Assembly (NCBI GenBank): GCA_016874735.1
Contig: VGTI01000019.1
Span: 1-64,000, forward strand
Source of the DNA: Deltaproteobacteria bacterium
Lineage (GTDB): Bacteria; Bdellovibrionota_B; Oligoflexia; Oligoflexales; CAIYRB01
Length of the DNA: 64,000 bases
Direction: 5' to 3'
Shown here: in pieces, positions 1 to 64,000 of the stretch
Position numbering within the stretch: position 1 is the first letter of the stretch
How the letters are laid out: each line of letters starts with the position of its first letter
Program-made: the position numbers and the translations under genes
The notes under the pieces: generated by a model
Databases searched by the model: none
Told to the model about the DNA's origin: nothing
What the model saw: the letters and a program-made list of their open reading frames with translations, nothing else

Positions 1-414
1 ATTATCGACGTTTTTAGCCGTAAAGTTGTGGGATGGAGCACCCGGAGTGACTTGAAGGTCGATATCGTCATGGCGGCATTTGATATGGCCTACCGTATGA
101 GACGTCCCGACCGTTCAATAATTTTCCATAGTGACAAGGGTGGGCAATACAAGGCCAAGAAGTTTCGCCGTCGGTTGCGCCGCCGCGGGTTCAGTCAAAG
201 CATGACTGGCATTGACCATTGCTACGATAATGCTGTCGCTGAGAGCTTTTTTGGGACATTGAAGACTGAACTAATCCGAGGTGAGGTGTATGAATCAAGA
301 GAGCTAGCCGCTGCAGCTATTTTCGAGTACATCGAAGTGTTTTATAATCGGACTAGGTTGCACTCGTCACTGGGATATCACTCGCCCGAGCAGTATGAGC
401 GGAATATCGCTTAG
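1..414 (+). CDS. IS3-family transposase OrfB, C-terminal part (truncated by window edge)
   Basis: The reading frame is open from base 1, so the gene begins upstream of the window; the GTG at 28 is internal, because the preceding codons read IIDVFSRKV, the usual sequence before the conserved VGW of IS3-family OrfB. The visible 137 residues are the second half of an rve-type DDE integrase core: HSDKGGQY carries the second catalytic aspartate, and DNAVAESFFGTLK supplies the catalytic glutamate. The end (YNRTRLHSSLGYHSPEQYE) is the standard IS3 C-terminus. The protein catalyses strand cleavage and transfer of its own element. Whether the full-length copy is active cannot be judged from here. Confidence 0.93.
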   Translation: MIDVFSRKVVGWSTRSDLKVDIVMAAFDMAYRMRRPDRSIIFHSDKGGQYKAKKFRRRLRRRGFSQSMTGIDHCYDNAVAESFFGTLKTELIRGEVYESRELAAAAIFEYIEVFYNRTRLHSSLGYHSPEQYERNIA

Positions 415-443
415 TGAGTGTCCGGAAATTTAGGGCCACCTCA
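1..443 (+). mobile_element. Right end of an IS3-family insertion sequence
   Basis: The transposase frame is followed within 5 bases by a likely right terminal repeat at about 419-443, which ends in TCA as expected for IS3-family tips (TGA...TCA). The left end is outside the window. The right tip lies only about 15 bases from the stop codon of the convergent metalloprotease gene. The terminal repeat was assigned from its position and ending only; the partner repeat could not be compared. Confidence 0.7.
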
Positions 444-457
444 AATAACCTCTAGCC

Positions 458-1969
458 TTACTTGAGCCTACTCTCGATCACTGCAAAGCTGCTCAAATCA
501 TTTTGGTTACTGTTTCTACCGAGAGGCATAGTGATAGTTTTTTCGAACCGCATGCTATAAACTTTCGAGGCATCAGCAGTGGCGGGGGCGTCAAAGATTT
601 TTATACCCGTGCAATTTATTTCCTGTTGAAGTTGAAATCCAAGCGACGCAATCGTGAATTCGATAGCATCATCAGAAATATTTGTCGTGTACAGGTCCTG
701 CTTATCGCAAGCCATCATTGCGCTTCTAGGCGACCAAGACTTAGGCAATTTTATCGTGAATTTATGCTTTGAATAGAACCGACTGGTCAAAACATCTGTT
801 GGTAGTTTTGATTCGGCAGCACTTTCAGCCTTGAATATTCCATCGAAGACGATGCGGTCAACAGCCAAGGGGCGCGGTTCATTCTGCTTCAATCTTAGCA
901 CTTGCTGATTCTTGGTTTCTTCTCTTTTTACTCCGGGAACAACCAGAACGTCACTGCAAAGCACACCTGATTTCGGTCGAAAAGTTATGGGAAATTCAGC
1001 CAGCAGCTGATTTCTTTCGACTACGGCGGTCGGTGGTGGAAACAGTCCGGGGCAGTCTATAATTACAGTGAACTTTTCTGACTCTAGGATATTTGACGTG
1101 ACTCCGCGCAATGAGTCCGAAAGTTTGACGGAAGCAACGACGCCGCAGTAATTGTATGCCTTTTGTTCAGATAAATTGATGGCTTCAGAGCTGACGCGGC
1201 AACACGATTCGGTGAATCTTTCAATCCAGGAGTGACCCTCTTTTTCGCAAGCTTCTTTGTTTTTGAAGTTTACTTCCCCACTGTAATAGCGCCTTATAAC
1301 CTCTCGATCCATGGCGCTCAGGCGTTGCAACTGACCTGTTTTCCATACCATGGTATTAGCGCAGTAGTTCATTATTGAATCTTTGTCGAATTCGCCGACT
1401 TCTAGAGCCCCCTGCTCGCCGGTTCCTGGGCGTTGTGCCTCTACGCACAAAGAATCAGTCCGATTGGCTTCATGACGCAATCCAATTGCGTGTCCGAACT
1501 CATGAAGGGCATCATTGAGTATGCATACGTCTTTATGTTCTTTTGCACAAAACGTAGGCGTTACTTCCCAGTTTAAATTCAGAAGCATGCCATTCTTAAT
1601 GCCGCTAATTTTCGCGCCGAACGCTTCTACTCGTCGCTGACGAGTGTCGTTGTTAAAGATCCTAATGCCCAAGCTGTCTTCGTTACAGGTTTTCCAGCCG
1701 ACAAAATCAAGTCCAGCTTGCCCGTACTCAAAAGTCACGAGGGAGGCGATGCTGTCGCGAACTTTATCCGAACTAGTCTCCGGGTTCTCCCAGCAGACTG
1801 GAATAGATATTTTACCATCCACTCCTCTCGGCCACAGATAAGACGACCCTTCAGATACATATCCTTTTGTATCAGACCCGCGTGGGCCAGATGTTTTGCA
1901 GCTGTTTTGACTAGTACCAACCAGTGTGACAAATCCCAGCAAGAATGTGCGGATATGATGAGGTCGCAT
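458..1969 (-). CDS. Secreted metzincin-type zinc metalloprotease
   Basis: This is a probable exported endopeptidase of 503 residues. The zinc site HEFGHAIGLRH (from about residue 156) fits the full metzincin pattern HExxHxxGxxH, and DSIMNY (methionine at about residue 200) is a good Met-turn. The first about 20 residues are hydrophobic and end at a cysteine (SQNSC), a weak lipobox, so the protein may be a lipoprotein or simply secreted. I chose the start at 1969 because AGGAG lies 11 bases upstream; a longer frame to 2005 lacks a ribosome site. The C-terminal half has many cysteines and no family I recognise. The gene converges on the IS3 end, which sits just past its stop codon. Confidence 0.85.
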   Translation of the reverse strand: MRPHHIRTFLLGFVTLVGTSQNSCKTSGPRGSDTKGYVSEGSSYLWPRGVDGKISIPVCWENPETSSDKVRDSIASLVTFEYGQAGLDFVGWKTCNEDSLGIRIFNNDTRQRRVEAFGAKISGIKNGMLLNLNWEVTPTFCAKEHKDVCILNDALHEFGHAIGLRHEANRTDSLCVEAQRPGTGEQGALEVGEFDKDSIMNYCANTMVWKTGQLQRLSAMDREVIRRYYSGEVNFKNKEACEKEGHSWIERFTESCCRVSSEAINLSEQKAYNYCGVVASVKLSDSLRGVTSNILESEKFTVIIDCPGLFPPPTAVVERNQLLAEFPITFRPKSGVLCSDVLVVPGVKREETKNQQVLRLKQNEPRPLAVDRIVFDGIFKAESAAESKLPTDVLTSRFYSKHKFTIKLPKSWSPRSAMMACDKQDLYTTNISDDAIEFTIASLGFQLQQEINCTGIKIFDAPATADASKVYSMRFEKTITMPLGRNSNQNDLSSFAVIESRLK

Positions 1970-2349
1970 TTGTTGGTAATCTCCTAAATATTTGTTCGAA
2001 CCCATCAGATCAGGCAGTTTATGTGCCAGTGTTCAGGAATGTCAGAGAGTGGACCTACAGGAAGGAGTCCTGATGCATAAATTATGCCGATCAGCATGAT
2101 ACTGGATCAGTTGGCGTCCAATGATATTGCCACTAGCGCAGCTGTCAAACCTCGCTACTTCTATCGAAGAAATTCAAGTGATGTGGTCAAATATTGACAT
2201 GTCCGTTCAAAATTGACGTTATTAAAATTTAGATGCCTAATTTGCTATCGCGATACTCGTTGGTCTGGTGATCGCAAAAGAAGATGGCACCCAACTTGCA
2301 GGGCTCTCGACTGTTTCAGCATATTTTAAAGTTATAGGTGGGTTCACTT
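1970..2349. other. Intergenic region between divergent protease genes
   Basis: About 380 bases without a convincing gene. It separates the minus-strand metalloprotease from the plus-strand trypsin-like gene and should hold both promoters. The last part carries AGGTGG 8 bases before the ATG at 2350. I see no strong hairpin, repeat or RNA gene. Confidence 0.5.
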
Positions 2350-3351
2350 ATGCGTATCTTGCTTCTTTCGCTACTCGTATCTTTGTTAGGAACTTCCTGC
2401 CAATCTATCAAGGCAAGTCAGCCAAAGGTCACTAATGGGATCGAGGAGCCTGATTTTCCTTATGTCGTCCAGATTCAAATGAACGGTCGTAGCTACTGCA
2501 CAGGAAGTTTTCTGAATGACAGTCTTCTTTTGACTGCTGCTCATTGCGTCGATCGTGCCAGTTTTGTTAAGTTTGGGAATGTTAGCGTGGAATCAGAATT
2601 TATTTTTATTCATCCAAGATGGCCGAGTGGCGGTGAGTCATGCAAGCTGCCGCGTGATCCACGTTACGATTTGGCTTACGTAAAGTTTCCCAAGGGAACA
2701 TACTCTGGTCCGACATTTGGCAAGGTGGCGACGCAATCTGCACGTCCAAATGAAGAGATCAAAATAGTCGGCTTCGGAAACTCTCTAATCACTCCGTTTG
2801 ATCGGTTTTGCTATATTCCACGAGCTAAAGATGACGATGGTCATTGAAATATAAAGGTCGCAACCTCAGTAAACGGGATCGATTATAACGCCGATACAGT
2901 GTTGCGATTTCCGGCTGATGAAGTGCCATCGGACAAAGGATGTCCAATCGACTGTGATGAGCGCAATCTGAAGGCTACCCTCGCAACATCAGGCCAAGAT
3001 TTCAAAAAATTTGTTGAGTTGAACTGTGGGGGTAACTTTCGCGATCGTGGTTACAAAGAGTCGGGGCTGGGAACAAAAAGGTCTGGCAAGAATATCCTTA
3101 CTTCAGCCGAGAAGGGAGTTTTGACATTCGAAGGGAGCCTTGGAGGTGAGAGCAGTGGTTACGAATCAGCTTCGGGTGCGGGTGATTCCGGCGGTCCGTT
3201 ATTCGTATTCCGAAATGGAGAGTGGTTAATTGCCGGGGTGACTCATGGTGGCAACCTGATAAAAAAGGATGGAAGGCCCATGAAGAGGTCCATTTACGTG
3301 GATATCATTGATCCACAAAATTCCGCTTGGCTTCGAGAGGCAGCAAATTGA
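2350..3351 (+). pseudogene. Trypsin-like serine protease interrupted by an in-frame TGA
   Basis: The two parts (2350-2847 and 2848-3351) are in the same frame and are separated only by a TGA at 2845-2847; the codons after it keep reading as ordinary protein. Joined, they form an S1 (chymotrypsin-fold) protease with all three catalytic residues: His in LTAAHC, Asp in YDLAYVKF and Ser in GAGDSGGPLF. The N-terminus is a signal sequence with a cysteine at LLGTSC, a weak lipobox. The ATG at 2350 is preferred over the GTG at 2338 because AGGTGG lies 8 bases before it. Half of the protein alone would be inactive, so the gene is probably a recent pseudogene unless the stop is read through or is a sequencing error. 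Confidence 0.85.
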
Positions 3352-3544
3352 ATTGAAAGTATGTGACTTGAGATAACCTGGCCTTCCTTCAAAAAGAATT
3401 CCGTACCCGAATGCAAAACGGAGGAGTCCGCTCACTTGGGTAGTGTCACCGGACACCAGGCTATATTCGACCATATTGCTGGTTAATTTTTTGGAGGGTT
3501 ATCGGTATAATTTGGCCGGTATAAAATCCCAAGTTGGAGCCTTC

Positions 3545-6310
3545 ATGCAAAAGTCGAGCCCCCAAACTATGACTCCGAAGCCATGGCACACATTAAGTGC
3601 GGAGGAGGCTATCGCCATCCTCACGACGGACATTCATGCGGGCTTAGAGATTCAAGAGGTCGTGAAGCGCCAAACGCAATATGGCCCCAATTCCCTCCCA
3701 TCCGGGAAAAAAGTCTCTTTACTGAAGGTGATTGCCCACCAGTTTATGAGCCCACTGATCTATCTCCTACTTGCCGCGGCGGGCATTGCTCTTTACCTTG
3801 GCGAAGTCAAAGACTCGATCGTCATCATGGTTGTGGTCTTTCTAAATGCTGTGATTGGTGCGATCCAGGAGGGTCGGGCCGAGCGTTCCATCGACTCCCT
3901 ACGCAAACTATCGACGCTAAACGTACGCGCGATACGAGGCGGTAAAGAAATTGTTTGCGAGGCCATTGATTTAGTGCCTGGCGATATAGCCCTGCTTGCT
4001 GCAGGTGACGCGGTTCCTGCAGACTGCCGTCTCCTCACAGCCCAAAGCCTTGAGACTTCAGAAGCGATCCTTACTGGCGAGTCAATGCCAGTGGCCAAAG
4101 ATGAGCTTCCTTGCCCCCTCGATGCGAGCCTCGGCGATCGAACCTGCATGCTTTACTCTGGCACATATGTGACTGCAGGTCGCGCAAGTGCCGTCGTCGT
4201 CGCAACTGGCAGCCACAGCGAGATAGGCCGTCTTGCAGTGCAAACAGCCGAGGCCGTGGACCCAATGTCGCCTCTCGAACAGCGAATTGATCGCTTCAGC
4301 AAACACATTGTTGTCGCAGCACTAATATTGTTTGCGAGCATCATGCTCATTGGATGGCTTCGTAGCCTACCGATGACTGAGGTGTTCATGGTGGCAATCA
4401 GTCAGATGGTATCTATGGTGCCGGAAGGCCTCCCCATCGCAATGACTATTGCACTTGCTGTTGGCGTGCAGAGGATGGCTAAACGAGGCGTGATTATTCG
4501 CCGGCTTGCGGCAGTCGAGGCTCTCGGTTCAATCTCGGTGATCTGTAGTGACAAGACCGGAACTCTAACTCGCAACGAAATGACCGTGACCACTTTATGG
4601 TTAGCCGATGGACGCATGATAGAGGTTAGCGGAAGTGGCTATGAGCCGCAGGGCTACTTTCGCCACCAGGACCAGGTCCTGAATCCATCCGCCGATAATC
4701 AGCTTAAAGAATTGCTGATTGCTGCAGCCCTCTGCAATGATGCTGCCTTGCTTCCACCTGATGCCGAAGACTCTAGGTGGCGCCCCGTAGGAGACCCAAC
4801 TGAGGCAGCTCTCCTGACCCTAGCCCTCAAGGCCGGCCTACCCCAGGAAGTGCTTAAGGATATCCTCCCCCGTCACGACGAGATCCCCTTTGAATCCGCT
4901 ACCAAAATGATGGCCACATCGCATATAGGTGACTCGCGGCGGTGTGTGTTCATCAAGGGAGCCTTTGAGGAAGTGATTACACTTTGCGGCTATCGCCTGC
5001 ACGCCGGTCACGCGCAGCCACTAGATTGGACTCAGATCAAACGGATCTCCAAAATAGCCCATGAACTAGCAGAACGAGCGCTGCGAGTGTTGGCTTTTGC
5101 TGTCGTCGATGGTCATGGATTGGCTGACGGCCGAGGAAACCGGCGGGGATACGATAGCGTCCGAGGTAACGCGACCTTCCTAGGGCTGGTTGGCCAAATC
5201 GATCCGCCGCGCTTAGAAGTACGCGATGCCGTCGCCGCATGTAGACGCGCAGGGATTCGTCCCGTCATGATTACTGGTGATCATAAAGCAACTGCCTTGG
5301 CAATAGCCCAGATCCTCGACATTTATCGCTCCGGCGATCTGGTCACTGACGGCCGCGAGTTAAGCGCTTTGTCAGATGCAGACTTGAAAAAGCAAGCACC
5401 CAGCACCGCCGTATTTGCGCGCGTCCACCCATCAGAAAAACAACGTATCGTCGCCGCGCTACAGGCAAATAGGCAGGTCGTTGCCATGACGGGTGATGGT
5501 GTCAATGATGCTCCAGCTCTTGCTGGTGCCGACGTTGGCGTAGCCATGGGAATCACCGGAACGGAGGTTGCAAAATCTGCGGCAAAGATGATTATAACTG
5601 ACGACAATTTTGCCACCATTGTCGCTGGCATCGAAGAGGGAAGATTAGTCCATCGCAACCTCAAAAAAGCAGTGCTCTATCTGGTTGCAACCTCAATGGC
5701 AGAAGTCCTCGTCCTCCTGCTGTCCTTGATAGCAGGCTATCCACCGCCATTGGCTGCAGTCCAGATCTTATGGATCAATCTCGTTACTGAAGGTACCGTC
5801 ACGGTTAATCTGATCATGGAGCCACTCGAAGGTGATGAGATGCACCGCCGCCCAGTCAGACCGCATGAGGCTCTCATCAACAGAGATATTCTTGCGAGAA
5901 TCGCATTGATGACGCCACTGATAGCGGCCATTGTCCTGGGTTGGTTCGTTCATCGACTGCGAGAGGGCATAGAATTTGCGCAGGTGCAGACTGAAACCTT
6001 TACGCTGCTGGCAGTCACGCAATGGTTTAACGTGCTGAATTGTCGCTCCTCAACCAAGTCATCTTTGACGACTGACATACTTCGGAATAAATGGTTGTTA
6101 GGAGGACTGCTCGTGAGCAATTTGGCACAAATAGCTGTAGTATATTGGCGCCCCTTAGGTGATCTCTTCCATACCGTACCCATAAGACTAACAGAGGTTT
6201 TTAAAATCGGACTGGTCGGCAGTACCGTGCTTTGGGTAGAGGAAATTCGCAAATGCCTAGTACGTCGACGCTTAAGAAGAAGTGCGCTATTTGCGGTCCT
6301 TAAGACCTAA
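3545..6310 (+). CDS. Cation-transporting P-type ATPase (P2, Ca2+-ATPase-like)
   Basis: An inner-membrane ATP-driven cation pump of about 921 residues, a normal length for the P2 family. In order it shows an N-terminal cation-ATPase domain, the actuator TGES (about residue 177), the M4 motif PEGLP (about 293), the phosphorylation site DKTGT (Asp about 336), the hinge TGDGVNDAPAL (about 649) and a C-terminal membrane domain. PEGLP in M4 and an NLVTEG-type M6 point to Ca2+ or Mn2+/Na+ rather than heavy-metal transport; the ion cannot be fixed from sequence. The ATG at 3545 is chosen because GGAG lies 5 bases upstream and the residues before it in the longer frame (to 3443) look non-coding. Its 3' end overlaps the convergent CNNM gene by 24 bases. 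Confidence 0.92.
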   Translation: MQKSSPQTMTPKPWHTLSAEEAIAILTTDIHAGLEIQEVVKRQTQYGPNSLPSGKKVSLLKVIAHQFMSPLIYLLLAAAGIALYLGEVKDSIVIMVVVFLNAVIGAIQEGRAERSIDSLRKLSTLNVRAIRGGKEIVCEAIDLVPGDIALLAAGDAVPADCRLLTAQSLETSEAILTGESMPVAKDELPCPLDASLGDRTCMLYSGTYVTAGRASAVVVATGSHSEIGRLAVQTAEAVDPMSPLEQRIDRFSKHIVVAALILFASIMLIGWLRSLPMTEVFMVAISQMVSMVPEGLPIAMTIALAVGVQRMAKRGVIIRRLAAVEALGSISVICSDKTGTLTRNEMTVTTLWLADGRMIEVSGSGYEPQGYFRHQDQVLNPSADNQLKELLIAAALCNDAALLPPDAEDSRWRPVGDPTEAALLTLALKAGLPQEVLKDILPRHDEIPFESATKMMATSHIGDSRRCVFIKGAFEEVITLCGYRLHAGHAQPLDWTQIKRISKIAHELAERALRVLAFAVVDGHGLADGRGNRRGYDSVRGNATFLGLVGQIDPPRLEVRDAVAACRRAGIRPVMITGDHKATALAIAQILDIYRSGDLVTDGRELSALSDADLKKQAPSTAVFARVHPSEKQRIVAALQANRQVVAMTGDGVNDAPALAGADVGVAMGITGTEVAKSAAKMIITDDNFATIVAGIEEGRLVHRNLKKAVLYLVATSMAEVLVLLLSLIAGYPPPLAAVQILWINLVTEGTVTVNLIMEPLEGDEMHRRPVRPHEALINRDILARIALMTPLIAAIVLGWFVHRLREGIEFAQVQTETFTLLAVTQWFNVLNCRSSTKSSLTTDILRNKWLLGGLLVSNLAQIAVVYWRPLGDLFHTVPIRLTEVFKIGLVGSTVLWVEEIRKCLVRRRLRRSALFAVLKT

Positions 6311-7363
6311 CTTAAGTCGAGCCTTGGCAGCAAATAGCTGCCGCACTCGCCCATCGTCGTCCTCGTCGTAAATTTCTCCGACGATCTCCTCTAAGATGTC
6401 TTCTAAGGTAACTAGCCCTACTGGTTGTCCTGCGCTAGACATGACAATTGCCATGTGGCTACGCTTGGTCTGCATTTGACGCAAAGTATTTAGCGCCAAG
6501 TCGAGAGGATTAGCTAAGATAGGCTGCCTGATGATCGCCGTCCACTCTTTCTCTCCGCTATCTCGCAACGTGGCATATTCTTTCGTATGCAGCATACCTA
6601 TAAGACGCGGCAATGCGCCGTCCACAGTTTGTACGACTGGTAAGCGGGTATGACCCGAGGCGAGTACTACCTTATTTACCTGTTCAATATTACTTGCGAC
6701 ATTGACACATGCCACATCCGTCCAAGGAATCATGATCTCCTTGAGCCGGCGCGATTCCAGGTCTACTAGATTCAGGATAAAGCGCCGGTGGGTAGGTGAA
6801 AAAGATTCTAGTTCAAGAGCGATCGGTGCACTATCGGCGCTTTCAACCTTAGGTTCCGCAGGAAATAGCAAAGCTATGACACGCTTAGTGGACCATTCGA
6901 GCAAAGTAATAACAGGTGCCAGAAACCTATCAGCGATCGCAAACCAACGTGCACCGTATATTAGGATTCGTATAGGATTACGTAGAGCCAAAGATTTAGG
7001 CACAAGCTCACCTAGGATGACATTTAGATAAGTGATTGGCACTACCACAATTACAATCGCAATCCACTCTGCCGACGATTGACTTAAATTAAAATTGTTC
7101 ATCAGATAGGGTTCTATAGTCTCGGCCGCACCTGCACCACCGACAGCCGCAGCGACCGCACCAACTAGCGTGATGCCGACTTGAATAATCGACAGCGTCC
7201 TCTCAGGATTTTCTCTTAACTTTAGGGTAGCCTCCGCATACTTGCCCCCAGCTTCTGCTAAGCGACGCAGTTCAGGTCTGGGGACCGCGACAAAAGCCAT
7301 TTCATACGCTGCCAGAATGGCATTGAGGACCAGGCATACTCCGACGACGACCAACTCTTCCAT
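6287..7363 (-). CDS. CNNM/CorC-type membrane protein with CBS domains
   Basis: A 358-residue membrane protein of the DUF21 (CNNM) plus CBS-pair architecture, the family of hemolysin-C-like and Mg2+/Co2+ efflux-associated proteins. The N-terminal about 190 residues hold several membrane segments with the typical GELVPKSLAL motif. The CBS pair follows (MIPWTDVACVN to about LVTLEDILEEIVGEIYDE). The C-terminal CorC/HlyC transporter-associated domain seen in longer members is missing. The start at 7363 has GGAGG 12 bases upstream. Next to a cation ATPase and a universal stress protein, a role in cation homeostasis is reasonable, but the ion and direction are inferred from the family only. Confidence 0.88.
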   Translation of the reverse strand: MEELVVVGVCLVLNAILAAYEMAFVAVPRPELRRLAEAGGKYAEATLKLRENPERTLSIIQVGITLVGAVAAAVGGAGAAETIEPYLMNNFNLSQSSAEWIAIVIVVVPITYLNVILGELVPKSLALRNPIRILIYGARWFAIADRFLAPVITLLEWSTKRVIALLFPAEPKVESADSAPIALELESFSPTHRRFILNLVDLESRRLKEIMIPWTDVACVNVASNIEQVNKVVLASGHTRLPVVQTVDGALPRLIGMLHTKEYATLRDSGEKEWTAIIRQPILANPLDLALNTLRQMQTKRSHMAIVMSSAGQPVGLVTLEDILEEIVGEIYDEDDDGRVRQLFAAKARLKLGLKDRK

Positions 7364-7541
7364 TCTTGAGACAGACCTCCAAAAATCGGCGGTTACCGGG
7401 GCACCTAACCGGACTGCTTGCACTCGCACGCCTTATATTTGTCGCCGGGATCTTAGCATGTTATTCTGTGGCATTATATGGCCCTTTTTTGATGACTGGG
7501 CCGAGACTGATCTGAGAATTTCTATATATCAGGAGTCCCCC

Positions 7542-8429
7542 ATGAAAATTTTAGTTGGAGTCGATGAAATAGCAACCGCGGAGCGACTCAGTGCGCAAGT
7601 GGCATCACTTGGGTTTGCCAATGCCAAAGTAGACTTAGCGTTTGCTATAGAAATCCTGGGTGCAGCAGTCGCAGTGAGACCAGACACCGCTCATACCTCT
7701 GTAGTGAATGAATTCGTCAGAATGCAAACTGAGCTCGCTAAATCAGTCCTTTCCGGCAGCGAGAAGGCGTTTAAAGACAAGGGTCTACCAACCACAACAA
7801 AAGTTTTGACTGGCATGACGGGAAATGCCCTTGTTAATCACGCGAAAGAAACCGCTGCTGATTTACTTGTGGTTGGACATTCGGGCAAGAATGCTTTAGA
7901 GCGCGTCATTATAGGCAGTGTAAGTCGCAAGGTACTCCTGAGCGCTCAACAAAGTATACTTATCAGCAAGCAGCCTGAGAGTGCAGTCAAGCCTGTGACA
8001 TTGGTATTGGCTACCGATCATTCCGACTATGCCAATCGTTGTATCGACAAGTTGCTTTCCTGGAAGCCACAAAATGTGGAGCGCGTGGTTGTCACTACGG
8101 TGTACCCAGAACAGCTCTTAAAAGCCATGGGAGCAGTCATCGAGCACTTTAAGGCCGACGTGTCGACCTGGGTCAAAGATGGCCTGGCTAAAAACAACGC
8201 TACGATCGTCGATAAGGTGAAGTCTACGCTACCCTCGGCCAAAGTCACCTCTCGGGTCGAATCGGGTTACGTGAGTGACACCCTGGAACGTGTGATGAAG
8301 GAGGAAAAAGCTGACCTCCTCGTTCTTGGAGCTCAGGGCCACGGATTCGTTGACCTCATTACTTTGGGGAGTGTGTCGCTTGACCAGGCAGTACGCCACG
8401 ATTACTCGGTACTAGTGGTACGAGCTTAA
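7542..8429 (+). CDS. Tandem-domain universal stress protein
   Basis: A cytoplasmic protein of 295 residues made of two UspA domains. Each half ends with the family's nucleotide-binding signature: VVGHSGKNALERVIIGSVS in the first and VLGAQGHGFVDLITLGSVS in the second (G-x2-G-x9-G-S pattern). ATP-binding Usp proteins help cells survive stress and often regulate transporters. The start at 7542 follows AGGAG by 6 bases; the longer open frame upstream runs antisense over the CNNM gene and is not used. It is divergent from the CNNM gene, and the 178 bases between them must hold both promoters. Confidence 0.92.
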   Translation: MKILVGVDEIATAERLSAQVASLGFANAKVDLAFAIEILGAAVAVRPDTAHTSVVNEFVRMQTELAKSVLSGSEKAFKDKGLPTTTKVLTGMTGNALVNHAKETAADLLVVGHSGKNALERVIIGSVSRKVLLSAQQSILISKQPESAVKPVTLVLATDHSDYANRCIDKLLSWKPQNVERVVVTTVYPEQLLKAMGAVIEHFKADVSTWVKDGLAKNNATIVDKVKSTLPSAKVTSRVESGYVSDTLERVMKEEKADLLVLGAQGHGFVDLITLGSVSLDQAVRHDYSVLVVRA

Positions 8430-8852
8430 ACCCGGTCACTGTCCGGTCGGTTCCTAATACTGGGGATCCTGCTACAGCGAGCCTGCGAACGCAGAAAAAT
8501 TTATTATATGGTGGAAGTTAAAGTCTTACGCCTGCTCGTTGCAACACATCCAACGAGCAAAAAATAAGATAACGGAAGGATCTCTATCATCTAGTTCGTT
8601 GGATGCCTAAAATTTATGTGTCTGGTCTTTAGTACAGGCTGCTTAATTTACTCATCTTTCGCTTGGGAAAACATGATTTTTTAACCACATTAACTATTAG
8701 CCATCTTTCGATAACCATCAAATTTTTGCTTCAACTATGAATTTATCCCCTAAATCCAACCCATCTTACTAAAATTTGCTGGTCTATATAGACGCTAAAC
8801 TCTGTCACGACAAAATCTAAGGAACGTCATCTACCCGAAACTGAAAAAAGAA
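8430..8852. other. Non-coding region with one hairpin
   Basis: About 420 bases between convergent genes with no convincing frame. A perfect 9-bp inverted repeat, TGCTCGTTG at 8533-8541 and CAACGAGCA at 8551-8559, encloses a 9-base loop and is followed on the plus strand by A, not T, so it is not a standard terminator for the stress protein gene. The rest is AT-rich and shows nothing recognisable. Confidence 0.5.
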
Positions 8853-8879
8853 GTGGCCTCCTCAGTTTGAGGAGGCCAC
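8853..8879 (-). terminator. Rho-independent terminator of the collagen-like gene
   Basis: A perfect 12-bp stem (GTGGCCTCCTCA with TGAGGAGGCCAC) around a 3-base loop. On the minus strand it is followed by TTCTTTTTTC. It lies 44 bases past the stop of the minus-strand collagen-like gene. Confidence 0.92.
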
Positions 8880-8922
8880 CTGTGCCGTTTGCTACCGGAG
8901 TAACTTACATTTTCAAATTAAA

Positions 8923-11142
8923 CTACGGAGCTAATACAGGTGCTGTCAAATTTGAACAGCACACAATGTAGGTGTCCGCCTCCCCGTAGGCCAATTGATC
9001 CGATGTAGTTACTGTGTGACTTGCCCATGGCCATTGCTGTGGTAGAGGCTTATCACACGTTAGCTGTGCTGGCGGTGGATTGTCGTTGAGGTTGTTTTTG
9101 TTAAAGTTAACGCCTGCAACCTTAAATTCAACCACACCTAGGCAACTACCAGCACCAGCAATACTGCAGACTTGCGATCCTGTTTTACCAGAGTTTTCGA
9201 GTGGTGAAGATACTGGAAACGGAGAATCGATCCGAACCTGTCGACATGCTGCAGTGGCTGAATTCCAGTCCCCAGCCGCAGTCGGTATGAGATTTAAGAG
9301 ACCTGAGTTTTGGCACACTGGATTGACCGTTCCTGGCGTGCTAGCGCACTGGTTACATATGGGCGTCTGAATGATGTTGATGTCAGCTGGATACTCACAC
9401 CGAGCATCATTGTTTAAGTCAGTGCATGAGGTGTAGAGCACACCACCGTTGGGACATTGCGGCGGATTTGAGGTTGTCGTAATGATGCCATTGAACCCGT
9501 TACAAATGTTCTGCGATGACTTATTACCTGGAGTCGATGCCATCCATTGTGTGTAGGTTACACCGCCCGTTGGGCATTCAGGCGAGCCAGATGGTAGCGG
9601 AGTTGACTGAAATACAACGCTATCACCGTCCTTGCCATTACAGGTTATGTAGTCTTCCACAGCTTCACCTGGGTCACGGATTCCGTTACCGTTGATATCG
9701 TACCAGAAGACAACACGAGTACCACCGTTGACACAGGCTGAACCTGAACCTGACGGTAGATTGGTTACTTCTACAAGAACCGATTTACCATTAGCACCGT
9801 CTTTGCCGTTACAGATGATCGACTCCTGCAAGTTGTAGTCTGGTGCACCACTGAAACTTGGGACTGTCTCCCCTGGACTTTGGACGACGTCGGTCCAACT
9901 CATATAGAGTTTACCTCCGTTAGGACAGGACCCTGGAGGAGCATCCTGAACAGTGATTACGGCATCAGCACCATCGTTGCCTTTGTCACCTTTGTCACCT
10001 TTGTCACCTTTGTCACCTTTGTCACCTTTGTCACCTTTGTCACCTTTGTCACCGCGTAGCCCGTTACAAATGTCTTGTTCGTAAAGGATCTCGCCTGGTG
10101 ATGGTTGCAAGTTTCTGTCTTTATCAAGGAATGCAGTCACATGATAACCACCGGCAGGGCAGATAGGACTTCCCGGAGGGATGGGAGTACTTTTCAGTAA
10201 TGCTGAATAGCCAGGTTCACCCTGGGGTCCAGATTCGCCGTTACAGACCGACTGGACTGAGTATGGATTATCCTCAGGACTATTATAAATGCCGTTAGCA
10301 TTCACATCGGTGAACGACTCAACCAAGATACCACCTTGAGGGCAAGGCTTCACACCGGGGGGTACAGGTTCATTAGGCCGCAAAACCCTGGTCTTAACAA
10401 CGGCACGCGCTCCCGGAGCACCTTTGTCACCTTTGTCACCTTTGTCACCTTTGTCACCTTTGTCACCTTTAGCACCTTGGGGGCCGGGAGGGCCCGCGGG
10501 ACCAGCGGGTCCTTGATAACAACGTGGCGCTGCACTGCCGAAGGCGTAGCCTAACATCGCAACCTTTGTGTAACCCGTTAATCCCGCGCAGTCGCTCCAA
10601 AGACTGAGCGCCGTGTAACCATTGGCGTCGCGACATTGGTAGATCGGCATACTTCCCAATTCAGGGGCGTTGAGTAGGGAAAAGCCCACGTTGACCACTT
10701 TTCCCTTTTTGGTGGTCGTGCAGGCCGTTCCGGTCAGATTGATATAAGAGGCGTTACTGGTATCGCAGCGTGATTGCGTCGCTATACAGGTGTTGCCCGA
10801 AATATTGGCGAATGCCTCAAAGATTCTGTGAGGCTCTTGCCACCCCGCACTCGCAGCACACTGCGAGGCATTGGTTGTAACTAGGAAACCAAACTTCTTC
10901 TTGCCGTCGCCTTGGCACTGATAGACGTTGACTGGAGTCAAACAAGAGTCTTTACATGACGAGCAAAATTTATCCGAATTTTTTGCACACTGATTATTTG
11001 GTGGCTTCACACAACTATCTGGTGGTGGCGGCGGCTGCACTGGACAGCTGTACCAGAAAAAAGCCTGAGCCTGGGGCGCCGCAATGACGCCAAGCAGGCA
11101 GGCGATCAGAGTACCTAATAAAATATTTGTGACTTGCTTCAT
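8923..11142 (-). CDS. Exported collagen-like protein with repeated Cys/Ca-type modules
   Basis: A 739-residue secreted or surface protein. A signal peptide (about 1-28, ending APQAQA) leads into a proline- and cysteine-rich head. Two Gly-X-Y collagen segments follow: one mixes GPAGPAGPPGP with five GDK triplets, the other has eight GDK triplets. Around and after them come about six modules of about 55-65 residues with the pattern PxGxxxCPxGG...D-x-N-x-(N/D)-G...ICNG, resembling the DUF7151-type modules of other bacterial collagen-like proteins. The acidic loops (DVNANG, DINGNG, DLNND) look like calcium-binding loops. Likely a fibrous adhesin or surface appendage; the anchoring mechanism is not visible. 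It is translated 3 bases after a small lipoprotein gene. Confidence 0.88.
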   Translation of the reverse strand: MKQVTNILLGTLIACLLGVIAAPQAQAFFWYSCPVQPPPPPDSCVKPPNNQCAKNSDKFCSSCKDSCLTPVNVYQCQGDGKKKFGFLVTTNASQCAASAGWQEPHRIFEAFANISGNTCIATQSRCDTSNASYINLTGTACTTTKKGKVVNVGFSLLNAPELGSMPIYQCRDANGYTALSLWSDCAGLTGYTKVAMLGYAFGSAAPRCYQGPAGPAGPPGPQGAKGDKGDKGDKGDKGDKGAPGARAVVKTRVLRPNEPVPPGVKPCPQGGILVESFTDVNANGIYNSPEDNPYSVQSVCNGESGPQGEPGYSALLKSTPIPPGSPICPAGGYHVTAFLDKDRNLQPSPGEILYEQDICNGLRGDKGDKGDKGDKGDKGDKGDKGDKGNDGADAVITVQDAPPGSCPNGGKLYMSWTDVVQSPGETVPSFSGAPDYNLQESIICNGKDGANGKSVLVEVTNLPSGSGSACVNGGTRVVFWYDINGNGIRDPGEAVEDYITCNGKDGDSVVFQSTPLPSGSPECPTGGVTYTQWMASTPGNKSSQNICNGFNGIITTTSNPPQCPNGGVLYTSCTDLNNDARCEYPADINIIQTPICNQCASTPGTVNPVCQNSGLLNLIPTAAGDWNSATAACRQVRIDSPFPVSSPLENSGKTGSQVCSIAGAGSCLGVVEFKVAGVNFNKNNLNDNPPPAQLTCDKPLPQQWPWASHTVTTSDQLAYGEADTYIVCCSNLTAPVLAP
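9982..10053 (-). repeat. Eight perfect 9-bp repeats coding GDK
   Basis: Eight head-to-tail copies of TTTGTCACC (plus-strand reading) encode eight Gly-Asp-Lys triplets. The copies are identical at DNA level, so slippage could change the number in steps of three residues without breaking the frame. Confidence 0.97.
10423..10467 (-). repeat. Five perfect 9-bp repeats coding GDK
   Basis: Five copies of the same TTTGTCACC unit in the first collagen segment of the same gene. Because the unit is identical to the longer array 370 bases away, recombination between the two arrays could delete the module between them. Confidence 0.97.
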
Positions 11143-11145
11143 AGT

Positions 11146-11433
11146 TTACTCCCACGCCCCGGAGGCCCGACAGGATAAGGTTTTTTGTTCAGCCCAAACA
11201 TAAAACTTTGCGTCCACGCGATTTTGCAGACACTTTGGTAATTCGTTTCGCTGCCAAACCAGACGGCTATCAATCTTGTTGTCGAGCCCGTTACCGACTG
11301 CAGCTTGGACTGAGTACGAGGTAGGCTGCAGGGCCTCACCCGTGGTTCTTTTACCGTGAGCCTTACAGCCCATCTGACCTAAACTCGCAGCCGCGAGCAT
11401 GACCCAGATGGTTTTGTGATCAAATACGGCCAT
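11146..11433 (-). CDS. Small lipoprotein coupled to the collagen-like gene
   Basis: A 95-residue protein with a hydrophobic leader and a lipobox-like LGQMGC, so probably membrane-anchored after processing at Cys23. The mature part has two further cysteines (PKCLQ and TLSCR) that could form one disulfide. I do not recognise a family. Its stop codon is 3 bases before the start of the collagen-like gene, and that gene's ribosome site (GGGAG) lies inside this gene's end, so the two are translationally coupled. The simplest idea is an anchor or assembly partner for the collagen-like protein. The start follows a run of G bases that may act as the ribosome site. Confidence 0.75.
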   Translation of the reverse strand: MAVFDHKTIWVMLAAASLGQMGCKAHGKRTTGEALQPTSYSVQAAVGNGLDNKIDSRLVWQRNELPKCLQNRVDAKFYVWAEQKTLSCRASGAWE

Positions 11434-11844
11434 ATGCTTGGTCCCCCCCTTGCGCTGAATGACATTAGTCGCGCCATGCGACTTCAGGTTGGGGCACTTA
11501 TCGGCAGAGTGCGCAGGGACTTGAACATTTTATTTCTAAATTACTGAAGTAATTACTTCAAAACCTCGATCTGTATATGTTTTTATTACCATTTTCCGAT
11601 TTGTCGAACGCCTCGGATAGCCCCCAGAACGGTCCACATGTCGCTAACCATAGATCACGCAACCCTCACCTGCTAAAGCAGCGTTGTATTTCGCCGATCT
11701 GATTATGGACCAACAAGATCTCTCTCCTGTGACCAAAGCGACCACAACATAGCCACGAGGGACCGGGCGCTGAACGACCTGACTTACAACCACAAAAAAA
11801 ACGGATGGAAGATCGAGCTCGACCTCCGCGCTTTATTTTTTTGC
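11434..11844. other. Divergent intergenic region
   Basis: About 410 bases between the minus-strand lipoprotein/collagen operon and the plus-strand membrane protein. The left part is AT-rich with a 16-bp palindrome at 11545-11560. The right part (from 11677) is open in the frame of the membrane protein, so part of it may be coding if that gene starts at a rare codon. Confidence 0.5.
11545..11560. promoter_or_regulatory. 16-bp perfect palindrome, candidate operator
   Basis: TGAAGTAATTACTTCA is identical to its reverse complement. It lies in the AT-rich intergenic region about 110 bases upstream of the small lipoprotein start, a typical place for a dimeric repressor or activator site. No matching regulator gene is nearby. 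Confidence 0.45.
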
Positions 11845-13191
11845 TTGGCATTTATCGCAACGAAGTTAGCGATGCTTGATTATCGATTTGGCGATGGCAA
11901 CGCCTACATCTACGACGCACAGTTATTGTCTCAGGGTGCGTTACCTTACCGGGACTTTGTGCTATCTGATTTTCCGATTCAAATAGTCATCATGACAATT
12001 TTAAGGCCGTTTTTTTCAAGCTGGGTCATGGGTTATCAGATGGTACCTGTGATCGCAGAATCAATCACAGCATATCTGCTGTTCATGATCCTGAATAAAC
12101 GAGCTAATCGCTTTGCATGGATGGCGCCACTGCTTCATCTATGGAGCTTCACGGTACTGTCGACGTCTGATTTTATAACTGGCGTCCAGATCACAACACT
12201 CTTGACAGTTCTTGGATGGTACCTCTACGAAAGTGAAAGACCGCTCCGCGCGGGAATCGCATTCGCGCTATCTTTTTTAACAAAGATCTACGCTCTACCC
12301 GCTGCAGCAATCTTTGGCTTATTTGACCTGTTCAAACATCGGATAAAACCAGCCTTAAGACTCTTGTACGGTACACTGGCAATCACAGCTATGGTGGTGC
12401 TTCCTTTTGCTTTCTTGGCATTCGAACCCATGCTTGAGCACACATTTCTCATGCACTTTAGGCGCCCCGCAGGCTTAAGCAAGTTCGAGGTATCGACATT
12501 CTTTATCGCCAAAGAATGGGCATTAATTATTGTTGGACTTCTTGGTTTTTGGTTGTCGCGCCTAAAGCCTCTTGGTTGGTCGTTCGTCGTTATGCTGGCC
12601 TTTTTTGCAATGTTCAAAGACTTGTATTTTGTTTACCTGGACTTTCTAATGCCTTTTCTGATCGTTTTCAGTCTAACGGCACTCAACGATTTTTGGCATC
12701 GCGGAAACAAATGGCGCCCAATATTCTTCAGCGCAACAATCGCTTTAGGAATAAATTGCGTCACCTCAAATTATGGTTATTTCCGCTACTTCCAGGGAAT
12801 CGGTCACTTTTCCAATGCACCAGAAGTAGCTACCGCAATTAATCAACTCCCAGATAAATTTCCTCTTTACGGTTCCCACGAGGTTGCTCCGTTAGTCGCG
12901 ATTTTAGCCGGCCGGGAACTCTTTCATAACTACTCAGACACAAATACCCAACTTTTTGCGGCAGGTGTGATGAACCGAGACCAAATAAGCGATGCGGCTG
13001 TCGAGGCCGGGGTATACTTAATCGCTCGCATCACTCATCTACCCGATCAAGGCTACCTAGATTTAGGGTACGCAGGATATTTTAGCCCAGATCGTATGAA
13101 AGATTCTTGCCAGCGTGCATTAACTTTCCCAAGCACGTCGCAAGAAACAGATAATCAAATCGTCGTCTATAGGTGCAAACATCAAAGTTAA
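11845..13191 (+). CDS. Polytopic membrane protein, GT-C glycosyltransferase-like
   Basis: At least 448 residues with about ten hydrophobic segments. Near the N-terminus, DAQLLSQGALPYRDF closely resembles the first loop of GT-C (ArnT/PMT-type) glycosyltransferases, which use polyprenyl-phosphate sugars at the outer face of the inner membrane. The expected acidic motif is weak (FGDGN), so activity is not certain. The start is a problem: TTG at 11845 has no ribosome site, and the frame stays open upstream to 11677 with hydrophobic residues just before the TTG but no ATG, GTG or further TTG. A CTG start, or a length error in the T-run at 11836-11842, could explain this. The next gene follows within 26 bases, suggesting one transcript with the prepilin-like gene. 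Confidence 0.72.
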   Translation: MAFIATKLAMLDYRFGDGNAYIYDAQLLSQGALPYRDFVLSDFPIQIVIMTILRPFFSSWVMGYQMVPVIAESITAYLLFMILNKRANRFAWMAPLLHLWSFTVLSTSDFITGVQITTLLTVLGWYLYESERPLRAGIAFALSFLTKIYALPAAAIFGLFDLFKHRIKPALRLLYGTLAITAMVVLPFAFLAFEPMLEHTFLMHFRRPAGLSKFEVSTFFIAKEWALIIVGLLGFWLSRLKPLGWSFVVMLAFFAMFKDLYFVYLDFLMPFLIVFSLTALNDFWHRGNKWRPIFFSATIALGINCVTSNYGYFRYFQGIGHFSNAPEVATAINQLPDKFPLYGSHEVAPLVAILAGRELFHNYSDTNTQLFAAGVMNRDQISDAAVEAGVYLIARITHLPDQGYLDLGYAGYFSPDRMKDSCQRALTFPSTSQETDNQIVVYRCKHQS

Positions 13192-13804
13192 CATACCATT
13201 ATCAAGATCAAGCGGCATGACGCTCATCGAAACAATGATCGCAATGTCAATCAGTGCCGTAGTGGCTGCTTCCACGGTCACTTTGCTACATCAACTGAAC
13301 GAAGGGGCAAACCATTTAACTCTGCGCGGTGATCTGATGTCACTGCAGCGCACTGTGATCGAGACTTTCGATTGTCGTATGTCACTGGGTGCACCGTCGC
13401 AGAACAGCCTGCCTCTGAATTGCGCTCACTTTAGTGCCGTACCGATCCGTAAAGGCGACGGATCTCTACTCACCGGCCCAAATGGCAAGATTGGTGTCTG
13501 GACGCTTACCGCACAGTGCAAGAACAATAAAATTGTCTTTCGGGCGACCAAGACTAATCAAGGTCCGCTGAATCACCTGAATCGCCGTATCATCCCAGAA
13601 TTTGTCGATCCTGCAACGCGTGAGCCCGATCTATTTCGTGGCACGGGTGGCTTTTGTGCATCCTATTTTGGCGGCGCACCATCTTTCGACAATATGCCTC
13701 ACGGTGCGATCGTAACCTTCAACCGCGGCTCCTGTCCAAATGGGTGGACTTATGTCGCCCAGCTAAACCTTGGCGTTAGCCTGATCACATGCGAGAAGCA
13801 ATAA
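13181..13804 (+). CDS. Type IV pilin-like (prepilin) protein with tail-fibre-like C-terminus
   Basis: The frame contains a textbook prepilin peptidase site, SSG followed by MTLIETMIAMSI and a hydrophobic helix, so the first ATG (13217) is the residue after cleavage and translation must begin earlier. The only upstream choices are rare codons; ATC at 13181, with AGGTG 5 bases before it, would give a leader of 12 residues with basic charges. Mature length is about 195 residues. The C-terminal part has paired cysteines and ends with GSCPNGWTYV, a pattern common at the tips of tail-fibre and collagen-like proteins. It is a minor pilin or pseudopilin type. Its neighbours (collagen-like protein, GT-C-like protein) fit a surface-structure locus. 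Confidence 0.82.
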   Translation: MKVNIPLSRSSGMTLIETMIAMSISAVVAASTVTLLHQLNEGANHLTLRGDLMSLQRTVIETFDCRMSLGAPSQNSLPLNCAHFSAVPIRKGDGSLLTGPNGKIGVWTLTAQCKNNKIVFRATKTNQGPLNHLNRRIIPEFVDPATREPDLFRGTGGFCASYFGGAPSFDNMPHGAIVTFNRGSCPNGWTYVAQLNLGVSLITCEKQ

Positions 13805-13980
13805 GTTGAAGGCTTTTCCGAACCATTTTTGATGCCCGACAGACCTCTAAAATGATTACTTTTTTATTTTTTACTCAAGTTCCCTGAACAAAACTCCGAT
13901 GACGGGTTCTGTCAGGATACTGTGCCCCATGAATTACCGAAATCTCTCTAGAGGAACCAGGTGATAAAAGGGGACCACCG

Positions 13981-14949
13981 ATGCAGGACCAGGCACCAAA
14001 AAAGGGCGAACAACCTGTCACCGCCACCGAGCCGAAGAGCACCGTAGCCGTTACCACTAAACCTCAGATGCCGCGTCGTTTAATGTTCTCGGCAGGGTTG
14101 GCTGGTCTCATTGCGCAAGCCTGTTCGAACGCTAAGTTCTCGGACGGACTAGCCGGTAAGCCCGTGTCTAGGGACAACCGGTCTAGCGATCTCCCCGCGC
14201 AGCCCGGCCCCCAGCCCGCGGCACCTGGGGATCCCCAGGTGAAGTCGAGCGGGGATGCCGCGCAAAACTGTAACGCTGTGGGGAATCCACAAGTCGACAT
14301 CCCGCCCACAGTGGTCGAAAAACAAGTCGTGAGCGCTTTCTACGGGCGTCAAGACTCGGCCATGCTAGCGATCGTGCTCCCCGCCGGCGAAGACATTAAG
14401 CAGGTTGTGATCGCCAATGCCAAAGGACGTCTTTTGGCACTTCACGGCATCACTGGCGCGGACAAAAAATCCGATGGCACCTGGCGCCCTATCGTGATTG
14501 ACGGTCTATCGCTCGTCGATCAGGGGTCCGCACTTAACGAAGTAGTCGTGCTGATGCAGTATAGCGATTCCCGAGCCAAAGCGGTCTTGCCGATAAACTT
14601 CATGACTAAGTTTCAAAACAAGTCGGTCGTCGATCTCTCGGGACGCGGAGTCCCCACGGGTATGCCCGCCTACCAGAGCGTCGCAGTGTTTGCCGAGAAC
14701 AGTGCCAGCTTTGCTGTAGATACCACTGTCAAATATCCACACACCACGGCGACAGAGGTCCGTAACCTCCACACAGCTTTACCGACAACGACTTGGAGTG
14801 TCGGCGCTGAACTAAAGGGCACCATCACCGATGTCATGGGAACCGTGATTGACCGAGCCCAGTTTAATATCTTGGAACACCAGGTTTTCTGCACCTACGT
14901 CGAAATGCCAGACGGCAAACTCGCACGGACCATGATCCAAATCGGCTGA
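13981..14949 (+). CDS. Predicted Tat-exported protein of unknown family (first of pair)
   Basis: A 322-residue protein. A hydrophilic N-terminal stretch is followed by PRRLMFSAGLAGLIAQAC, a twin-arginine-type signal ending in a possible lipobox cysteine. A Pro/Gly-rich linker (about 60-95) leads to a predicted beta-rich domain of about 210 residues. Part of this domain (KQVVIANAKGRLLALHG... through the DGLSL segment) resembles segments of the next gene's product, suggesting paralogy. There is some likeness to SoxY-type beta-sandwich proteins, but I cannot assign a family. The start at 13981 has AGGGG 8 bases upstream; a start at 14068 would put the RR motif nearer the end but has no ribosome site. 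The next gene begins 51 bases downstream on the same strand. Confidence 0.75.
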   Translation: MQDQAPKKGEQPVTATEPKSTVAVTTKPQMPRRLMFSAGLAGLIAQACSNAKFSDGLAGKPVSRDNRSSDLPAQPGPQPAAPGDPQVKSSGDAAQNCNAVGNPQVDIPPTVVEKQVVSAFYGRQDSAMLAIVLPAGEDIKQVVIANAKGRLLALHGITGADKKSDGTWRPIVIDGLSLVDQGSALNEVVVLMQYSDSRAKAVLPINFMTKFQNKSVVDLSGRGVPTGMPAYQSVAVFAENSASFAVDTTVKYPHTTATEVRNLHTALPTTTWSVGAELKGTITDVMGTVIDRAQFNILEHQVFCTYVEMPDGKLARTMIQIG

Positions 14950-15000
14950 CAGAGTCAGTTTCAATTTCCCACTACACAGATCCCTTTAAGGAGCTCACTC

Positions 15001-15990
15001 ATGCCAATGATCAAAACAGATGTCTATGAAATTGACCGTCGCCACCTTTTGAAACTAACCGGCACCATGGGCATCGGTGCGACTTTTGTGTCACCGACAG
15101 AGCTGTTTGCTGAAGGCGCATGTGAAAAGGTCGATACCACACCACCAAACGTCAAACCCGAGCAAGCCGGCGCAACCCTTCAGTTCTGGATCGACGGCCT
15201 CCATTTTGGTCCTCGCTCCACGCTTAAATCCCGCGCTAACATCACTCTCTTCATGAATCTCAAGCAGTCTGCGGCGAGTTATGTCGAGTCAGTGGTATTA
15301 CTAGACCCCAAGAACTTTGTTGTCGGTGCTCGCTATTTCGACTCCTCGATGAAGATGCTCGACCGTAACTTTGTGCCCTATGTCCGCTTCGAAAACGTCG
15401 AGCTAGATCACACCGCTACCTACACATGCATCTACTCGGTGCGTACTGGTTCCAACCTCAAACTCTATACAGCAACAATTGAAAAGCCACAGATCAGCAC
15501 TCTTAATACTACATTTTTGCCGCAAACTATGAGGACGGACTTTCAGTCCTTCATACTTGGCAACACCCTCAACCCGACACCGGGACTGATTACGACCCCA
15601 TTTCAGTTTTATACCCAGAACACCCTATCTGCGCACTGTGCCCGTGGTCGGATCACCGATATGGCACCAGACGGTTCGTCTTTTAATGTCAACATCGACT
15701 TCATGCATGATGATGCGGGTGAAAACCACTATATGAGATATTTCATCGTCATGGATCCGGTGGGTCGGTTACTTGGATTTGTTAAACGAGTTAATAAAGA
15801 CGATCCTAATTTTGTGGTCAAAGCTGATGGTACCAAGGCCTGTAACGTCGGCAAGATCACCGATGCTCAGCGCTTAGACTTTAATGTACCTGATCTCCAG
15901 ATCGGAAACATCGCTGACTGTCCTTACGTACAGTTCTACACTGAGGATAGCTACGATGCGATTGCGCGTAACATGATCCGGCTGCGCTAA
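15001..15990 (+). CDS. Predicted Tat-exported protein of unknown family (second of pair)
   Basis: A 329-residue protein whose N-terminus contains DRRHLLKLTG followed by a hydrophobic stretch ending at LFAEGA, a good twin-arginine signal, so it is probably folded in the cytoplasm (perhaps with a cofactor) and then exported. The mature part seems to contain two copies of a beta-rich unit (VVLLDPKNFVVGARYF at about 100 and FIVMDPVGRLLGFVKR at about 250) that also match the preceding gene's product. AGGAG lies 7 bases before the ATG. No catalytic motif is evident. Paired Tat substrates with Ig-like folds suggest a periplasmic redox or carrier complex, which is inference only. Confidence 0.78.
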   Translation: MPMIKTDVYEIDRRHLLKLTGTMGIGATFVSPTELFAEGACEKVDTTPPNVKPEQAGATLQFWIDGLHFGPRSTLKSRANITLFMNLKQSAASYVESVVLLDPKNFVVGARYFDSSMKMLDRNFVPYVRFENVELDHTATYTCIYSVRTGSNLKLYTATIEKPQISTLNTTFLPQTMRTDFQSFILGNTLNPTPGLITTPFQFYTQNTLSAHCARGRITDMAPDGSSFNVNIDFMHDDAGENHYMRYFIVMDPVGRLLGFVKRVNKDDPNFVVKADGTKACNVGKITDAQRLDFNVPDLQIGNIADCPYVQFYTEDSYDAIARNMIRLR

Positions 15991-16009
15991 TCGTTCCACC
16001 GATCAGAAA

Positions 16010-17221
16010 TCAGATCTCAACACAAGACCTCAAAACTTCGACACACCACCCTGACTCGCGGAACCACTCATCTGGCCTGAGAGTTAGGGTTCCTTCGTCA
16101 TCAAGCCTTAGGATGCCGTCTCTGAGTGCGGCATCTACATGCACTGTGGGCTTAAACCGCAGCCCACATCGCTCCGCTGCAGTGATGATGTTGACGCCTT
16201 TTTTGGTCCGCAGGCCGGAGCCCACAAGCTCGGTGAGCCAGGATTCGGCCGTACGTTCCGCGTCAACCGTGGCTCCAAGCGACGCGGCAAAAGCAGCCGT
16301 CGTATCTGCCCGTAGGCTAGCAGGTTGAGGCTTGCCAAAGACGCGATCATTGCGCGGATAGGCGTAGCGCATGCCCCAAGGATCGCCCGCCGACAAGTAA
16401 CCATGAGCCCCAGCACCGATACCGATAAAATAATGATCCTGCCAGTAAAGCCAATTATGGCGGCAGCTATGTCCGGTCTTAGACCAATTGGACACTTCTT
16501 CGTGCTCGTACCCAGCGGCTCCCAAGTGATCGCAGGCCACCTGATAAAGATGTGCTACGTGATCATCAACTGGCGCTGCGATCATGCCACGCTCAGATTT
16601 GCGACCGAGTACCGTACGCGACTCAAAAGTGAGGCAATAAAGGCTCAGATGCGGCACACCCAGGGCTATCACTGCAGCTAAATCTTGCTGCCAGCTACTC
16701 ACTGTTTGTCCAGGCCAACCATAAATCAGATCGACATTGAGATTGGGGAAGTACCGCAGTGCGCGACTGATCCGGTCTTTGGCAAGGGCAGCGTCATGTG
16801 TGCGTCCCAAAGTGCTTAAAGCATCCCCATCAAACGACTGCACCCCGACCGATAAGCGATTCACCCCGATGTCACGCCAGCACTGAAGTCGCGACTCAGT
16901 GAGATCGTCCGGATTCGCCTCCAAGCTGACCTCAGCATCAACTTGAAGAAACGGGCGGACTGTTGCCAAGACGGGTGCGAGTTCAGCAGCAAATAAACTC
17001 GGTGTCCCGCCACCAAAGAATACCGAGCTGATACCCCCAGACCTTGCATCTGCCAACAAATGTGAATTGAGCCAAGCTCGAGCCTGTTCCTCCAAGGCCC
17101 TCACATATTGGGCCATGAGCGCGGGCGTATGATTTGCCGTCTTGGCAAAGTCACAGTAGCTGCAAAGCGCTGCGCAGTAGGGAATATGTAGGTACAGTCC
17201 GAGCTTCTTGGTCATAGTCAT
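16010..17221 (-). CDS. hemW: Radical SAM heme chaperone HemW
   Basis: A 403-residue radical SAM protein of the HemW (coproporphyrinogen III oxidase-like) family. The N-terminal LYLHIPYCAALCSYCDF carries the CX3CX2C iron-sulfur motif. FFGGGTPS, EANPDD, RLSVGVQSF and DLIYGWPGQT are the usual family blocks, and the C-terminal HemW domain follows. HemW binds heme and delivers it to respiratory enzymes; it is not an oxygen-independent coproporphyrinogen oxidase, despite many database names. The window also contains a heme-dependent bd oxidase. No good ribosome site is seen before the ATG at 17221 or the second ATG at 17215. The upstream bases carry a short 13-bp repeat. Confidence 0.92.
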   Translation of the reverse strand: MTMTKKLGLYLHIPYCAALCSYCDFAKTANHTPALMAQYVRALEEQARAWLNSHLLADARSGGISSVFFGGGTPSLFAAELAPVLATVRPFLQVDAEVSLEANPDDLTESRLQCWRDIGVNRLSVGVQSFDGDALSTLGRTHDAALAKDRISRALRYFPNLNVDLIYGWPGQTVSSWQQDLAAVIALGVPHLSLYCLTFESRTVLGRKSERGMIAAPVDDHVAHLYQVACDHLGAAGYEHEEVSNWSKTGHSCRHNWLYWQDHYFIGIGAGAHGYLSAGDPWGMRYAYPRNDRVFGKPQPASLRADTTAAFAASLGATVDAERTAESWLTELVGSGLRTKKGVNIITAAERCGLRFKPTVHVDAALRDGILRLDDEGTLTLRPDEWFRESGWCVEVLRSCVEI

Positions 17222-17230
17222 TATTCACGG

Positions 17231-17269
17231 TCAAGAGTCACCGTCACGAGTCATTGTCACAAGTCACTC
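17231..17269. repeat. Three imperfect 13-bp tandem repeats upstream of hemW
   Basis: TCAAGAGTCACCG, TCACGAGTCATTG and TCACAAGTCACTC follow each other directly, sharing the TCA(A/C)(G/A)AGTCA core. They lie 10-48 bases upstream of the hemW start, between it and the end of the preceding lipoprotein gene, where a regulator site or leader structure would be. Confidence 0.7.
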
Positions 17270-17309
17270 GGGGATGACTCTCCTGAGTTCCAGGGAGTCT
17301 AGTCCAGGT

Positions 17310-18098
17310 TCATGTACCTGATTGCTGGGTGGCTACGTAAGCTTTTATTTTATCTTTGGTCGAATCCCCCGACTGACCATTGATATTCTCGACGATACTG
17401 GCAACCGCCGTCTGCATCTGACTGTTACCCGAGGCTCCTGGAAGCTGTCCCACTGCAATCAGATTGGCCAGCACCTGGGCCGCCTCGTCATCGGTCATAT
17501 TGCTGAGTTGATCCACACTGATAGTCCCAGTTGCAGGAGAAATGATGAATTGATTTAGGTACATAATGGAATAAGAGCTCTGATAAATCGTGAGTTGCAG
17601 GAGAGCGCTAGCACTATACTCAAAGGCCTCGGTATCGCTAAGAATATCTGGCGGGATGCCATTTAACGTAGCTACGGCCAGAGCCACATCTGAAAGATTT
17701 GTTTGGTAAGTGGTCGTATCGACGGAGCTCGGCGTCGGTAGAAAAGCCGAGAACGTTTGCAGAGGACTCTCACCGGTAGACATCTGCTTGCGGGCGATAC
17801 CAAGTATGTCGATCCCACCACGACCGGCGTAGGCCGCGGCCAGGAGCGGATAGCGCAGGTAATTCTCTGGCTCCTCGCTAATCGCCGTGGTCAGTATGTC
17901 AATCGCCTCACTGAACTCTCCGTTATTCAGGTGGCGCCGGGCCAACTGTTCAGGAGTCGGTTTATCGCATTTGATGCGACTAAACCCTTTATCGCAGTCC
18001 CATAGGTTGTTACTGCCACTGCAAGCCCAAAACAGAGCGACGCTTATGATCGCTGTCACCAGCGTCCCACCTAAGCTATGTGCCTTGCTCATATTCAT
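17310..18098 (-). CDS. TPR-like lipoprotein
   Basis: A 262-residue lipoprotein: the leader ends at ALFWACSGS, a usable lipobox. The mature protein starts with a cysteine-containing segment and one or two TPR-like helices (EQLARRHLNNGEFSEAIDIL), then a helical region with no recognisable domain. The ATG overlaps the stop codon of the upstream outer-membrane barrel gene by one base (TAATG), so the two are translationally coupled. The likely role is periplasmic, in association with that barrel protein. Confidence 0.8.
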   Translation of the reverse strand: MNMSKAHSLGGTLVTAIISVALFWACSGSNNLWDCDKGFSRIKCDKPTPEQLARRHLNNGEFSEAIDILTTAISEEPENYLRYPLLAAAYAGRGGIDILGIARKQMSTGESPLQTFSAFLPTPSSVDTTTYQTNLSDVALAVATLNGIPPDILSDTEAFEYSASALLQLTIYQSSYSIMYLNQFIISPATGTISVDQLSNMTDDEAAQVLANLIAVGQLPGASGNSQMQTAVASIVENINGQSGDSTKDKIKAYVATQQSGT

Positions 18099-19213
18099 TA
18101 AAAACCTGCACTAATGGACGCTAAATACATATGGCGCGGTGCCACACCAGGATGGTCTCCCAGTTCACGCGTGTAACTGGTCAGCGCTAGGCGGAAGAAG
18201 AAGAGATCAACCACGGCCCCCATCGAGGGGTACCCGTTGTAAAATCCAGCCGCTACGCCAAACATCTGCCGAACTGTCACTTTAGTCCCGGCATAGACAC
18301 GTTTAAATAGAGGCTCACCATACACATTGCCAACGTCACGGTAGTCGACGGCAACATGGATCATGTCGTCACCAGTATGGAGCGTCAGTCCTGTACCCAC
18401 ACTGTTTACCTGTTTCAGTGACTTGGGCGACAAACTATCCCCCGTCAGCCTCGTATTACCGATATCATCGGCCTTGACGGCCAGACTGAAGTCGACCGAA
18501 CTTCCCTGTAAAAATAGGAGGGCCGCTGCATCAACGCCTGCGCCGCTGTTTTGCGAATAAAGACTCTTCAGGGTGTTTGGGTCGGAATACTTTGTGATTT
18601 GTGATTGATCAGCTACATCTGCAGTCACCGACTCCTCACTGGCGAAGAGATACTTCCCAGTAAACCCGAGGTACAAATATGGTAGCGGCACTGGAATGGG
18701 CGCGCCCAGGACGAGGCCGTTGTAGCTCTCGGTCTTAATGGCGACCTCTGGTAATCCGGAAGCGCCGTACTGCGACGCGGCAAAGTCGACTTCGAATCGG
18801 CTAAAAAAACTACCACCAAAGCTGCGGGTGATAAGGCTCACGGCTTGTCCCCAGCCCAGACGCAGAGGATTTTTCAGTATCAGATCGACTACCTCGGTAT
18901 TGCCCGCTCCAGATGCTCCGGTATCACCGGATGAACCGCCCGGCAAGAACCTACGAGCGGTATCTACAGACTCCTTGTTTACGAGCAGGTTTGAGGACGA
19001 GCCTATCCAGCGAATAAATCCGGATGCAAGCCGCAACAGGGCGGGATTTGAGAACAGCATCCCCTCCTTACTGGCACGCGTTAGCGATGCCCCGCCGGCC
19101 GCGAGGTCGAAGGGATCTTGGAAAGCTGGCTCTACCGTCTTGGCCATAATCCGCGGACAAAGTCCCAACATGAGACTCAGCAGCACCAATGCGCCGTAGA
19201 CGTACGCCCTCAA
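18098..19213 (-). CDS. Outer-membrane beta-barrel protein (TraF/FadL-like)
   Basis: A 371-residue protein with a signal peptide (to about PRIMA) and alternating hydrophobic strands ending in SISAGF, the C-terminal aromatic typical of barrels inserted by BAM. DPFDLAAGGASLTRASKEGMLFSNPA near the start resembles the plug region of the TraF-like/OmpP1-like conserved family. The start is a TTG at 19213 with GAGG 5 bases before it; no better start exists. It forms a coupled pair with the TPR-like lipoprotein. The substrate is unknown. Confidence 0.75.
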   Translation of the reverse strand: MRAYVYGALVLLSLMLGLCPRIMAKTVEPAFQDPFDLAAGGASLTRASKEGMLFSNPALLRLASGFIRWIGSSSNLLVNKESVDTARRFLPGGSSGDTGASGAGNTEVVDLILKNPLRLGWGQAVSLITRSFGGSFFSRFEVDFAASQYGASGLPEVAIKTESYNGLVLGAPIPVPLPYLYLGFTGKYLFASEESVTADVADQSQITKYSDPNTLKSLYSQNSGAGVDAAALLFLQGSSVDFSLAVKADDIGNTRLTGDSLSPKSLKQVNSVGTGLTLHTGDDMIHVAVDYRDVGNVYGEPLFKRVYAGTKVTVRQMFGVAAGFYNGYPSMGAVVDLFFFRLALTSYTRELGDHPGVAPRHMYLASISAGF

Positions 19214-19346
19214 AAATGCCTCGATGGTGGGGATTTGTCAGACTGGGGTCTAAAAAGATGGCGAGAGAAAGAGATCCATGCATCTCGGTACCTTAATATT
19301 ACCCCAATCTGACCGCGCTGCGACCGCACTCACACCCAACACACTG

Positions 19347-19373
19347 AAATAAATGGATTTATTGGATTTATTT
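19347..19373. promoter_or_regulatory. AT-rich inverted repeat upstream of a lipoprotein gene
   Basis: AAATAAAT and ATTTATTT form an 8-bp inverted repeat around an 11-base spacer, about 60-90 bases upstream of the ATG at 19434. TTGACC at 19380 just after it looks like a -35 box, so the repeat could be an UP element or operator. A clear -10 is not visible. Confidence 0.35.
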
Positions 19374-19433
19374 AAAGTTTTGACCCAAATCTTCCGATAC
19401 GTTTGCAAATGAAACCAGGATTTAGAGGATCCT

Positions 19434-20150
19434 ATGCACTCACAAAGTTTGACTATCCGTCGTGACTACTTGGCCTTAGCCTTGATTTTCTGCGGCCTGG
19501 TAAACTTGGTCGTCGCCTGCTCAGGCAGTAAGGCACCACCTCCCCCGTCCAAAGGCACCGGCGGCAATGGTGGTACGAGTGGCACTGGCGCTCAGCAGTA
19601 CGGCAGCGGCTCTGGAGACGAAGACGCTTCTCCCGACACCGCTTCCGAAAAAGAGTCGGGCAGCGGCGGGATGTGGGACAGCACGGATCCCAATTGCAGA
19701 TCCAAGGACTCTTGCCCCCCGGCAGCCCCGCAGCCACTGCTACTCCAGGGCAGTAGCACATCTGGTCTCACAGGCCAACAAGGCACCAGGCTCACCTGGC
19801 GTATCAATGCCGTAGATCAATCGCAGCCAGCGCGTCGCCTGGCAATCTTCCTGAAGGGACTACCAACCGGGTTTAATGTTGAGCCGCCGCACAACCAAAA
19901 GATCACCAATGAACTGCAGTTGAGCTACACGCCGCCAGAAGCCGAATCTGGGGCGGTAGAGGTGTTCGTGCGCGATTACGACCGTTGCTTGGTCACCGAG
20001 ACCGAGAAGGCGTCGTGCCTGAGTACGTTATTCAACCCTGCTTATGACTTCAGGCAGGGGAACTTGAACTACCAGTTCCAGGGGACCACTCCCGCTAACA
20101 AGTGCCCGACGAATACTGGACTATTCTCCTCTAAGCCACTGGGTTGTTGA
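19434..20150 (+). CDS. Lipoprotein with low-complexity linker
   Basis: A 238-residue lipoprotein with a long hydrophobic leader and lipobox VVACSG. The mature protein begins with a Pro/Gly/Ser-rich linker (about 30-80) that would lift the folded part from the membrane. The C-terminal domain of about 130 residues looks beta-rich and Ig-like (RLTWRINAVDQSQPARRLAIF, then PEAESGAVEVFVRDYD), with four cysteines. No enzyme motif is present. AGAGGA lies just before the ATG. It appears to be a single-gene unit. Confidence 0.78.
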   Translation: MHSQSLTIRRDYLALALIFCGLVNLVVACSGSKAPPPPSKGTGGNGGTSGTGAQQYGSGSGDEDASPDTASEKESGSGGMWDSTDPNCRSKDSCPPAAPQPLLLQGSSTSGLTGQQGTRLTWRINAVDQSQPARRLAIFLKGLPTGFNVEPPHNQKITNELQLSYTPPEAESGAVEVFVRDYDRCLVTETEKASCLSTLFNPAYDFRQGNLNYQFQGTTPANKCPTNTGLFSSKPLGC

Positions 20151-20289
20151 TGGATGGTAGCCCATGCGCCTACAGGTGAGTGGGTCAGTTTAAGCTTGTC
20201 ACCCCACCCCGTCCTAAGCCACTGTCAAAGCAGAGGTGGGGTTAAGAATTGGGCTCTCCACCTGAAGCAACAGGGAGAGGAGGTACCCA

Positions 20290-21183
20290 ATGCTGTTTGG
20301 AATCGACCTCGGCGGCACCAAGATAGAGCTCCTGGCAATGCAGCCAGACGGCTCCGAAGTGTTGCGCCACCGCATTGCTACCCCCCGTGGCAGCTACGAT
20401 GGAATCGTGGGTGCCATCGTCCAATTGATTCAGGAGTCCGAACGCAAATTGGGTGAGAGCGGCTCTATTGGTATCGGCATCCCCGGCACCCACGTAGCCG
20501 ACACGGGCCTTATCAAAAACGCCAACACTACCGAGCTCAATGGGCGCCCGCTTTGGCAGGATCTCGAACAACGTCTGGGGCGATCCGTACGCATTTCCAA
20601 CGACGCCAACTGTTTCGCACTGTCTGAAGCCACGGACGGCGCTGCAGCCGGCGAGCCCGTTGTTTTTGGCGTCATCCTAGGTACCGGCTGTGGCGGTGGC
20701 CTGGTGGTTCACGGACGCTGTATCGCAGGTCGCAACGGTATCGGTGGCGAATGGGGCCACAACCCGCTGCCACGCCCGACAGCGGCAGATCTACCGGCGC
20801 CGCCCTGTTTCTGTGGTCACGTGGGCTGCATCGAGACCTACTGCTCAGGTCCGGCGTTTGCCCGTGACTATAAGGCGGCAACTGGCGATGATCTGAAGCC
20901 AGCCGCCATCGTAGCCGCGGCTGAAGCAGGCAACGCTGCGGCCAAAGCCGCTTACGACCGCTTTCTTGAGCGGCTTGCGAAATCACTAGCGCTCGTCATC
21001 AATATCGTCGACCCCGACTGCATTGTCATCGGCGGCGGCATGTCTCATCTGCAAAGAATCTACGAAGAAGTGCCTAAACTCTGGCTTGCCCACGTCTTCT
21101 CCGATCGCGTCTCGACACGACTGGTGCAAGCTAAACACGGCGATTCCAGTGGTGTGCGCGGCGCCGCCAGACTCTGGAGCTGA
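20290..21183 (+). CDS. mak: ROK-family sugar kinase, fructokinase Mak-like
   Basis: A 297-residue cytoplasmic kinase that phosphorylates a hexose, most likely fructose, with ATP. It matches the E. coli Mak pattern from memory throughout: GIDLGGTK (phosphate loop), GIGIPG, ISNDANCFALSEA (catalytic Asp), GTGCGGG, GEWGHNPLP, the zinc site CFCGHVGCIE, VDPDCIVIGGGMS and the ending KHGDSSGVRGAA. The length is normal. AGGAGG lies 6 bases before the ATG. The exact sugar is inferred from the family, and N-acetylglucosamine kinases are related. No sugar transporter is adjacent. Confidence 0.9.
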   Translation: MLFGIDLGGTKIELLAMQPDGSEVLRHRIATPRGSYDGIVGAIVQLIQESERKLGESGSIGIGIPGTHVADTGLIKNANTTELNGRPLWQDLEQRLGRSVRISNDANCFALSEATDGAAAGEPVVFGVILGTGCGGGLVVHGRCIAGRNGIGGEWGHNPLPRPTAADLPAPPCFCGHVGCIETYCSGPAFARDYKAATGDDLKPAAIVAAAEAGNAAAKAAYDRFLERLAKSLALVINIVDPDCIVIGGGMSHLQRIYEEVPKLWLAHVFSDRVSTRLVQAKHGDSSGVRGAARLWS

Positions 21184-21281
21184 GCTGTAAATATTTCGTA
21201 AATCGACTTCGGTTTGTTCGTCGCTAGTGACCTTGGTGACTAAGTATGCGATACTGATCGCAGTTTGCCTTGGAGGTAGGT

Positions 21282-21581
21282 ATGGGACTGAGAATCATCG
21301 ACCGCCACCCCCCGCTCATGGCTGTAGAGGTTAGCGAATCCGACTACCTCGCCGAGCTTGAGGAAGAGAGCAATCATTGGGCGCGGCTTCATGGCTTCAC
21401 CAGTAGTGAGGCGCAACAGCAGTTGCTGGAAAAACTACGCAACAAGAAAAAGCGCATGCCATCGGCTGAAGAAGTTGAAGGCTGCGCACGCCGCATCCGC
21501 GAGCAACTCGCAGCCAGTCGCGAGCTCGGAGCCAAGGCGCACTCCAAGGTTGATATTGCTACGTTGCTCGAGTTGATCTAG
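21282..21581 (+). CDS. Small hypothetical protein, acidic/coiled-coil
   Basis: A 99-residue cytoplasmic protein with no signal or membrane segment. It is rich in Glu, Lys and Arg and mostly helical, with a probable helix around HWARLHGFTSSEAQQQLLEKL. Start 21282 is chosen over 21270 because GGAGG lies 5 bases upstream. I do not recognise the family. It lies on the same strand as the next two genes, with gaps of 64 bases or less, and may be in one transcript with the RNA methyltransferase. Confidence 0.65.
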   Translation: MGLRIIDRHPPLMAVEVSESDYLAELEEESNHWARLHGFTSSEAQQQLLEKLRNKKKRMPSAEEVEGCARRIREQLAASRELGAKAHSKVDIATLLELI

Positions 21582-21645
21582 AGCAGGCCCAGTCACCATT
21601 TACCCATCCCGATCTCATGACCGGCAGCAGCCAGGAAGGGCGGCT

Positions 21646-22029
21646 ATGTCTGAAGAGTCCAAGTCTATCACTGAGAGTATCCTGCGGCTTCTCGTCGGCC
21701 GCGCCGATGCCGACCGCGACGACGACACGAGCGATGAAGAGGTCGAAGCCAAGAAGGCTAGGGCGCTGATGTCGGCCCTTTTCGCCCGCGCTGGTAAGGG
21801 CAAGGACGAGGTCATCCACATGGTCGCGCGCGAGATAGGCAATGCCGTCGCGGCGATGCTTAAGGAACCATTGGCTCTTTTAGCCAAGAATCAAAAGCTG
21901 CAGATTTCCTTTGAATTCGTTCCGAAACAAGGGCATGAACGGGTGGCCGCAGGTAAGGCAAGGCGCGCTCGCTCCCCACGCCGCGCGGCGACGAGGAGAC
22001 CCAGCCCTGACTCTGAGACTAACAGTTGA
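21646..22029 (+). CDS. Small charged hypothetical protein
   Basis: A 127-residue protein. An acidic N-terminal half leads to a helical, amphipathic segment (ALMSALFARAGKGKDEVIHM through NAVAAMLKEPLALLAK), then a strongly basic, Arg/Ala-rich tail that could bind nucleic acid. The pattern vaguely resembles polymer-granule or DNA-associated helical proteins, but I make no assignment. The tail overlaps the open frame of the downstream methyltransferase, so only part of it may be conserved. Confidence 0.6.
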   Translation: MSEESKSITESILRLLVGRADADRDDDTSDEEVEAKKARALMSALFARAGKGKDEVIHMVAREIGNAVAAMLKEPLALLAKNQKLQISFEFVPKQGHERVAAGKARRARSPRRAATRRPSPDSETNS

Positions 22030-23314
22030 GAAAATGGCCTACGGCGCCAAGGGTATAGCCCGGCACGAAGGCAAGGTATATTTCATCGCCGACGCCGTAG
22101 TTGGTGACATCATCGAGGGTCAGGTCACGCAGGACCACGGGCGCTACGCTGACGTCGCTATCGACAAGTTGATTGAAGCTAGTCCCTTGCGAGGTCCCGC
22201 TGCCTGCCGGTACGCGGGAGACTGCGGTGGCTGCCAGTGGATGGGCATCGCCTACGAAGAGCAGCTCAGCTGGAAACAAAATTTTGTCGTCTCAGCCCTG
22301 AGCCGGATCGGCAAATTGCCGGACGGGTTCACGGTAGAGATGATCGGGTCACCAGCAGCCCATGGCTACCGTAACCGCGTTTTGATCCGCCTCCACCATC
22401 ACGTGGACGGCACGATGAATGTCGGCTACTTTCGCCGTCAAAGCCGCGACCTCGTACCTATCACCGCCTGTGCCATTGCGGCTCCAGCGATAAATCAACT
22501 CATCGCCAATTTGCGCAACTTAACTCTGGAGCAGCCAGAGGCTTTCACCGTACGCATGGAAATTCAGGAAATTCCGGCGACGGAGCGCGGCAGTCTCCTA
22601 GTAACGGTCTACCCCGGTGACGGTAACCGCGAGACAATTTCTCGGTTTACTGCGCTCGTTGCAGAATTACCTGGAGTGCATTGGGCTGGACTGGTGTTTG
22701 ATTTAAGAAACGCGCCTAACGTTCACTTTGAATCTGATCTGGATCGCAATTTCGCCACGAAACCGGGTCAATTTCAGCAAGTAAATTTAGAGCTAAACCG
22801 CACCCTACGCCGTTTGGTCCTAGACTACGTCGAGAAGGTGAGACCAAGCCGTATCCTGGATGTCTTCTGCGGTAGTGGCAATCTGTCGCTACCTCTGGCC
22901 GATGGAACTCGCTACGTCGAAGGTGTTGAGGCTAATCGTGATGCCATAGCTGTAGCCAAACACAACGCGTCAGTGAATCAATTAAGCAATGTGGTTTACT
23001 TGACGGGCGACGCCGAAAAGCATCTATGGAAGGTCTCCCGCGGTGGCGAGCAGTTTGACATGGTCATTCTCGATCCCCCACGGCAGGGATTTCCTAAAGG
23101 TGTCGTGCCCCTGAAGAACCTCGATCCCCAGTCCATGATTTACGTGAGCTGTGATCCCACAACACTGGCGAGGGATCTCGCCTATTTGTGTCGTGCTGAT
23201 CACTACATGGTTAAACGCGTGGTGGCCCTGGATTTCTTCCCCAACACGTACCATGTAGAGACCGTCGTATTTCTAGAGAAAAACGAGAACATCCCGGTAA
23301 CTAGCGACCAATAA
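21911..23314 (+). CDS. 23S rRNA (uracil-5-)-methyltransferase, RlmD/RumA type
   Basis: A SAM-dependent methyltransferase that makes 5-methyluridine in RNA. An N-terminal TRAM domain (VEKMAYGAKGIAR) is followed by the iron-sulfur ligands CRYAGDCGGC (C-x5-C-x2-C) with a fourth Cys near VPITAC. The Rossmann domain then has ILDVFCGSGNLSLPL, ILDPPRQG, the catalytic Cys in YVSCDPTTLARDL and the catalytic Glu in HVETVVF. The RlmD, RlmC and TrmA-like branches cannot be separated with certainty. The start is uncertain: ATG codons at 21911 and 21935 lie inside the upstream gene, and the TRAM domain begins only near 22020, where CTG follows AGGAG. The 3' end overlaps the convergent metabolic gene by 14 bases. 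Confidence 0.88.
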   Translation: MNSFRNKGMNGWPQVRQGALAPHAARRRGDPALTLRLTVEKMAYGAKGIARHEGKVYFIADAVVGDIIEGQVTQDHGRYADVAIDKLIEASPLRGPAACRYAGDCGGCQWMGIAYEEQLSWKQNFVVSALSRIGKLPDGFTVEMIGSPAAHGYRNRVLIRLHHHVDGTMNVGYFRRQSRDLVPITACAIAAPAINQLIANLRNLTLEQPEAFTVRMEIQEIPATERGSLLVTVYPGDGNRETISRFTALVAELPGVHWAGLVFDLRNAPNVHFESDLDRNFATKPGQFQQVNLELNRTLRRLVLDYVEKVRPSRILDVFCGSGNLSLPLADGTRYVEGVEANRDAIAVAKHNASVNQLSNVVYLTGDAEKHLWKVSRGGEQFDMVILDPPRQGFPKGVVPLKNLDPQSMIYVSCDPTTLARDLAYLCRADHYMVKRVVALDFFPNTYHVETVVFLEKNENIPVTSDQ

Positions 23315-25169
23315 TGGCTAGCGCTAGTTCGACCCTGCCAAAGGGCGCCGAGAGCTGCAGCCCTTGGACATCACGGCCTAGTTTCCCCACCATCTCACGG
23401 GCGATATCGATCCCGATCTTAGTCGCGTCGGCATCCTTGGCCTGCGCCATGCGGTCCATAATGTCGCTCGGAATGACCACACCAGGTACCTCGTTATTCA
23501 TAAAGACGGCGTTGCGGTAGCTTAGGAGCGGCCATACACCAGCGATGATCGGGATTTTGATGTCTGATTTAGCGATGAAATCGAGAAAACGGTACATCGC
23601 CTCCAGATCAAATACCGGTTGCGTGATGGCCCACTCAGCACCAGCTTCAACCTTGTACTTAAAACGCTTCATCTCGTATTCAAAGTCCCGGTGCACAGGA
23701 TTGACACCGACGCCGATAGAGAGAGCCGTTGGTTGGCCAATGCTCCGCCCGCCCAGATCGATGCCACCATTGAGCCTGTGCACCATGTTGGTGAGACCGA
23801 TCGCATCGACGTCGAAAACGCCGGTAGCATCAGGATAGCTACCTAGCTTAGGTGGATCACCGGTCACCAGCAGCAGGTTGCGCAGTCCAATGGCGTGAGC
23901 GCCGAGCATATCAGACTGCATCCCCAGTAAATTCCTGTCGCGACACGTATAGTGCAGGACAGTCTCAATCTCAGCCCTCTGCTCAATCATCAGCGCCGTC
24001 ATGATGGCACTCATCCGCGCTGACGCTCGCGGCCCGTCAGGAATATTGACTGCGTCTATCCCGGCAGCCTTGAGACGCGCCGAGTTGGCGACAATTTTAT
24101 CAGGGCTGACACCCTGGGGCGGCAAGAGTTCTACGGAGTAAACTGGCTCCCCATTTGCTAATTTACGCGCCCAAACACTCTTATCTCGAGCAGGCACACG
24201 TGGTGCCTCGACGACATCATTTTGCCGTGCGGGATCTTGTGAGCGCGGCGTAGCGAAAGCGACAAAACGCCCCGTCTCATGACCACTCATCGCTTTGTGA
24301 TGGCGGATCGCGTTGGCCATGGCCTTAATGTGCTCGGGGGCCGTCCCACAACAGCCACCCACAAATTGCACACCCGCCTGAAGAAAGTCCTTGGCAAACT
24401 CTGCCATGTACTCGGGCGTACTCATGTAGATCTGCCGCCCCTCGACATCCTTTGGAAGTCCAGCGTTGGGTTGCAGCGAGATCGGTCGTTTGGTCGTGGC
24501 TCTGATCCGGGCAATGGCCGACATCATGGGAGCAGGACCGACCGAACAATTGAGTCCAACGACGTCGACAGCCCACTCGTCAAGCTTCTTCATCGCCCAC
24601 TCAATGGGTGTACCGATCGGGGTATTGCCATCAGGGTTCATCACGATGTGAGCAATGATGGGCATGTGAGGTGCAACATCGCGCGCAGCGAGGATGGCCT
24701 GTTGCAGCTCCGATATATCGGCAAAGGTCTCAAAACATAGGACATCGATGCCACCGGCTACTAGCCCCTCGATCTGCTCGCGAAAGCTCGCCCTGGCCTC
24801 GGCGAATGAGGTTGGTCCCCAGGGCTCAATCCGTACACCGAGCGGTCCGACCGATCCCGCCACATAGGCGTGATCTCCAGCCACGTCGCGGGCTATTTTG
24901 GCTGCGGCTTCGTTGATCTGGGAGGTCTTGTCGCCCAGATTGTGTCCGGCGAGCTTAAAGCGATTGGCGCCAAAACTGTTAGTCGTCAGGACTTGAGCAC
25001 CAGCACTCACGTATTCCTGGTAGATCTCCTTAACTAAAGCCGGCGCGGATAGATTGGCATCCTCAAAGCACCGATTAATGAAGATACCCTTGGCGTAGAG
25101 CAATGTGCCCATGGCACCGTCAAACAACAAGCTATCGCCAGCCGCGATGATATCTTTAAACGGCTTCAT
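23301..25169 (-). CDS. Bifunctional homocysteine S-methyltransferase / methylenetetrahydrofolate reductase
   Basis: A 622-residue fusion. Residues about 1-290 are a Pfam S-methyl_trans (homocysteine methyltransferase) domain with DGAMGTLLY and zinc-binding cysteines at LNCS and GGCCGT. Residues about 330-620 are a MetF-type 5,10-methylenetetrahydrofolate reductase (VELLPPQG, LLVTGDPP, WAITQPVFD). The reductase makes 5-methyltetrahydrofolate and the transferase uses a methyl donor to form methionine. The arrangement matches the YitJ-type bifunctional enzymes known from Firmicutes and others. AGGAGG lies 10 bases before the ATG. The upstream 115 bases show no riboswitch I can recognise. No B12 domain is present. 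Confidence 0.92.
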   Translation of the reverse strand: MKPFKDIIAAGDSLLFDGAMGTLLYAKGIFINRCFEDANLSAPALVKEIYQEYVSAGAQVLTTNSFGANRFKLAGHNLGDKTSQINEAAAKIARDVAGDHAYVAGSVGPLGVRIEPWGPTSFAEARASFREQIEGLVAGGIDVLCFETFADISELQQAILAARDVAPHMPIIAHIVMNPDGNTPIGTPIEWAMKKLDEWAVDVVGLNCSVGPAPMMSAIARIRATTKRPISLQPNAGLPKDVEGRQIYMSTPEYMAEFAKDFLQAGVQFVGGCCGTAPEHIKAMANAIRHHKAMSGHETGRFVAFATPRSQDPARQNDVVEAPRVPARDKSVWARKLANGEPVYSVELLPPQGVSPDKIVANSARLKAAGIDAVNIPDGPRASARMSAIMTALMIEQRAEIETVLHYTCRDRNLLGMQSDMLGAHAIGLRNLLLVTGDPPKLGSYPDATGVFDVDAIGLTNMVHRLNGGIDLGGRSIGQPTALSIGVGVNPVHRDFEYEMKRFKYKVEAGAEWAITQPVFDLEAMYRFLDFIAKSDIKIPIIAGVWPLLSYRNAVFMNNEVPGVVIPSDIMDRMAQAKDADATKIGIDIAREMVGKLGRDVQGLQLSAPFGRVELALAIIGR

Positions 25170-25284
25170 GCCACTTAGCCTCCTCAGACGCGAGATCTAG
25201 TCCAAAGGCCGATTGTAGCGTCTCGGGCGACCTTGAAAAGCGTTATTTGACGTGAATCCCATCCCGCTCTAAGGAAAGACGAGA

Positions 25285-27156
25285 TTAAAGGCCCTGAATA
25301 GCGACTTTGCCGCTACCGCGCTGACGCCAACTATAAGCTCTCTGTACTAGCTCGTATGGCAATCTAAAGCTGGGATCACGCTCTACCAGGCCGACGAGGA
25401 GCGCCAGGGCCTCGGCATAGTGGCGCTGGGCTACCTGAATGCCGGCATTTAAAGCTAGAGTGTCGGCCGTGGCAGTGCTCTCTTGACCACTCGGAGTCGT
25501 TTGGCTAGGAACGCAACTCATAGTAGCTGGGTCGGAAGACGCGCACTTAGGGACTGGGGCCATAAATGCAACACTCAGAGGCGGCCAACTCTCCGCCCAT
25601 TTTGAAGCTTTAAAGGTCGCGGCAATAGTCTGCAAACTCGCTGCATCGGTGGATTTGAAGGAGCCGATGAATTGAGCATGAGCGCGGGCGGCAGGGTCCA
25701 TAGCGACTTGATCAGCCAGACGCTCCATCTCGGGGAATTTTATCCCCTGAGCCTTCAGGTAGCCAAGTGCCGCGTGAGCGCGCAGCCACTCGTTCGTGTG
25801 CAGCGGGCGTTCTCGTTTCATCACCGACGCTGCGGCGCGGTCGTAGGCGACCAAGCTGTCATATTCGGCCAAAAAAACCGCACTGAGAAGGTAGGCCGTG
25901 CCCCATCCCGGCGCTGGCGAGACTTTGACCGTATTTGGGGTGACCGTATCAGAGGCGACCGTATCAGATGCAACCGCAGGGGAGGCTTCAGCATCTTGAT
26001 GCGGCATCAACAGAGCGCCAACAAGAGTGAGCATGCCGGCGATGAACTTAGTACGACGGCGACGCCAGAGCCCAGAACTGAGGATCATACCGATCACCGG
26101 TGTCGCCGCTAATATTACCCAGCCTAGGGACGTCGTATCGTCAGGTCTAGATCCAACGACACCACAAGAAAGACTCTTAGTGATACCGGTAGCGTGTAGA
26201 ACGCCGCCGCCCTTATCCTTGGATGCGGACGGCAAGTCCGCAGCGGCGAGGGCTCCTGCTGCCTGATGCTCAAGTTTTGATGTATTAAAGTTTAGGAAGG
26301 CATCAACAAAACCAATACTTGTCGCCACATTGACAGTCTCGGTCTGACCGTTATCGTTGATTTTAATCCCACCCCAGTTTACGCCGATGAGCTGACCAGT
26401 TGCGGCGTCTATTAAACCAGAGCCACTAGAACCATGTGTCAAATCACAGGTGTGTTTGATACTGAACGGCAGCGAACGATCAAACTGCCAATGACCGATC
26501 GGAAAATTACCGATTATCTTACAACGTTCGCGCGTCACCTGAGCTAGCGGAAGTTTCGGTCCACCGTCGGGTGATGCGACCTTGGCTGATTTGATGTCAG
26601 GGTAGTGCACGATTAACGCCTGACGGCCGGCTAAGTTAGTATTGGGATCGGCGAGACTAAGTGGTTGGAACTGGTCAGGTACCTTGGAAGCTAGACGAAA
26701 CACTGATAGATCACCGTCCAGGGTGGTTCTCAAACTCCCCGGCAAGCATTCCGTGATCGTACTGCTTTCGGACTGTCCGGCAAAAAAACCAAGATAAACC
26801 TTGGTCTTAATGCAGGCCTCCGGTAGCAGCTCTTGAATTGCTATGCCTTCGCTATCGACCTCGGCAAAGCAGTGGTGATTGGCCACCACCCGCAGATTAC
26901 CACCGACTAGATCCGACGGGATCAGGGTACCAGAGCAAAACTTTACTTCCGATGGCCCCAGCCGGGTCGAAATAAGGACGGAAGCATTGAGTACGCGAGG
27001 ATCAATCTCAGATTGCTCCCGCGGCGTAATAACGGAAATTAAACTTTGTGGCCCAAGGATATAGGCAGTCGTGCTTATCGAGAGTGGCTTCTTTTTACAC
27101 GCTACGGCAGAAGCCAAGAGTAAGGAGACGACTATCAGCTTGAAGGTCCTAGGCAC
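25285..27156 (-). CDS. Lipoprotein with trypsin-like protease domain and helical C-terminus
   Basis: A 623-residue protein. The leader ends in a clear lipobox (ASAVACKKK). A chymotrypsin-fold protease domain follows, with the triad His in VANHHC, Asp in DGDLSVF and Ser in HGSSGSGL. About 90 residues after the serine there is a hydrophobic segment flanked by RRRR, i.e. a second membrane contact, then a short VASDTV repeat and a helical TPR-like region. A lipoprotein anchor at one end and an internal membrane helix is unusual for this fold. It is the last gene of a three-gene minus-strand run with two TPR proteins, 30 bases from the previous gene. Cleavage targets are unknown. Confidence 0.8.
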   Translation of the reverse strand: MPRTFKLIVVSLLLASAVACKKKPLSISTTAYILGPQSLISVITPREQSEIDPRVLNASVLISTRLGPSEVKFCSGTLIPSDLVGGNLRVVANHHCFAEVDSEGIAIQELLPEACIKTKVYLGFFAGQSESSTITECLPGSLRTTLDGDLSVFRLASKVPDQFQPLSLADPNTNLAGRQALIVHYPDIKSAKVASPDGGPKLPLAQVTRERCKIIGNFPIGHWQFDRSLPFSIKHTCDLTHGSSGSGLIDAATGQLIGVNWGGIKINDNGQTETVNVATSIGFVDAFLNFNTSKLEHQAAGALAAADLPSASKDKGGGVLHATGITKSLSCGVVGSRPDDTTSLGWVILAATPVIGMILSSGLWRRRRTKFIAGMLTLVGALLMPHQDAEASPAVASDTVASDTVTPNTVKVSPAPGWGTAYLLSAVFLAEYDSLVAYDRAAASVMKRERPLHTNEWLRAHAALGYLKAQGIKFPEMERLADQVAMDPAARAHAQFIGSFKSTDAASLQTIAATFKASKWAESWPPLSVAFMAPVPKCASSDPATMSCVPSQTTPSGQESTATADTLALNAGIQVAQRHYAEALALLVGLVERDPSFRLPYELVQRAYSWRQRGSGKVAIQGL

Positions 27157-27186
27157 ACTTACCTCCCCAAATATAGTCCTAGGGTA

Positions 27187-28212
27187 TCATGGTTCCTCAG
27201 ATTCTCCCTCGGCACCAGTCATAAGTATCGCAGCATCCTGCTCATCAGCGCTGGGTGCAGGATCGGAAGCTAGGCGTGCACGCTCGTCCATCGCTTTTTG
27301 CCCTGACAGTGACCGCAGCACAATTTGCGCCCGATTCTTCAAGCTCTGATCGCGGTTGTGGGAGTTCTTAATAACCGCCACCAGGTAGGATTGCGCCTTG
27401 GCCTTATCATGAAAGCCGTTCTTGTAGACCAGAGCTAAGTTATACTGAGCGGCAGGGTTCTCTGGATGCTTCTTGAGCACGTCTTTGAAAACAGCGGCAG
27501 CCTCCCTAAATTCACCCGAGCGGGCCAGCGCCCGACCGTAACCTATTTGAGCCGCAGTACATGCCCCGCAGCGCTCAGCTACGGTTTTAAACACGGTCGC
27601 CGCACCGCGCGCGTTTCCTAACTCAAGTTGCAAACTACCGAGATTGAGGCCAGCAGCAATCTGCATGGGATCGTTATCCATCGCCTTTTGAAAGTAGTCT
27701 TGAGCCAACCTGTAATCATTCATCGTCGTCTTGTGCGCTAGCATTGCGGCCATGCCTTTGACGTTAAGCGCAAAGGAGTTACCTGGTTGAACCTGTTCCA
27801 GCTGCGCAGCATAGTAGGCAGCAAGATCGTACTGATGACTCATCGTGAGGGCCGCCGCCAGCATCGTTAATGCCCCAGGATCGCCGGGCGTACGGGCAAG
27901 TTTTGCCTTAGCCATGTTGACTACCAGCTCAGGCTCACCAGTTGCCAGGGCAGCCTGCGCCCGCGGCATCATGGCCTTGGCCTGGCGCTGATCTAACCAA
28001 TAATTTCTTGGGTGTGGTGCTAGGAGCGGATCACGGGCACCGATCTGACTGACCACGCCACTGCGTGCCACGGATGACTGCGGCATCACACCGCCCTCGC
28101 CAGCCGCACCGTATTGCGACGAGGTTGTGATACATCCAGCCAGCGAGAGGCTGGCAGTGACCAATGGAACCAGCCGCATTTTGACGATTAACTTACCTAA
28201 ATAATTATTCAT
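27187..28212 (-). CDS. TPR-repeat lipoprotein
   Basis: A 341-residue lipoprotein with lipobox SLAGCITT. Four to five TPR repeats occupy about residues 110-300 (for example NSFALNVKGMAAMLAHK and NPAAQYNLALVYKNG). The longer frame to 28290 is rejected: AAGGAG lies 6 bases before the ATG at 28212, and this start overlaps the previous gene by 8 bases, which indicates translational coupling. Periplasmic TPR lipoproteins of this shape occur in gliding (GltE/AglT-type), pilus-assembly and BAM-like complexes. The nearby PilT gene makes a motility or pilus link plausible, but this is not shown. Confidence 0.85.
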   Translation of the reverse strand: MNNYLGKLIVKMRLVPLVTASLSLAGCITTSSQYGAAGEGGVMPQSSVARSGVVSQIGARDPLLAPHPRNYWLDQRQAKAMMPRAQAALATGEPELVVNMAKAKLARTPGDPGALTMLAAALTMSHQYDLAAYYAAQLEQVQPGNSFALNVKGMAAMLAHKTTMNDYRLAQDYFQKAMDNDPMQIAAGLNLGSLQLELGNARGAATVFKTVAERCGACTAAQIGYGRALARSGEFREAAAVFKDVLKKHPENPAAQYNLALVYKNGFHDKAKAQSYLVAVIKNSHNRDQSLKNRAQIVLRSLSGQKAMDERARLASDPAPSADEQDAAILMTGAEGESEEP

Positions 28213-30979
28213 GGCCAGCTCCTTCATCGACGGACCACTGCACAAATCCATTACCAGTTGAGCCACTGACACGGTCACTCTGCCAATCACCTGCCGCCTG
28301 CCATAGAACGGCCTGTGTCGTATCTGGATCGCTATGGCCGTTTTGAACCATAGCCAAAGCTTTGGCGTCAGACTGCTGAGCCGTACTGGTCACATCGCTC
28401 ATAATCGCAGCCTGCTGAGACTTGAAGCGTGACACCACTTCTGGTGCCAAACTATCCTGTATCGATATGTCCTGAACATGCTCAGCAAAAGTCGCCGAGA
28501 GTTGCGAGAGCTTCATCATAGCTAGTGGGCAAAAGCTGGTGCTCCCAACATCACAGACGGCATTGTAAGCTTGGCGCACGGAACGGTAGGTACCATAATG
28601 TGACTTCAAAGTGGCTAGAGGATCCCGTAGCTCAAGATTATTAAAGCTTTTGATTGGGTCCTTGCTGCGTGCATTGGCTAAGATAAACCTAGTGCCTGCG
28701 AGTGACTCTTGTGCAATCTGACCAGAAAGTCCTTGCAGCTCACGCTCTATAGTTTGAACTTCCGCGAATTTACCCTGACTAGCCGCAACCTGCGCTCTGA
28801 CTGCTAGCGCCGACGCTTTGCCGTCATCCCCAACATCACCAGTACTGGCGATCTGTTTTGCCGTAGCGGCTGCGCGAACCATAGATCCACTGCGGCGCTC
28901 GATCTCCATGATTTGTACCAGTGCAGCTGACTTGGTTTGACTATCAGTGGCGTTTGCGACTGTAGCGTGTAGCACACTCAATGCACTGGCGTAATGGCCA
29001 AGTCCTACGTGTAGCGATGTCAGCTGATCCCGAATCTTTTGCGACTCCTGATCTTTTGCAAATTTAGCGAGAAAGCGCTCATAAAAATGTGCAGCCTGCT
29101 CCTCTAGGGCCATATTTTGTGACCATTCGCCACCGTTTAACATCGCTTGCCGGTAGTACCTTGACGTAGCAAATCGCTTGTCGAACGCCACCAGAGTGTT
29201 GATGGCCGCCGTATGCTCACCAGCACCGCGGTAGGCTGACGACAGGAGAAACATCGCTTCATCGCAGCGTTTGAATCTCGGAAACTGTTTAACCACTTCG
29301 ATCAACTTTTTCGTGGCGTCCTTATATTTTGATTCGCCGATGGCACCCTTACCTTGCTCGAGCAAGGCTAGGGCGAGGTGATCGGACGTGTCGATGGGCT
29401 TGCCGTGGTGAACAGCTGCAATTTTATGTTCCCGTACGAACCGCGCCATCTTCTCTAGTTCAGGCCAGTTTTGATCACCGGCGTATGCACTCAACATGTG
29501 GCCTGCTGCGTTGCCGGCATGTACGCCAGCTGGCTGGGACTTCAGTTGATCCTGCCAAAGCGTGTACGCATCGTCGCGACGCCCAAGGTCTACCATGAGT
29601 AAGCCCTGATGAGCCGCAATTTCCCAGCTCTTCTGCTGACCATTGCCAGATAGTTGCTGATAAAGACTCAGCAGCTCAGTCCGCGCATCTTCGTGCCCGT
29701 GTTTGGAGTCGTTCCAAGGCACTGTAAGTGGCCACGATGCGAGGATACTCTGAGCCCTAATAGCGGCAACCATGTAGGAAGTGCGGCTACCCTCTTGGGC
29801 ACTCGCAGCTAGCTCCTTATAGATAGCTACGGCCTCAGCGTACTGCTGACTTTTTTCGTAGAGCCCGGCCATTTTGGATTTAACACTTATCGATTCGCCG
29901 TCATCGGCCATTGACTTCAGGAGGCGATGAGCCATGGCGATGGCTTCGGCGCGATCGCGACGACTCGCTTTCTGACTCGCAGCACGAGTCATCGTGCCGA
30001 GGACAAATTGCTTGTGACGCTGAACCACCTCAGATGCGACAGACTTAGCTCGCGCCTCGTTACCGGACCCAAGTAACGATGGGTCCAAATAGTCCTTCTC
30101 CAGGGCAATCAACTGTGACTCATAAATGCCAGGTTTGTTGCTTTGCTCGCCCATGAGACGAGCCAAGTGCAGCGCCCGCATATCAAAATCAGCTCGTATC
30201 ACCGACCCTGAGGCGCCTGCAGTCAGTGCTTTGTATTTACGCAGTGCCGATTTGTAGTCCCTTGATTGTGCGTCAGCGATAGCTGACCTCTCAATCAGAG
30301 CTCTTCCTAAATTATCGTCACGTAGGAGACTTAAGCGAAAAGGCGGCTTAGCCCAATCAATCTTCGCTCCCTCAGCCATGCGCCAAAGGGAAATCGCATA
30401 GTGACCGGCTGCGATGCGATCAGCTTCGTCAAGGGATTGAGCACTCTGCAAGGCGCCCGCGAGTTGTGAGCGATAGGCCATGTTGGCGCCACCAAGGCGC
30501 GCACCGCCGGCTGTGAAACCAGCAGTGTGCCGGGCTAGCTGCAATTTCAGAGCTACCCTAGATTTCGTATCTACGGACGAGAGAGCAGCCCGCAGTTTTC
30601 CAGCTGCCGCGATGCGTGTGTTTTGAGCGCGCTGATCGAGGTCACGGAGCGCCACTAAGACTGAGTCTTGATGCTGAGATTGTAGCGACCGCAGCACTCC
30701 GGCCATAAAAGGCAACGACAGTTTCTTTTCTGGTAAGGAAACAATCGGTGCCATACCTTGCGCCGCAAAACTTTGTTCCGAGACGGCCTCACCGACCTCT
30801 ACTGAACTTGTAGCAGCGATTCCGATCACTAGTCCGACAACAGCTTTTATTAGATTCCACTTGTAACGCACAGCAACCTCACATAGCCAACCATAGTTCG
30901 CACCGAGAGCTGCAAGAGCCGTACCCACGTCAAACCAGTCATAATAGGCATTAGTTTCGAGGTATTCGGAGCCAGGCAT
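28205..30979 (-). CDS. Large TPR-rich protein with N-terminal membrane helix
   Basis: A 924-residue protein. A short cytoplasmic N-terminus is followed by one transmembrane helix (about residues 45-60, KAVVGLVIGIAATSS), then a long helical solenoid with many degenerate TPR-like units (for example RCDEAMFLLSSAYRGAGEH). It is therefore probably anchored in the inner membrane with most of its mass in the periplasm. Start 30979 is chosen because GGAG lies 7 bases before it; the frame extends to 31048. It is the first gene of an operon with the TPR lipoprotein and the protease lipoprotein. Size and context are compatible with a motility or secretion scaffold, but I cannot assign it. Confidence 0.82.
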   Translation of the reverse strand: MPGSEYLETNAYYDWFDVGTALAALGANYGWLCEVAVRYKWNLIKAVVGLVIGIAATSSVEVGEAVSEQSFAAQGMAPIVSLPEKKLSLPFMAGVLRSLQSQHQDSVLVALRDLDQRAQNTRIAAAGKLRAALSSVDTKSRVALKLQLARHTAGFTAGGARLGGANMAYRSQLAGALQSAQSLDEADRIAAGHYAISLWRMAEGAKIDWAKPPFRLSLLRDDNLGRALIERSAIADAQSRDYKSALRKYKALTAGASGSVIRADFDMRALHLARLMGEQSNKPGIYESQLIALEKDYLDPSLLGSGNEARAKSVASEVVQRHKQFVLGTMTRAASQKASRRDRAEAIAMAHRLLKSMADDGESISVKSKMAGLYEKSQQYAEAVAIYKELAASAQEGSRTSYMVAAIRAQSILASWPLTVPWNDSKHGHEDARTELLSLYQQLSGNGQQKSWEIAAHQGLLMVDLGRRDDAYTLWQDQLKSQPAGVHAGNAAGHMLSAYAGDQNWPELEKMARFVREHKIAAVHHGKPIDTSDHLALALLEQGKGAIGESKYKDATKKLIEVVKQFPRFKRCDEAMFLLSSAYRGAGEHTAAINTLVAFDKRFATSRYYRQAMLNGGEWSQNMALEEQAAHFYERFLAKFAKDQESQKIRDQLTSLHVGLGHYASALSVLHATVANATDSQTKSAALVQIMEIERRSGSMVRAAATAKQIASTGDVGDDGKASALAVRAQVAASQGKFAEVQTIERELQGLSGQIAQESLAGTRFILANARSKDPIKSFNNLELRDPLATLKSHYGTYRSVRQAYNAVCDVGSTSFCPLAMMKLSQLSATFAEHVQDISIQDSLAPEVVSRFKSQQAAIMSDVTSTAQQSDAKALAMVQNGHSDPDTTQAVLWQAAGDWQSDRVSGSTGNGFVQWSVDEGAGHE

Positions 30980-31222
30980 CAACAAGCTCCAGCTTATTTC
31001 TCTGGCGCCTGTCAACTTTGTTGACACTCGACCAGTGCGCCAAGCCACTCACCAGTTATCCGCAGATTTTGGTCATATCGCAAAAAATAGTCATATTGAC
31101 CGTGAAAATAATGATCTGAGATCCACCATTCGATCGAGTTAACTAGTGGGAGAGAGTTCAAATCAGAGTGTCCCCTAAATTACGGCGCAGCAACTGCCGA
31201 TGACGTCGTTGGAGGGTAAGGT
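30980..31222. promoter_or_regulatory. Divergent promoter region, pilT / TPR operon
   Basis: 243 bases separate the starts of the two divergent units. They contain no frame of interest. The plus-strand gene's ribosome site GGAGGG is at 31211-31216. No clear operator was found. Confidence 0.4.
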
Positions 31223-33193
31223 TTGGAACGTTTGAAGAAAATTCTACGCACAGCTCTCGCTGAACAAGCGATCAGCATCAGCTTGGTGAGTGGGCGCGAG
31301 CCAGAGCTCGTCACCGCAGCAGGCGTAGCTACACTACCGGGCGAACCAAAACTGACTGATGACTACCTGCAAAATCTCAAATCCTATCTTTTTAACAGCG
31401 TTCAAACGTCAAACCCGGCGGCAGGTCTGCTCGGCAGCTCACTACAAATTGCCAACGTCGGGCGCATCCAGCTCATCGCCAGAACCAAAGGCGCTCAAGC
31501 GATCCACTTATACTTACCGCCCGCTGGACAAGGTGCATTCGACCGCGATTGGCAGCAGTATAGTAAGCCCGAACCAGACAGCGCTGAGATTAGTTTCGGA
31601 TCGCTGGAAACCTCAGATCTGAACCCCTTCTTGCAGCCCACAGAACCCGATCTTGGCGACAGTGGGTTCATTCCTGCTGGACTTATGGGGAGCCAACCCA
31701 GTGTTGCGCCCGTGACGGCAAAGGCAGCAGTGGCACTCAGCTCTCAGGCGTCCGTTGCAAAATCTAACGTACAGCAAACACAACAGCCACAGTTTACAAT
31801 TCAGCAGGCCCAACAGGCCCAACAGATTCAACATGTGGTGGGACATAGCGCAGCCGTCGCGGTGCAGAGCAACAACCTACTGCGCATGCAAGCCGAGGAG
31901 CACACGGGCACGGGATCGCATCCCCATGCGACCGGATCGGGACTCCACAGCCAAGTAACCGGTTCCAGGTCGGTGGTGAAAGAACCACAGAGCATCGAGT
32001 TAAGCTACGGGCCGTTGATGATCGGAGATGCCGGCATTAGTGACGGGCGTAATCGTATCGATCAGGTGCTTGCAGAGCTGGTAAAGCGCAAGGGAAGCGA
32101 CTTGCATATGACCTGCGGTGAGCCGCTCTGTTTCCGCATCGACGGTGAAATCACCCGCATCACGCTAACGCCAAGCTCGCCAGCTGATGTTGAGGCTTAC
32201 CTGGCACCAATTATTCCCAAACGCAATTTAGCGGAGCTTGCATCGAGTAACGATACCGACTTTGCTTACGAGATTCGTAATGTTGGTCGCTTCCGTGTAA
32301 ACGTCTTTAGAGACAAGAACGGCATTGGCAGCGTTATGCGTCACATTCCGTCGCAAATTCTCACGGCCGAGCAGCTGAACTTACCACCGGCGATTACTAA
32401 GTTCTGTGGGCTCACCAAAGGCTTGGTCCTAGTAACAGGACCTACTGGTAGCGGTAAGTCGACGACCTTGGCAGCAATGATCGATCTGATCAACAAAAAG
32501 AGACCTGACCACATACTGACTATCGAAGACCCGATCGAATTTGTCCATCCGCAGCAAAAAGCGTTAGTCAATCAGCGCGAAGTCCATCGGCACACTGCGT
32601 CATTTTCACGAGCACTCAAAGCAGCCTTACGCGAGGATCCTGACATCGTGCTTATTGGTGAGATGCGCGATTTAGAGACTGTGGCAATCGCTATTGAAAC
32701 GGCCGAAACGGGGCACTTGGTGTTTGGCACCCTACATACGAATACAGCAGTATCGACGATCGATCGGATCATCGACCAATTCCCAACTGATAGACAGCAG
32801 CAAATCCGCATGATGCTTTCGTCTTCGCTCAAAGGTGTCGTCGCTCAAACCTTACTCCGTAAAAAGAGCGGTGGCCGCGTTGCAGCTCACGAGATTCTGG
32901 TCACCAGTGACGCCGTGTGCGCGATGATCCGTGAAGGCAAGAATCACATGATCGCCAACCACATGCAGACACAAAAACAGGACGGCAACATTCTACTGAA
33001 TGAATCGCTCTTTAAGCTCGTCCGTGAAGGCACAGTCGATGCCGAAGATGCCCTACGTAAAGCAGTCGACAAAAACGGTCTCGCCGACATGATGCGCCGT
33101 GCGGGCATTAACGTGGGCAGCCCCGCTATCGCGACGAATGCAGGCACACCACCGACACCACCGCCGCGGCCACCGGGGACGCCAAGTCGATGA
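31223..33193 (+). CDS. pilT: PilT-type ATPase with long N-terminal extension
   Basis: A 656-residue AAA-type motor of the type IV pilus retraction family. The C-terminal about 380 residues are a complete PilT: N-terminal PAS-like domain from about residue 278 (RKGSDLHM), Walker A GPTGSGKST (about 406), the Asp-box region TIEDPIEF, Walker B IVLIGEMRD and the His-box GHLVFGTLHT. Usual PilT proteins have about 345-370 residues. Here about 275 extra residues precede the core: a globular-looking first 100, then a Gln/Ser-rich linker. The C-terminal tail is rich in proline. The start is TTG with GGAGGG 6-7 bases upstream. PilT hydrolyses ATP to depolymerise pili; the extension may add a partner-binding site. 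Confidence 0.9.
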   Translation: MERLKKILRTALAEQAISISLVSGREPELVTAAGVATLPGEPKLTDDYLQNLKSYLFNSVQTSNPAAGLLGSSLQIANVGRIQLIARTKGAQAIHLYLPPAGQGAFDRDWQQYSKPEPDSAEISFGSLETSDLNPFLQPTEPDLGDSGFIPAGLMGSQPSVAPVTAKAAVALSSQASVAKSNVQQTQQPQFTIQQAQQAQQIQHVVGHSAAVAVQSNNLLRMQAEEHTGTGSHPHATGSGLHSQVTGSRSVVKEPQSIELSYGPLMIGDAGISDGRNRIDQVLAELVKRKGSDLHMTCGEPLCFRIDGEITRITLTPSSPADVEAYLAPIIPKRNLAELASSNDTDFAYEIRNVGRFRVNVFRDKNGIGSVMRHIPSQILTAEQLNLPPAITKFCGLTKGLVLVTGPTGSGKSTTLAAMIDLINKKRPDHILTIEDPIEFVHPQQKALVNQREVHRHTASFSRALKAALREDPDIVLIGEMRDLETVAIAIETAETGHLVFGTLHTNTAVSTIDRIIDQFPTDRQQQIRMMLSSSLKGVVAQTLLRKKSGGRVAAHEILVTSDAVCAMIREGKNHMIANHMQTQKQDGNILLNESLFKLVREGTVDAEDALRKAVDKNGLADMMRRAGINVGSPAIATNAGTPPTPPPRPPGTPSR

Positions 33194-33392
33194 TTGATAA
33201 ATAAAAATTATAATTTATCTCATAAAATTCTTGTTTTTAATCTAAAGACTTGCGCTAGGCTTAACACCGTCTTAACATAAGATTTACCTATACTTTCAGA
33301 TAAATAAGACTTCTTTAATTGCCAAAATCACTTGTTTTTGTTTACAAGCCTCGGCGATTGGAGCTGATATCTCATCTACGAAGGACGACCAC

Positions 33393-33704
33393 ATGAAAGC
33401 ACGACACATCATTTCCTCAGCACTCATTCTTATGTCTACGGCAGCTGCCGCAGGCCCCACCTTTGACCGCAGCACCTGGACCAGCTGGAGCGGTAAATGG
33501 ACCGGTGACTTCTGGACCCCGGGCAACTTTGGTACGAGCCAGTACATGACTTGCGTGGGCGTCGATGGTTCTGACGGCTCTCCTGAATACTGGGCCGCTG
33601 GCATGGGCGACGATGCCGCTCGCAACGCTTACCAGCAGACTCTCGATTGGGTAAACGTAGCGGACCGCAATGTTGCATACATCGAAGTTCACTGCGGATA
33701 CTGA
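33393..33704 (+). CDS. Small secreted protein
   Basis: A 103-residue protein with a signal peptide (to about STAAAA). The mature 83 residues are rich in Trp, Gly and Asp (FDRSTWTSWSGKWTGDFW) with two cysteines. I do not recognise a family. It is a single-gene unit with its own terminator about 20 bases after the stop codon, which suggests strong expression. Another small Trp/Gly/Cys-rich secreted protein lies at 50107. Confidence 0.72.
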   Translation: MKARHIISSALILMSTAAAAGPTFDRSTWTSWSGKWTGDFWTPGNFGTSQYMTCVGVDGSDGSPEYWAAGMGDDAARNAYQQTLDWVNVADRNVAYIEVHCGY

Positions 33705-33723
33705 TCATTATTCCGCGTTTCCC

Positions 33724-33775
33724 AGGTGAGGGCACCCAGTCCGCTAGCAGCGGATCAAGTGCCCTCGCCTTTTTC
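33724..33775 (+). terminator. Rho-independent terminator after the small secreted protein
   Basis: A 12-bp stem with one G-T pair (AGGTGAGGGCAC and GTGCCCTCGCCT) encloses a second small hairpin (TCCGCT/AGCGGA) and is followed by TTTTTCC. Confidence 0.92.
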
Positions 33776-33850
33776 CTGATCATCTAGTCATACCGCACAG
33801 ATTGCCGCTAGTTGATGGCACTGATACAATAAAACTGTTTATAGCGGGGA

Positions 33851-34846
33851 ATGACGTCGATGGGCTTTTCGATCATAGTTCCTGTTAAAGAGATCAACGC
33901 CTACATCCACGAATCCGTCCCGATCACACTCAGGCTCGATTACGATGATTTTGAAATCATCATCCTACCCAATGACCCGGTGGATGTTGCGAAGCTACCG
34001 GAATACCTAAGACACCCTAAGGTGCGTATCATCGCCTCAGGCCGCGTTAGCCCAGCGATCAAAAGGGATATCGGAGCACGCGCCAGTAGCTATGATTATC
34101 TCGCTTTCCTCGACGATGACGCCTATCCACGTAGCGACTGGCTCAGGGTCGCCGAGGCCACCTTTACTAGTCATCAAGTCGAGGCCCTTGGTGGCCCAGG
34201 AGTCACTCCTACGGACAGTTCTCTCGGAGAGCAGGCTTCGGGTCTTTTTTATGAATCTTTGATAGGGGGAGGTGGCCTCACCTATCGTTATAGGTCTGGC
34301 GCCAGCTCATTTTTTGTCGATGACTACCCCACGGTCAATTTGGTCGTAAAAAAGGCGGCATTTAACGCCGTTGGTGGATTTGACAACAACTACTGGCCAG
34401 GGGAAGACACAAAATTCTGCCTGGATTTAGTGAATGCCGGTTTTAAGATCCTCTATGTGCCAAATTTAGTGGTCTGGCACCATCGCCGGCAACTGCTATT
34501 CCCGCACTTAAAGCAAGTGGGTGGATACGGGAAACACAGGGGATATTTTGTCCGGATTTTCCCCCAAACCTCCCGCCGCATCACGTACTTTGTCCCTAGT
34601 ATATTCGCTATTGGTAACGTGGTGCTTCTCGTTTTATCTCTACTCTCACCGTTCGTGGCCAAAATTTGGCTAGCCGGGCTATCCCTTTATCTACTCGCCA
34701 GTGTCATCGACATTTTTCTCCGCACCCGCAGTCTGGTGCTCGGTATCCTAACCAGCTTCGTCACCTACTGTTCCCACATGACCTATGGGTTCATGTTTAT
34801 TCGAGGTCTCACATCGACCTCGCATTTCCGTAGTCAGCTCAGATGA
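33851..34846 (+). CDS. Family 2 glycosyltransferase with C-terminal membrane segments
   Basis: A 331-residue membrane-associated glycosyltransferase. The N-terminal GT-A fold begins with FSIIVPVKE and has the metal-binding motif FLDDDAYP, with GEDTKFCLDLVNAG further on as the acidic acceptor site. Three hydrophobic segments (from about residue 250) anchor it in the membrane. GT2 enzymes transfer sugars from nucleotide donors to lipids or polysaccharides. The start may be the ATG at 33851 or the one at 33860. The gene overlaps the open frame of the following flavin reductase gene, and the three genes to 37105 appear to form one operon. Confidence 0.87.
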   Translation: MTSMGFSIIVPVKEINAYIHESVPITLRLDYDDFEIIILPNDPVDVAKLPEYLRHPKVRIIASGRVSPAIKRDIGARASSYDYLAFLDDDAYPRSDWLRVAEATFTSHQVEALGGPGVTPTDSSLGEQASGLFYESLIGGGGLTYRYRSGASSFFVDDYPTVNLVVKKAAFNAVGGFDNNYWPGEDTKFCLDLVNAGFKILYVPNLVVWHHRRQLLFPHLKQVGGYGKHRGYFVRIFPQTSRRITYFVPSIFAIGNVVLLVLSLLSPFVAKIWLAGLSLYLLASVIDIFLRTRSLVLGILTSFVTYCSHMTYGFMFIRGLTSTSHFRSQLR

Positions 34847-34881
34847 GATGTCAGATGGCACCAATGAATCAAGGAGCACTT

Positions 34882-35532
34882 ATGCGATCCGGCTTACATA
34901 AAGTGATCGGTGTCGATCTCCTTACCGATCTCACCTACATGCTACGCCTCGAGCGAAACGACATGAGTTTTGTGCCTGGACAGTGTTTTAATCTCGGCAT
35001 TCCTGATACGGCTGTCAACCGCGAGTATTCCTCCTACTCTGGTATCTATGATGATGAGTTACAGTTCCTGATTCGCCAGGTAGAGGGCGGTCAGGTCAGT
35101 CCTAAATTCAGAAGTTTACGCGCCGGGGATATGGTTGAAGTAGATGGTGCTTACGGCATGTTCGTCATTGACCAAGATTTGGTCAAAACCCGCAAATTTT
35201 ACTTTATTGCTACAGGAACTGGTATCGCGCCTTTTCATTGCTTTGCAAAATCGTTTCGCGACCTCGACTACCAATTGATTCATGGTACGCGTTATGCCAA
35301 CGAATGTTACCACCGACAAGACTACGAACAAGGTCGCTACATCAATTGCGCCACTACCGAAAATAGCGGCGATTTTCACGGCCGCGTCACCGACTACTTA
35401 AAAATCAACCCGCCACCTATTGATGCCATGTTCTATCTGTGTGGTAACCGTAATATGATCAACGATGCCTATGACCTACTCAGGTCACGCGGCATATCTA
35501 GCAGTCAAATCATTACCGAAGTTTTCTTTTAA
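34882..35532 (+). CDS. Ferredoxin/flavodoxin-NAD(P)H reductase-like flavoprotein
   Basis: A 216-residue FAD-binding oxidoreductase. An FAD-type beta-barrel (FVPGQCFNLGIP, REYSSYSG for FAD) precedes an NAD(P)-binding domain (ATGTGIAPFHCF and YLCGNRNMINDAYDLL). Start 34882 has AAGGAG 5 bases upstream and is preferred to the ATG at 34843 that overlaps the preceding stop. It probably moves electrons from NAD(P)H to a flavodoxin or ferredoxin. The next gene encodes a radical SAM enzyme, which needs exactly such a reductant, so a dedicated electron supply is a reasonable inference. Confidence 0.87.
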   Translation: MRSGLHKVIGVDLLTDLTYMLRLERNDMSFVPGQCFNLGIPDTAVNREYSSYSGIYDDELQFLIRQVEGGQVSPKFRSLRAGDMVEVDGAYGMFVIDQDLVKTRKFYFIATGTGIAPFHCFAKSFRDLDYQLIHGTRYANECYHRQDYEQGRYINCATTENSGDFHGRVTDYLKINPPPIDAMFYLCGNRNMINDAYDLLRSRGISSSQIITEVFF

Positions 35533-35557
35533 AAGCTTTTCTGACAAAGGAGTGACC

Positions 35558-37105
35558 GTGAAGGTTGCTATATCGTATCCGCCTATAGTTAATGACCGTG
35601 GTCAAAAAGCCATGGTGTCACAAAACCGCAATGTCCAGTTCTTTAAGACTCCAACATATCTACTACCGGTGGTCCATGGACAGGCGGCCACATGGCTTAA
35701 AAATCTCGGATTCGAGGTCATTTGGGATGATGGCAATGCACAGCTTAAGTCCTATGATCAGTGGTATCAAAATTTAGTTGCTATGACGCCTGACGTGGTC
35801 GTGTTTGAGAGCACCACTCCCGTCATGAACTTTTACTGGCGCACGACTGCCGCACTGAAGAAGGATTTGCCTGGCACCATCTTCATTATGACCGGCTACC
35901 ATTCCATGCGCCGCCCTGAAGAGACTTTGGAGGAAGCTCCGTTTGACATAGTCCTGCGCAGTAATCACGTGGATTTTGTTTTATCAAAACTGATTCCCGT
36001 CATTGCCGCCAACGCAGACTGGCGGCAAAGTTGTGACATCGAAGGCCTGGTGATCAGAGATGCCAACGGTAAGTTTCGTTCCACGGGACACTTTCGCCAA
36101 GTAGAACCGCTTGAGCGTTCCCCCATCATCGACCGGGACCTCGTGCAATGGCGTAATTATGCCTACGAGAACGGTAACTATCTGCAGACTCCTGGAACCT
36201 ATGCGACCAGTGTCGTGCGTGACTGCATGTTTGGTAAGTGTACATTTTGCCGCTACAACGGACCGGATCTCACCTTCTCTATGTTGCCCGTGGAGAAGAG
36301 TCTTGATGAGTACGAACGCCTGATCAATGACTACGGGGTCAAGGAGATATTCGACGATTCAGGTGTCTGGTACCGCGGTAAGGAAGCCCGCGAGTTTGCC
36401 GAAGGCATTATCAAGCGTGGTCTGCACAAGAAGGGCTGTTACTTTGGCTTCAACACGCGATTTGAATATCTCGACAAAGACACGATTGAACTCCTCGCTA
36501 AAGCCAACTTCCGTTTCGTGCTCATTGGCCTTGAAGCTGCCGACGAGGAGACCCTAGTAAAGCTCAATAAGGGCTACCAGCTCCAGCACGTGGAACGGAG
36601 CCTCAAGTGGATGAGTGACGCTGGTCTTCACCCCCATTTAACGATCATGGTCGGTTACTACTGGCAAACACGCGAGCAGCTCCGTCAGACTGTCGACTTC
36701 GTCAAAAGTCTAATGTTCCGTGGCCTCGCGCGCACCATGCAGGTGACCCTTTGCACGCCGCTCGACTTTACACCGTACCATCAAGAGTGCATCAGCAAAG
36801 ACGTGCTACTCACCAAGAACTACGACGATTTCGACATGAGTAAGCTCATAGTCAAGACACCCATTCCTCATAGCGAATATTACGATGCCGTCAAGGAACT
36901 CTACGGCATCGCCTTTCACCCGCGGTTTCTCCTACGTCAAGCACAGTATCTACTCACGTTTCGCAGGCGCGATTGGCAGTTTCTATTCACCTACGGGATT
37001 CGCGCTATTCGTCGCGTGCGCAACCACATCTTCAACCTGACCAGCGCTGATGCCGGACCAAAGCAAGCGACACTCCACCCACCCACCGGTAACTCACTCA
37101 CCTAA
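35558..37105 (+). CDS. B12-binding-type radical SAM enzyme
   Basis: A 515-residue protein. The N-terminal third resembles a cobalamin-binding domain (KVAISYPP... then VVVFESTTPVMNFYW and MTGYHSMRRPEETL, without the classical DxHxxG). The radical SAM core has CMFGKCTFC, a CX4CX2C cluster motif seen in one branch of the family. RFVLIGLEAADEETL is a typical core block. Start is GTG at 35558 with AAGGAG 5 bases upstream. Such enzymes methylate or rearrange unreactive carbons in lipids, peptides or cofactors. The product is unknown; the context (glycosyltransferase, reductase) suggests lipid or glycan modification. Confidence 0.85.
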   Translation: MKVAISYPPIVNDRGQKAMVSQNRNVQFFKTPTYLLPVVHGQAATWLKNLGFEVIWDDGNAQLKSYDQWYQNLVAMTPDVVVFESTTPVMNFYWRTTAALKKDLPGTIFIMTGYHSMRRPEETLEEAPFDIVLRSNHVDFVLSKLIPVIAANADWRQSCDIEGLVIRDANGKFRSTGHFRQVEPLERSPIIDRDLVQWRNYAYENGNYLQTPGTYATSVVRDCMFGKCTFCRYNGPDLTFSMLPVEKSLDEYERLINDYGVKEIFDDSGVWYRGKEAREFAEGIIKRGLHKKGCYFGFNTRFEYLDKDTIELLAKANFRFVLIGLEAADEETLVKLNKGYQLQHVERSLKWMSDAGLHPHLTIMVGYYWQTREQLRQTVDFVKSLMFRGLARTMQVTLCTPLDFTPYHQECISKDVLLTKNYDDFDMSKLIVKTPIPHSEYYDAVKELYGIAFHPRFLLRQAQYLLTFRRRDWQFLFTYGIRAIRRVRNHIFNLTSADAGPKQATLHPPTGNSLT

Positions 37106-37502
37106 CCAGATTGGTGTTGCAGGATTTAGACTAGCCTCTAATACTAAAATAGCTGTAAATCTAAGCCAAAGCTGAGCTACCGTCAGAGTCGCTCATGGAC
37201 GATCCGATCACAGTGCAATGGCCCTGGTACGGCGTAGTGTTCGTGACATTTTTTGACGCGTCTGCGGGCGCTTAGAGTTACATCGGGGATTGTCAGGTTT
37301 GCTGTCTACCATTAAGACGCCCTCGCCACTGTCGCACCTACGGAAGCATCTGCCTGGGCGGTTGATGAGCGTGGTGACTGCGATCTGAATTACCAGACGA
37401 GGCGCAATTACCATTTCGACTTCCTACTGTTTGAGATATAGATCGACGGTTAACACGTTTCAAAAGCTGCACCTTAACTGGTGGTTAACGGAAGAGAATC
37501 GT
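37106..37502. other. Intergenic region upstream of the bd-type oxidase
   Basis: About 400 bases with no supported gene. A minus-strand frame at 37208-37414 is basic and low-quality. The region should hold the promoter of the oxidase operon. I see no clear terminator after the radical SAM gene. Confidence 0.45.
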
Positions 37503-38825
37503 ATGACCGATTTACTAGCCGCTCGGCTACAAATGGCACTCAGCCTAGGGTTTCACATAATCTTTGCTGCAATCGGTGTTGCGATGCCGGTACTAATGGC
37601 GACTTCGTATCGGGAGTATTTACGCACGGGCAACGCAGAGGCCAAGCAATTGACAAAGGCCTGGTCCAAAGGTGTAGCGATTTTTTTCGCTGTGGGAGCA
37701 GTTTCTGGGACAGCCTTATCGTTTGAATTAGGTCTCCTTTGGCCTGGATTCATGAAGTATGCTGGTCCAATTATTGGTATGCCTTTTTCATGGGAGGGCA
37801 CTGCTTTTTTTCTCGAAGCGATTGCTCTTGGTATCTTCCTATATGGTTGGGATAAGCTGCAGCCTAAGCTGCATTGGCTCAGTGCCGTCGCCGTGGGCAT
37901 TGCCGGAATTACTTCCGCTATGTTTGTAATATGTGCCAACGGATGGATGAACAGCCCTGCCGGATTTACTTGGAATGGAGGGCAGCCAACCGATGTTGAT
38001 CCATGGGCCGCAATGTTTAATGATGCTGCCTTTTTACAGGGTCTACATATGGTTATAGCCTCGTTCCAAGCGGTTGGATGTGCAGTTGCTGGCTGCCATG
38101 CTTGGCTGTATCTAAAGCGAAAGCATAGGATCCATGAAAAGGGGCTAAAGATTGCATTTGTGGTCGCCGCCTTCAGCTCAATAGCTCAACCAATCCTTGG
38201 CGATCTATCTGCCAAAAGTGTCGCTAAACGCCAACCGGCTAAACTTGCCGCGATGGAGGCACATTTTGAAACGTCGAGAGGCGCTCCGCTTCTTTTAGGT
38301 GGCTTACCCGACGAAGTAGCCGGCGAAACACGGTATGCCATAAAGGTCCCCAAAATGCTGAGTATGCTTGCATACGGTGATTTCGAGGCCGAAGTTAAGG
38401 GGCTTAATGATTTCCCCGCTACTGAAAGGCCCCCGGTAGCGGTCACTCACATTGCTTTTCAAATAATGGTTGCAATCGGCACACTACTCGCAGGAGTCGG
38501 GGTCATCGGGTTGTGGCTTCTCAAATACCGACCAAAAGGGTTCATGAATCCATTATGGCTAAAGATATTAGTTTTTCTGACCCCAACAGGATTTATCGCG
38601 ATTGAGGCCGGTTGGATCGTTACCGAGGTAGGACGGCAGCCTTGGATAATTTATGGGTACCTGCGAACAGCTGACGCTTTGACCCGAAGACCTGGTGTGA
38701 CTTACACACTCGCGTTGTACGCTGCCCTTTACTCCATCCTAACCATAGTAGTGGCCGTACTTTTAACACGGCAATTTAGCCTTCTCGATCGCGATCTTAG
38801 TACTAGCGATTCAGCTAAGGAGTGA
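37503..38825 (+). CDS. cydA: Cytochrome bd-type quinol oxidase subunit I (CioA/CydA)
   Basis: A 440-residue membrane protein and terminal oxidase subunit binding hemes b and d. It begins with MTDLLAARLQMALSLGFHIIF, the usual CydA start, and contains the conserved GRQPW block (TEVGRQPWIIYG) near the C-terminus. The quinol-binding loop looks short, which is typical of the CioA (cyanide-insensitive, short-Q-loop) branch rather than the long E. coli type. The ATG at 37503 is chosen over 37431 because the longer leader is not protein-like. It is immediately followed by the subunit II gene with a 5-base gap. The enzyme oxidises quinol and reduces O2 to water with high affinity, without pumping protons. 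Confidence 0.93.
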   Translation: MTDLLAARLQMALSLGFHIIFAAIGVAMPVLMATSYREYLRTGNAEAKQLTKAWSKGVAIFFAVGAVSGTALSFELGLLWPGFMKYAGPIIGMPFSWEGTAFFLEAIALGIFLYGWDKLQPKLHWLSAVAVGIAGITSAMFVICANGWMNSPAGFTWNGGQPTDVDPWAAMFNDAAFLQGLHMVIASFQAVGCAVAGCHAWLYLKRKHRIHEKGLKIAFVVAAFSSIAQPILGDLSAKSVAKRQPAKLAAMEAHFETSRGAPLLLGGLPDEVAGETRYAIKVPKMLSMLAYGDFEAEVKGLNDFPATERPPVAVTHIAFQIMVAIGTLLAGVGVIGLWLLKYRPKGFMNPLWLKILVFLTPTGFIAIEAGWIVTEVGRQPWIIYGYLRTADALTRRPGVTYTLALYAALYSILTIVVAVLLTRQFSLLDRDLSTSDSAKE

Positions 38826-38830
38826 ACGTT

Positions 38831-39877
38831 ATGGCTCTTTCGACCTTGGGTAACACAGTATTTTTAGCTATCGCACTTGTTTTTTACATCCTATTCGGAG
38901 GCGCTGACTTTGGTGCCGGCATTTTGGAACTTTTCAGTCGCGGCGATCAGCGACGAGCACACCGTGACCTGATTGCGTCCGCGATTGCACCTGTTTGGGA
39001 AGCTAACCATATCTGGCTAATTCTGGTAGTCGTCATCCTTTTCGTCGGATTTCCAGAAATATACTTAGAATTAACTTCATGGTTATTTATTCCCCTCATG
39101 TGCCTGCTAGTCGGCATCATCCTAAGAGGATGCGCTTTTACCTTCCGACATTACGATACGCTGACTCCGCGCTTGGAAGGGCTCTACGCTTGGACTTACT
39201 CACTGTCTAGCTTATGGTCAGCTTTTTTCCTGGGAATATTGGCGGGAGCACCGATAGCCGGGACCATAAACCCTCTGGCGGCAAGTTTTCAAGATGCCTA
39301 CGTCACTCCGTGGTGTAACCCACTTTGCTTTTCTATCGGTTTATTTACGGTATCAATTTGCACCATGCTTGCATCTGTATATCTCGTGGCGGAGGCCAAT
39401 GAGGGACAGATGACAGCACACTTTCGCAAGCGCGCTAGGTATGCTGCTTTGCTCACTCTCGCCACTGGCGCGCTAGTGTTTATCGCCGCCCGATACTATA
39501 GCTCAGCACTTTTCAACAACTTTACGACAAGTTATACGAGCATATTAGCATTCGCAATCGCGACCGTGTTGCTAGCTCCTATGTGGTGGTCACTTGAACT
39601 TCGACCTAGCCCTACAGTCCTTCGGATCACGAGCGGAGTCATAGTTACCCTAGTGTTGGTTGGATGGTACGGCGCTCACTTTCCGATCGCTATTTATTAC
39701 AGTGCGACAAGTAACACCCCCAACTTGACGTTTCAAGCTGCAGCATCACAGCTTCCTACTCAAAATTCGTTGTTCTCTGCACTAATAATAGGTGTGATCA
39801 TTATTTTTCCTGCGTTATTCATTTTATTAAAAATATTTAAAAGTGCCACGTTCAAAACTAAATCTGAGGCGAATTGA
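38831..39877 (+). CDS. cydB: Cytochrome bd-type quinol oxidase subunit II (CioB/CydB)
   Basis: A 348-residue polytopic membrane protein, the partner of subunit I. The N-terminal VFYILFGGADFGAGIL and WEANHIWLILVVVILFVGFP are the standard CydB signatures. About eight membrane segments are expected. The ATG at 38831 has AAGGAG 8 bases before it, lying across the end of the previous gene. No CydX-like small subunit or CydDC transporter is seen next to it. Confidence 0.93.
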   Translation: MALSTLGNTVFLAIALVFYILFGGADFGAGILELFSRGDQRRAHRDLIASAIAPVWEANHIWLILVVVILFVGFPEIYLELTSWLFIPLMCLLVGIILRGCAFTFRHYDTLTPRLEGLYAWTYSLSSLWSAFFLGILAGAPIAGTINPLAASFQDAYVTPWCNPLCFSIGLFTVSICTMLASVYLVAEANEGQMTAHFRKRARYAALLTLATGALVFIAARYYSSALFNNFTTSYTSILAFAIATVLLAPMWWSLELRPSPTVLRITSGVIVTLVLVGWYGAHFPIAIYYSATSNTPNLTFQAAASQLPTQNSLFSALIIGVIIIFPALFILLKIFKSATFKTKSEAN

Positions 39878-40093
39878 TCACCCAGCAAAGCTGCGACTCA
39901 CACACTCAAAACTGCTCGCATGCAAGTAGCACCAAGGTATTAGGCTCTTCGATTAGGATGCCGACCCTCAGTTTGCTCATATTAAATGTCCAGCAGGAAG
40001 TCTCGCGCCTTCATACTTACCTCGATCTGAGAGTGAGTGATGACAACTCATGGCATTTTGATACTCTGAATATTGTTCGTTTTTCTTGATTAA

Positions 40094-40837
40094 TTAGTCA
40101 GAAATAAATTGATTTGACCGTTCTTGGTAAAATTGCAGCGCATAGTCCACGTGCGCATCTAAACTATCAAAAATACGAAATCCCCGCTCCTTTAGACCTA
40201 AGAGGCCGAGCTCTGTGCAGGATAGCACAATACTATCGAGCCTCTCGCGGCTAGCCCAGTCGTCACAAAAAGCCTGAAATGCCTGGCGATCCTGATCATC
40301 GACACAGCCACGAACCAAACGCTCCCAAATCACTCTATGGATCTCGTCGCGTTCGGGTCGCGTGGGTATGCAAAGCTCGACACCGGCAGATTCTTGAATA
40401 CGACGCTTGAGAAAAGGTTCCTCCATCGTCGGCCTTGTCCCCAAAAAGCCCACGCGGTGACTCGCATTTTTCGCGAGCGCTGAGGCAATGGCAGATCCCA
40501 TGTGCAAGACAGGACGCTGCGTAGAAGATTCGATGACGCGCACAAATTTGTGAATCGTATTGCTAGCGATCACCAGCGCTTCGCAGCCACTTTGGGTGAG
40601 TAGAAGCGCAGAGTTTACGATCTGACGCTCAACTTCTTTCCATTGACCATTAGCTTGTGAGCGTCCAATCATTCCAAAATCGTGGGAGTAAATCAGAAGT
40701 GGAGCAGAACGGTCGCTACCAAAGATGGAGGCAAATCCTTCGTTCAACTTTTGATAGTAAATAAGCGTCGAATGGTAACTGAGACCGCCTATCAGACCAA
40801 GAGTAGGACTTTGCACTTGTGCCGTGGCGCGCATCAT
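40094..40837 (-). CDS. Aspartate/glutamate racemase-family protein (YgeA-like)
   Basis: A 247-residue cofactor-independent racemase of the Asp/Glu family. SPTLGLIGGLSYHST is the family N-terminus. The second catalytic position is present as Cys in VLSCTELGLL, while the first is Thr (IASNTIHK), as in the broad-specificity YgeA branch rather than two-cysteine aspartate racemases. Such enzymes invert several amino acids, often with low activity. Start at 40837 (or 40834) follows GGAG and avoids overlap with the upstream gene; the frame to 40927 is mostly overlap. It is the last gene of a seven-gene run. Confidence 0.87.
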   Translation of the reverse strand: MMRATAQVQSPTLGLIGGLSYHSTLIYYQKLNEGFASIFGSDRSAPLLIYSHDFGMIGRSQANGQWKEVERQIVNSALLLTQSGCEALVIASNTIHKFVRVIESSTQRPVLHMGSAIASALAKNASHRVGFLGTRPTMEEPFLKRRIQESAGVELCIPTRPERDEIHRVIWERLVRGCVDDQDRQAFQAFCDDWASRERLDSIVLSCTELGLLGLKERGFRIFDSLDAHVDYALQFYQERSNQFISD

Positions 40838-40853
40838 CGCATGAGATCTCCGC

Positions 40854-41408
40854 CTAGGGGTGGCACACCGATATTTTGGCTTCATCAATGGCTTTGCATG
40901 CTGCGTCAAAGCGCGCCTGGCCGACACCGCTGATTAAAACCACGGACTGACCAACAAGCCTATGCTCATAGAATTCGATGACCTGATCACGCGTATCAGG
41001 AGACGATCTCACTGGGTCAGGTTGCCACGGTAAATCTGGACATAGCAAGAGATACAAATCGTATTCACATTGGTCTGCAAGATCTTTGACTGACGCAGGA
41101 CAGCTGCCATACAGCGTTTCCGCATAGAAAACCGTCATAGCAGCATCGGTGTCTACGAATAAATAATGACTGGCCTTTTTTTCCATAGCCACTACTTGCG
41201 CCCAGTGACCACGAGCGATAGGTTCCACGTCGGCAGCAGTCAGTGCGCCTTGCTTATTTATAGCATAGGCGCGCGCATATTCAGGGACCCACAGCGCCCT
41301 GTAATGGGTGGCTAATTGTTGACACAGCGTGGTCTTTCCAGACGACTCCGGCCCGATAACGGCAATTTTGCGACAATTTGATGCTTTACTGCTTCTTGTT
41401 GCATCCAC
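40854..41408 (-). CDS. NadR-type (nicotinamide riboside kinase-like) ATPase
   Basis: A 184-residue P-loop protein matching the C-terminal kinase domain of NadR: KIAVIGPESSGKTTLCQQL (Walker A), VPEYARAY, and FVDTDAAMTVFYAE. NadR kinase domains phosphorylate nicotinamide riboside for NAD salvage. There is no nucleotidyltransferase or DNA-binding part, so only the kinase step is predicted. It lies 3 bases from the aminopeptidase gene and 16 bases from the racemase gene in the same operon. A function on another substrate is possible. Confidence 0.85.
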   Translation of the reverse strand: MDATRSSKASNCRKIAVIGPESSGKTTLCQQLATHYRALWVPEYARAYAINKQGALTAADVEPIARGHWAQVVAMEKKASHYLFVDTDAAMTVFYAETLYGSCPASVKDLADQCEYDLYLLLCPDLPWQPDPVRSSPDTRDQVIEFYEHRLVGQSVVLISGVGQARFDAACKAIDEAKISVCHP

Positions 41409-41411
41409 TTG

Positions 41412-42890
41412 TTACGGAATCCAAGCATCGATATCGTGACGCAGGCTCCGGAACAACGCATTGAACGGCGCCCCAGTGGCGCCGTAGTGCGCTCCCGGAT
41501 AATCACCACTCCAATTCCAGGTTGAGGCGAAGATATCAAAGTGCACCATGGGCGTGATCGCAAATTCTTTGAGGAAATGTGCTGCCACGTTAGAGCCGCC
41601 CCCGATATTGGCAGCATCAGGCATCCGTCCCATGTTTGTCAGATCAGCAGCCTTGGAGATATTGCCCTGTCTAAACGGTAGAAACTCACCCCAAAAGGTA
41701 AACTCCTCGCCTGTTTCCTGACCTGACCTTGCGAGGCTCAGCTGGCAGCTGGGCGGCGCAAAATGGACGGCGGTAAAGAAGTTGGTGAATTGCCTGAGCG
41801 ATGCTGTGGTTAACGTCGCTGCAACTAAAGTTTGCGCTGGTTGCAGCGCCTTTTGACTGTAGTTGATGGCATCTGCAAGAATCAGGCGCCCCTCAGCATC
41901 CGTGTGTTCGATGATGACGTCCTTGCCAGCGTAGGAGCGAATGATGGCACCTGGCTTCATCGCGCGTTCACCGATGAGGTTCTCACAGGCCGGAATCGCC
42001 AAAGCTAAAGGCCCGTCGTATCCACTCTCGATGAGGCCCATGAAGAGATTGGCCATGAGGCCTGCACCGCCCATGTCATTCTTCATACAATTGACATGAC
42101 TCTCGTGCGGCTTCAGGTTGATACCACCCGTATCGAAAGTGATGCCCTTACCAACGAGTAGCAGCGGCTTTGAACCTGGGACGACACGGTGAGTCGCCAG
42201 AAAAAACCGCGACGGCGAGAGATCACTCGCCTGTCCGACGGCGAGGAGGAGGTTCATACCAAGTTTAGTGAGTCCCTCGCGGCCAAAGGAATTGAACTCA
42301 CAGCCATGACGCCGGCAGAACTCCTCGAGCCTTTCACCTATAGCGATAGATGTGAGCTCGTCAGGATTTTCGTTCACCCAACGACGGAATCCGAGTTGCC
42401 GCTGCCACCGCACCTGCCAGTGGGGATCAGCAGAGCGCAAAGCCTCGCCCTCACTTGTCAGGATGCGAAAGCTCTCGAGCTCACTGCGCTCGTAACGTGG
42501 CGTCATTTTACGCGTCCAAAAATCCTCGACAATTGCCAGCTCAGCTAGCCCCGACCCTGGTTCAAGGTAAAAAGCCAACTTCTTCAAATTGAACTGTGTT
42601 GCCAGCGATGCTGCCATCTTGGCAGCGACCCAACGGCGCTCCAGAGCCGATACTCCATCCTTCTGCCAAGTGAGCACCGCATAGGGACTACGACCATCGG
42701 GACGCAAAAATCCGGCATCACTGCGCAGATAATGCGTCCTACGACTGAGACTAGGTGCCGCGCGCTCGATCAACGCCCTAACCCACGGTGACTGCTCGGA
42801 CCCGGGCCGACCGAGGACGATGAGCAATTCGTCAGCCGCAACGTGATCACCCGCAGTGTCTTTCGGTATCTCTATCAGCGTTGGGATCAT
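41412..42890 (-). CDS. M17-family leucyl aminopeptidase
   Basis: A 492-residue dinuclear zinc aminopeptidase. The conserved C-terminal catalytic half shows VGKGITFDTGGINLKP (metal ligands Lys and Asp), MKNDMGGA and HTDAEGRLILADA, all expected M17 blocks. The N-terminal half is divergent. The ATG at 42890 overlaps the stop of the aldehyde dehydrogenase (ATGA), so the two are coupled. M17 enzymes release N-terminal residues from peptides. Here it could act on a dipeptide-like intermediate or on products of the upstream gamma-glutamyl pathway, which is inference. Confidence 0.9.
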   Translation of the reverse strand: MIPTLIEIPKDTAGDHVAADELLIVLGRPGSEQSPWVRALIERAAPSLSRRTHYLRSDAGFLRPDGRSPYAVLTWQKDGVSALERRWVAAKMAASLATQFNLKKLAFYLEPGSGLAELAIVEDFWTRKMTPRYERSELESFRILTSEGEALRSADPHWQVRWQRQLGFRRWVNENPDELTSIAIGERLEEFCRRHGCEFNSFGREGLTKLGMNLLLAVGQASDLSPSRFFLATHRVVPGSKPLLLVGKGITFDTGGINLKPHESHVNCMKNDMGGAGLMANLFMGLIESGYDGPLALAIPACENLIGERAMKPGAIIRSYAGKDVIIEHTDAEGRLILADAINYSQKALQPAQTLVAATLTTASLRQFTNFFTAVHFAPPSCQLSLARSGQETGEEFTFWGEFLPFRQGNISKAADLTNMGRMPDAANIGGGSNVAAHFLKEFAITPMVHFDIFASTWNWSGDYPGAHYGATGAPFNALFRSLRHDIDAWIP

Positions 42891-44266
42891 GTTGGTAACC
42901 TCAAATGCCAAGCCTTAGGTTTCAGGAAGGTATCGATGCCAAGCACTGACAGCGTCGATCCAATGCCCGAGTGACCACGTCCACTCCACGGCAAGCGTGG
43001 ACTCACGCGGTCGCAGCAATTCCAATAGACGCTACCGGCATTGAGCTCCGCCATGAATTTAGAGGCGCAAGCAGCGTCCCGCGTATAAACCCCTGCCGTT
43101 AGGCCGTACTCAGAGTCGTTCATAAGTTTTAAGGCTTCGTCGTCACTTGCGACTTTTTGAATGCCGATCACCGGTCCAAAAGATTCATCTCGCATGATGG
43201 CCATAGAGTGATTGACCTCGGTCAACACTGTGGCTGGATAGTAGTAGCCCTTACCACTCTGAGGACGCTCGCCACCGAGGAGTACTTTGGCACCTTTTTT
43301 GACGGCATCGCGCACTTGATCTTCAAGCACGGCAAGCTGTGGCTTGCGAGCAAGCGGGCCGAGATACACGCCCTCGGCCGTTGGATCACCACTCTTAAGA
43401 GTCTTAGCAAAAGCCACAAAATGCGCCACGAAGGACTCATAGATGTCCTTATGCACATAGATGCGCTCAACCGCACAGCAACTCTGCCCAGCATTGTAGA
43501 AGGCACCGTCGGCCGTGCCCTCAGCTGCCGCCTTAACGTCGACATCCGGACGGATATAGACTGGGTCTTTACCGCCTAGTTCTAGCTGCACGCGTATCAT
43601 GCGACCCGCTACCTTCTCGATGATGCGTTTACCGGTGGCGTAAGAACCGGTGAAGAAGACACCGTCCACTGGCTGATCGAGCAACCATCCGCCAACCTCC
43701 CCCCCACCAACCAAACTCTGGAAAAGCGCTTCATGGAGACCTGCCTCACGCCACAATTTCTCAATGTGACGCCCCGTCAAGGTGGCAAATTCAGAGGGCT
43801 TATAGAGCACGGCGCTGCCAGTGAGGAGCGCTGGCACAAAGACATTGCTACCGACAAAATAGGGATAATTCCAAGCCGAGATGTTGGCGACGACGCCGAG
43901 GGGCTCATAACCGATCCGCTCGGTCATGCCGCTAGCTTGATCATGAAGGACCACTGGCTCACGGAGCCGCGCTGCAGTCTCGCTGAGATAGAAATCCAGG
44001 CGCCCTAGGGTCCCATTAACCTCGTTGCGCGCCTGCGCCAGTGGCTTTCCGACTTCGCTGGTTAGGATACGCGCACTTTCTTCACGATTATCCGCGAGCA
44101 ACTGACGGAAGCGCTCTACAATACGTGCGCGGTCCGCATAACTCGTAGCACGCCAAGCACCCTGGGCCGTCTTAGCGGCAGCAAACTTTTTGGCGATCGT
44201 CGCCTGGGTGTCAGTTTCGAGCTTGGTGATTACTGCTTCGGTAGCCGGATTGATAATCTCTAGCAT
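42887..44266 (-). CDS. NAD(P)-dependent aldehyde dehydrogenase
   Basis: A 459-residue aldehyde dehydrogenase oxidising an aldehyde to its acid. It has the cofactor-binding region YEPLGVVANISAWNYP, FFTGSYATGKRI, the general base in LELGGKDP and the catalytic cysteine in NAGQSCCAVERIYV. The subgroup resembles succinate-semialdehyde or aminoaldehyde dehydrogenases. It is 2 bases after the gamma-glutamyl hydrolase gene, with AAAGGAC before the ATG, and overlaps the aminopeptidase gene by 4 bases. Its likely substrate is the aldehyde made by the alcohol dehydrogenase of the same operon. Confidence 0.93.
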   Translation of the reverse strand: MLEIINPATEAVITKLETDTQATIAKKFAAAKTAQGAWRATSYADRARIVERFRQLLADNREESARILTSEVGKPLAQARNEVNGTLGRLDFYLSETAARLREPVVLHDQASGMTERIGYEPLGVVANISAWNYPYFVGSNVFVPALLTGSAVLYKPSEFATLTGRHIEKLWREAGLHEALFQSLVGGGEVGGWLLDQPVDGVFFTGSYATGKRIIEKVAGRMIRVQLELGGKDPVYIRPDVDVKAAAEGTADGAFYNAGQSCCAVERIYVHKDIYESFVAHFVAFAKTLKSGDPTAEGVYLGPLARKPQLAVLEDQVRDAVKKGAKVLLGGERPQSGKGYYYPATVLTEVNHSMAIMRDESFGPVIGIQKVASDDEALKLMNDSEYGLTAGVYTRDAACASKFMAELNAGSVYWNCCDRVSPRLPWSGRGHSGIGSTLSVLGIDTFLKPKAWHLRLPT

Positions 44267-44268
44267 GT

Positions 44269-45045
44269 TCAGTCCTTTCTTGTGCGCGCCGCTTGCAGCA
44301 AAGCCTGCAGCACAGGCTCGGGGCTAAGGAGCGTCGACTCATGTTTATGCTGCAACTCAGGATGCCACTGAAGTCCGATCATGAACGCACCACTGCCGTC
44401 CTTGAGCCGGATGGCCTCAACTACACCGTCATGCGGACAGCGTGCCTCGACCACCATCCCAGGCGCTAAGTCCTTGACCGCTTGATGGTGCACACTGTTG
44501 ATGTGCCCCTTCTGCACCCCAAACAGGCGCGCCAGTTCACCACCGGCCTCTAGGTGCACCTCGTGATGGTTACCCTCATAGACATCATAAATTCTGTGAT
44601 GCAAAGAATTAGACACCTGCGTCCGCACGTCTTGGTACAGAGTCCCACCCATCGCGACATTAAGCACCTGGTGACCACGGCAGATGCCGAGCAAGGGTTT
44701 ATCCAGCTTGAGTGCTGCCCTGATGATCGCGATCTCGTAGTCGTCGCGATGTTTATCACCTGACCAATCAGGACGCAGGGGCTTTTCCCCATAGGACTCA
44801 GGCGCCATGTCAGCACCGCCGGTGATGATCACAGCGTCGAGCTCAGCCACAAGATCTTCAACGCTCGTCGCATCGGCCACATCTGGCACGGTGGGTAAAA
44901 GGCAGGCAAAAGCTCCTGCCTTCATCACCCAATGGGCCATCCCCTCCTCTAAATAGAGGAGGCGGCGCCCCTTGTAAGCCATTCTGGAAAAGTCTGGCTG
45001 ATAGATATTGGCGCTAAACCCAACGCGCAGTCTTTTAGTGGCCAT
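44269..45045 (-). CDS. Class I glutamine amidotransferase-like gamma-glutamyl hydrolase (PuuD-like)
   Basis: A 258-residue peptidase C26-family protein. The nucleophile elbow is LGICRGHQVLN, the fold continues with AVIITGGADMAP, and the catalytic His-Glu is in GLQWHPEL. In putrescine degradation PuuD hydrolyses gamma-glutamyl-GABA to glutamate and GABA. Here the same reaction on another gamma-glutamyl acid is likely, because the gene sits between a gamma-glutamyl ligase/dehydrogenase pair and an aldehyde dehydrogenase. The gap to the alcohol dehydrogenase gene is one base. Confidence 0.9.
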   Translation of the reverse strand: MATKRLRVGFSANIYQPDFSRMAYKGRRLLYLEEGMAHWVMKAGAFACLLPTVPDVADATSVEDLVAELDAVIITGGADMAPESYGEKPLRPDWSGDKHRDDYEIAIIRAALKLDKPLLGICRGHQVLNVAMGGTLYQDVRTQVSNSLHHRIYDVYEGNHHEVHLEAGGELARLFGVQKGHINSVHHQAVKDLAPGMVVEARCPHDGVVEAIRLKDGSGAFMIGLQWHPELQHKHESTLLSPEPVLQALLQAARTRKD

Positions 45046-45046
45046 G

Positions 45047-46195
45047 CTACTGTGCCCGAGCGTACAGTTTTACAAAATCCTCGCGCGTCACAGGACGCGG
45101 GTTACTGCCGTGACAGGGATCTGCGACCGCAAAATCAAGTAGGGTATCCGTAGTCTTGGCACCAATGGCGGCCAGCCCCGATGGTAGTCCCACCTCTTTT
45201 TTGAGAGCAGCCAACCAGTCGATAAAGCCCTTGGCTAACGCCGCTTGATCCAACGACTTGATGCCGACCACTTGACCGAGTCGTGCCAAACGCTCCGGCA
45301 CTGCGCTGAGGTTAAATTCCATGCAGGCGTTGAGCATGAGCGCATTAGCAAGTCCGTGATGGGTATCATAGACCGTCGACAAGGCGTGGGCACAGGAGTG
45401 CGTCACACCGAGGCCTTTTTGGAAAGCAACTGCGCCCATAAGCGAGGCCTGCTGCATGCCTGCACGCGCTTCATAGTCGGTGGGGTTGCGTACTGCCTTG
45501 ACTAGATGCTGCGCCACGAGACGCACGCCTTCGAGGGCGATACCGTCGGCCATCGGATGGTTACCCTTAGCGAGGAACGCCTCAATATTATGCGTGAGGG
45601 CGTCAAAGCCAACTGCTGCCGTCACAGCAGCTGGTAGTCCATAGGTCAGCTCTGGATCAGCTAATACCAGCGGTGGTAGTAGCTTGGGATCAAAAATGAT
45701 CTTCTTCGCATGCGTATGGTCATCCGATACGACGGAAGAGCGACCGACCTCACTACCAGTGCCCGAGGTAGTCGGCACAGTAATCATAAATGGTACCGGT
45801 TGATCCACGGGTCGGGCGTCGGGCTTGCCGTCCTCATAGTCAAAGAGTTGCCCCGGATGATTCACCATCAGCGCGACGGCTTTACCCACATCGAGAGGGG
45901 CTCCGCCGCCAACGATCACCAAACTGTCGGCACCGTGCTCATGGTAGGCCTTGACCCCGCCCTTAACTTGGATCTCCGTAGGGTTACCAAAAACGCCCGC
46001 ATATACGGAAGGTATGAGCCCAGCTCGTTCTAAACTCGCGGCTAAATCTGTGATCATCGGTAGCGGCGCTAATGCCTTATCCGTAACGATGAGAGGACGC
46101 TTCAGACCACGCTGCTTCAATGCGTCTGGCGCCAATTTAATCGCTCCAGCACCGAATTTGATGATCGTCGGGTAGTTGTACTGGACAACAGCCAT
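45047..46195 (-). CDS. Iron-containing alcohol dehydrogenase
   Basis: A 382-residue group III alcohol dehydrogenase. TVPTTSGTGSEV binds NAD(P), GFDALTHNIEAF and VTHSCAHALS/HHGLAN carry the metal ligands (one Asp, three His expected). Substrates in this family are small alcohols and aldehydes. AAGGAG lies 8 bases before the ATG, 12 bases after the ligase gene. In place of the flavin-dependent amine oxidase (PuuB) of the standard putrescine cluster, this enzyme could oxidise a gamma-glutamylated amino alcohol to the aldehyde. That is inference. Confidence 0.92.
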   Translation of the reverse strand: MAVVQYNYPTIIKFGAGAIKLAPDALKQRGLKRPLIVTDKALAPLPMITDLAASLERAGLIPSVYAGVFGNPTEIQVKGGVKAYHEHGADSLVIVGGGAPLDVGKAVALMVNHPGQLFDYEDGKPDARPVDQPVPFMITVPTTSGTGSEVGRSSVVSDDHTHAKKIIFDPKLLPPLVLADPELTYGLPAAVTAAVGFDALTHNIEAFLAKGNHPMADGIALEGVRLVAQHLVKAVRNPTDYEARAGMQQASLMGAVAFQKGLGVTHSCAHALSTVYDTHHGLANALMLNACMEFNLSAVPERLARLGQVVGIKSLDQAALAKGFIDWLAALKKEVGLPSGLAAIGAKTTDTLLDFAVADPCHGSNPRPVTREDFVKLYARAQ

Positions 46196-46207
46196 GAAAA
46201 CTTCTCC

Positions 46208-47566
46208 TTAGATGATTTCGAAGTAGCGCTTAAGTTCCCAGTCAGTGATTGCCTTCTGATACTGCTGCCATTCCCACATACGCGTTGCCGCATAATGATC
46301 GACAAACTTATCGCCAAAGAGCTCGCGAGCGATCGCTGACTTGGCAAAGGCTTCGGTAGCCTCAGCCAGGTTACGGGGGAGACGTGTCGCATGCTTAGCC
46401 AAATAGCCACTACCCTGAGTCATAGGCTCAGTTAGTTCGAGTTTGTTCTCAATGCCGTAGAGACCTGCGGCGATGGCCGCTGCAATACCAAGATAAGGAT
46501 TGATATCAGCTCCACCAATGCGGAGCTCAAGGCGCGTCGATTTTTCGCTACCCGGAATGACCCGCATACAGACCGTCCGGTTGTCACGCCCCCAGGTTAC
46601 GCGTGTCGGTGCCCAGAAGCCCTCTACCAGACGTTTATAGCTATTTACCGTCGGCGCAAAGAGCGGCAAGATTTCCGGAAGACAGCGCATTTGACCTGCC
46701 AGGTAGCTCTTAAACGTGGCGCTCATGCGCAGTGGATCCGTCGCGTCGTAAAACAAATTGACGTTGTCCGCATTACGCAAACTCTGATGCAAGTGACCAC
46801 TGCAGCCCGGCAGTTGGTTATTCCACCGCGCCATGAACGATGCTGTGAAGCCAAAACGGTTGGCGATCTCTTTCGCCCCTGCCTTAAAAAGCACCGCACG
46901 GTCAGCCGACTCCAAGGCCTCGGCCGCGACTATGGCTGCCTCGTAGACGCCGGGACCCGTCTCGGTATGAAGACCCTCGATCGGCACATCGAATTCGCCC
47001 ATCTGATCGTACAGTGCGTTAAAAAACTCTCGCTCATAACCTGAGCGCATCAGTGAGTAGCCAAACATCCCTGGAGTCAACGGCTCGGGCCTCGCGTGAC
47101 CCTTCTCCGCTAGAGTTAGCGGGGTCTCGCGGAAGTTGAACCACTCAAACTCCACACCAACCATGGGATACATGCCTGCGACCTCGGCCTGCGCCAAGAT
47201 CTGCTTGAGGAGCTGCCGTGGACAGATGGCCAAGGGCCGGTCCTGATCATCGACAAAATCGCCGAGGAAGAACGGCATATTTTGATCCCAAGGAATCGTC
47301 CTGAAAGTCGAGAGATCCAGGTTGACCTTGGCGTCGGGATAGCCGGTATGCCACCCCGTGTACTCAACATTGTCATAGGCTTGATCGGAGCTGTCCCAGC
47401 CGAAGACCACGTTGCAAAAGCCAAATCCAGACTCAGCTGCACTCAAAAATTTATCGACGTGCATCACTTTGCCGCGCAGGACGCCGTCAAGATCGGTGAT
47501 GGCAACTTTGACTTTGGTCGCTTCTGATCGGCGAATCTGCTTGATAACGTCTTCCGGCTTACTCAT
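46208..47566 (-). CDS. Glutamine synthetase-family gamma-glutamylamide synthetase (PuuA/GlnA4-like)
   Basis: A 452-residue ATP-dependent ligase of the glutamine synthetase fold. It shows VGVEFEWFNF, TETGPGVYEAAI, GCSGHLHQSL, SYKRLVEGFWAP and RIGGADINPYL. These blocks and the length (PuuA is 472) place it with gamma-glutamyl-amine ligases rather than housekeeping glutamine synthetase. It should join glutamate to an amine; the amine cannot be read from sequence. Start 47566 has GGGGA about 9 bases upstream; the frame to 47602 is rejected. It is the first gene of the seven-gene unit. Confidence 0.9.
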   Translation of the reverse strand: MSKPEDVIKQIRRSEATKVKVAITDLDGVLRGKVMHVDKFLSAAESGFGFCNVVFGWDSSDQAYDNVEYTGWHTGYPDAKVNLDLSTFRTIPWDQNMPFFLGDFVDDQDRPLAICPRQLLKQILAQAEVAGMYPMVGVEFEWFNFRETPLTLAEKGHARPEPLTPGMFGYSLMRSGYEREFFNALYDQMGEFDVPIEGLHTETGPGVYEAAIVAAEALESADRAVLFKAGAKEIANRFGFTASFMARWNNQLPGCSGHLHQSLRNADNVNLFYDATDPLRMSATFKSYLAGQMRCLPEILPLFAPTVNSYKRLVEGFWAPTRVTWGRDNRTVCMRVIPGSEKSTRLELRIGGADINPYLGIAAAIAAGLYGIENKLELTEPMTQGSGYLAKHATRLPRNLAEATEAFAKSAIARELFGDKFVDHYAATRMWEWQQYQKAITDWELKRYFEII

Positions 47567-47683
47567 CAGCGTGAATCCCCATCGGCATGGACGTGGCTGC
47601 AATGCTTTATGTGACTGCGATCATAATGGAGGCGGGGAAAATATAAAACAATGATCGCAATCCATGAGGTCAACCGACCGATC

Positions 47684-48622
47684 CTAACCGGCGATGAGAG
47701 CGCCCGACCAGAGCTGCGTCGGCAAGCCCAACTCACAGCCACGATCGGTACCTAAGAATTGCTTGCCGCCCCAGGTGAAGGCCTTACTCTCACTCTGGAC
47801 TGTGATCGGCATTAGTTTTGGCTCCGCCTGACCATCGAGGCGCAAATAGATGAGAGGCTGGCCGGCACCACTGTAGGCCTCCCAGGTACCGCTGATAAGC
47901 GTACCGTCGGCAGTTTCCAGTACCGAATTGCCTGTAAGGCCCGTCTGTTTATATGCCATACGGCCCGTGCAGAGCCAAACCAACTGCCGACCGACAGTGC
48001 CACTAGAGGCACTAGCTGTGCCGGCAAAAGACCACTCACCGATGGCCAAATATTGCCGCGTCGGCAGGCTCGGTGCGAACGTCGTGAATCTGACGGACGC
48101 CACTGCGGCAGTAAACCGCGCCTGCAACGTGGCGCTGTCACCACCCGTGCCCCAAACCAGAAGCTTAACACCCCCAAATCCAGTCTGATCATAGCTATCA
48201 CGGGGCAACGCCGCGACTATGGCAGTGACAGTCTTACCGCTCTCGGCTGTTCCCTCGTAGGTGCGCTTACTGCCCTTACCTGCAGCTGCTATGAGCTCCG
48301 ATGCGGCACCAACGGCAGAAAGTGTGGCTCGCTCGCTTAAGGTCTCATTGTCACCCAGTACGGTCGCCAGTGTAGCGGTTGTAAGAGACACCTGGTAGCG
48401 AAGTACGACGCCCTCATCACCAGTCGATGATACCCATGTCATCGACGTTCCTGTGCTGCTGCGCGACTCAAGCCCCGAAGGTGTCGAGAACGCGACGCCA
48501 AGACCCGACAAGTCGGCGACACCAGCCGTCCAAGAGTCACCACCAGTGCCGCTATCACTCTTGCCACCACCGCACGACAAGGTGAACGCCACGACCATGG
48601 ATCTGAGGATTAATCGGGACAT
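47684..48622 (-). CDS. Lipoprotein of unknown function
   Basis: A 312-residue lipoprotein with leader and LSCGGG lipobox followed by a Gly/Ser-rich linker. The mature part looks beta-rich with a duplicated arrangement: an N-terminal half of about 160 residues and a C-terminal half with cysteines at VWLCTG and RGCEL. I recognise no domain. The start has GGAG 5 bases upstream. It lies upstream of the ligase operon on the same strand, with a 117-base gap, so read-through is possible but there is no functional link. Confidence 0.78.
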   Translation of the reverse strand: MSRLILRSMVVAFTLSCGGGKSDSGTGGDSWTAGVADLSGLGVAFSTPSGLESRSSTGTSMTWVSSTGDEGVVLRYQVSLTTATLATVLGDNETLSERATLSAVGAASELIAAAGKGSKRTYEGTAESGKTVTAIVAALPRDSYDQTGFGGVKLLVWGTGGDSATLQARFTAAVASVRFTTFAPSLPTRQYLAIGEWSFAGTASASSGTVGRQLVWLCTGRMAYKQTGLTGNSVLETADGTLISGTWEAYSGAGQPLIYLRLDGQAEPKLMPITVQSESKAFTWGGKQFLGTDRGCELGLPTQLWSGALIAG

Positions 48623-48813
48623 AATTACTCCGATCTTTTAATACGGCATGTGCTAGGTGTCGCACGCAATTACTATAGTCGGAGTGCGCGACCTGTGGCA
48701 ACGCGGTACGGGTCGGCCGCGCGTCATCGATTGATCAATGGACGGTAATTTCCGTATATAGGTGAGTACAAGGTCGGTATCAAAATTTAAGCATATCAGT
48801 CGCGGATAAGTTC

Positions 48814-49833
48814 ATGATTTACAGTAACCATATCGCTAACACACTAAAATCGCTCGGTGCGGACCTCGGCGCTCCTCGGCAAATAGCTCAGGCCGTGCTG
48901 AAGTTATCGGATCACTATATAAACCATCCGGATGCGGCCACTCCTTGGCACACCGAATGGGCCAAGATCGCTTATGTGGCTTACTATTTTCCGCTGAATT
49001 ACACGCGGGTAGCGGGAGTGCTGCGCGCCGGGCTCGGGCAGAATTTTTGGCAGGGTTTGACTTCGTTCTCTGATTTTGGCAGCGGCCTGGGGACCGTGCC
49101 GTTAGCGATTGCAGACATGCTACCGGGTCAGTTTGAGCGCGGTCTGGCCGTCGAATCATCTCCGGCGACAGAAAATCTTTACCGCCAACTCGCATTATCG
49201 CACGTGGCGCATCCCAAACTCAGCTGGGCAACTAAGTTGACACCGGTGCCTGAGGCGTCGGGTCACTTAACGGTATTTTCGTTCTCACTAACCGAACTCC
49301 CGGAATTACCCAAGGCTGCCCTCGCCAGTGAGGCGCTAGCCATTATTGAACCGGCCACAAATCAGGACGGACGGCGTTTAATGCAGCTCCGCGCCAATTT
49401 ACTTGCCAATGGCTGGTATGCCTGGGCACCGTGCACCCACCAAGAGGCGTGCCCACTACTGGTAGATTCCGCGAGAGACTGGTGTCACGACCGCGTCACT
49501 TGGGAGGCGCCTGATTGGTTTTTGGCGATTGAGGAGCATCTTCCCATACGCAACCGCACGCTCACCCATAGCTATCTGCTCCTGCGTCGGCAGCCTCCCC
49601 CAGCGGCGCCTTACCCCACGGCGCGCTTGACCGGTGACCTCCAGCGCCAAAAAGGTGCCTCTAAGCAGATGGTCTGCCGCGGACCTAAACGCGAATTCTT
49701 GAGCTGGCAGCATAAGCACGGAACGCCGCCCGCATGGCCGCGTGGATCTCTAGTGCGCCTAGCGGCAGATATTGAGACCAAGAGTAACGAACTTAGACCT
49801 ACACCCGACCAGTGTGAGCTGATCGGATGCTGA
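48814..49833 (+). CDS. Rsm22-like (METTL17-type) methyltransferase
   Basis: A 339-residue SAM-binding protein. SDFGSGLGTVPLAIADM is the SAM motif, and the C-terminal half has APCTHQEACPLL and DWCHDR, the Cys/His cluster known from the Rsm22/METTL17 family (now thought to hold a 4Fe-4S cluster), with a later cysteine in QMVCRGPKR. Family members are tied to small ribosomal subunit assembly in mitochondria and to the bacterial ribosome. The exact methyl target is unclear. It appears as a single gene followed by a long hairpin. Confidence 0.85.
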   Translation: MIYSNHIANTLKSLGADLGAPRQIAQAVLKLSDHYINHPDAATPWHTEWAKIAYVAYYFPLNYTRVAGVLRAGLGQNFWQGLTSFSDFGSGLGTVPLAIADMLPGQFERGLAVESSPATENLYRQLALSHVAHPKLSWATKLTPVPEASGHLTVFSFSLTELPELPKAALASEALAIIEPATNQDGRRLMQLRANLLANGWYAWAPCTHQEACPLLVDSARDWCHDRVTWEAPDWFLAIEEHLPIRNRTLTHSYLLLRRQPPPAAPYPTARLTGDLQRQKGASKQMVCRGPKREFLSWQHKHGTPPAWPRGSLVRLAADIETKSNELRPTPDQCELIGC

Positions 49834-49840
49834 GAGTGAT

Positions 49841-49904
49841 TTTTATCCTAAGTGCCTTATATCTCCGCCGTGAACGACGGAGTTTTACGGCACTTAGGAT
49901 AAAA
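49841..49904. other. Long perfect inverted repeat with inner hairpin
   Basis: TTTTATCCTAAGTGCC at 49841-49856 pairs perfectly with GGCACTTAGGATAAAA at 49889-49904 (16 bp), and the 32 bases between fold into a second stem (CTCCGCCG with CGACGGAG, 8 bp with one G-T pair, loop TGAA). It is 8 bases after the Rsm22-like stop codon. No U-run follows in either direction beyond the stem itself, so it may be an atypical terminator or a MITE/REP-like insertion. Confidence 0.85.
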
Positions 49905-50106
49905 TTTCGAGTTCGAGCTCACGCCTACTCTTAAATACCGTCCGACCGAGGGCTATTAGACTGCTGGAAATGCAGCAGATTTCGCTGCTCATTACTGAAC
50001 AGACTGGCACGTTTGATGCATTGCGCAGATTAAAGCGGCTGCTGAACCTTTTTTGTGTTCAGTCGCGAATCACGAGTTAACCAAAAAATGAGGCGAGGAT
50101 GTCATC

Positions 50107-50460
50107 ATGAGAAAATTGCTTTTAGGTGCGGCATTACTGACCGGACTCACCACGGAAGCCAGTGCAATTGGCTGGAACTGCACTAACAGATGGGGCGGCA
50201 ACTATAAGTTCACGGCTTTTGGGGGCGGCGGTTCTATCGAATACGAGGGCCCGACAAATGCCATAGATGTAGCCGCAGGGATACGCAAAAACCTTTGGGG
50301 CAGCTGGTGGAATTTAGACATTGGTCGCCATTTTGAGTTCGCTGTGCCCGGCTTTAGCTACAGTTGTAACTCATGGAACGGTGGGCATGACTATTGGTGC
50401 GATGGTACTGGCGGGAACGAAGGTGTCGAGCTGCAGAACTGCTACGGAAGGCCTTTCTAA
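50107..50460 (+). CDS. Small secreted Trp/Gly/Cys-rich protein
   Basis: A 117-residue protein with a signal peptide (to about EASA). The mature 97 residues have five cysteines (NCTN, YSCN, YWCD, QNCY and similar) and many Trp, Gly and aromatic residues, which suggests a small disulfide-bonded secreted protein. GAGG lies before the ATG. It is of the same general kind as the secreted protein at 33393 but I cannot align them confidently. No function is suggested. Confidence 0.7.
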   Translation: MRKLLLGAALLTGLTTEASAIGWNCTNRWGGNYKFTAFGGGGSIEYEGPTNAIDVAAGIRKNLWGSWWNLDIGRHFEFAVPGFSYSCNSWNGGHDYWCDGTGGNEGVELQNCYGRPF

Positions 50461-50659
50461 TTCAATGACAAAGTGCCTTGAGTATGTGAGCGCGATCTAG
50501 CTCCATCAGACGTACATCGATGACTGGTGCTGCGGACAATTGCGGAAGGTACCCTCAAGACCAAAGGCAACGTAGCAAGGTCAGAGATACGTCTGCACGA
50601 TCGAAGATTCTCTAATAAGAGCGATGGTAAGCGTCACGACTTAATGAGCCTCAAAATAT

Positions 50660-51040
50660 CTGACCTTAATTACGCACTGATCTGATGATCACCTCTAGCG
50701 TCTGGATGCGTAGTTACGATACCTACGCCAGTAGATTTTTTACGGACTGAGCTCTTTCCGCGAAAACTTTAGGCATCGACAGAAATTTTAGATAATTAAC
50801 ATAGGCGATCCCCGTATAGGTGACAGGCACGTATCTGCATCCACGCCGGATGAGCCACAATGTCCACCAGGCGGCGAATGAGGCTGATATGAGGCCTCGC
50901 CCCATGCGAGAGGTGAAGGCCGAGGGAACTATGTGACGATAAAGGATGTCTTCATCGCGGTAGTAATTTGGGGCGTAGGCTGCAAAGGCGCGCTTTGATT
51001 GCGCGTAAGCCTCAGCAGCCAAATATATTGGACGAGGATT
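50660..51040 (-). pseudogene. Truncated copy of the desaturase/SDR fusion gene
   Basis: The minus-strand frame from about 51019 to 50723 reads AEAYAQSKRAFAAYAPNYYRDEDILYRH and further, almost identical to the C-terminal 90 residues of the full-length gene at 61486-62775. The 5' part (hydroxylase domain and most of the dehydrogenase) is missing. Near the end, an AAAAAAT run changes the frame compared with the intact copy, so the last about 20 residues are lost. DNA similarity continues past the stop into 50660-50722. This is a 5'-truncated, frameshifted duplicate. Confidence 0.88.
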
Positions 51041-51243
51041 CTGCCGAGCGGAGATGAGCGAATACCGAGCCAAAGTTTTCCAATAGTAAGTTCATCACTA
51101 CCCTAGACTACGTCTGCATTGGCATGGGCGGCATAGTCTGAGCTCCGGTCGTCGTTTGGCCCATGATCACTGCAGTTATCGGTATGGTTACCGTATAAAG
51201 CGTGCCGGTATAAGTGACAGACTGAGCTGGCGGCGGCTCTGGA

Positions 51244-52551
51244 TTATAAGTGCAGGTGGCGGATGAAGTCATGAGGCTGCAGGTGTAATATCCCGGCGGC
51301 ATCGTAGCGCCGCGTGTCGACCGTAACGACGAGCTTTTCTCCTTCGTGCCGCCCCAGTTTGGAGAAATTGCCGAACTCACGTAGGTAGGCGGTGTTGTCC
51401 AGCATGGGATCACCGATGTTCCATGCTACTTGTACGAACAGCACTCGCTGGCCTCGAGTTGCCATGAAATCAATTTCAAAAGACTTACCCTGGTGATACC
51501 CGTGATAGGTTTGTACCTCAAACTGCGCTCGCCTGAGTTCGTTGTAAATGACGTTCTCCAAAAGTCGGCCGAGGTTGTTCCTTGCGTCATAAGCAAAGCC
51601 ATGATCGCCAAGATAATATTTGTGTTCCGCCTTTCTCAATAGATCGCTGGTTCGAGCGGAATAGACCGCGGCTCGATCGATCCAATAGACGTTTTGCAAC
51701 CATTGCAGGTGATCGCGAACCGTCGCCTCAGTCGTCCTGGCACCAGCTCCCTTGAGTTGCTCAGTGACGCGCTTGATAGATAGCTGGGTACCATAGGTTT
51801 GTCGGCTGTAATTGACTATGCGATCCACTAGATCCGTGTCTGCTTGATAGCGATCGATTACGTCCTTTTTAACCGTTGAATGGCGAATCTGGGTAAGAAG
51901 GTTGGCTCGTGCGTGGATGTCGGGAGCCAGCACCGCCTCGGGCATCCCTCCAACCTCCAGATACTCTGCAAACGCGGTTGGCTGATCCGGTGACAGGCCG
52001 CGTGCTGTGCAGAATTCGTCGAACCCAAACGGGAAAACATGCAGCAAATAGTAGCGACCGCGTAGCTCATTCGGTAGATCGTCAGACAGCACTTGGGAGT
52101 TAGAGCCAGCTATGACGACCTTATAACTTTTCTTCGGATGCTCGAGTAGGCTGGCGACGAGCTGCTGCCAGCCTTCGAGTTCTGTCACTTCATCGATGAT
52201 CAAGTAGCGACGCTTTTGGCCATGGCTGGCAACCTCTGTTTCCCATGCGGCAAGAACCCTCTTAAATTCCTTGCCAGACTTTAACGGGCTCAAATCATCT
52301 AGGAAGAAATTGAGGTAGAGAATGTCTTCCGGTGGCACGCCTTGGGCAGTCAAAATATCGATATATTGACGAAGAATGTAGCTCTTACCGGAGCGGCGCT
52401 GGCCCGATACGACAATGAGAGCATCAGTTTTAGTAAACGACTGCAGCGAGCTCAGGTAGTAGCTTCGGGATATTCCTCGCGCCGCCCGCTCTCCGGGTTG
52501 CCAGAAGTTAAACGGCCGCAATAGTTCGAGATTTGCTAGGTTCTTAGCCAA
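51244..52551 (-). CDS. AAA+ ATPase with DUF4143 (first copy)
   Basis: A 435-residue cytoplasmic ATPase of the ATPase-DUF4143 family. Walker A is SGQRRSGKSYI and Walker B is RYLIIDEV. A sensor-like GSNSQVLS follows. The C-terminal half has a winged-helix-like region (KRVTEQLKGAGARTTEATVRDHLQWL) and a DUF4143 domain ending in a nuclease-like core (FEIDFMATRGQ, FVQVAWN). Members are common in mobile or defence-rich DNA; function is unproven. TTG start at 52551 with GAGG 5 bases before it. A second family member lies 460 bases away. Confidence 0.87.
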   Translation of the reverse strand: MAKNLANLELLRPFNFWQPGERAARGISRSYYLSSLQSFTKTDALIVVSGQRRSGKSYILRQYIDILTAQGVPPEDILYLNFFLDDLSPLKSGKEFKRVLAAWETEVASHGQKRRYLIIDEVTELEGWQQLVASLLEHPKKSYKVVIAGSNSQVLSDDLPNELRGRYYLLHVFPFGFDEFCTARGLSPDQPTAFAEYLEVGGMPEAVLAPDIHARANLLTQIRHSTVKKDVIDRYQADTDLVDRIVNYSRQTYGTQLSIKRVTEQLKGAGARTTEATVRDHLQWLQNVYWIDRAAVYSARTSDLLRKAEHKYYLGDHGFAYDARNNLGRLLENVIYNELRRAQFEVQTYHGYHQGKSFEIDFMATRGQRVLFVQVAWNIGDPMLDNTAYLREFGNFSKLGRHEGEKLVVTVDTRRYDAAGILHLQPHDFIRHLHL

Positions 52552-53014
52552 ATCGGCCTCAGTTTTGTGAGGGGCGAGTAGATATTTACAATACTAAATC
52601 AGAAGATTTAACGCAATATAAAAATTCATCTTGAATCTCTTTGGGTATTCTAGTGAGTATTTTTGATGCATGTAAAGCTTTCTCGAGATATTTCATGCAC
52701 TAATTAATCACTCACCGTCGAATTAGCAGCGTCGATTGGTGGTAAAATCGCGTTTGGCTATAATGCCGGTTCAGTTTTCAGCGTTTAACCCGGCCTTAAA
52801 AAAAATTCGATTAAGCAATGTAGAAACTAGATCGAGCGGTGTCGGTATAACGGAACTGATTCAGGAAGACCGGCGAAGATGATCTGCACACTAGACGCAA
52901 GTGCTGCGATTGAAGTCTTTTTAAAAAGACCCAGGTCTAATGGCAAAGCAGGATTTTTGAGTTAATTCGCCCAAAAAATATAAACCAAACGTCATCTAGG
53001 AAAAGTCGCCTGCG
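52552..53014. other. AT-rich intergenic region with IS91-like fragment
   Basis: About 460 bases between the two minus-strand ATPase genes. The main content is the transposase fragment at 52709-52771. The rest is AT-rich, with no gene or clear terminator. Confidence 0.5.
52709..52771 (+). mobile_element. Fragment of IS91-like transposase gene (copy A, 5' piece)
   Basis: About 60 bases, matching 58283-58345 closely (ATTAGCAGC(G/A)TCGAT..., then GG(T/C)AAAATCGC and TAATGCCGG). The frame corresponds to the part of the transposase reading LAAS-x-x-GKIAFG. The rest of this copy seems to resume only at 54320. Confidence 0.7.
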
Positions 53015-54169
53015 TTAAAGCGGCACGGCCTCAATTCCTGGTCCCAAAGCACGAGCGATCTCTCCTGGGTAGATCACCTGCAGCTGACTGAGGCCTAGCG
53101 ACTCCATGGCTACCTTCATAGAGCGCGTGACTCGAGGTTCGAGAGTGTATTTGATTTCGAATCCTCGTAAATCCTGACCTTCCGCCACTACGAGATCAAG
53201 CTCGCACTGGCCGTGGACTCCCCAGAAGAAACAATCATCGGCTCGCCAGCCGTGGCGCCTGATCAATTCCTCAAGGGCAAAGCCCTCCCAAGATGCGCCG
53301 AGCATAGGGTGAACCGCCAAGTCTGCAGCGGTTGTGACATTGATCAGCCTGTGCAGTAGGCCGGAATCGCGCAGATAAATTTTCGGCGATTTCACCTGTC
53401 GCTTAGCAATATTTGTATGCCAAGGATTGAGGCGTCGCAGCATAAAGGTATCGACAAGAATATCGATGTACCGCTTAACCGTGGTCTGCGACAAATCAAG
53501 TGAGTTGGCAAGCTCGGCCAAATTGGCTGTCTGTCCGTGGTAATGCGTGAGCATAGTCCAAAGTCGTCGCATGACAGTGGGCGGTGCACTTAGGCCAAGC
53601 ATGGCTAAGTCTCGCTCGAGAAATGACCGGATATACTGCTCGCGCCAGTCTGCACTAGCACGGTCATTGGATGCCAAGAAGGACAATGGATAACCACCTC
53701 GCAACCAGAGATTTGGCAAGGCCTCGTGCCCGACCTCACCCAGAGCAAATGGCGTCACGTCGATATACTTGATCCTACCAGCCAGTGTTTCCGCACCCTG
53801 CCGGACTAGATCGGGCGCAGCACTGCCTAGAATGAGGAAGTGCGCAGGTCTATCATCACGATCAGCGAGCACCCGTAGAAGCGGGAATAAGTTGTTCTGC
53901 CGCTGAATCTCGTCGATCACCACCAGGCCTCGAAGTCCCGCTAGTGCCAGCTTGGGTTCGCTTAGGCGCAGCAAAGACTCTGGATCTTCGAGGTCGAAGT
54001 AGTTGCTGACTTGCTCTGCCTTGGGTACCGTCGCCTTAAACACAGACCTCGCAAGTGTAGTCTTGCCCGATTGGCGCGGTCCGAGTAGTGCGACTACCGG
54101 ATAGGCCGCGACAGCCTCGTTAACAGCCGTGATTAACTCTTTACGATCAATTAGTTGCGGTAGATTCAT
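53015..54169 (-). CDS. AAA+ ATPase with DUF4143 (second copy)
   Basis: A 384-residue ATPase-DUF4143 protein. Walker A is LLGPRQSGKTTLA, Walker B GLVVIDEIQ, and a sensor region GSAAPDL follows. A winged-helix-like region (LAELANSLDLSQTTVKRYIDIL) and a C-terminal nuclease-like module (CELDLVVAEGQDLRGFEIKYT) complete the usual order. Start 54169 has GGGGA 5-6 bases before it and is preferred to the GTG at 54181. It is bracketed by two pieces of an IS91-like transposase gene (52709-52771 and 54320-54715), so it may have been carried or captured by that element. Confidence 0.88.
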   Translation of the reverse strand: MNLPQLIDRKELITAVNEAVAAYPVVALLGPRQSGKTTLARSVFKATVPKAEQVSNYFDLEDPESLLRLSEPKLALAGLRGLVVIDEIQRQNNLFPLLRVLADRDDRPAHFLILGSAAPDLVRQGAETLAGRIKYIDVTPFALGEVGHEALPNLWLRGGYPLSFLASNDRASADWREQYIRSFLERDLAMLGLSAPPTVMRRLWTMLTHYHGQTANLAELANSLDLSQTTVKRYIDILVDTFMLRRLNPWHTNIAKRQVKSPKIYLRDSGLLHRLINVTTAADLAVHPMLGASWEGFALEELIRRHGWRADDCFFWGVHGQCELDLVVAEGQDLRGFEIKYTLEPRVTRSMKVAMESLGLSQLQVIYPGEIARALGPGIEAVPL

Positions 54170-54319
54170 GAAATTCCCCACTTTAACTGGATAATTTCAC
54201 GAATAGCGATAGAAGTCAATTATTCTAGGATGTTGAATGCTTTTCCAGGACAATCAGCGGTCAACTCCATTTCGGTTCGAGGTCAAAAAACAGACAATTT
54301 TCGGGGCCGATCAGGCAAC

Positions 54320-54715
54320 TCTCCTTACCGGAAAGACATAACCCTCAGGCCGGAGATTAAGAAGGGATTCCAGTTTGGTGATGATGCAGCGGAGGGCAAG
54401 GAAAAGGGTGAGTTCAAGAACTACACCTGGTCAAAAATGCTCGCTCAGGTGTTTAAGATTGACGTCACCAAATGCGGCCAATGTGGAGGCGATCTCGTCA
54501 AGGTCTGCGCCATTACCGATCCCATGCAAGCTAGGCGCTACCTAAAACACGTCGGTCTCGACTACGAGCCTCCGCCGAGGGCTCCGCCTAGACACGAGCA
54601 GGGAGAGTTCCACTTTGAGTCTGATGACTGGTCGAGTGAACACCTGAGCTAAGCGAGGCATGTGCTGGATGACGAGGCGGAGTCCAGTTAGCTCATGGGC
54701 TGGGGTGCCCTATTG
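54320..54715 (+). pseudogene. IS91-like transposase, C-terminal fragment (copy A)
   Basis: The visible frame reads TWSKMLAQVFKIDVTKCGQCGGDLV and onward to LDYEPPP, the C-terminal cysteine-pair region typical of IS91/ISCR-like Y2 transposases ('putative transposase', PF04986). It is nearly identical to 58704-59104, and both end at the same point, TGCCCTATTG, which probably marks the element's right end. The catalytic part is missing from this copy. The frame start at 54230 is not a real gene start. Confidence 0.8.
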
Positions 54716-54950
54716 GGAAGTCGGCCAGTACTCCAACCATACCGTAGGACGCTTTAGCGTCTCGGGCTTGGTTGGTGGTGAAGGCCGACACACCGTGAGC
54801 TTCGCAAAGCGAAGTGAGCGGTCCATGATGCTAAACTTATATTTTTTTCTTGATGAGAATGAAGTCGCTCGAAATGTTCCCCAAGTCGTGAGATTATCGC
54901 CTTGTTGAAGCATTTAATTCACCACAGTTGTAGTTTTAGTTGTTGTGGTT

Positions 54951-56231
54951 ATGGAACTGCTCAAGCGCAAGGTTACATACCGCATTTACCCCTCGACCAA
55001 ACAAGCAAATAAAATGGTCGAGATGATGCGTCTCCATCAGCGCCTTTACAACGCGGCACTGGAGCAGCGCATTGATGCTTATCGTCGCTGTGGTAAGAGC
55101 CTCAACTACTACGACCAAGCTAAAGAGCTGACACAGCTAAGGGCTGAATTCCCGCAATATGCCGCCCTTAATGCCCAGTCAGAGCAGGTGACTCTGCGAC
55201 GTCTTGAGAGGGCGTACCAGGCCTTTTTTAGACGCTTGAGAGCGGGAGAGGCTGCTCCTGGATTTCCCAGGTTCAAAGCCTTCGACCGCTTTAAAGGTTG
55301 GGGATATGCGGCGCATGGGGATGGCTGGAAGTTCAAGCCTAATGCGGATTACGTACATGGCACGCTGCACCTCAGTGGCGTAGGTAATTTACAGGCACGT
55401 GGTCGACCGATGTTTATGGATCAGGCTAGGAGCAGCCGCGATCCAGGCCAGCCTAAGACCGTTGAGATCATACGTAAGAGTAGCGGAAAGTGGTTTGCGT
55501 CGATCACCTTTGCGACGCTGCGGCCATATCGAGCAAGTGGCACAGCGGCAGTCGGCATTGATTGGGGTACTGCCACGTTTGTCACCATCGTTGGTGACGA
55601 CAACGCCCAGCGCCTCGTCGCCAATCCGCGTCACTTTAAAAAGTACGATTGCCATTTAAAGAAAGCGCAGCGTCGGTTGTCCCGCAAAAAGAGGGGGTCC
55701 AGGAACAGGGCCAAAGCCAAGCTGAAGGTGGTCTCCTGTCATGAGAGGCTGGCTAATCAGCATGATGATTTTCTCCACCAAACCAGCGCCCGTATTGTAC
55801 GTGAGTCCAGACTAGTGGCTACAGAGGCTCTGAACATCAAGGGCATGACAGCCCACGGTGGTGTTTATAAGAAAGGGATAAATCGCAGTATCCTTGATAC
55901 ATCGCCTGGCAAATTTTTCGCATTGTTGGAGTTCAAAGCGGCAGACGCTGGTATTCCCTACATCGAAATACCAACCAGGAAGGTCAAACCATCGCAAAGC
56001 TGCTCCGGTTGTGGAGCTGTCCAAAAGAAGGCTTTGTCTGAGCGCGCGCACGCATGTGTTTGTGGGCTCACGCTTGATCGGGATGTGAATGCTGCACGTG
56101 TGATTTTGAATTATGCTTTAACAGGCTGTGTCACGGGACGGGAACCGTCCTTAGGTGTGGAGGGTGGGGTTACCCGCCCTTTGAAGCACGAAACTCTGAC
56201 CATACCGGAACGCTCTTGCAAGAGAGCGTGA
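54951..56231 (+). CDS. tnpB: TnpB RNA-guided endonuclease
   Basis: A 426-residue IS605-type TnpB, the compact ancestor-like relative of Cas12. The three RuvC motifs are complete: GIDWGTATF (Asp about 204), VATEALNIKG (Glu about 292) and LDRDVNAA (Asp about 376-378). A zinc finger of the type CSGCG...CVCG lies between the last two. The N-terminal domain is the usual helical/WED-like part (YRIYPSTKQANKM). With its omega-RNA it would cut DNA beside a short TAM and favour retention of the element. The start at 54951 follows the left-end hairpin directly; no ribosome site is evident. All key residues are present, so activity is plausible. Confidence 0.92.
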   Translation: MELLKRKVTYRIYPSTKQANKMVEMMRLHQRLYNAALEQRIDAYRRCGKSLNYYDQAKELTQLRAEFPQYAALNAQSEQVTLRRLERAYQAFFRRLRAGEAAPGFPRFKAFDRFKGWGYAAHGDGWKFKPNADYVHGTLHLSGVGNLQARGRPMFMDQARSSRDPGQPKTVEIIRKSSGKWFASITFATLRPYRASGTAAVGIDWGTATFVTIVGDDNAQRLVANPRHFKKYDCHLKKAQRRLSRKKRGSRNRAKAKLKVVSCHERLANQHDDFLHQTSARIVRESRLVATEALNIKGMTAHGGVYKKGINRSILDTSPGKFFALLEFKAADAGIPYIEIPTRKVKPSQSCSGCGAVQKKALSERAHACVCGLTLDRDVNAARVILNYALTGCVTGREPSLGVEGGVTRPLKHETLTIPERSCKRA

Positions 56232-56251
56232 GGATTGGTCGGGGTAGTTCA
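56100..56251 (+). ncRNA. Predicted omega-RNA (reRNA) of the TnpB element
   Basis: By known arrangement, the guide RNA overlaps the 3' end of tnpB and runs to the right end. This stretch carries a small hairpin (CGCTCT/AGAGCG about 56210-56228) and ends in GGGTAGTTCA at 56251. The guide would be the flanking bases after 56251 (TATTTTTGTCGCC...). The 5' boundary is a guess. Confidence 0.5.
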
Positions 56252-56809
56252 TATTTTTGTCGCCCTCATATCAGTTGGTTCGCCCTCGCCCAGAAACTTT
56301 TCGCACATCAATTTTAGACCCATGCGCACTGCGTCCGATTCACTGTAGCCTAACTCACTAAGGTCACGAAGACAGCCGAGGTCCGCCTGACTGAATCTAA
56401 ATGATTTTAAAAGTGTAGGTTCTTTTCCCTTGTGTCCGACTCTCGCCACCCATTGGCGGTAGGAAGCTGCGGGTACAGATCGAAAATCTTCCGTGGCTTC
56501 CCCTCTACGTAAGGCTTTTATGACTCCTAGCAAATCCGCCGGTAGATGCTCTAAGTCCGAAAAAATACCAGGGCGCTTCAGAACTAAAGCTGGCAGTAAT
56601 TCTAGGATTCGCTGTTCAAACTCACCCGCCCAAAGACAATCTTTAATTGAGATTTTGCCGCGACTTGGCGCGTACACTTGGTTTGTCTGTATCAGTCCAT
56701 CCGCGACTAATTTACCAAGAACTTTCTTAAATCTGCTGCTTTGTCGCGCTGACTTAGCTTTGTCAGCTGATGCCTGAAGGCGCTTTTTTAAGCTGGGTGA
56801 GATACTCAC
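56249..56809 (-). CDS. Hypothetical protein paired with a nucleotidyltransferase-like gene
   Basis: A 186-residue, basic, helical protein. It begins with a charged helix (SLKKRLQASADKAKSARQSSRFKKVL) and a winged-helix-like region (KLVADGLIQTNQVYAPSRGKISI). The start codon is GTG and overlaps the previous stop (GTGA), so the pair is coupled. The stop codon TGA at 56249-56251 is made by the terminal TTCA of the TnpB element, so the native C-terminus may have been cut off by the insertion. I cannot name the family; an antitoxin-type or DNA-binding role for the partner gene is inference. Confidence 0.7.
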   Translation of the reverse strand: MSISPSLKKRLQASADKAKSARQSSRFKKVLGKLVADGLIQTNQVYAPSRGKISIKDCLWAGEFEQRILELLPALVLKRPGIFSDLEHLPADLLGVIKALRRGEATEDFRSVPAASYRQWVARVGHKGKEPTLLKSFRFSQADLGCLRDLSELGYSESDAVRMGLKLMCEKFLGEGEPTDMRATKI

Positions 56810-57282
56810 ACAAATTCCTCCAAATCTATGCCGTATATCTTACATAGATTTAAAAATAGAGGACTGGCCCCGGCCACTAGATAGTCCCTTATGAGAACGC
56901 GATTCTTCGCTTTAGCCTTCAAAGCCTTTGATATTAAGACGTACTCCAAATCAGCTCGGTATCCATCAAAGGTCAACCCACTATAGATTGAGCTATAAGT
57001 GGTTTCCCGCGGCATCCAAATCTCATTTGAAAGCTCATCGTAATGCAGTCCTTCCTCGGCTAAAATCGCACAGAATCGCTCCTTTGCTAACCAAGTGAAA
57101 TTGGCATAAGCGTCGACATCCGCGGTAGCAAATACAGGGATATCAAGCTTGGCTGCGATAACGGCAGTCTGACCCAGCAGTTTAATGAAAAATCTTGGAA
57201 TCTCAGCCACGCCATCTTTTCTAAGTGTCTGATTCAGTCGCGCAATATCTCGATCCAAGGACTGGAAAACTTTATCAATCAT
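56806..57282 (-). CDS. Nucleotidyltransferase-like protein (DUF6036-type), possible toxin/defence module
   Basis: A 158-residue protein. PVFATADVDAYANF has the Asp-x-Asp arrangement of nucleotidyltransferases, and the later part (YRADLEYVLISKALKAKAKNRVLIRDYL) matches the DUF6036/AbiEii-like pattern. Start 57282 has GGAGG 5 bases upstream; the longer frame to 57375 includes the operator repeats and is rejected. It overlaps the next gene by 4 bases. Two-gene units with a small nucleotidyltransferase are known from toxin-antitoxin and phage-defence systems; activity is not shown here. Confidence 0.7.
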   Translation of the reverse strand: MIDKVFQSLDRDIARLNQTLRKDGVAEIPRFFIKLLGQTAVIAAKLDIPVFATADVDAYANFTWLAKERFCAILAEEGLHYDELSNEIWMPRETTYSSIYSGLTFDGYRADLEYVLISKALKAKAKNRVLIRDYLVAGASPLFLNLCKIYGIDLEEFV

Positions 57283-57300
57283 TTGTCCTCCGCAAAAGTC

Positions 57301-57335
57301 TGTACATACATAGTATCGGAATTTGTACATACATA
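57301..57335. promoter_or_regulatory. Direct repeats upstream of the nucleotidyltransferase pair
   Basis: TGTACATACATA occurs perfectly at 57301-57312 and again at 57324-57335, a 23-base period. They lie 19-53 bases upstream of the start at 57282, at the place of a promoter/operator, as expected for a self-regulated toxin-antitoxin-type unit. Confidence 0.65.
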
Positions 57336-57514
57336 CTTTAAGTGATTTGTATCCACGTCTGCGGGGCGCAAACAAAGACTAATAATTACATTGCGTTAAA
57401 TCACCTCGGGATTGCTGTTTTAATAATAATAGTCCAGGGCCACAACGGCTCCCGAACAGAATGGACGCCTAGTTCGACTGTCGCCTTGGGGAGGCAGGTA
57501 TGCTCAGATATTGA

Positions 57515-57766
57515 GCACGACCGAAGGCAGCTCACGATCGGGTCAAGGCCCGCGCTGACCAGGCTTGCTGCCATCTAACGGTCGAAACTGTCCGGGCTTT
57601 CTACTCGGACGCTAACTGTACCCGAGTCACTACTGACGCAATGGTACGTGACGCTAGCGTGGTAGACCCACCATCCATAGTTTTCTACCGCGACAGCAAA
57701 GAAGGCGCACCCACTCTCACTGCCACCGATGGCCTCGGTGGCACTGTAGGTAGTTCGAACAAATGA
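57515..57766 (+). pseudogene. Decayed C-terminal fragment of a bacterial Ig-like-repeat protein
   Basis: The plus-strand frame ending at TGA 57764-57766 reads LTVETVRAFYSDANCTRVTT...SIVFYRDSKEGAPTLTATDG, which follows the pattern of Ig-like repeats in secreted deltaproteobacterial proteins (FYSDxxC...FYxxDxxxGxxTLTA). It has no start codon or ribosome site, and upstream it is stopped at 57512. It looks like the tail of a large surface protein removed by rearrangement. Confidence 0.5.
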
Positions 57767-58029
57767 TCGCCGCAATCCGCCTTATTTATGGGGCGGTCAA
57801 GGCGATCCACTAAGGTTTCGCGTTAGCGAATACCGCCGCTAAATCCGTTTGTATAAGTAAATTGCATCGAATATTATCCCTCCGCTCTTTGACAAGTAAG
57901 GTACGGGTTCGATGCCCAAAACATGGCATCGGTAAAAACCTTAGTGTTGTGTCGAGTGTACTTGTGCGTGGCTACACTCACCCCGCTAGCGCGGATTAAA
58001 ACTGACATAACTTTCTAGCGTACAAATCA
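57767..58029. other. Non-coding DNA inside the mobile island
   Basis: About 260 bases with no convincing frame. A short hairpin (CGATGCC/GGCATCG, about 57911-57932) is the only structure noted. The bases around 57283-57514 to the left are likewise without a gene apart from the operator-like repeats. Confidence 0.4.
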
Positions 58030-58213
58030 TTTTAGACCCTGGAACGGGGTTGCTCGCTGCAAGGCGGGTATCGGACGTGGAGTCCACATAAGACCAGCTT
58101 AGCGAAGCGAATCTGGCAAGGACGGCGAAGCGTTAAAAAAGATGAGAAAGCGAGAAGCTTCGGCTTCAAGCAAGTATCGGAAGCCTTACCCCTTTAGGGG
58201 GAGCGGTAGTTCA
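58030..58213 (+). mobile_element. Orphan IS605/TnpB-type right end with omega-RNA-like sequence
   Basis: The sequence ends GGGGGAGCGGTAGTTCAC, the same type of ending as the TnpB element at 56251, preceded by a CCCC-TTTA-GGGG hairpin (58189-58200) and a GAAGC-TTC-GGCTTC hairpin (about 58154-58167). The plus-strand frame reads KKDEKARSFGFKQVSEALPL and stop, which resembles the C-terminal tail of TnpB proteins that overlaps the guide RNA. No tnpB body is present, so this is probably the right end of a second, deleted element. Confidence 0.6.
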
Positions 58214-58282
58214 CGCTTTATCTGGTTCCCAATGCTCTGTCTCTAACGTCCCCGGATCTTGGAATAGGAGCAACACTCTACT

Positions 58283-59060
58283 ACCGCCGCATTAGCAGCA
58301 TCGATAAGCGGCAAAATCGCCTTTGGCCCTAATGCCGGCAATTACGTCCGAAAGATCGGCGGTGGCTTCGGCTATGAGGGCGAAGTGCCGCTGGCTAAAG
58401 GCAAGCGCTGCTACTCAGTTAACGGCTTCTCACTCCACGCCAACAAATCCATTAATACACACGCTCGTGACCGACTTTACAAACTGATCGAATACATAGC
58501 CAGGAGCCCACTATCCAACGACCATCTTGAGATACTAGCAAACGGCGACGTCAAGCTTGCACTCAAAACGCCGTGGTCTAATGGCACTACGCATCTTGTG
58601 TTCACGCCGACCGAGTTCACCCGGAAGTTGGTGGCACTCATTCCCCCACCGCGCAGCCATCTCGTACGGTGAGCCCCCTTTCTCCAGTTTATTTGCACCG
58701 AAATCTCCTTACCGGAAAGACATAACCCTCAGGTCGGAGCTTAAGAAGGGATTCCAGTTTGGTGATGATGCAGCGGAGGGCAAGAAAAAGAGTGAGTTCA
58801 AGAACTACACCTGGTCAAAAATGCTCGCCCAGGTGCTTAAGATTGACGTCACCAAATGCGGCCAATGTGGAGGCGATCTCGTCAAGGTCTGCGCCGTCAC
58901 CGACCTTATGCAAGCGAGACGCTATCTAAAACACCTTGGCCTAGACTACGAGCCTCCGCCCAGGGCGCCGCCGCGCTGCGAGCAGGGGGAGTTCCACTGT
59001 GAGTCTGATAACCTTCCTCAGTGTAGTGGACACCGAGTTAAGCGAGGCATGTGCTGGATG
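58283..59060 (+). pseudogene. IS91-like transposase, frameshifted and 5'-truncated (copy B)
   Basis: From 58283 the frame reads a continuous piece of an IS91/ISCR-like Y2 transposase: ISGKIAFGPNAG, CYSVNGFSLHANKSI, then PWSNGTTHLVFTPTEF, KLVALIPPPRSHLVR and a stop at 58673. In the next frame the family sequence continues (FAPKSPYRKDITL, then TWSKMLAQVLKIDVTKCGQCGGDL to about 59040), so a frameshift near 58670 breaks the gene. Family members continue HLVRYHG at this point. The N-terminal zinc-binding and first catalytic region are missing. The right end is shared with copy A at 59104. Confidence 0.85.
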
Positions 59061-59104
59061 ACGAGGCGGAGTCCAGTTAGCTCATGGGCTGGGGTGCCCT
59101 ATTG
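58704..59104 (+). repeat. Repeat shared with 54320-54715
   Basis: About 400 bases nearly identical in the two places, from TCTCCTTACCGGAAAG to TGCCCTATTG, with scattered substitutions and a small insertion. It covers the transposase C-terminus and the likely element right end. Being direct repeats about 4.4 kb apart, they could recombine and delete the TnpB/nucleotidyltransferase segment between them. Confidence 0.92.
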
Positions 59105-59116
59105 CCTCGATAGCTG

Positions 59117-59269
59117 ATGCTAAAGGACATCGCGGAGAATGCTCGTAGTCACGGTGGCCACAATGGCGCCTGGTACGGAGAAATCCTGCCATTTAGGCAG
59201 ACAGTGGGTTGCGGAGGTGGGAAGGTTGGCCCAGGAAGCAAGCCCGGGTGCTGGGGCAATGGGGGTTGA
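59117..59269 (+). CDS. Possible 50-residue Gly/Cys-rich peptide or gene remnant
   Basis: The frame starts at ATG 59117, 13 bases after the IS91-like end, and stops at TGA 59267-59269, immediately next to the ATG of the following gene (TGAATG). The peptide has SHGGHNGAWYGEIL in the middle and a Gly-rich tail with two cysteines (TVGCGGG, KPGCWGNGG). No ribosome site is seen before the ATG, so it may be the 3' remnant of a gene cut by the transposon rather than a real small protein. Coupling to the next gene is suggested only by the touching codons. Confidence 0.35.
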   Translation: MLKDIAENARSHGGHNGAWYGEILPFRQTVGCGGGKVGPGSKPGCWGNGG

Positions 59270-60043
59270 ATGTCCTACCAACGTTACATCGTGTTAAATG
59301 TATCTAGCACATTCGCGCCTGAGGTTATGGAACACTTTAATATCGCACCGAACGTCATACCCCGCTTTGCAGATTCCCCCTCTAACTTCTTCAAAGCCTG
59401 CGGAGACCGATTTGTCAGCGGTGTTCGCAAAGCTGCTGGTGTGATCCCGGTCATGCGTTGCGAAACTGCATCAGCGACGGAGAAATTGGCCCTGGAATCT
59501 AAAATAAAAGCTGAGGGCGGATTTAAGGCACTAACTGCTAGCGCCGAGATACAAACACTATTGGATAACGTTAGGGTTAAATCAACAGACGGCTGTCACA
59601 TAGAGGTAGACTCATACGGTGGAGTTGGGAATTACGATTTCAAAGATAAAGCCACACTCGTAGAGAGTGCCGTCAACTACGTAACCAAGAGCACCCAAGC
59701 TACGGCAACTCCCGTTGAATTCGAAACGATGCCCTACACCGCTATAATTGATGCCGATTTCCACGCGAAAGTACTGTCAAAAATCGACCTCGAGCTTGTA
59801 GAACAACGCAAGTACTCATCCTACAAACAAAAATTTATTACCGACACGTTAACGGGTGTGTCACTAGCAAGCTCAGTACCAGACCCTCAAAAAACTCTTT
59901 TCAACCATGCTAGTGCCGTGATAAAGGCCGCGCGCGAAGACCTGAAAAGATGCTTTTCGCACATCTACGACCCCCAGGCATGTCGTGAGAGGGGTTTTCC
60001 AAAGTTACCGGATCGGGTCGTCTTAACACCCATGAATAACTAA
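59270..60043 (+). CDS. Hypothetical protein, probable C-terminal part of a larger secreted protein
   Basis: A 257-residue protein with no signal peptide. The segment FFKACGDRFVSGVRKAAGVIPVMR resembles the conserved block in MACPF-like and related secreted proteins in which 'CGD-x-(Y/F)-V' is followed by a regulatory beta hairpin, then an acidic helix (TEKLALESKIKAEGG). The usual N-terminal part and export signal are missing, and the transposon end lies only 165 bases upstream, so this may be a 5'-truncated gene. A GGGGG run precedes the ATG. The similarity is weak, and I do not claim pore formation. Confidence 0.5.
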   Translation: MSYQRYIVLNVSSTFAPEVMEHFNIAPNVIPRFADSPSNFFKACGDRFVSGVRKAAGVIPVMRCETASATEKLALESKIKAEGGFKALTASAEIQTLLDNVRVKSTDGCHIEVDSYGGVGNYDFKDKATLVESAVNYVTKSTQATATPVEFETMPYTAIIDADFHAKVLSKIDLELVEQRKYSSYKQKFITDTLTGVSLASSVPDPQKTLFNHASAVIKAAREDLKRCFSHIYDPQACRERGFPKLPDRVVLTPMNN

Positions 60044-60071
60044 ACAAATCAAAACTATAGGGGATTTTAAG

Positions 60072-60512
60072 ATGCAAGAGAAATACACTAAAATTCAGAA
60101 ATTACAACGTTTAATGGGCCTCCTAACCATCGCTTCGCTGCTGTCATGCGGACCAATCGAGCAACTAAGCCGTGGCGTGAAAAAGGACACGGACGGCAGT
60201 GCCGAAAACACTCCTTCAGCGACTCCTGGCGCCGCCCCGAAAGACGAACTTTCAGTAAAAAAAGAAGCGATTCGCAAATCTGCAGCCGAAGCCACTACGG
60301 CCTCCCAGGCACAAGCGGCAGCTATCTCTTGCTCTGAGCAGCAGGAGCGCTTTGCAAGTTACGCCGAAGGTAGTCGCGCCTCCGCCAATATGACCTTTAG
60401 CAAGTGCCTAGATGAGGCCAAAGATGCCGCAGCAAGCGACGGCTGCTTAGCCTCGCTGCAGACTGGCCTCGACACCCAGCTAGTTCTGGCTAGAAAAATC
60501 TTCGGCTGCTGA
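60072..60512 (+). CDS. Small lipoprotein
   Basis: A 146-residue lipoprotein: leader ending SLLSCGP, then a Ser/Pro/Ala-rich linker and a helical C-terminal part with four cysteines (AISCSEQQ, FSKCLDEA, DGCLAS and KIFGC). GGGGA lies 7 bases before the ATG, and it begins 28 bases after the preceding gene on the same strand. No family recognised. Confidence 0.75.
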   Translation: MQEKYTKIQKLQRLMGLLTIASLLSCGPIEQLSRGVKKDTDGSAENTPSATPGAAPKDELSVKKEAIRKSAAEATTASQAQAAAISCSEQQERFASYAEGSRASANMTFSKCLDEAKDAAASDGCLASLQTGLDTQLVLARKIFGC

Positions 60513-60555
60513 CAAACGCGATCAAGTTTGTTGGGCTACCCCATGCAATGACACC

Positions 60556-60592
60556 TAGTGCATCGATGGCTGGTGCTGTGGACAATTGCGGA
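60556..60592. repeat. Short repeat shared with 50509-50545
   Basis: CATCGATGRCTGGTGCTGYGGACAATTGCGGARGGT (with R/Y positions) occurs here and at about 50509-50545. It lies outside the coding part of the duplicated fusion gene and shows that the duplication once reached beyond the gene. Confidence 0.7.
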
Positions 60593-60706
60593 GGGTGCTC
60601 TACTGGTGGCGATGGGAGCATGAGTGACGTCACGACCGAAGATTTTGATTGTTTTCTTGTCGTTAGTCACGTCAAGTCCATACGCAATAGTATTAGATCC
60701 TAGTCA

Positions 60707-61414
60707 TCACCAGCACTCATTAGATGGAAGCACCTCTAAGTGATCCGGTAGTGGCTCATATTCGCAACTATTCGCTTTTCTCTGGTAAGAATACCACCTA
60801 CCCTTGCGCCCTTGAGGGACGCCCACAACCAATGCTCCGGAAATGACAACTGGCGCGCCGAGCCACACACACACTGGAGCCTTGGCAATCGCCGGACAAA
60901 CAATTTTGCCATCTTGCGGCACGATGACTAGTCCACCGGTTGCGTCATCCACTTTTGTCATAGCAATCTGCGCGGTAGCAAGTTTACCTGCCTCGACAGT
61001 GGCGCGCCCTTGGCCAGTGGAGTAGACGCTTGCGGTAGCGCTTTTCTTGTATGTTACAGTGATCAAGTAATCTCCTACCTCGAGATCTTTTATCTGGATC
61101 GGCTGGCCATCGAGCGTAAATAAATAAGTCACGGGTAGTATATATTTTTTATTTATCTCGAATGACATCGTGACCCGTGACAGGCTGATTTCCACCTCAT
61201 CCACATCTGAGGGAAGATCCGGAGGCGTTGCCAAGGATAAGCTGGAATTAGTCGATTTATCAGTTTGGGTTTTTTTTGATTCTTGATCACTTGTCGCTGC
61301 CGTTAATTTTTTTTCCTTCGTCAGATTTTGTGATCCACAGCCCACAAACGTTACCGCTAGAGACATGGTGATACTAGTTGCAATAAGAATCCTATTTACT
61401 TTTTTATTCTGCAT
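60707..61414 (-). CDS. Lipoprotein with Ig-like domain
   Basis: A 235-residue lipoprotein with lipobox VTFVGCGS, a Ser/Thr/Lys-rich linker and a beta-rich domain (VDEVEISLSRVTMSF, then a TYKKSAT...TVEAGKLATAQIAM region typical of an Ig-like/carboxypeptidase-regulatory-like fold). The C-terminus has four cysteines. AGGAG lies 8 bases before the ATG. It sits where the otherwise duplicated sequence is interrupted, so it was gained in this copy or lost from the copy at 50.5 kb. Confidence 0.72.
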   Translation of the reverse strand: MQNKKVNRILIATSITMSLAVTFVGCGSQNLTKEKKLTAATSDQESKKTQTDKSTNSSLSLATPPDLPSDVDEVEISLSRVTMSFEINKKYILPVTYLFTLDGQPIQIKDLEVGDYLITVTYKKSATASVYSTGQGRATVEAGKLATAQIAMTKVDDATGGLVIVPQDGKIVCPAIAKAPVCVWLGAPVVISGALVVGVPQGRKGRWYSYQRKANSCEYEPLPDHLEVLPSNECW

Positions 61415-61485
61415 GATCGATGCTCCTCTATTAAATTTGATATTTGGTGTTACCTCTTAAATGATCTTTAAATTTCTGGACTTAA

Positions 61486-62775
61486 TTACGCACTGATCTG
61501 ATAATCATCTCCAATGACTGGATGCGTTGTTACGATACCTACCCCTGCAGTATTTTTACCGGACTGAGTATTTTGCGAGAAAATCCCGGGAATCGAGAGA
61601 AATTTTAGATAATTTACGTAGGCAACCCCCGTATAGGTGACCGGCACGTATCTGCATCCACGTCGGATGAGCCACATGGTCCACCAAGCGGCGAGTGAGG
61701 CTGATATGAGGCCTCGCCCCATGCGAGAAGTGAAGGCCGAGGGAACTATGTGACGATAAAGGATGTCCTCATCGCGGTAGTAATTCTTGGCGTGGGCTGC
61801 AAAGGCGCGCTTTGATTGCGCGTAAGCCTCTAGTTCAGGTATACCAAAGGATGAATGGAGCTCGATTTCTGAGCCGACAGCCCAAACCTGCGGCGGTATC
61901 AAACGTGCCTTGGTCAGATCCTTGAACAACTCGATCATCTGCACAAACGAATTGCAGTTTGCCGCCATCGTTGGCCCAGACTTAACACCGTGGGCTAGCA
62001 CCAGGATGTCAGCAGAGCTGAGGACGTCCAAGATCCGACTGTAGTCGTTATAGTCATAGTCTTGACCGTATTTAAGCGGAATGACGACGGCGCCTGAATC
62101 CTCAAGCAGCGCCTTCATCGCACTGCCGTAGGCTCCAGAGGCTCCTGTCATCACGATGCGTTGACCCTCCAGGTGCACACAGGTACCCATTATCTTGTCT
62201 AGGGTCTGCACGAATGATCCCATGTGGGATTCAGCATAAACGTGATGGAGGTAATGATAACTCGGGCCGACAAAAATATGGCCTCGCGGATGTTTCAGTC
62301 TGCTGCTTGGTTGGTGATTTATATCGACGCCACGCTGAGCAATTGTAACGCCAAGAGCGATGGTGTGGACCAGTGCGATCAGTCCCACCGCCACAGGGCT
62401 ACACACTGCGAGAAAGAGCAGTGTGACTGCCAGTTGGTTCAAATATTCTGGCACCCTGTGGTGCATGATATTTAACACGTCCAGCGAACGCTCATGCTGC
62501 AGGCTGGGTCCAAACCATTGATGATGCGTCTCGTGCAGCATCCCTAAACGACGCAATACGCCGTGTTTAGACTTTGCGAACCTGTGTAGCACTACATGGA
62601 CTAGGTCAAAGCTTATGGTCGATAGCACGTAGATCAGAGCTAGCTGCAGACTTAACGAAATGTAGTCTGGAATGTAGCGCTCAAGTAAATAAATCGGAGT
62701 CATTGCAAGCCATCCTGAGAGCAAAAGGATAGTCGCAAACTCCTCCTCTAAACGGCTGCCAGCATCGCCTACCAA
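61486..62775 (-). CDS. Sterol desaturase/fatty acid hydroxylase fused to short-chain dehydrogenase
   Basis: A 429-residue fusion. The N-terminal about 200 residues are a membrane fatty-acid-hydroxylase-type domain with histidine boxes (HRFAKSKHG, LHETHHQWF, HHVYAESH) for a di-iron centre. From about residue 205, EGQRIVMTGASGAYGSAM starts an NAD(P)-binding short-chain dehydrogenase, with ILVLAHGVK and, at the active-site position, AYAQSKRAF (YxxxK-like). It is annotated in some bacteria as 'bifunctional sterol desaturase/short-chain dehydrogenase'. Start is uncertain: TTG at 62775 has no ribosome site, though AGGAGG lies 34 bases inside. The substrate is unknown; a hydroxylated lipid is likely. 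A truncated copy is at 50660-51040. Confidence 0.85.
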   Translation of the reverse strand: MVGDAGSRLEEEFATILLLSGWLAMTPIYLLERYIPDYISLSLQLALIYVLSTISFDLVHVVLHRFAKSKHGVLRRLGMLHETHHQWFGPSLQHERSLDVLNIMHHRVPEYLNQLAVTLLFLAVCSPVAVGLIALVHTIALGVTIAQRGVDINHQPSSRLKHPRGHIFVGPSYHYLHHVYAESHMGSFVQTLDKIMGTCVHLEGQRIVMTGASGAYGSAMKALLEDSGAVVIPLKYGQDYDYNDYSRILDVLSSADILVLAHGVKSGPTMAANCNSFVQMIELFKDLTKARLIPPQVWAVGSEIELHSSFGIPELEAYAQSKRAFAAHAKNYYRDEDILYRHIVPSAFTSRMGRGLISASLAAWWTMWLIRRGCRYVPVTYTGVAYVNYLKFLSIPGIFSQNTQSGKNTAGVGIVTTHPVIGDDYQISA

Positions 62776-63206
62776 CCAAGTATTTTGCGGAATCTCTAAC
62801 TATCCGAATTTGATAACTCACTTATCGGCATTTATTAGAAAAACTTGAGTTCAAATTCAGATAAGTCAAAAATCCTTAAGTTTGCTGCACCTTGCCGATA
62901 CCCGAACGATATAACGATAGGAGATTCAGGCCGTGTTGGGCGCGCCCACACACTCGACCCACTGTTTCCAGATCACGAATCACTTACTGACGTAACTATT
63001 ACGATTACCGAAATGCCGCCAACAAGAACGGTTGAGGCTGGAATCCGGCCACTAAAACGTCTTGCCGCTAACTTACAGTAAAATGCTCGAGATCTTGTAA
63101 ACAAGGGGATCAGTATTGGCGCGCTAGCGCGTTTACTCAAGCCCCAGTTAGTATAAGCAGTTTAGTGCCGGTGGCTCATGTCCTTACTACCAGACTAGCC
63201 TTTGAC
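62776..63206. other. Intergenic region without a supported gene
   Basis: About 430 bases. A TTG-started 78-codon frame (62845-63081, plus strand) has no ribosome site or recognisable sequence. No repeat or terminator was recognised; the region likely holds the desaturase promoter. Confidence 0.4.
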
Positions 63207-64000
63207 TCACTTTGTTTCTACAGTAGTTAATGATCCAGTTAGATTTTCATTTGTGCCACTAGACGTGACCGTATAGTTTGGCGAAACTTTAGTCCCTCGG
63301 AAGACTAACGTCCCCGTCCAATTATTACGAACGACATCGATTTTTCCGTTATCAAACCAAATATTACTACTGGCCGACACTTCAGCATTTACGTCGTGAA
63401 ATTTATACTGAGTGACATCTGCGCTCTTGGTTTCTATCGTCTCAGTGCCGGGGGCAGAACCTTTGAGTGATTTCTCCGTCTTCCTAAAATAGGTTGTGCC
63501 ATTTCCAATCGAATAAACCGAATAATTAGATCCCGACCGCAAAAAACTACTTTGAGCAAAATCCGTAGACGCCATTTGTCGGACGGTACGCCTTTTCGCC
63601 ACTGATGTTACACCTTCTCTAATAGTCGTAGCGTCGAGATCTATAACGTCCTGATATATGTAGGATCCTTGAATACAGGAGTCGTTTCTCGCGGCTTTTT
63701 CAAAATCATAGAGTTTTTTGCCGTTCTCTACGCTGATGTCCCCCAAGGTACATTTGTAATAATAACGGAACCTACGGGTGGCTTTTACACTGACAACCTC
63801 AACTCCTAGTTCCTTATACTGTTGCTTCACACAGTCTGACCCATCAACTATTGTCATCAATCGAGCCGAAACTTTGTTAGATTCGAATGCGGCATCAGCC
63901 ATTGAGAAGCAATCCCAATTTTCATCTCGCCAACTACCCGGCGTCGAGTCACCAGTTGATTCGCTCGTATTATCTTCTTTGTTATTGAAGTGGAAGAGAC
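63207..64000 (-). CDS. Hypothetical protein, 5' end outside the window
   Basis: The minus-strand frame stays open from 63998 to the stop at 63207, so the gene enters from the right edge; the ATG at 63902 is internal because the upstream codons (DSTPGSWRDENWDCFSM) read as normal protein. The visible about 263 residues are polar, with a Ser/Thr-rich linker-like start and a beta-rich body with cysteines at DCVK, YKCTL, DSCIQ. No family is recognised. The linker resembles those after lipoprotein signals elsewhere in the window, so the missing N-terminus is probably a lipobox. Confidence 0.72.
   Translation of the reverse strand, partial: LFHFNNKEDNTSESTGDSTPGSWRDENWDCFSMADAAFESNKVSARLMTIVDGSDCVKQQYKELGVEVVSVKATRRFRYYYKCTLGDISVENGKKLYDFEKAARNDSCIQGSYIYQDVIDLDATTIREGVTSVAKRRTVRQMASTDFAQSSFLRSGSNYSVYSIGNGTTYFRKTEKSLKGSAPGTETIETKSADVTQYKFHDVNAEVSASSNIWFDNGKIDVVRNNWTGTLVFRGTKVSPNYTVTSSGTNENLTGSLTTVETK

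Follow-up and report, generated by a model that had tools for sequence, protein, structure and literature searches.

The first four genes of a seven-gene array in the genome of a lake bacterium probably encode a complete pathway for ethanolamine gamma-glutamylation, as predicted from sequence. They occupy positions 47566 to 42887 of the window (i.e., the whole stretch of 64,000 nucleotides analyzed) and encode a ligase, an iron-containing alcohol dehydrogenase (Fe-ADH), a C26 hydrolase, and an aldehyde dehydrogenase (ALDH). An earlier reading of all seven genes as one pathway is corrected to a four-gene core. Ethanolamine derived from membrane lipids is a widespread source of carbon and nitrogen, and this core may serve as a marker gene set for predicting ethanolamine use across several phyla.

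Gene organization and conservation of the core

The locus (40094-47566) contains seven intact and uninterrupted open reading frames, all on the minus strand (Table 1). From the ligase to the racemase, the intergenic gaps are 12, 1, 2, -4, 3, and 16 bases, as computed with ATG starts for the ligase (47566), aminopeptidase (42890), and racemase (40837) and a GTG start for the kinase (41408). An ATGA overlap joins the ALDH gene to the aminopeptidase gene. All open reading frames and gaps (-4 to 16) of the original prediction were recovered, and its family calls agree with the domains found (Gln-synt_C, Fe-ADH, Peptidase_C26, Aldedh, Peptidase_M17, AAA_28, and Asp_Glu_race). Among the NCBIfam models, the first six proteins (ligase to kinase) reach no curated cut-off, and the racemase exceeds that of an amino acid racemase subfamily. 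An unassigned open reading frame is present upstream of the ligase (47684-48622), and an Rsm22-type gene lies upstream of the operon on the opposite strand. An Rfam search found no known RNA. No promoter can be named because the sigma-70 scan returned eight sites, compared with 5.5 in shuffled sequences.

Table 1. Genes of the locus, with predicted functions and supporting matches.
Feature	Position	Strand	Evidence
Gln-synt_C ligase, predicted ethanolamine gamma-glutamylase	46208..47566	-	PF00120 311.7 bits; Trp at Glu327 position; own clade
Iron-containing alcohol dehydrogenase, predicted gamma-glutamylethanolamide dehydrogenase	45047..46195	-	PF00465 + PF25137; metal ligands; clade
PuuD-like C26 hydrolase, predicted gamma-glutamylglycine hydrolase	44269..45045	-	PF07722 200.7 bits; catalytic residues
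Aldehyde dehydrogenase, predicted gamma-glutamylacetaldehyde-amide dehydrogenase	42887..44266	-	PF00171 437 bits
M17 aminopeptidase, genus-level addition	41412..42890	-	PF00883
NadR-like P-loop kinase, outside conserved pathway	40854..41408	-	PF13521 (AAA_28, NadR-type kinase domain)
Asp/Glu racemase family protein (Asp_Glu_race), outside conserved pathway	40094..40837	-	TIGR00035 110.9 bits, cut-off 93.1

Related loci were collected from one scan of species genomes and from searches among relatives. The order ligase, Fe-ADH, C26 hydrolase, and ALDH recurs within the same taxonomic order and class and in other phyla. Outside the genus, these loci consist of the ligase and Fe-ADH followed by the C26 hydrolase and/or ALDH, with the same strand and order and no aminopeptidase behind them. 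Such loci occur across further families of the order and class as well as in Bdellovibrionales, Myxococcota, Verrucomicrobiales, and FCPU426; the neighbors of the core in other phyla are mostly housekeeping genes and are uninformative. The most constant partner of the ligase is Fe-ADH, which is located downstream on the same strand in 16 of the 18 ligase-bearing genomes of the phylum (in one case with an intervening gene), usually followed by the C26 hydrolase and ALDH. The four-gene core is conserved, in order and strand, far beyond chance.

The remaining three genes have different distributions. Three congeners (G002, G004, and G005) have the four core genes followed by the aminopeptidase, although in G004 the set spans two contigs. 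No congener has the kinase or the racemase in the operon; in G005 the two genes form a pair alone on another contig (L075), and in G002 the racemase is found alone at the start of a contig. The full seven-gene set has no second occurrence among the genomes examined. In most relatives other than these three congeners, the aminopeptidase is located apart from the ligase. However, in G001 and G003 it lies behind a paralogous Fe-ADH that has no accompanying ligase, and in G014 it comes directly behind the ligase, so its placement may be non-random. Since the core recurs widely without the kinase and racemase, and mostly without the aminopeptidase, the operon unit comprises the four core genes, to which an aminopeptidase is added at the genus level. 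The best explanation includes the kinase and racemase as an unrelated two-gene unit located downstream, and all three additional genes are probably not steps of the pathway.

These patterns also bear on the proposal that all seven genes act in a single pathway that yields a chiral amino acid and has a local NAD supply. The single strand and tight spacing are consistent with it, but the absence of the kinase and racemase from the operon in all congeners, and their separate pairing in one, speaks against both as pathway enzymes, a role that was rejected, and makes the proposal highly improbable. The roles once suggested for the racemase and for the kinase as a supplier of NAD are thus not retained. 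A search for the same gene order, as the original prediction had advised, recovered the core order in relatives. Its remark that the gene set was unfamiliar holds for the seven genes together but not for the core four, which correspond to a known ethanolamine gamma-glutamylation set.

Sequence features of the core enzymes

In an alignment with Escherichia coli GlnA, the ligase retains the metal (Mg)- and glutamate-binding residues, including Glu212, Glu220, His269, Arg321, Arg339, Arg344, Glu357, and Arg359, as well as Glu129 and Glu131 as read from the alignment. Glu327 is replaced by Trp. In glutamine synthetase, Glu327 lies in the flap, where it binds ammonium and removes a proton from it. 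This position is Trp in the whole clade of the window ligase and in IpuC-type ligases, Phe in Chromohalobacter/Roseobacter ligases, Tyr in PuuA, and Glu in true glutamine synthetases. The window ligase and IpuC-type ligases also have an FGWD motif in common. Because Trp occupies the Glu327 position, as in amine ligases, the sequence points to a predicted amine ligase. An ammonia-ligating glutamine synthetase was rejected based on this replacement and on scores under the GlnA cut-offs; the ligase is likewise below the cut-offs of the type III glutamine synthetase and PuuA models.

The ligase phylogeny, which the original prediction had called for, places the window ligase in a supported clade that spans several phyla and is separate from PuuA, IpuC, and the clade of Ruegeria and Chromohalobacter (5dm3, which we take to be Csal_0679). 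In this tree some deep forks are weak, and E. coli PuuA forms a long branch. The sister lineage is a plasmid group from Legionella, Photobacterium, Burkholderia, Rhizobium, and Shinella. Some of these sister ligases adjoin putrescine-type ABC transporters, and substrates may therefore vary in this part of the tree.

For Fe-ADH, the metal ligands align with those of solved relatives. In its phylogeny, the window protein groups with the Fe-ADHs of ligase clusters in a supported clade (45 sequences) that excludes FucO, EutG, and methanol dehydrogenase. Gene context was viewed for 13 plasmid loci of this clade. A ligase lies nearby in ten of them; in another, the hydrolase and ALDH occur but a ligase does not, and two that belong to the most divergent branch lack all of these. 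The catalytic Cys and His-Pro-Glu of the C26 hydrolase align with solved relatives, including the PuuD family. Besides the C26 and N-formylglutamate amidohydrolase types, a third hydrolase type, a class-I amidotransferase, is found in the Legionella and Photobacterium clusters.

The resemblance of the C26 hydrolase to PuuD, the placement of ALDH in the PuuC superfamily, and a weak PuuB homolog in the genome may alternatively suggest a PuuA-like polyamine route, in which the ligase would act on putrescine, an oxidase or aminotransferase encoded elsewhere would supply the aldehyde, and the alcohol dehydrogenase would clear excess aldehyde. This route is improbable, given that the ligase scores 205.5 bits against a cut-off of 650 for the gamma-glutamylputrescine synthetase model and branches at a distance from PuuA, that the best PuuB match in the genome is only 26% identical and unlinked, with none in the operon, and that Fe-ADH is the steadiest partner of the ligase. 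A PuuA-type diamine pathway was rejected on these grounds. A co-regulated PuuB-type oxidase elsewhere and an unconserved gene order had been named in advance as observations against the original prediction; the search found no close PuuB homolog in the genome, and the core order is conserved. These findings support its idea that the place of the amine oxidase is taken by an alcohol dehydrogenase and that the substrate carries both an amine and a hydroxyl group.

Candidate substrate and proposed pathway

Two relatives have an ethanolamine permease gene directly upstream of the ligase gene, at 31 bases in a Bdellovibrionales locus (TIGR00908 435.7 bits, cut-off 381.75) and at 10 bases in a genome of the same order as the window (G009; 421.7 bits). 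Of 58 genomes from the phylum, 18 have the ligase and 14 have EutB of ethanolamine ammonia-lyase, and none has both (chance 0.002 if genomes were independent; as the genomes are related, this value is optimistic). Three families (f1, f6, and f13) each include ligase genera and EutB genera. Moreover, each of the five genomes whose ethanolamine permease scores above the cut-off holds either the ligase or the EutB system (chance 0.04 under independence). Taken together, the permease adjacency, EutB exclusion, and permease-system co-occurrence point to ethanolamine, the substrate first named in the original prediction, as the best candidate. Glycine as the product is suggested by the glycine-using genes that lie next to homologous clusters, namely glyA, serine ammonia-lyase, folD, and purU in Salipiger and bhcABCD in Aminobacter.

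Other observations stand against ethanolamine. TIGR00908 has no match in the window's own genome, and no transporter gene is part of the operon. In addition, the ligase falls outside the known ethanolamine (Chromohalobacter 5dm3/Ruegeria) clade and has the FGWD motif and Trp of IpuC-type ligases, and putrescine-type transporters are found beside some of the plasmid sister ligases. These latter features, and the hydroxylation of the IpuC product to gamma-glutamyl-L-alaninol (PMC6776027), favor the same chemistry on another amino alcohol, such as alaninol, 1-amino-2-propanol, 3-aminopropanol, or 4-aminobutanol, with alanine, beta-alanine, or GABA as the product; if that product were chiral, the racemase could act on it. 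However, the permease beside the ligase in two relatives, the ligase/EutB exclusion, and the lack of conservation of the racemase with the core all make this alternative rather unlikely.

For ethanolamine, with protein families, key residues, operon conservation, and the permease association in relatives as the sequence evidence, we infer the substrate, reaction order, cofactor, and product as follows. The ligase would use ATP to attach glutamate to the amine of ethanolamine, forming gamma-glutamylethanolamide; Fe-ADH would oxidize the hydroxyl group to an aldehyde with NAD+; ALDH would convert the aldehyde to gamma-glutamylglycine; and the C26 hydrolase would split this product into glycine and glutamate, such that the glutamate tag would be recycled. 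Glycine would then enter general metabolism, and a glycine decarboxylase gene is present in the genome. Because glycine is achiral, no racemase is needed, contrary to the chiral product originally envisaged.

More broadly, the locus may represent a second, separate ethanolamine ligase lineage with its own Fe-ADH lineage, a C26 gamma-glutamylglycine hydrolase, and its own gene order, which is distributed in several phyla and, within one phylum, takes the place of the B12-dependent ethanolamine ammonia-lyase in one genus after another. We consider this tentatively, at slightly below even chances. The operon itself would allow uncultured lake bacteria without ethanolamine ammonia-lyase to form glycine with no need for B12 or a microcompartment.

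Comparison with known systems

As a pathway, this kind of ethanolamine utilization is not new, because the same steps have been described previously (PMC10132767; PMC6529630). In Phaeobacter grown on phosphatidylethanolamine, an operon is induced whose products are ethanolamine gamma-glutamylase, gamma-glutamylethanolamide dehydrogenase, aldehyde dehydrogenase, and gamma-glutamylglycine hydrolase (PMC10132767); for Chromohalobacter and Agrobacterium, that paper refers to earlier work on this pathway (its reference 32). The Ruegeria cluster (RpiR, hydrolase, TRAP, ligase, ALDH, and Fe-ADH) has the layout of the Phaeobacter operon (PMC10132767), and its alcohol dehydrogenase is annotated as iron-containing, as in the window. 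The window operon departs from these precedents in its ligase clade, its C26 hydrolase, its gene order, and its host lineage. The operons of Phaeobacter MED193, Chromohalobacter salexigens, and Agrobacterium also combine a ligase, an alcohol dehydrogenase, ALDH, and a gamma-glutamylglycine hydrolase. However, the window ligase belongs to another clade, with Trp rather than Phe at position 327; the window hydrolase belongs to C26, whereas theirs belong to the N-formylglutamate amidohydrolase family; and the genes are ordered ligase-ADH-hydrolase-ALDH, without a TRAP transporter or RpiR regulator.

In Streptomyces coelicolor, GlnA4 has been characterized for the first step, and the later steps were proposed (PMC6529630). 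The four steps and their intermediates are the same as those proposed here, but the alcohol step is assigned to a short-chain dehydrogenase instead of an Fe-ADH. The E. coli Puu pathway (PuuA-PuuB-PuuC-PuuD) shares the ligase, ALDH, and C26 superfamilies and the gamma-glutamyl strategy, whereas its amine oxidase PuuB is replaced here by Fe-ADH and its ligase is only distantly related. Finally, the Ipu pathway (IpuC, isopropylamine to L-alaninol) has in common with the window the FGWD motif, Trp at position 327, and an amidotransferase-type hydrolase. No P450 or ferredoxin genes of the Ipu kind are found beside the operon in the window, and the Ipu-type clusters of Paenarthrobacter have a short-chain dehydrogenase where the window has an Fe-ADH.

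Partial gene sets in two congeners and a relative

At the ligase locus of G014, a relative's genome, the ligase is directly followed by an M17 aminopeptidase and then by a 472-aa ORF of no assigned family, and Fe-ADH is missing. The congener genomes G001 and G003 carry an M17 aminopeptidase behind a paralogous Fe-ADH (69%), beside the Rsm22-type gene, with no ligase, C26 hydrolase or ALDH alongside; a ligase of the window type was not found anywhere in G003. This Fe-ADH-M17 pair may have a function of its own.

Coordinates of the loci compared and of the window ORFs
Locus	Source	Coordinates	Strand
L120	G014	7447-10233	
L070	G001	7287-9982	
L072	G003	7453-10148	
L012	Cyanobacteriota	4271-6971	
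L016	Cyanobacteriota	4138-6693	
L030	Rhizobium plasmid	2558-9738	
L156	Aminobacter plasmid	2381-12584	
cydA-, cydB-like ORFs	window	37431-39877	plus

Cyanobacterial pairs and other window genes

Both cyanobacterial loci pair ALDH with an Fe-ADH from the clade of the window enzyme. No related ligase lies near either pair; at L016 the only ligase is very distantly related. Within the window, two ORFs resemble cytochrome bd oxidase subunits, as judged by eye.

Plasmid-borne clusters

The sister ligase cluster of L030 has a GMC oxidoreductase in the place of Fe-ADH, together with C26 hydrolase and ALDH, and a 2-aminoethylphosphonate transaminase gene is located close to it. At L156, bhcABCD (beta-hydroxyaspartate cycle) is next to an ethanolamine-type cluster; this locus, on a conjugative plasmid, is plausibly an ethanolamine-to-glycine-to-biomass island.
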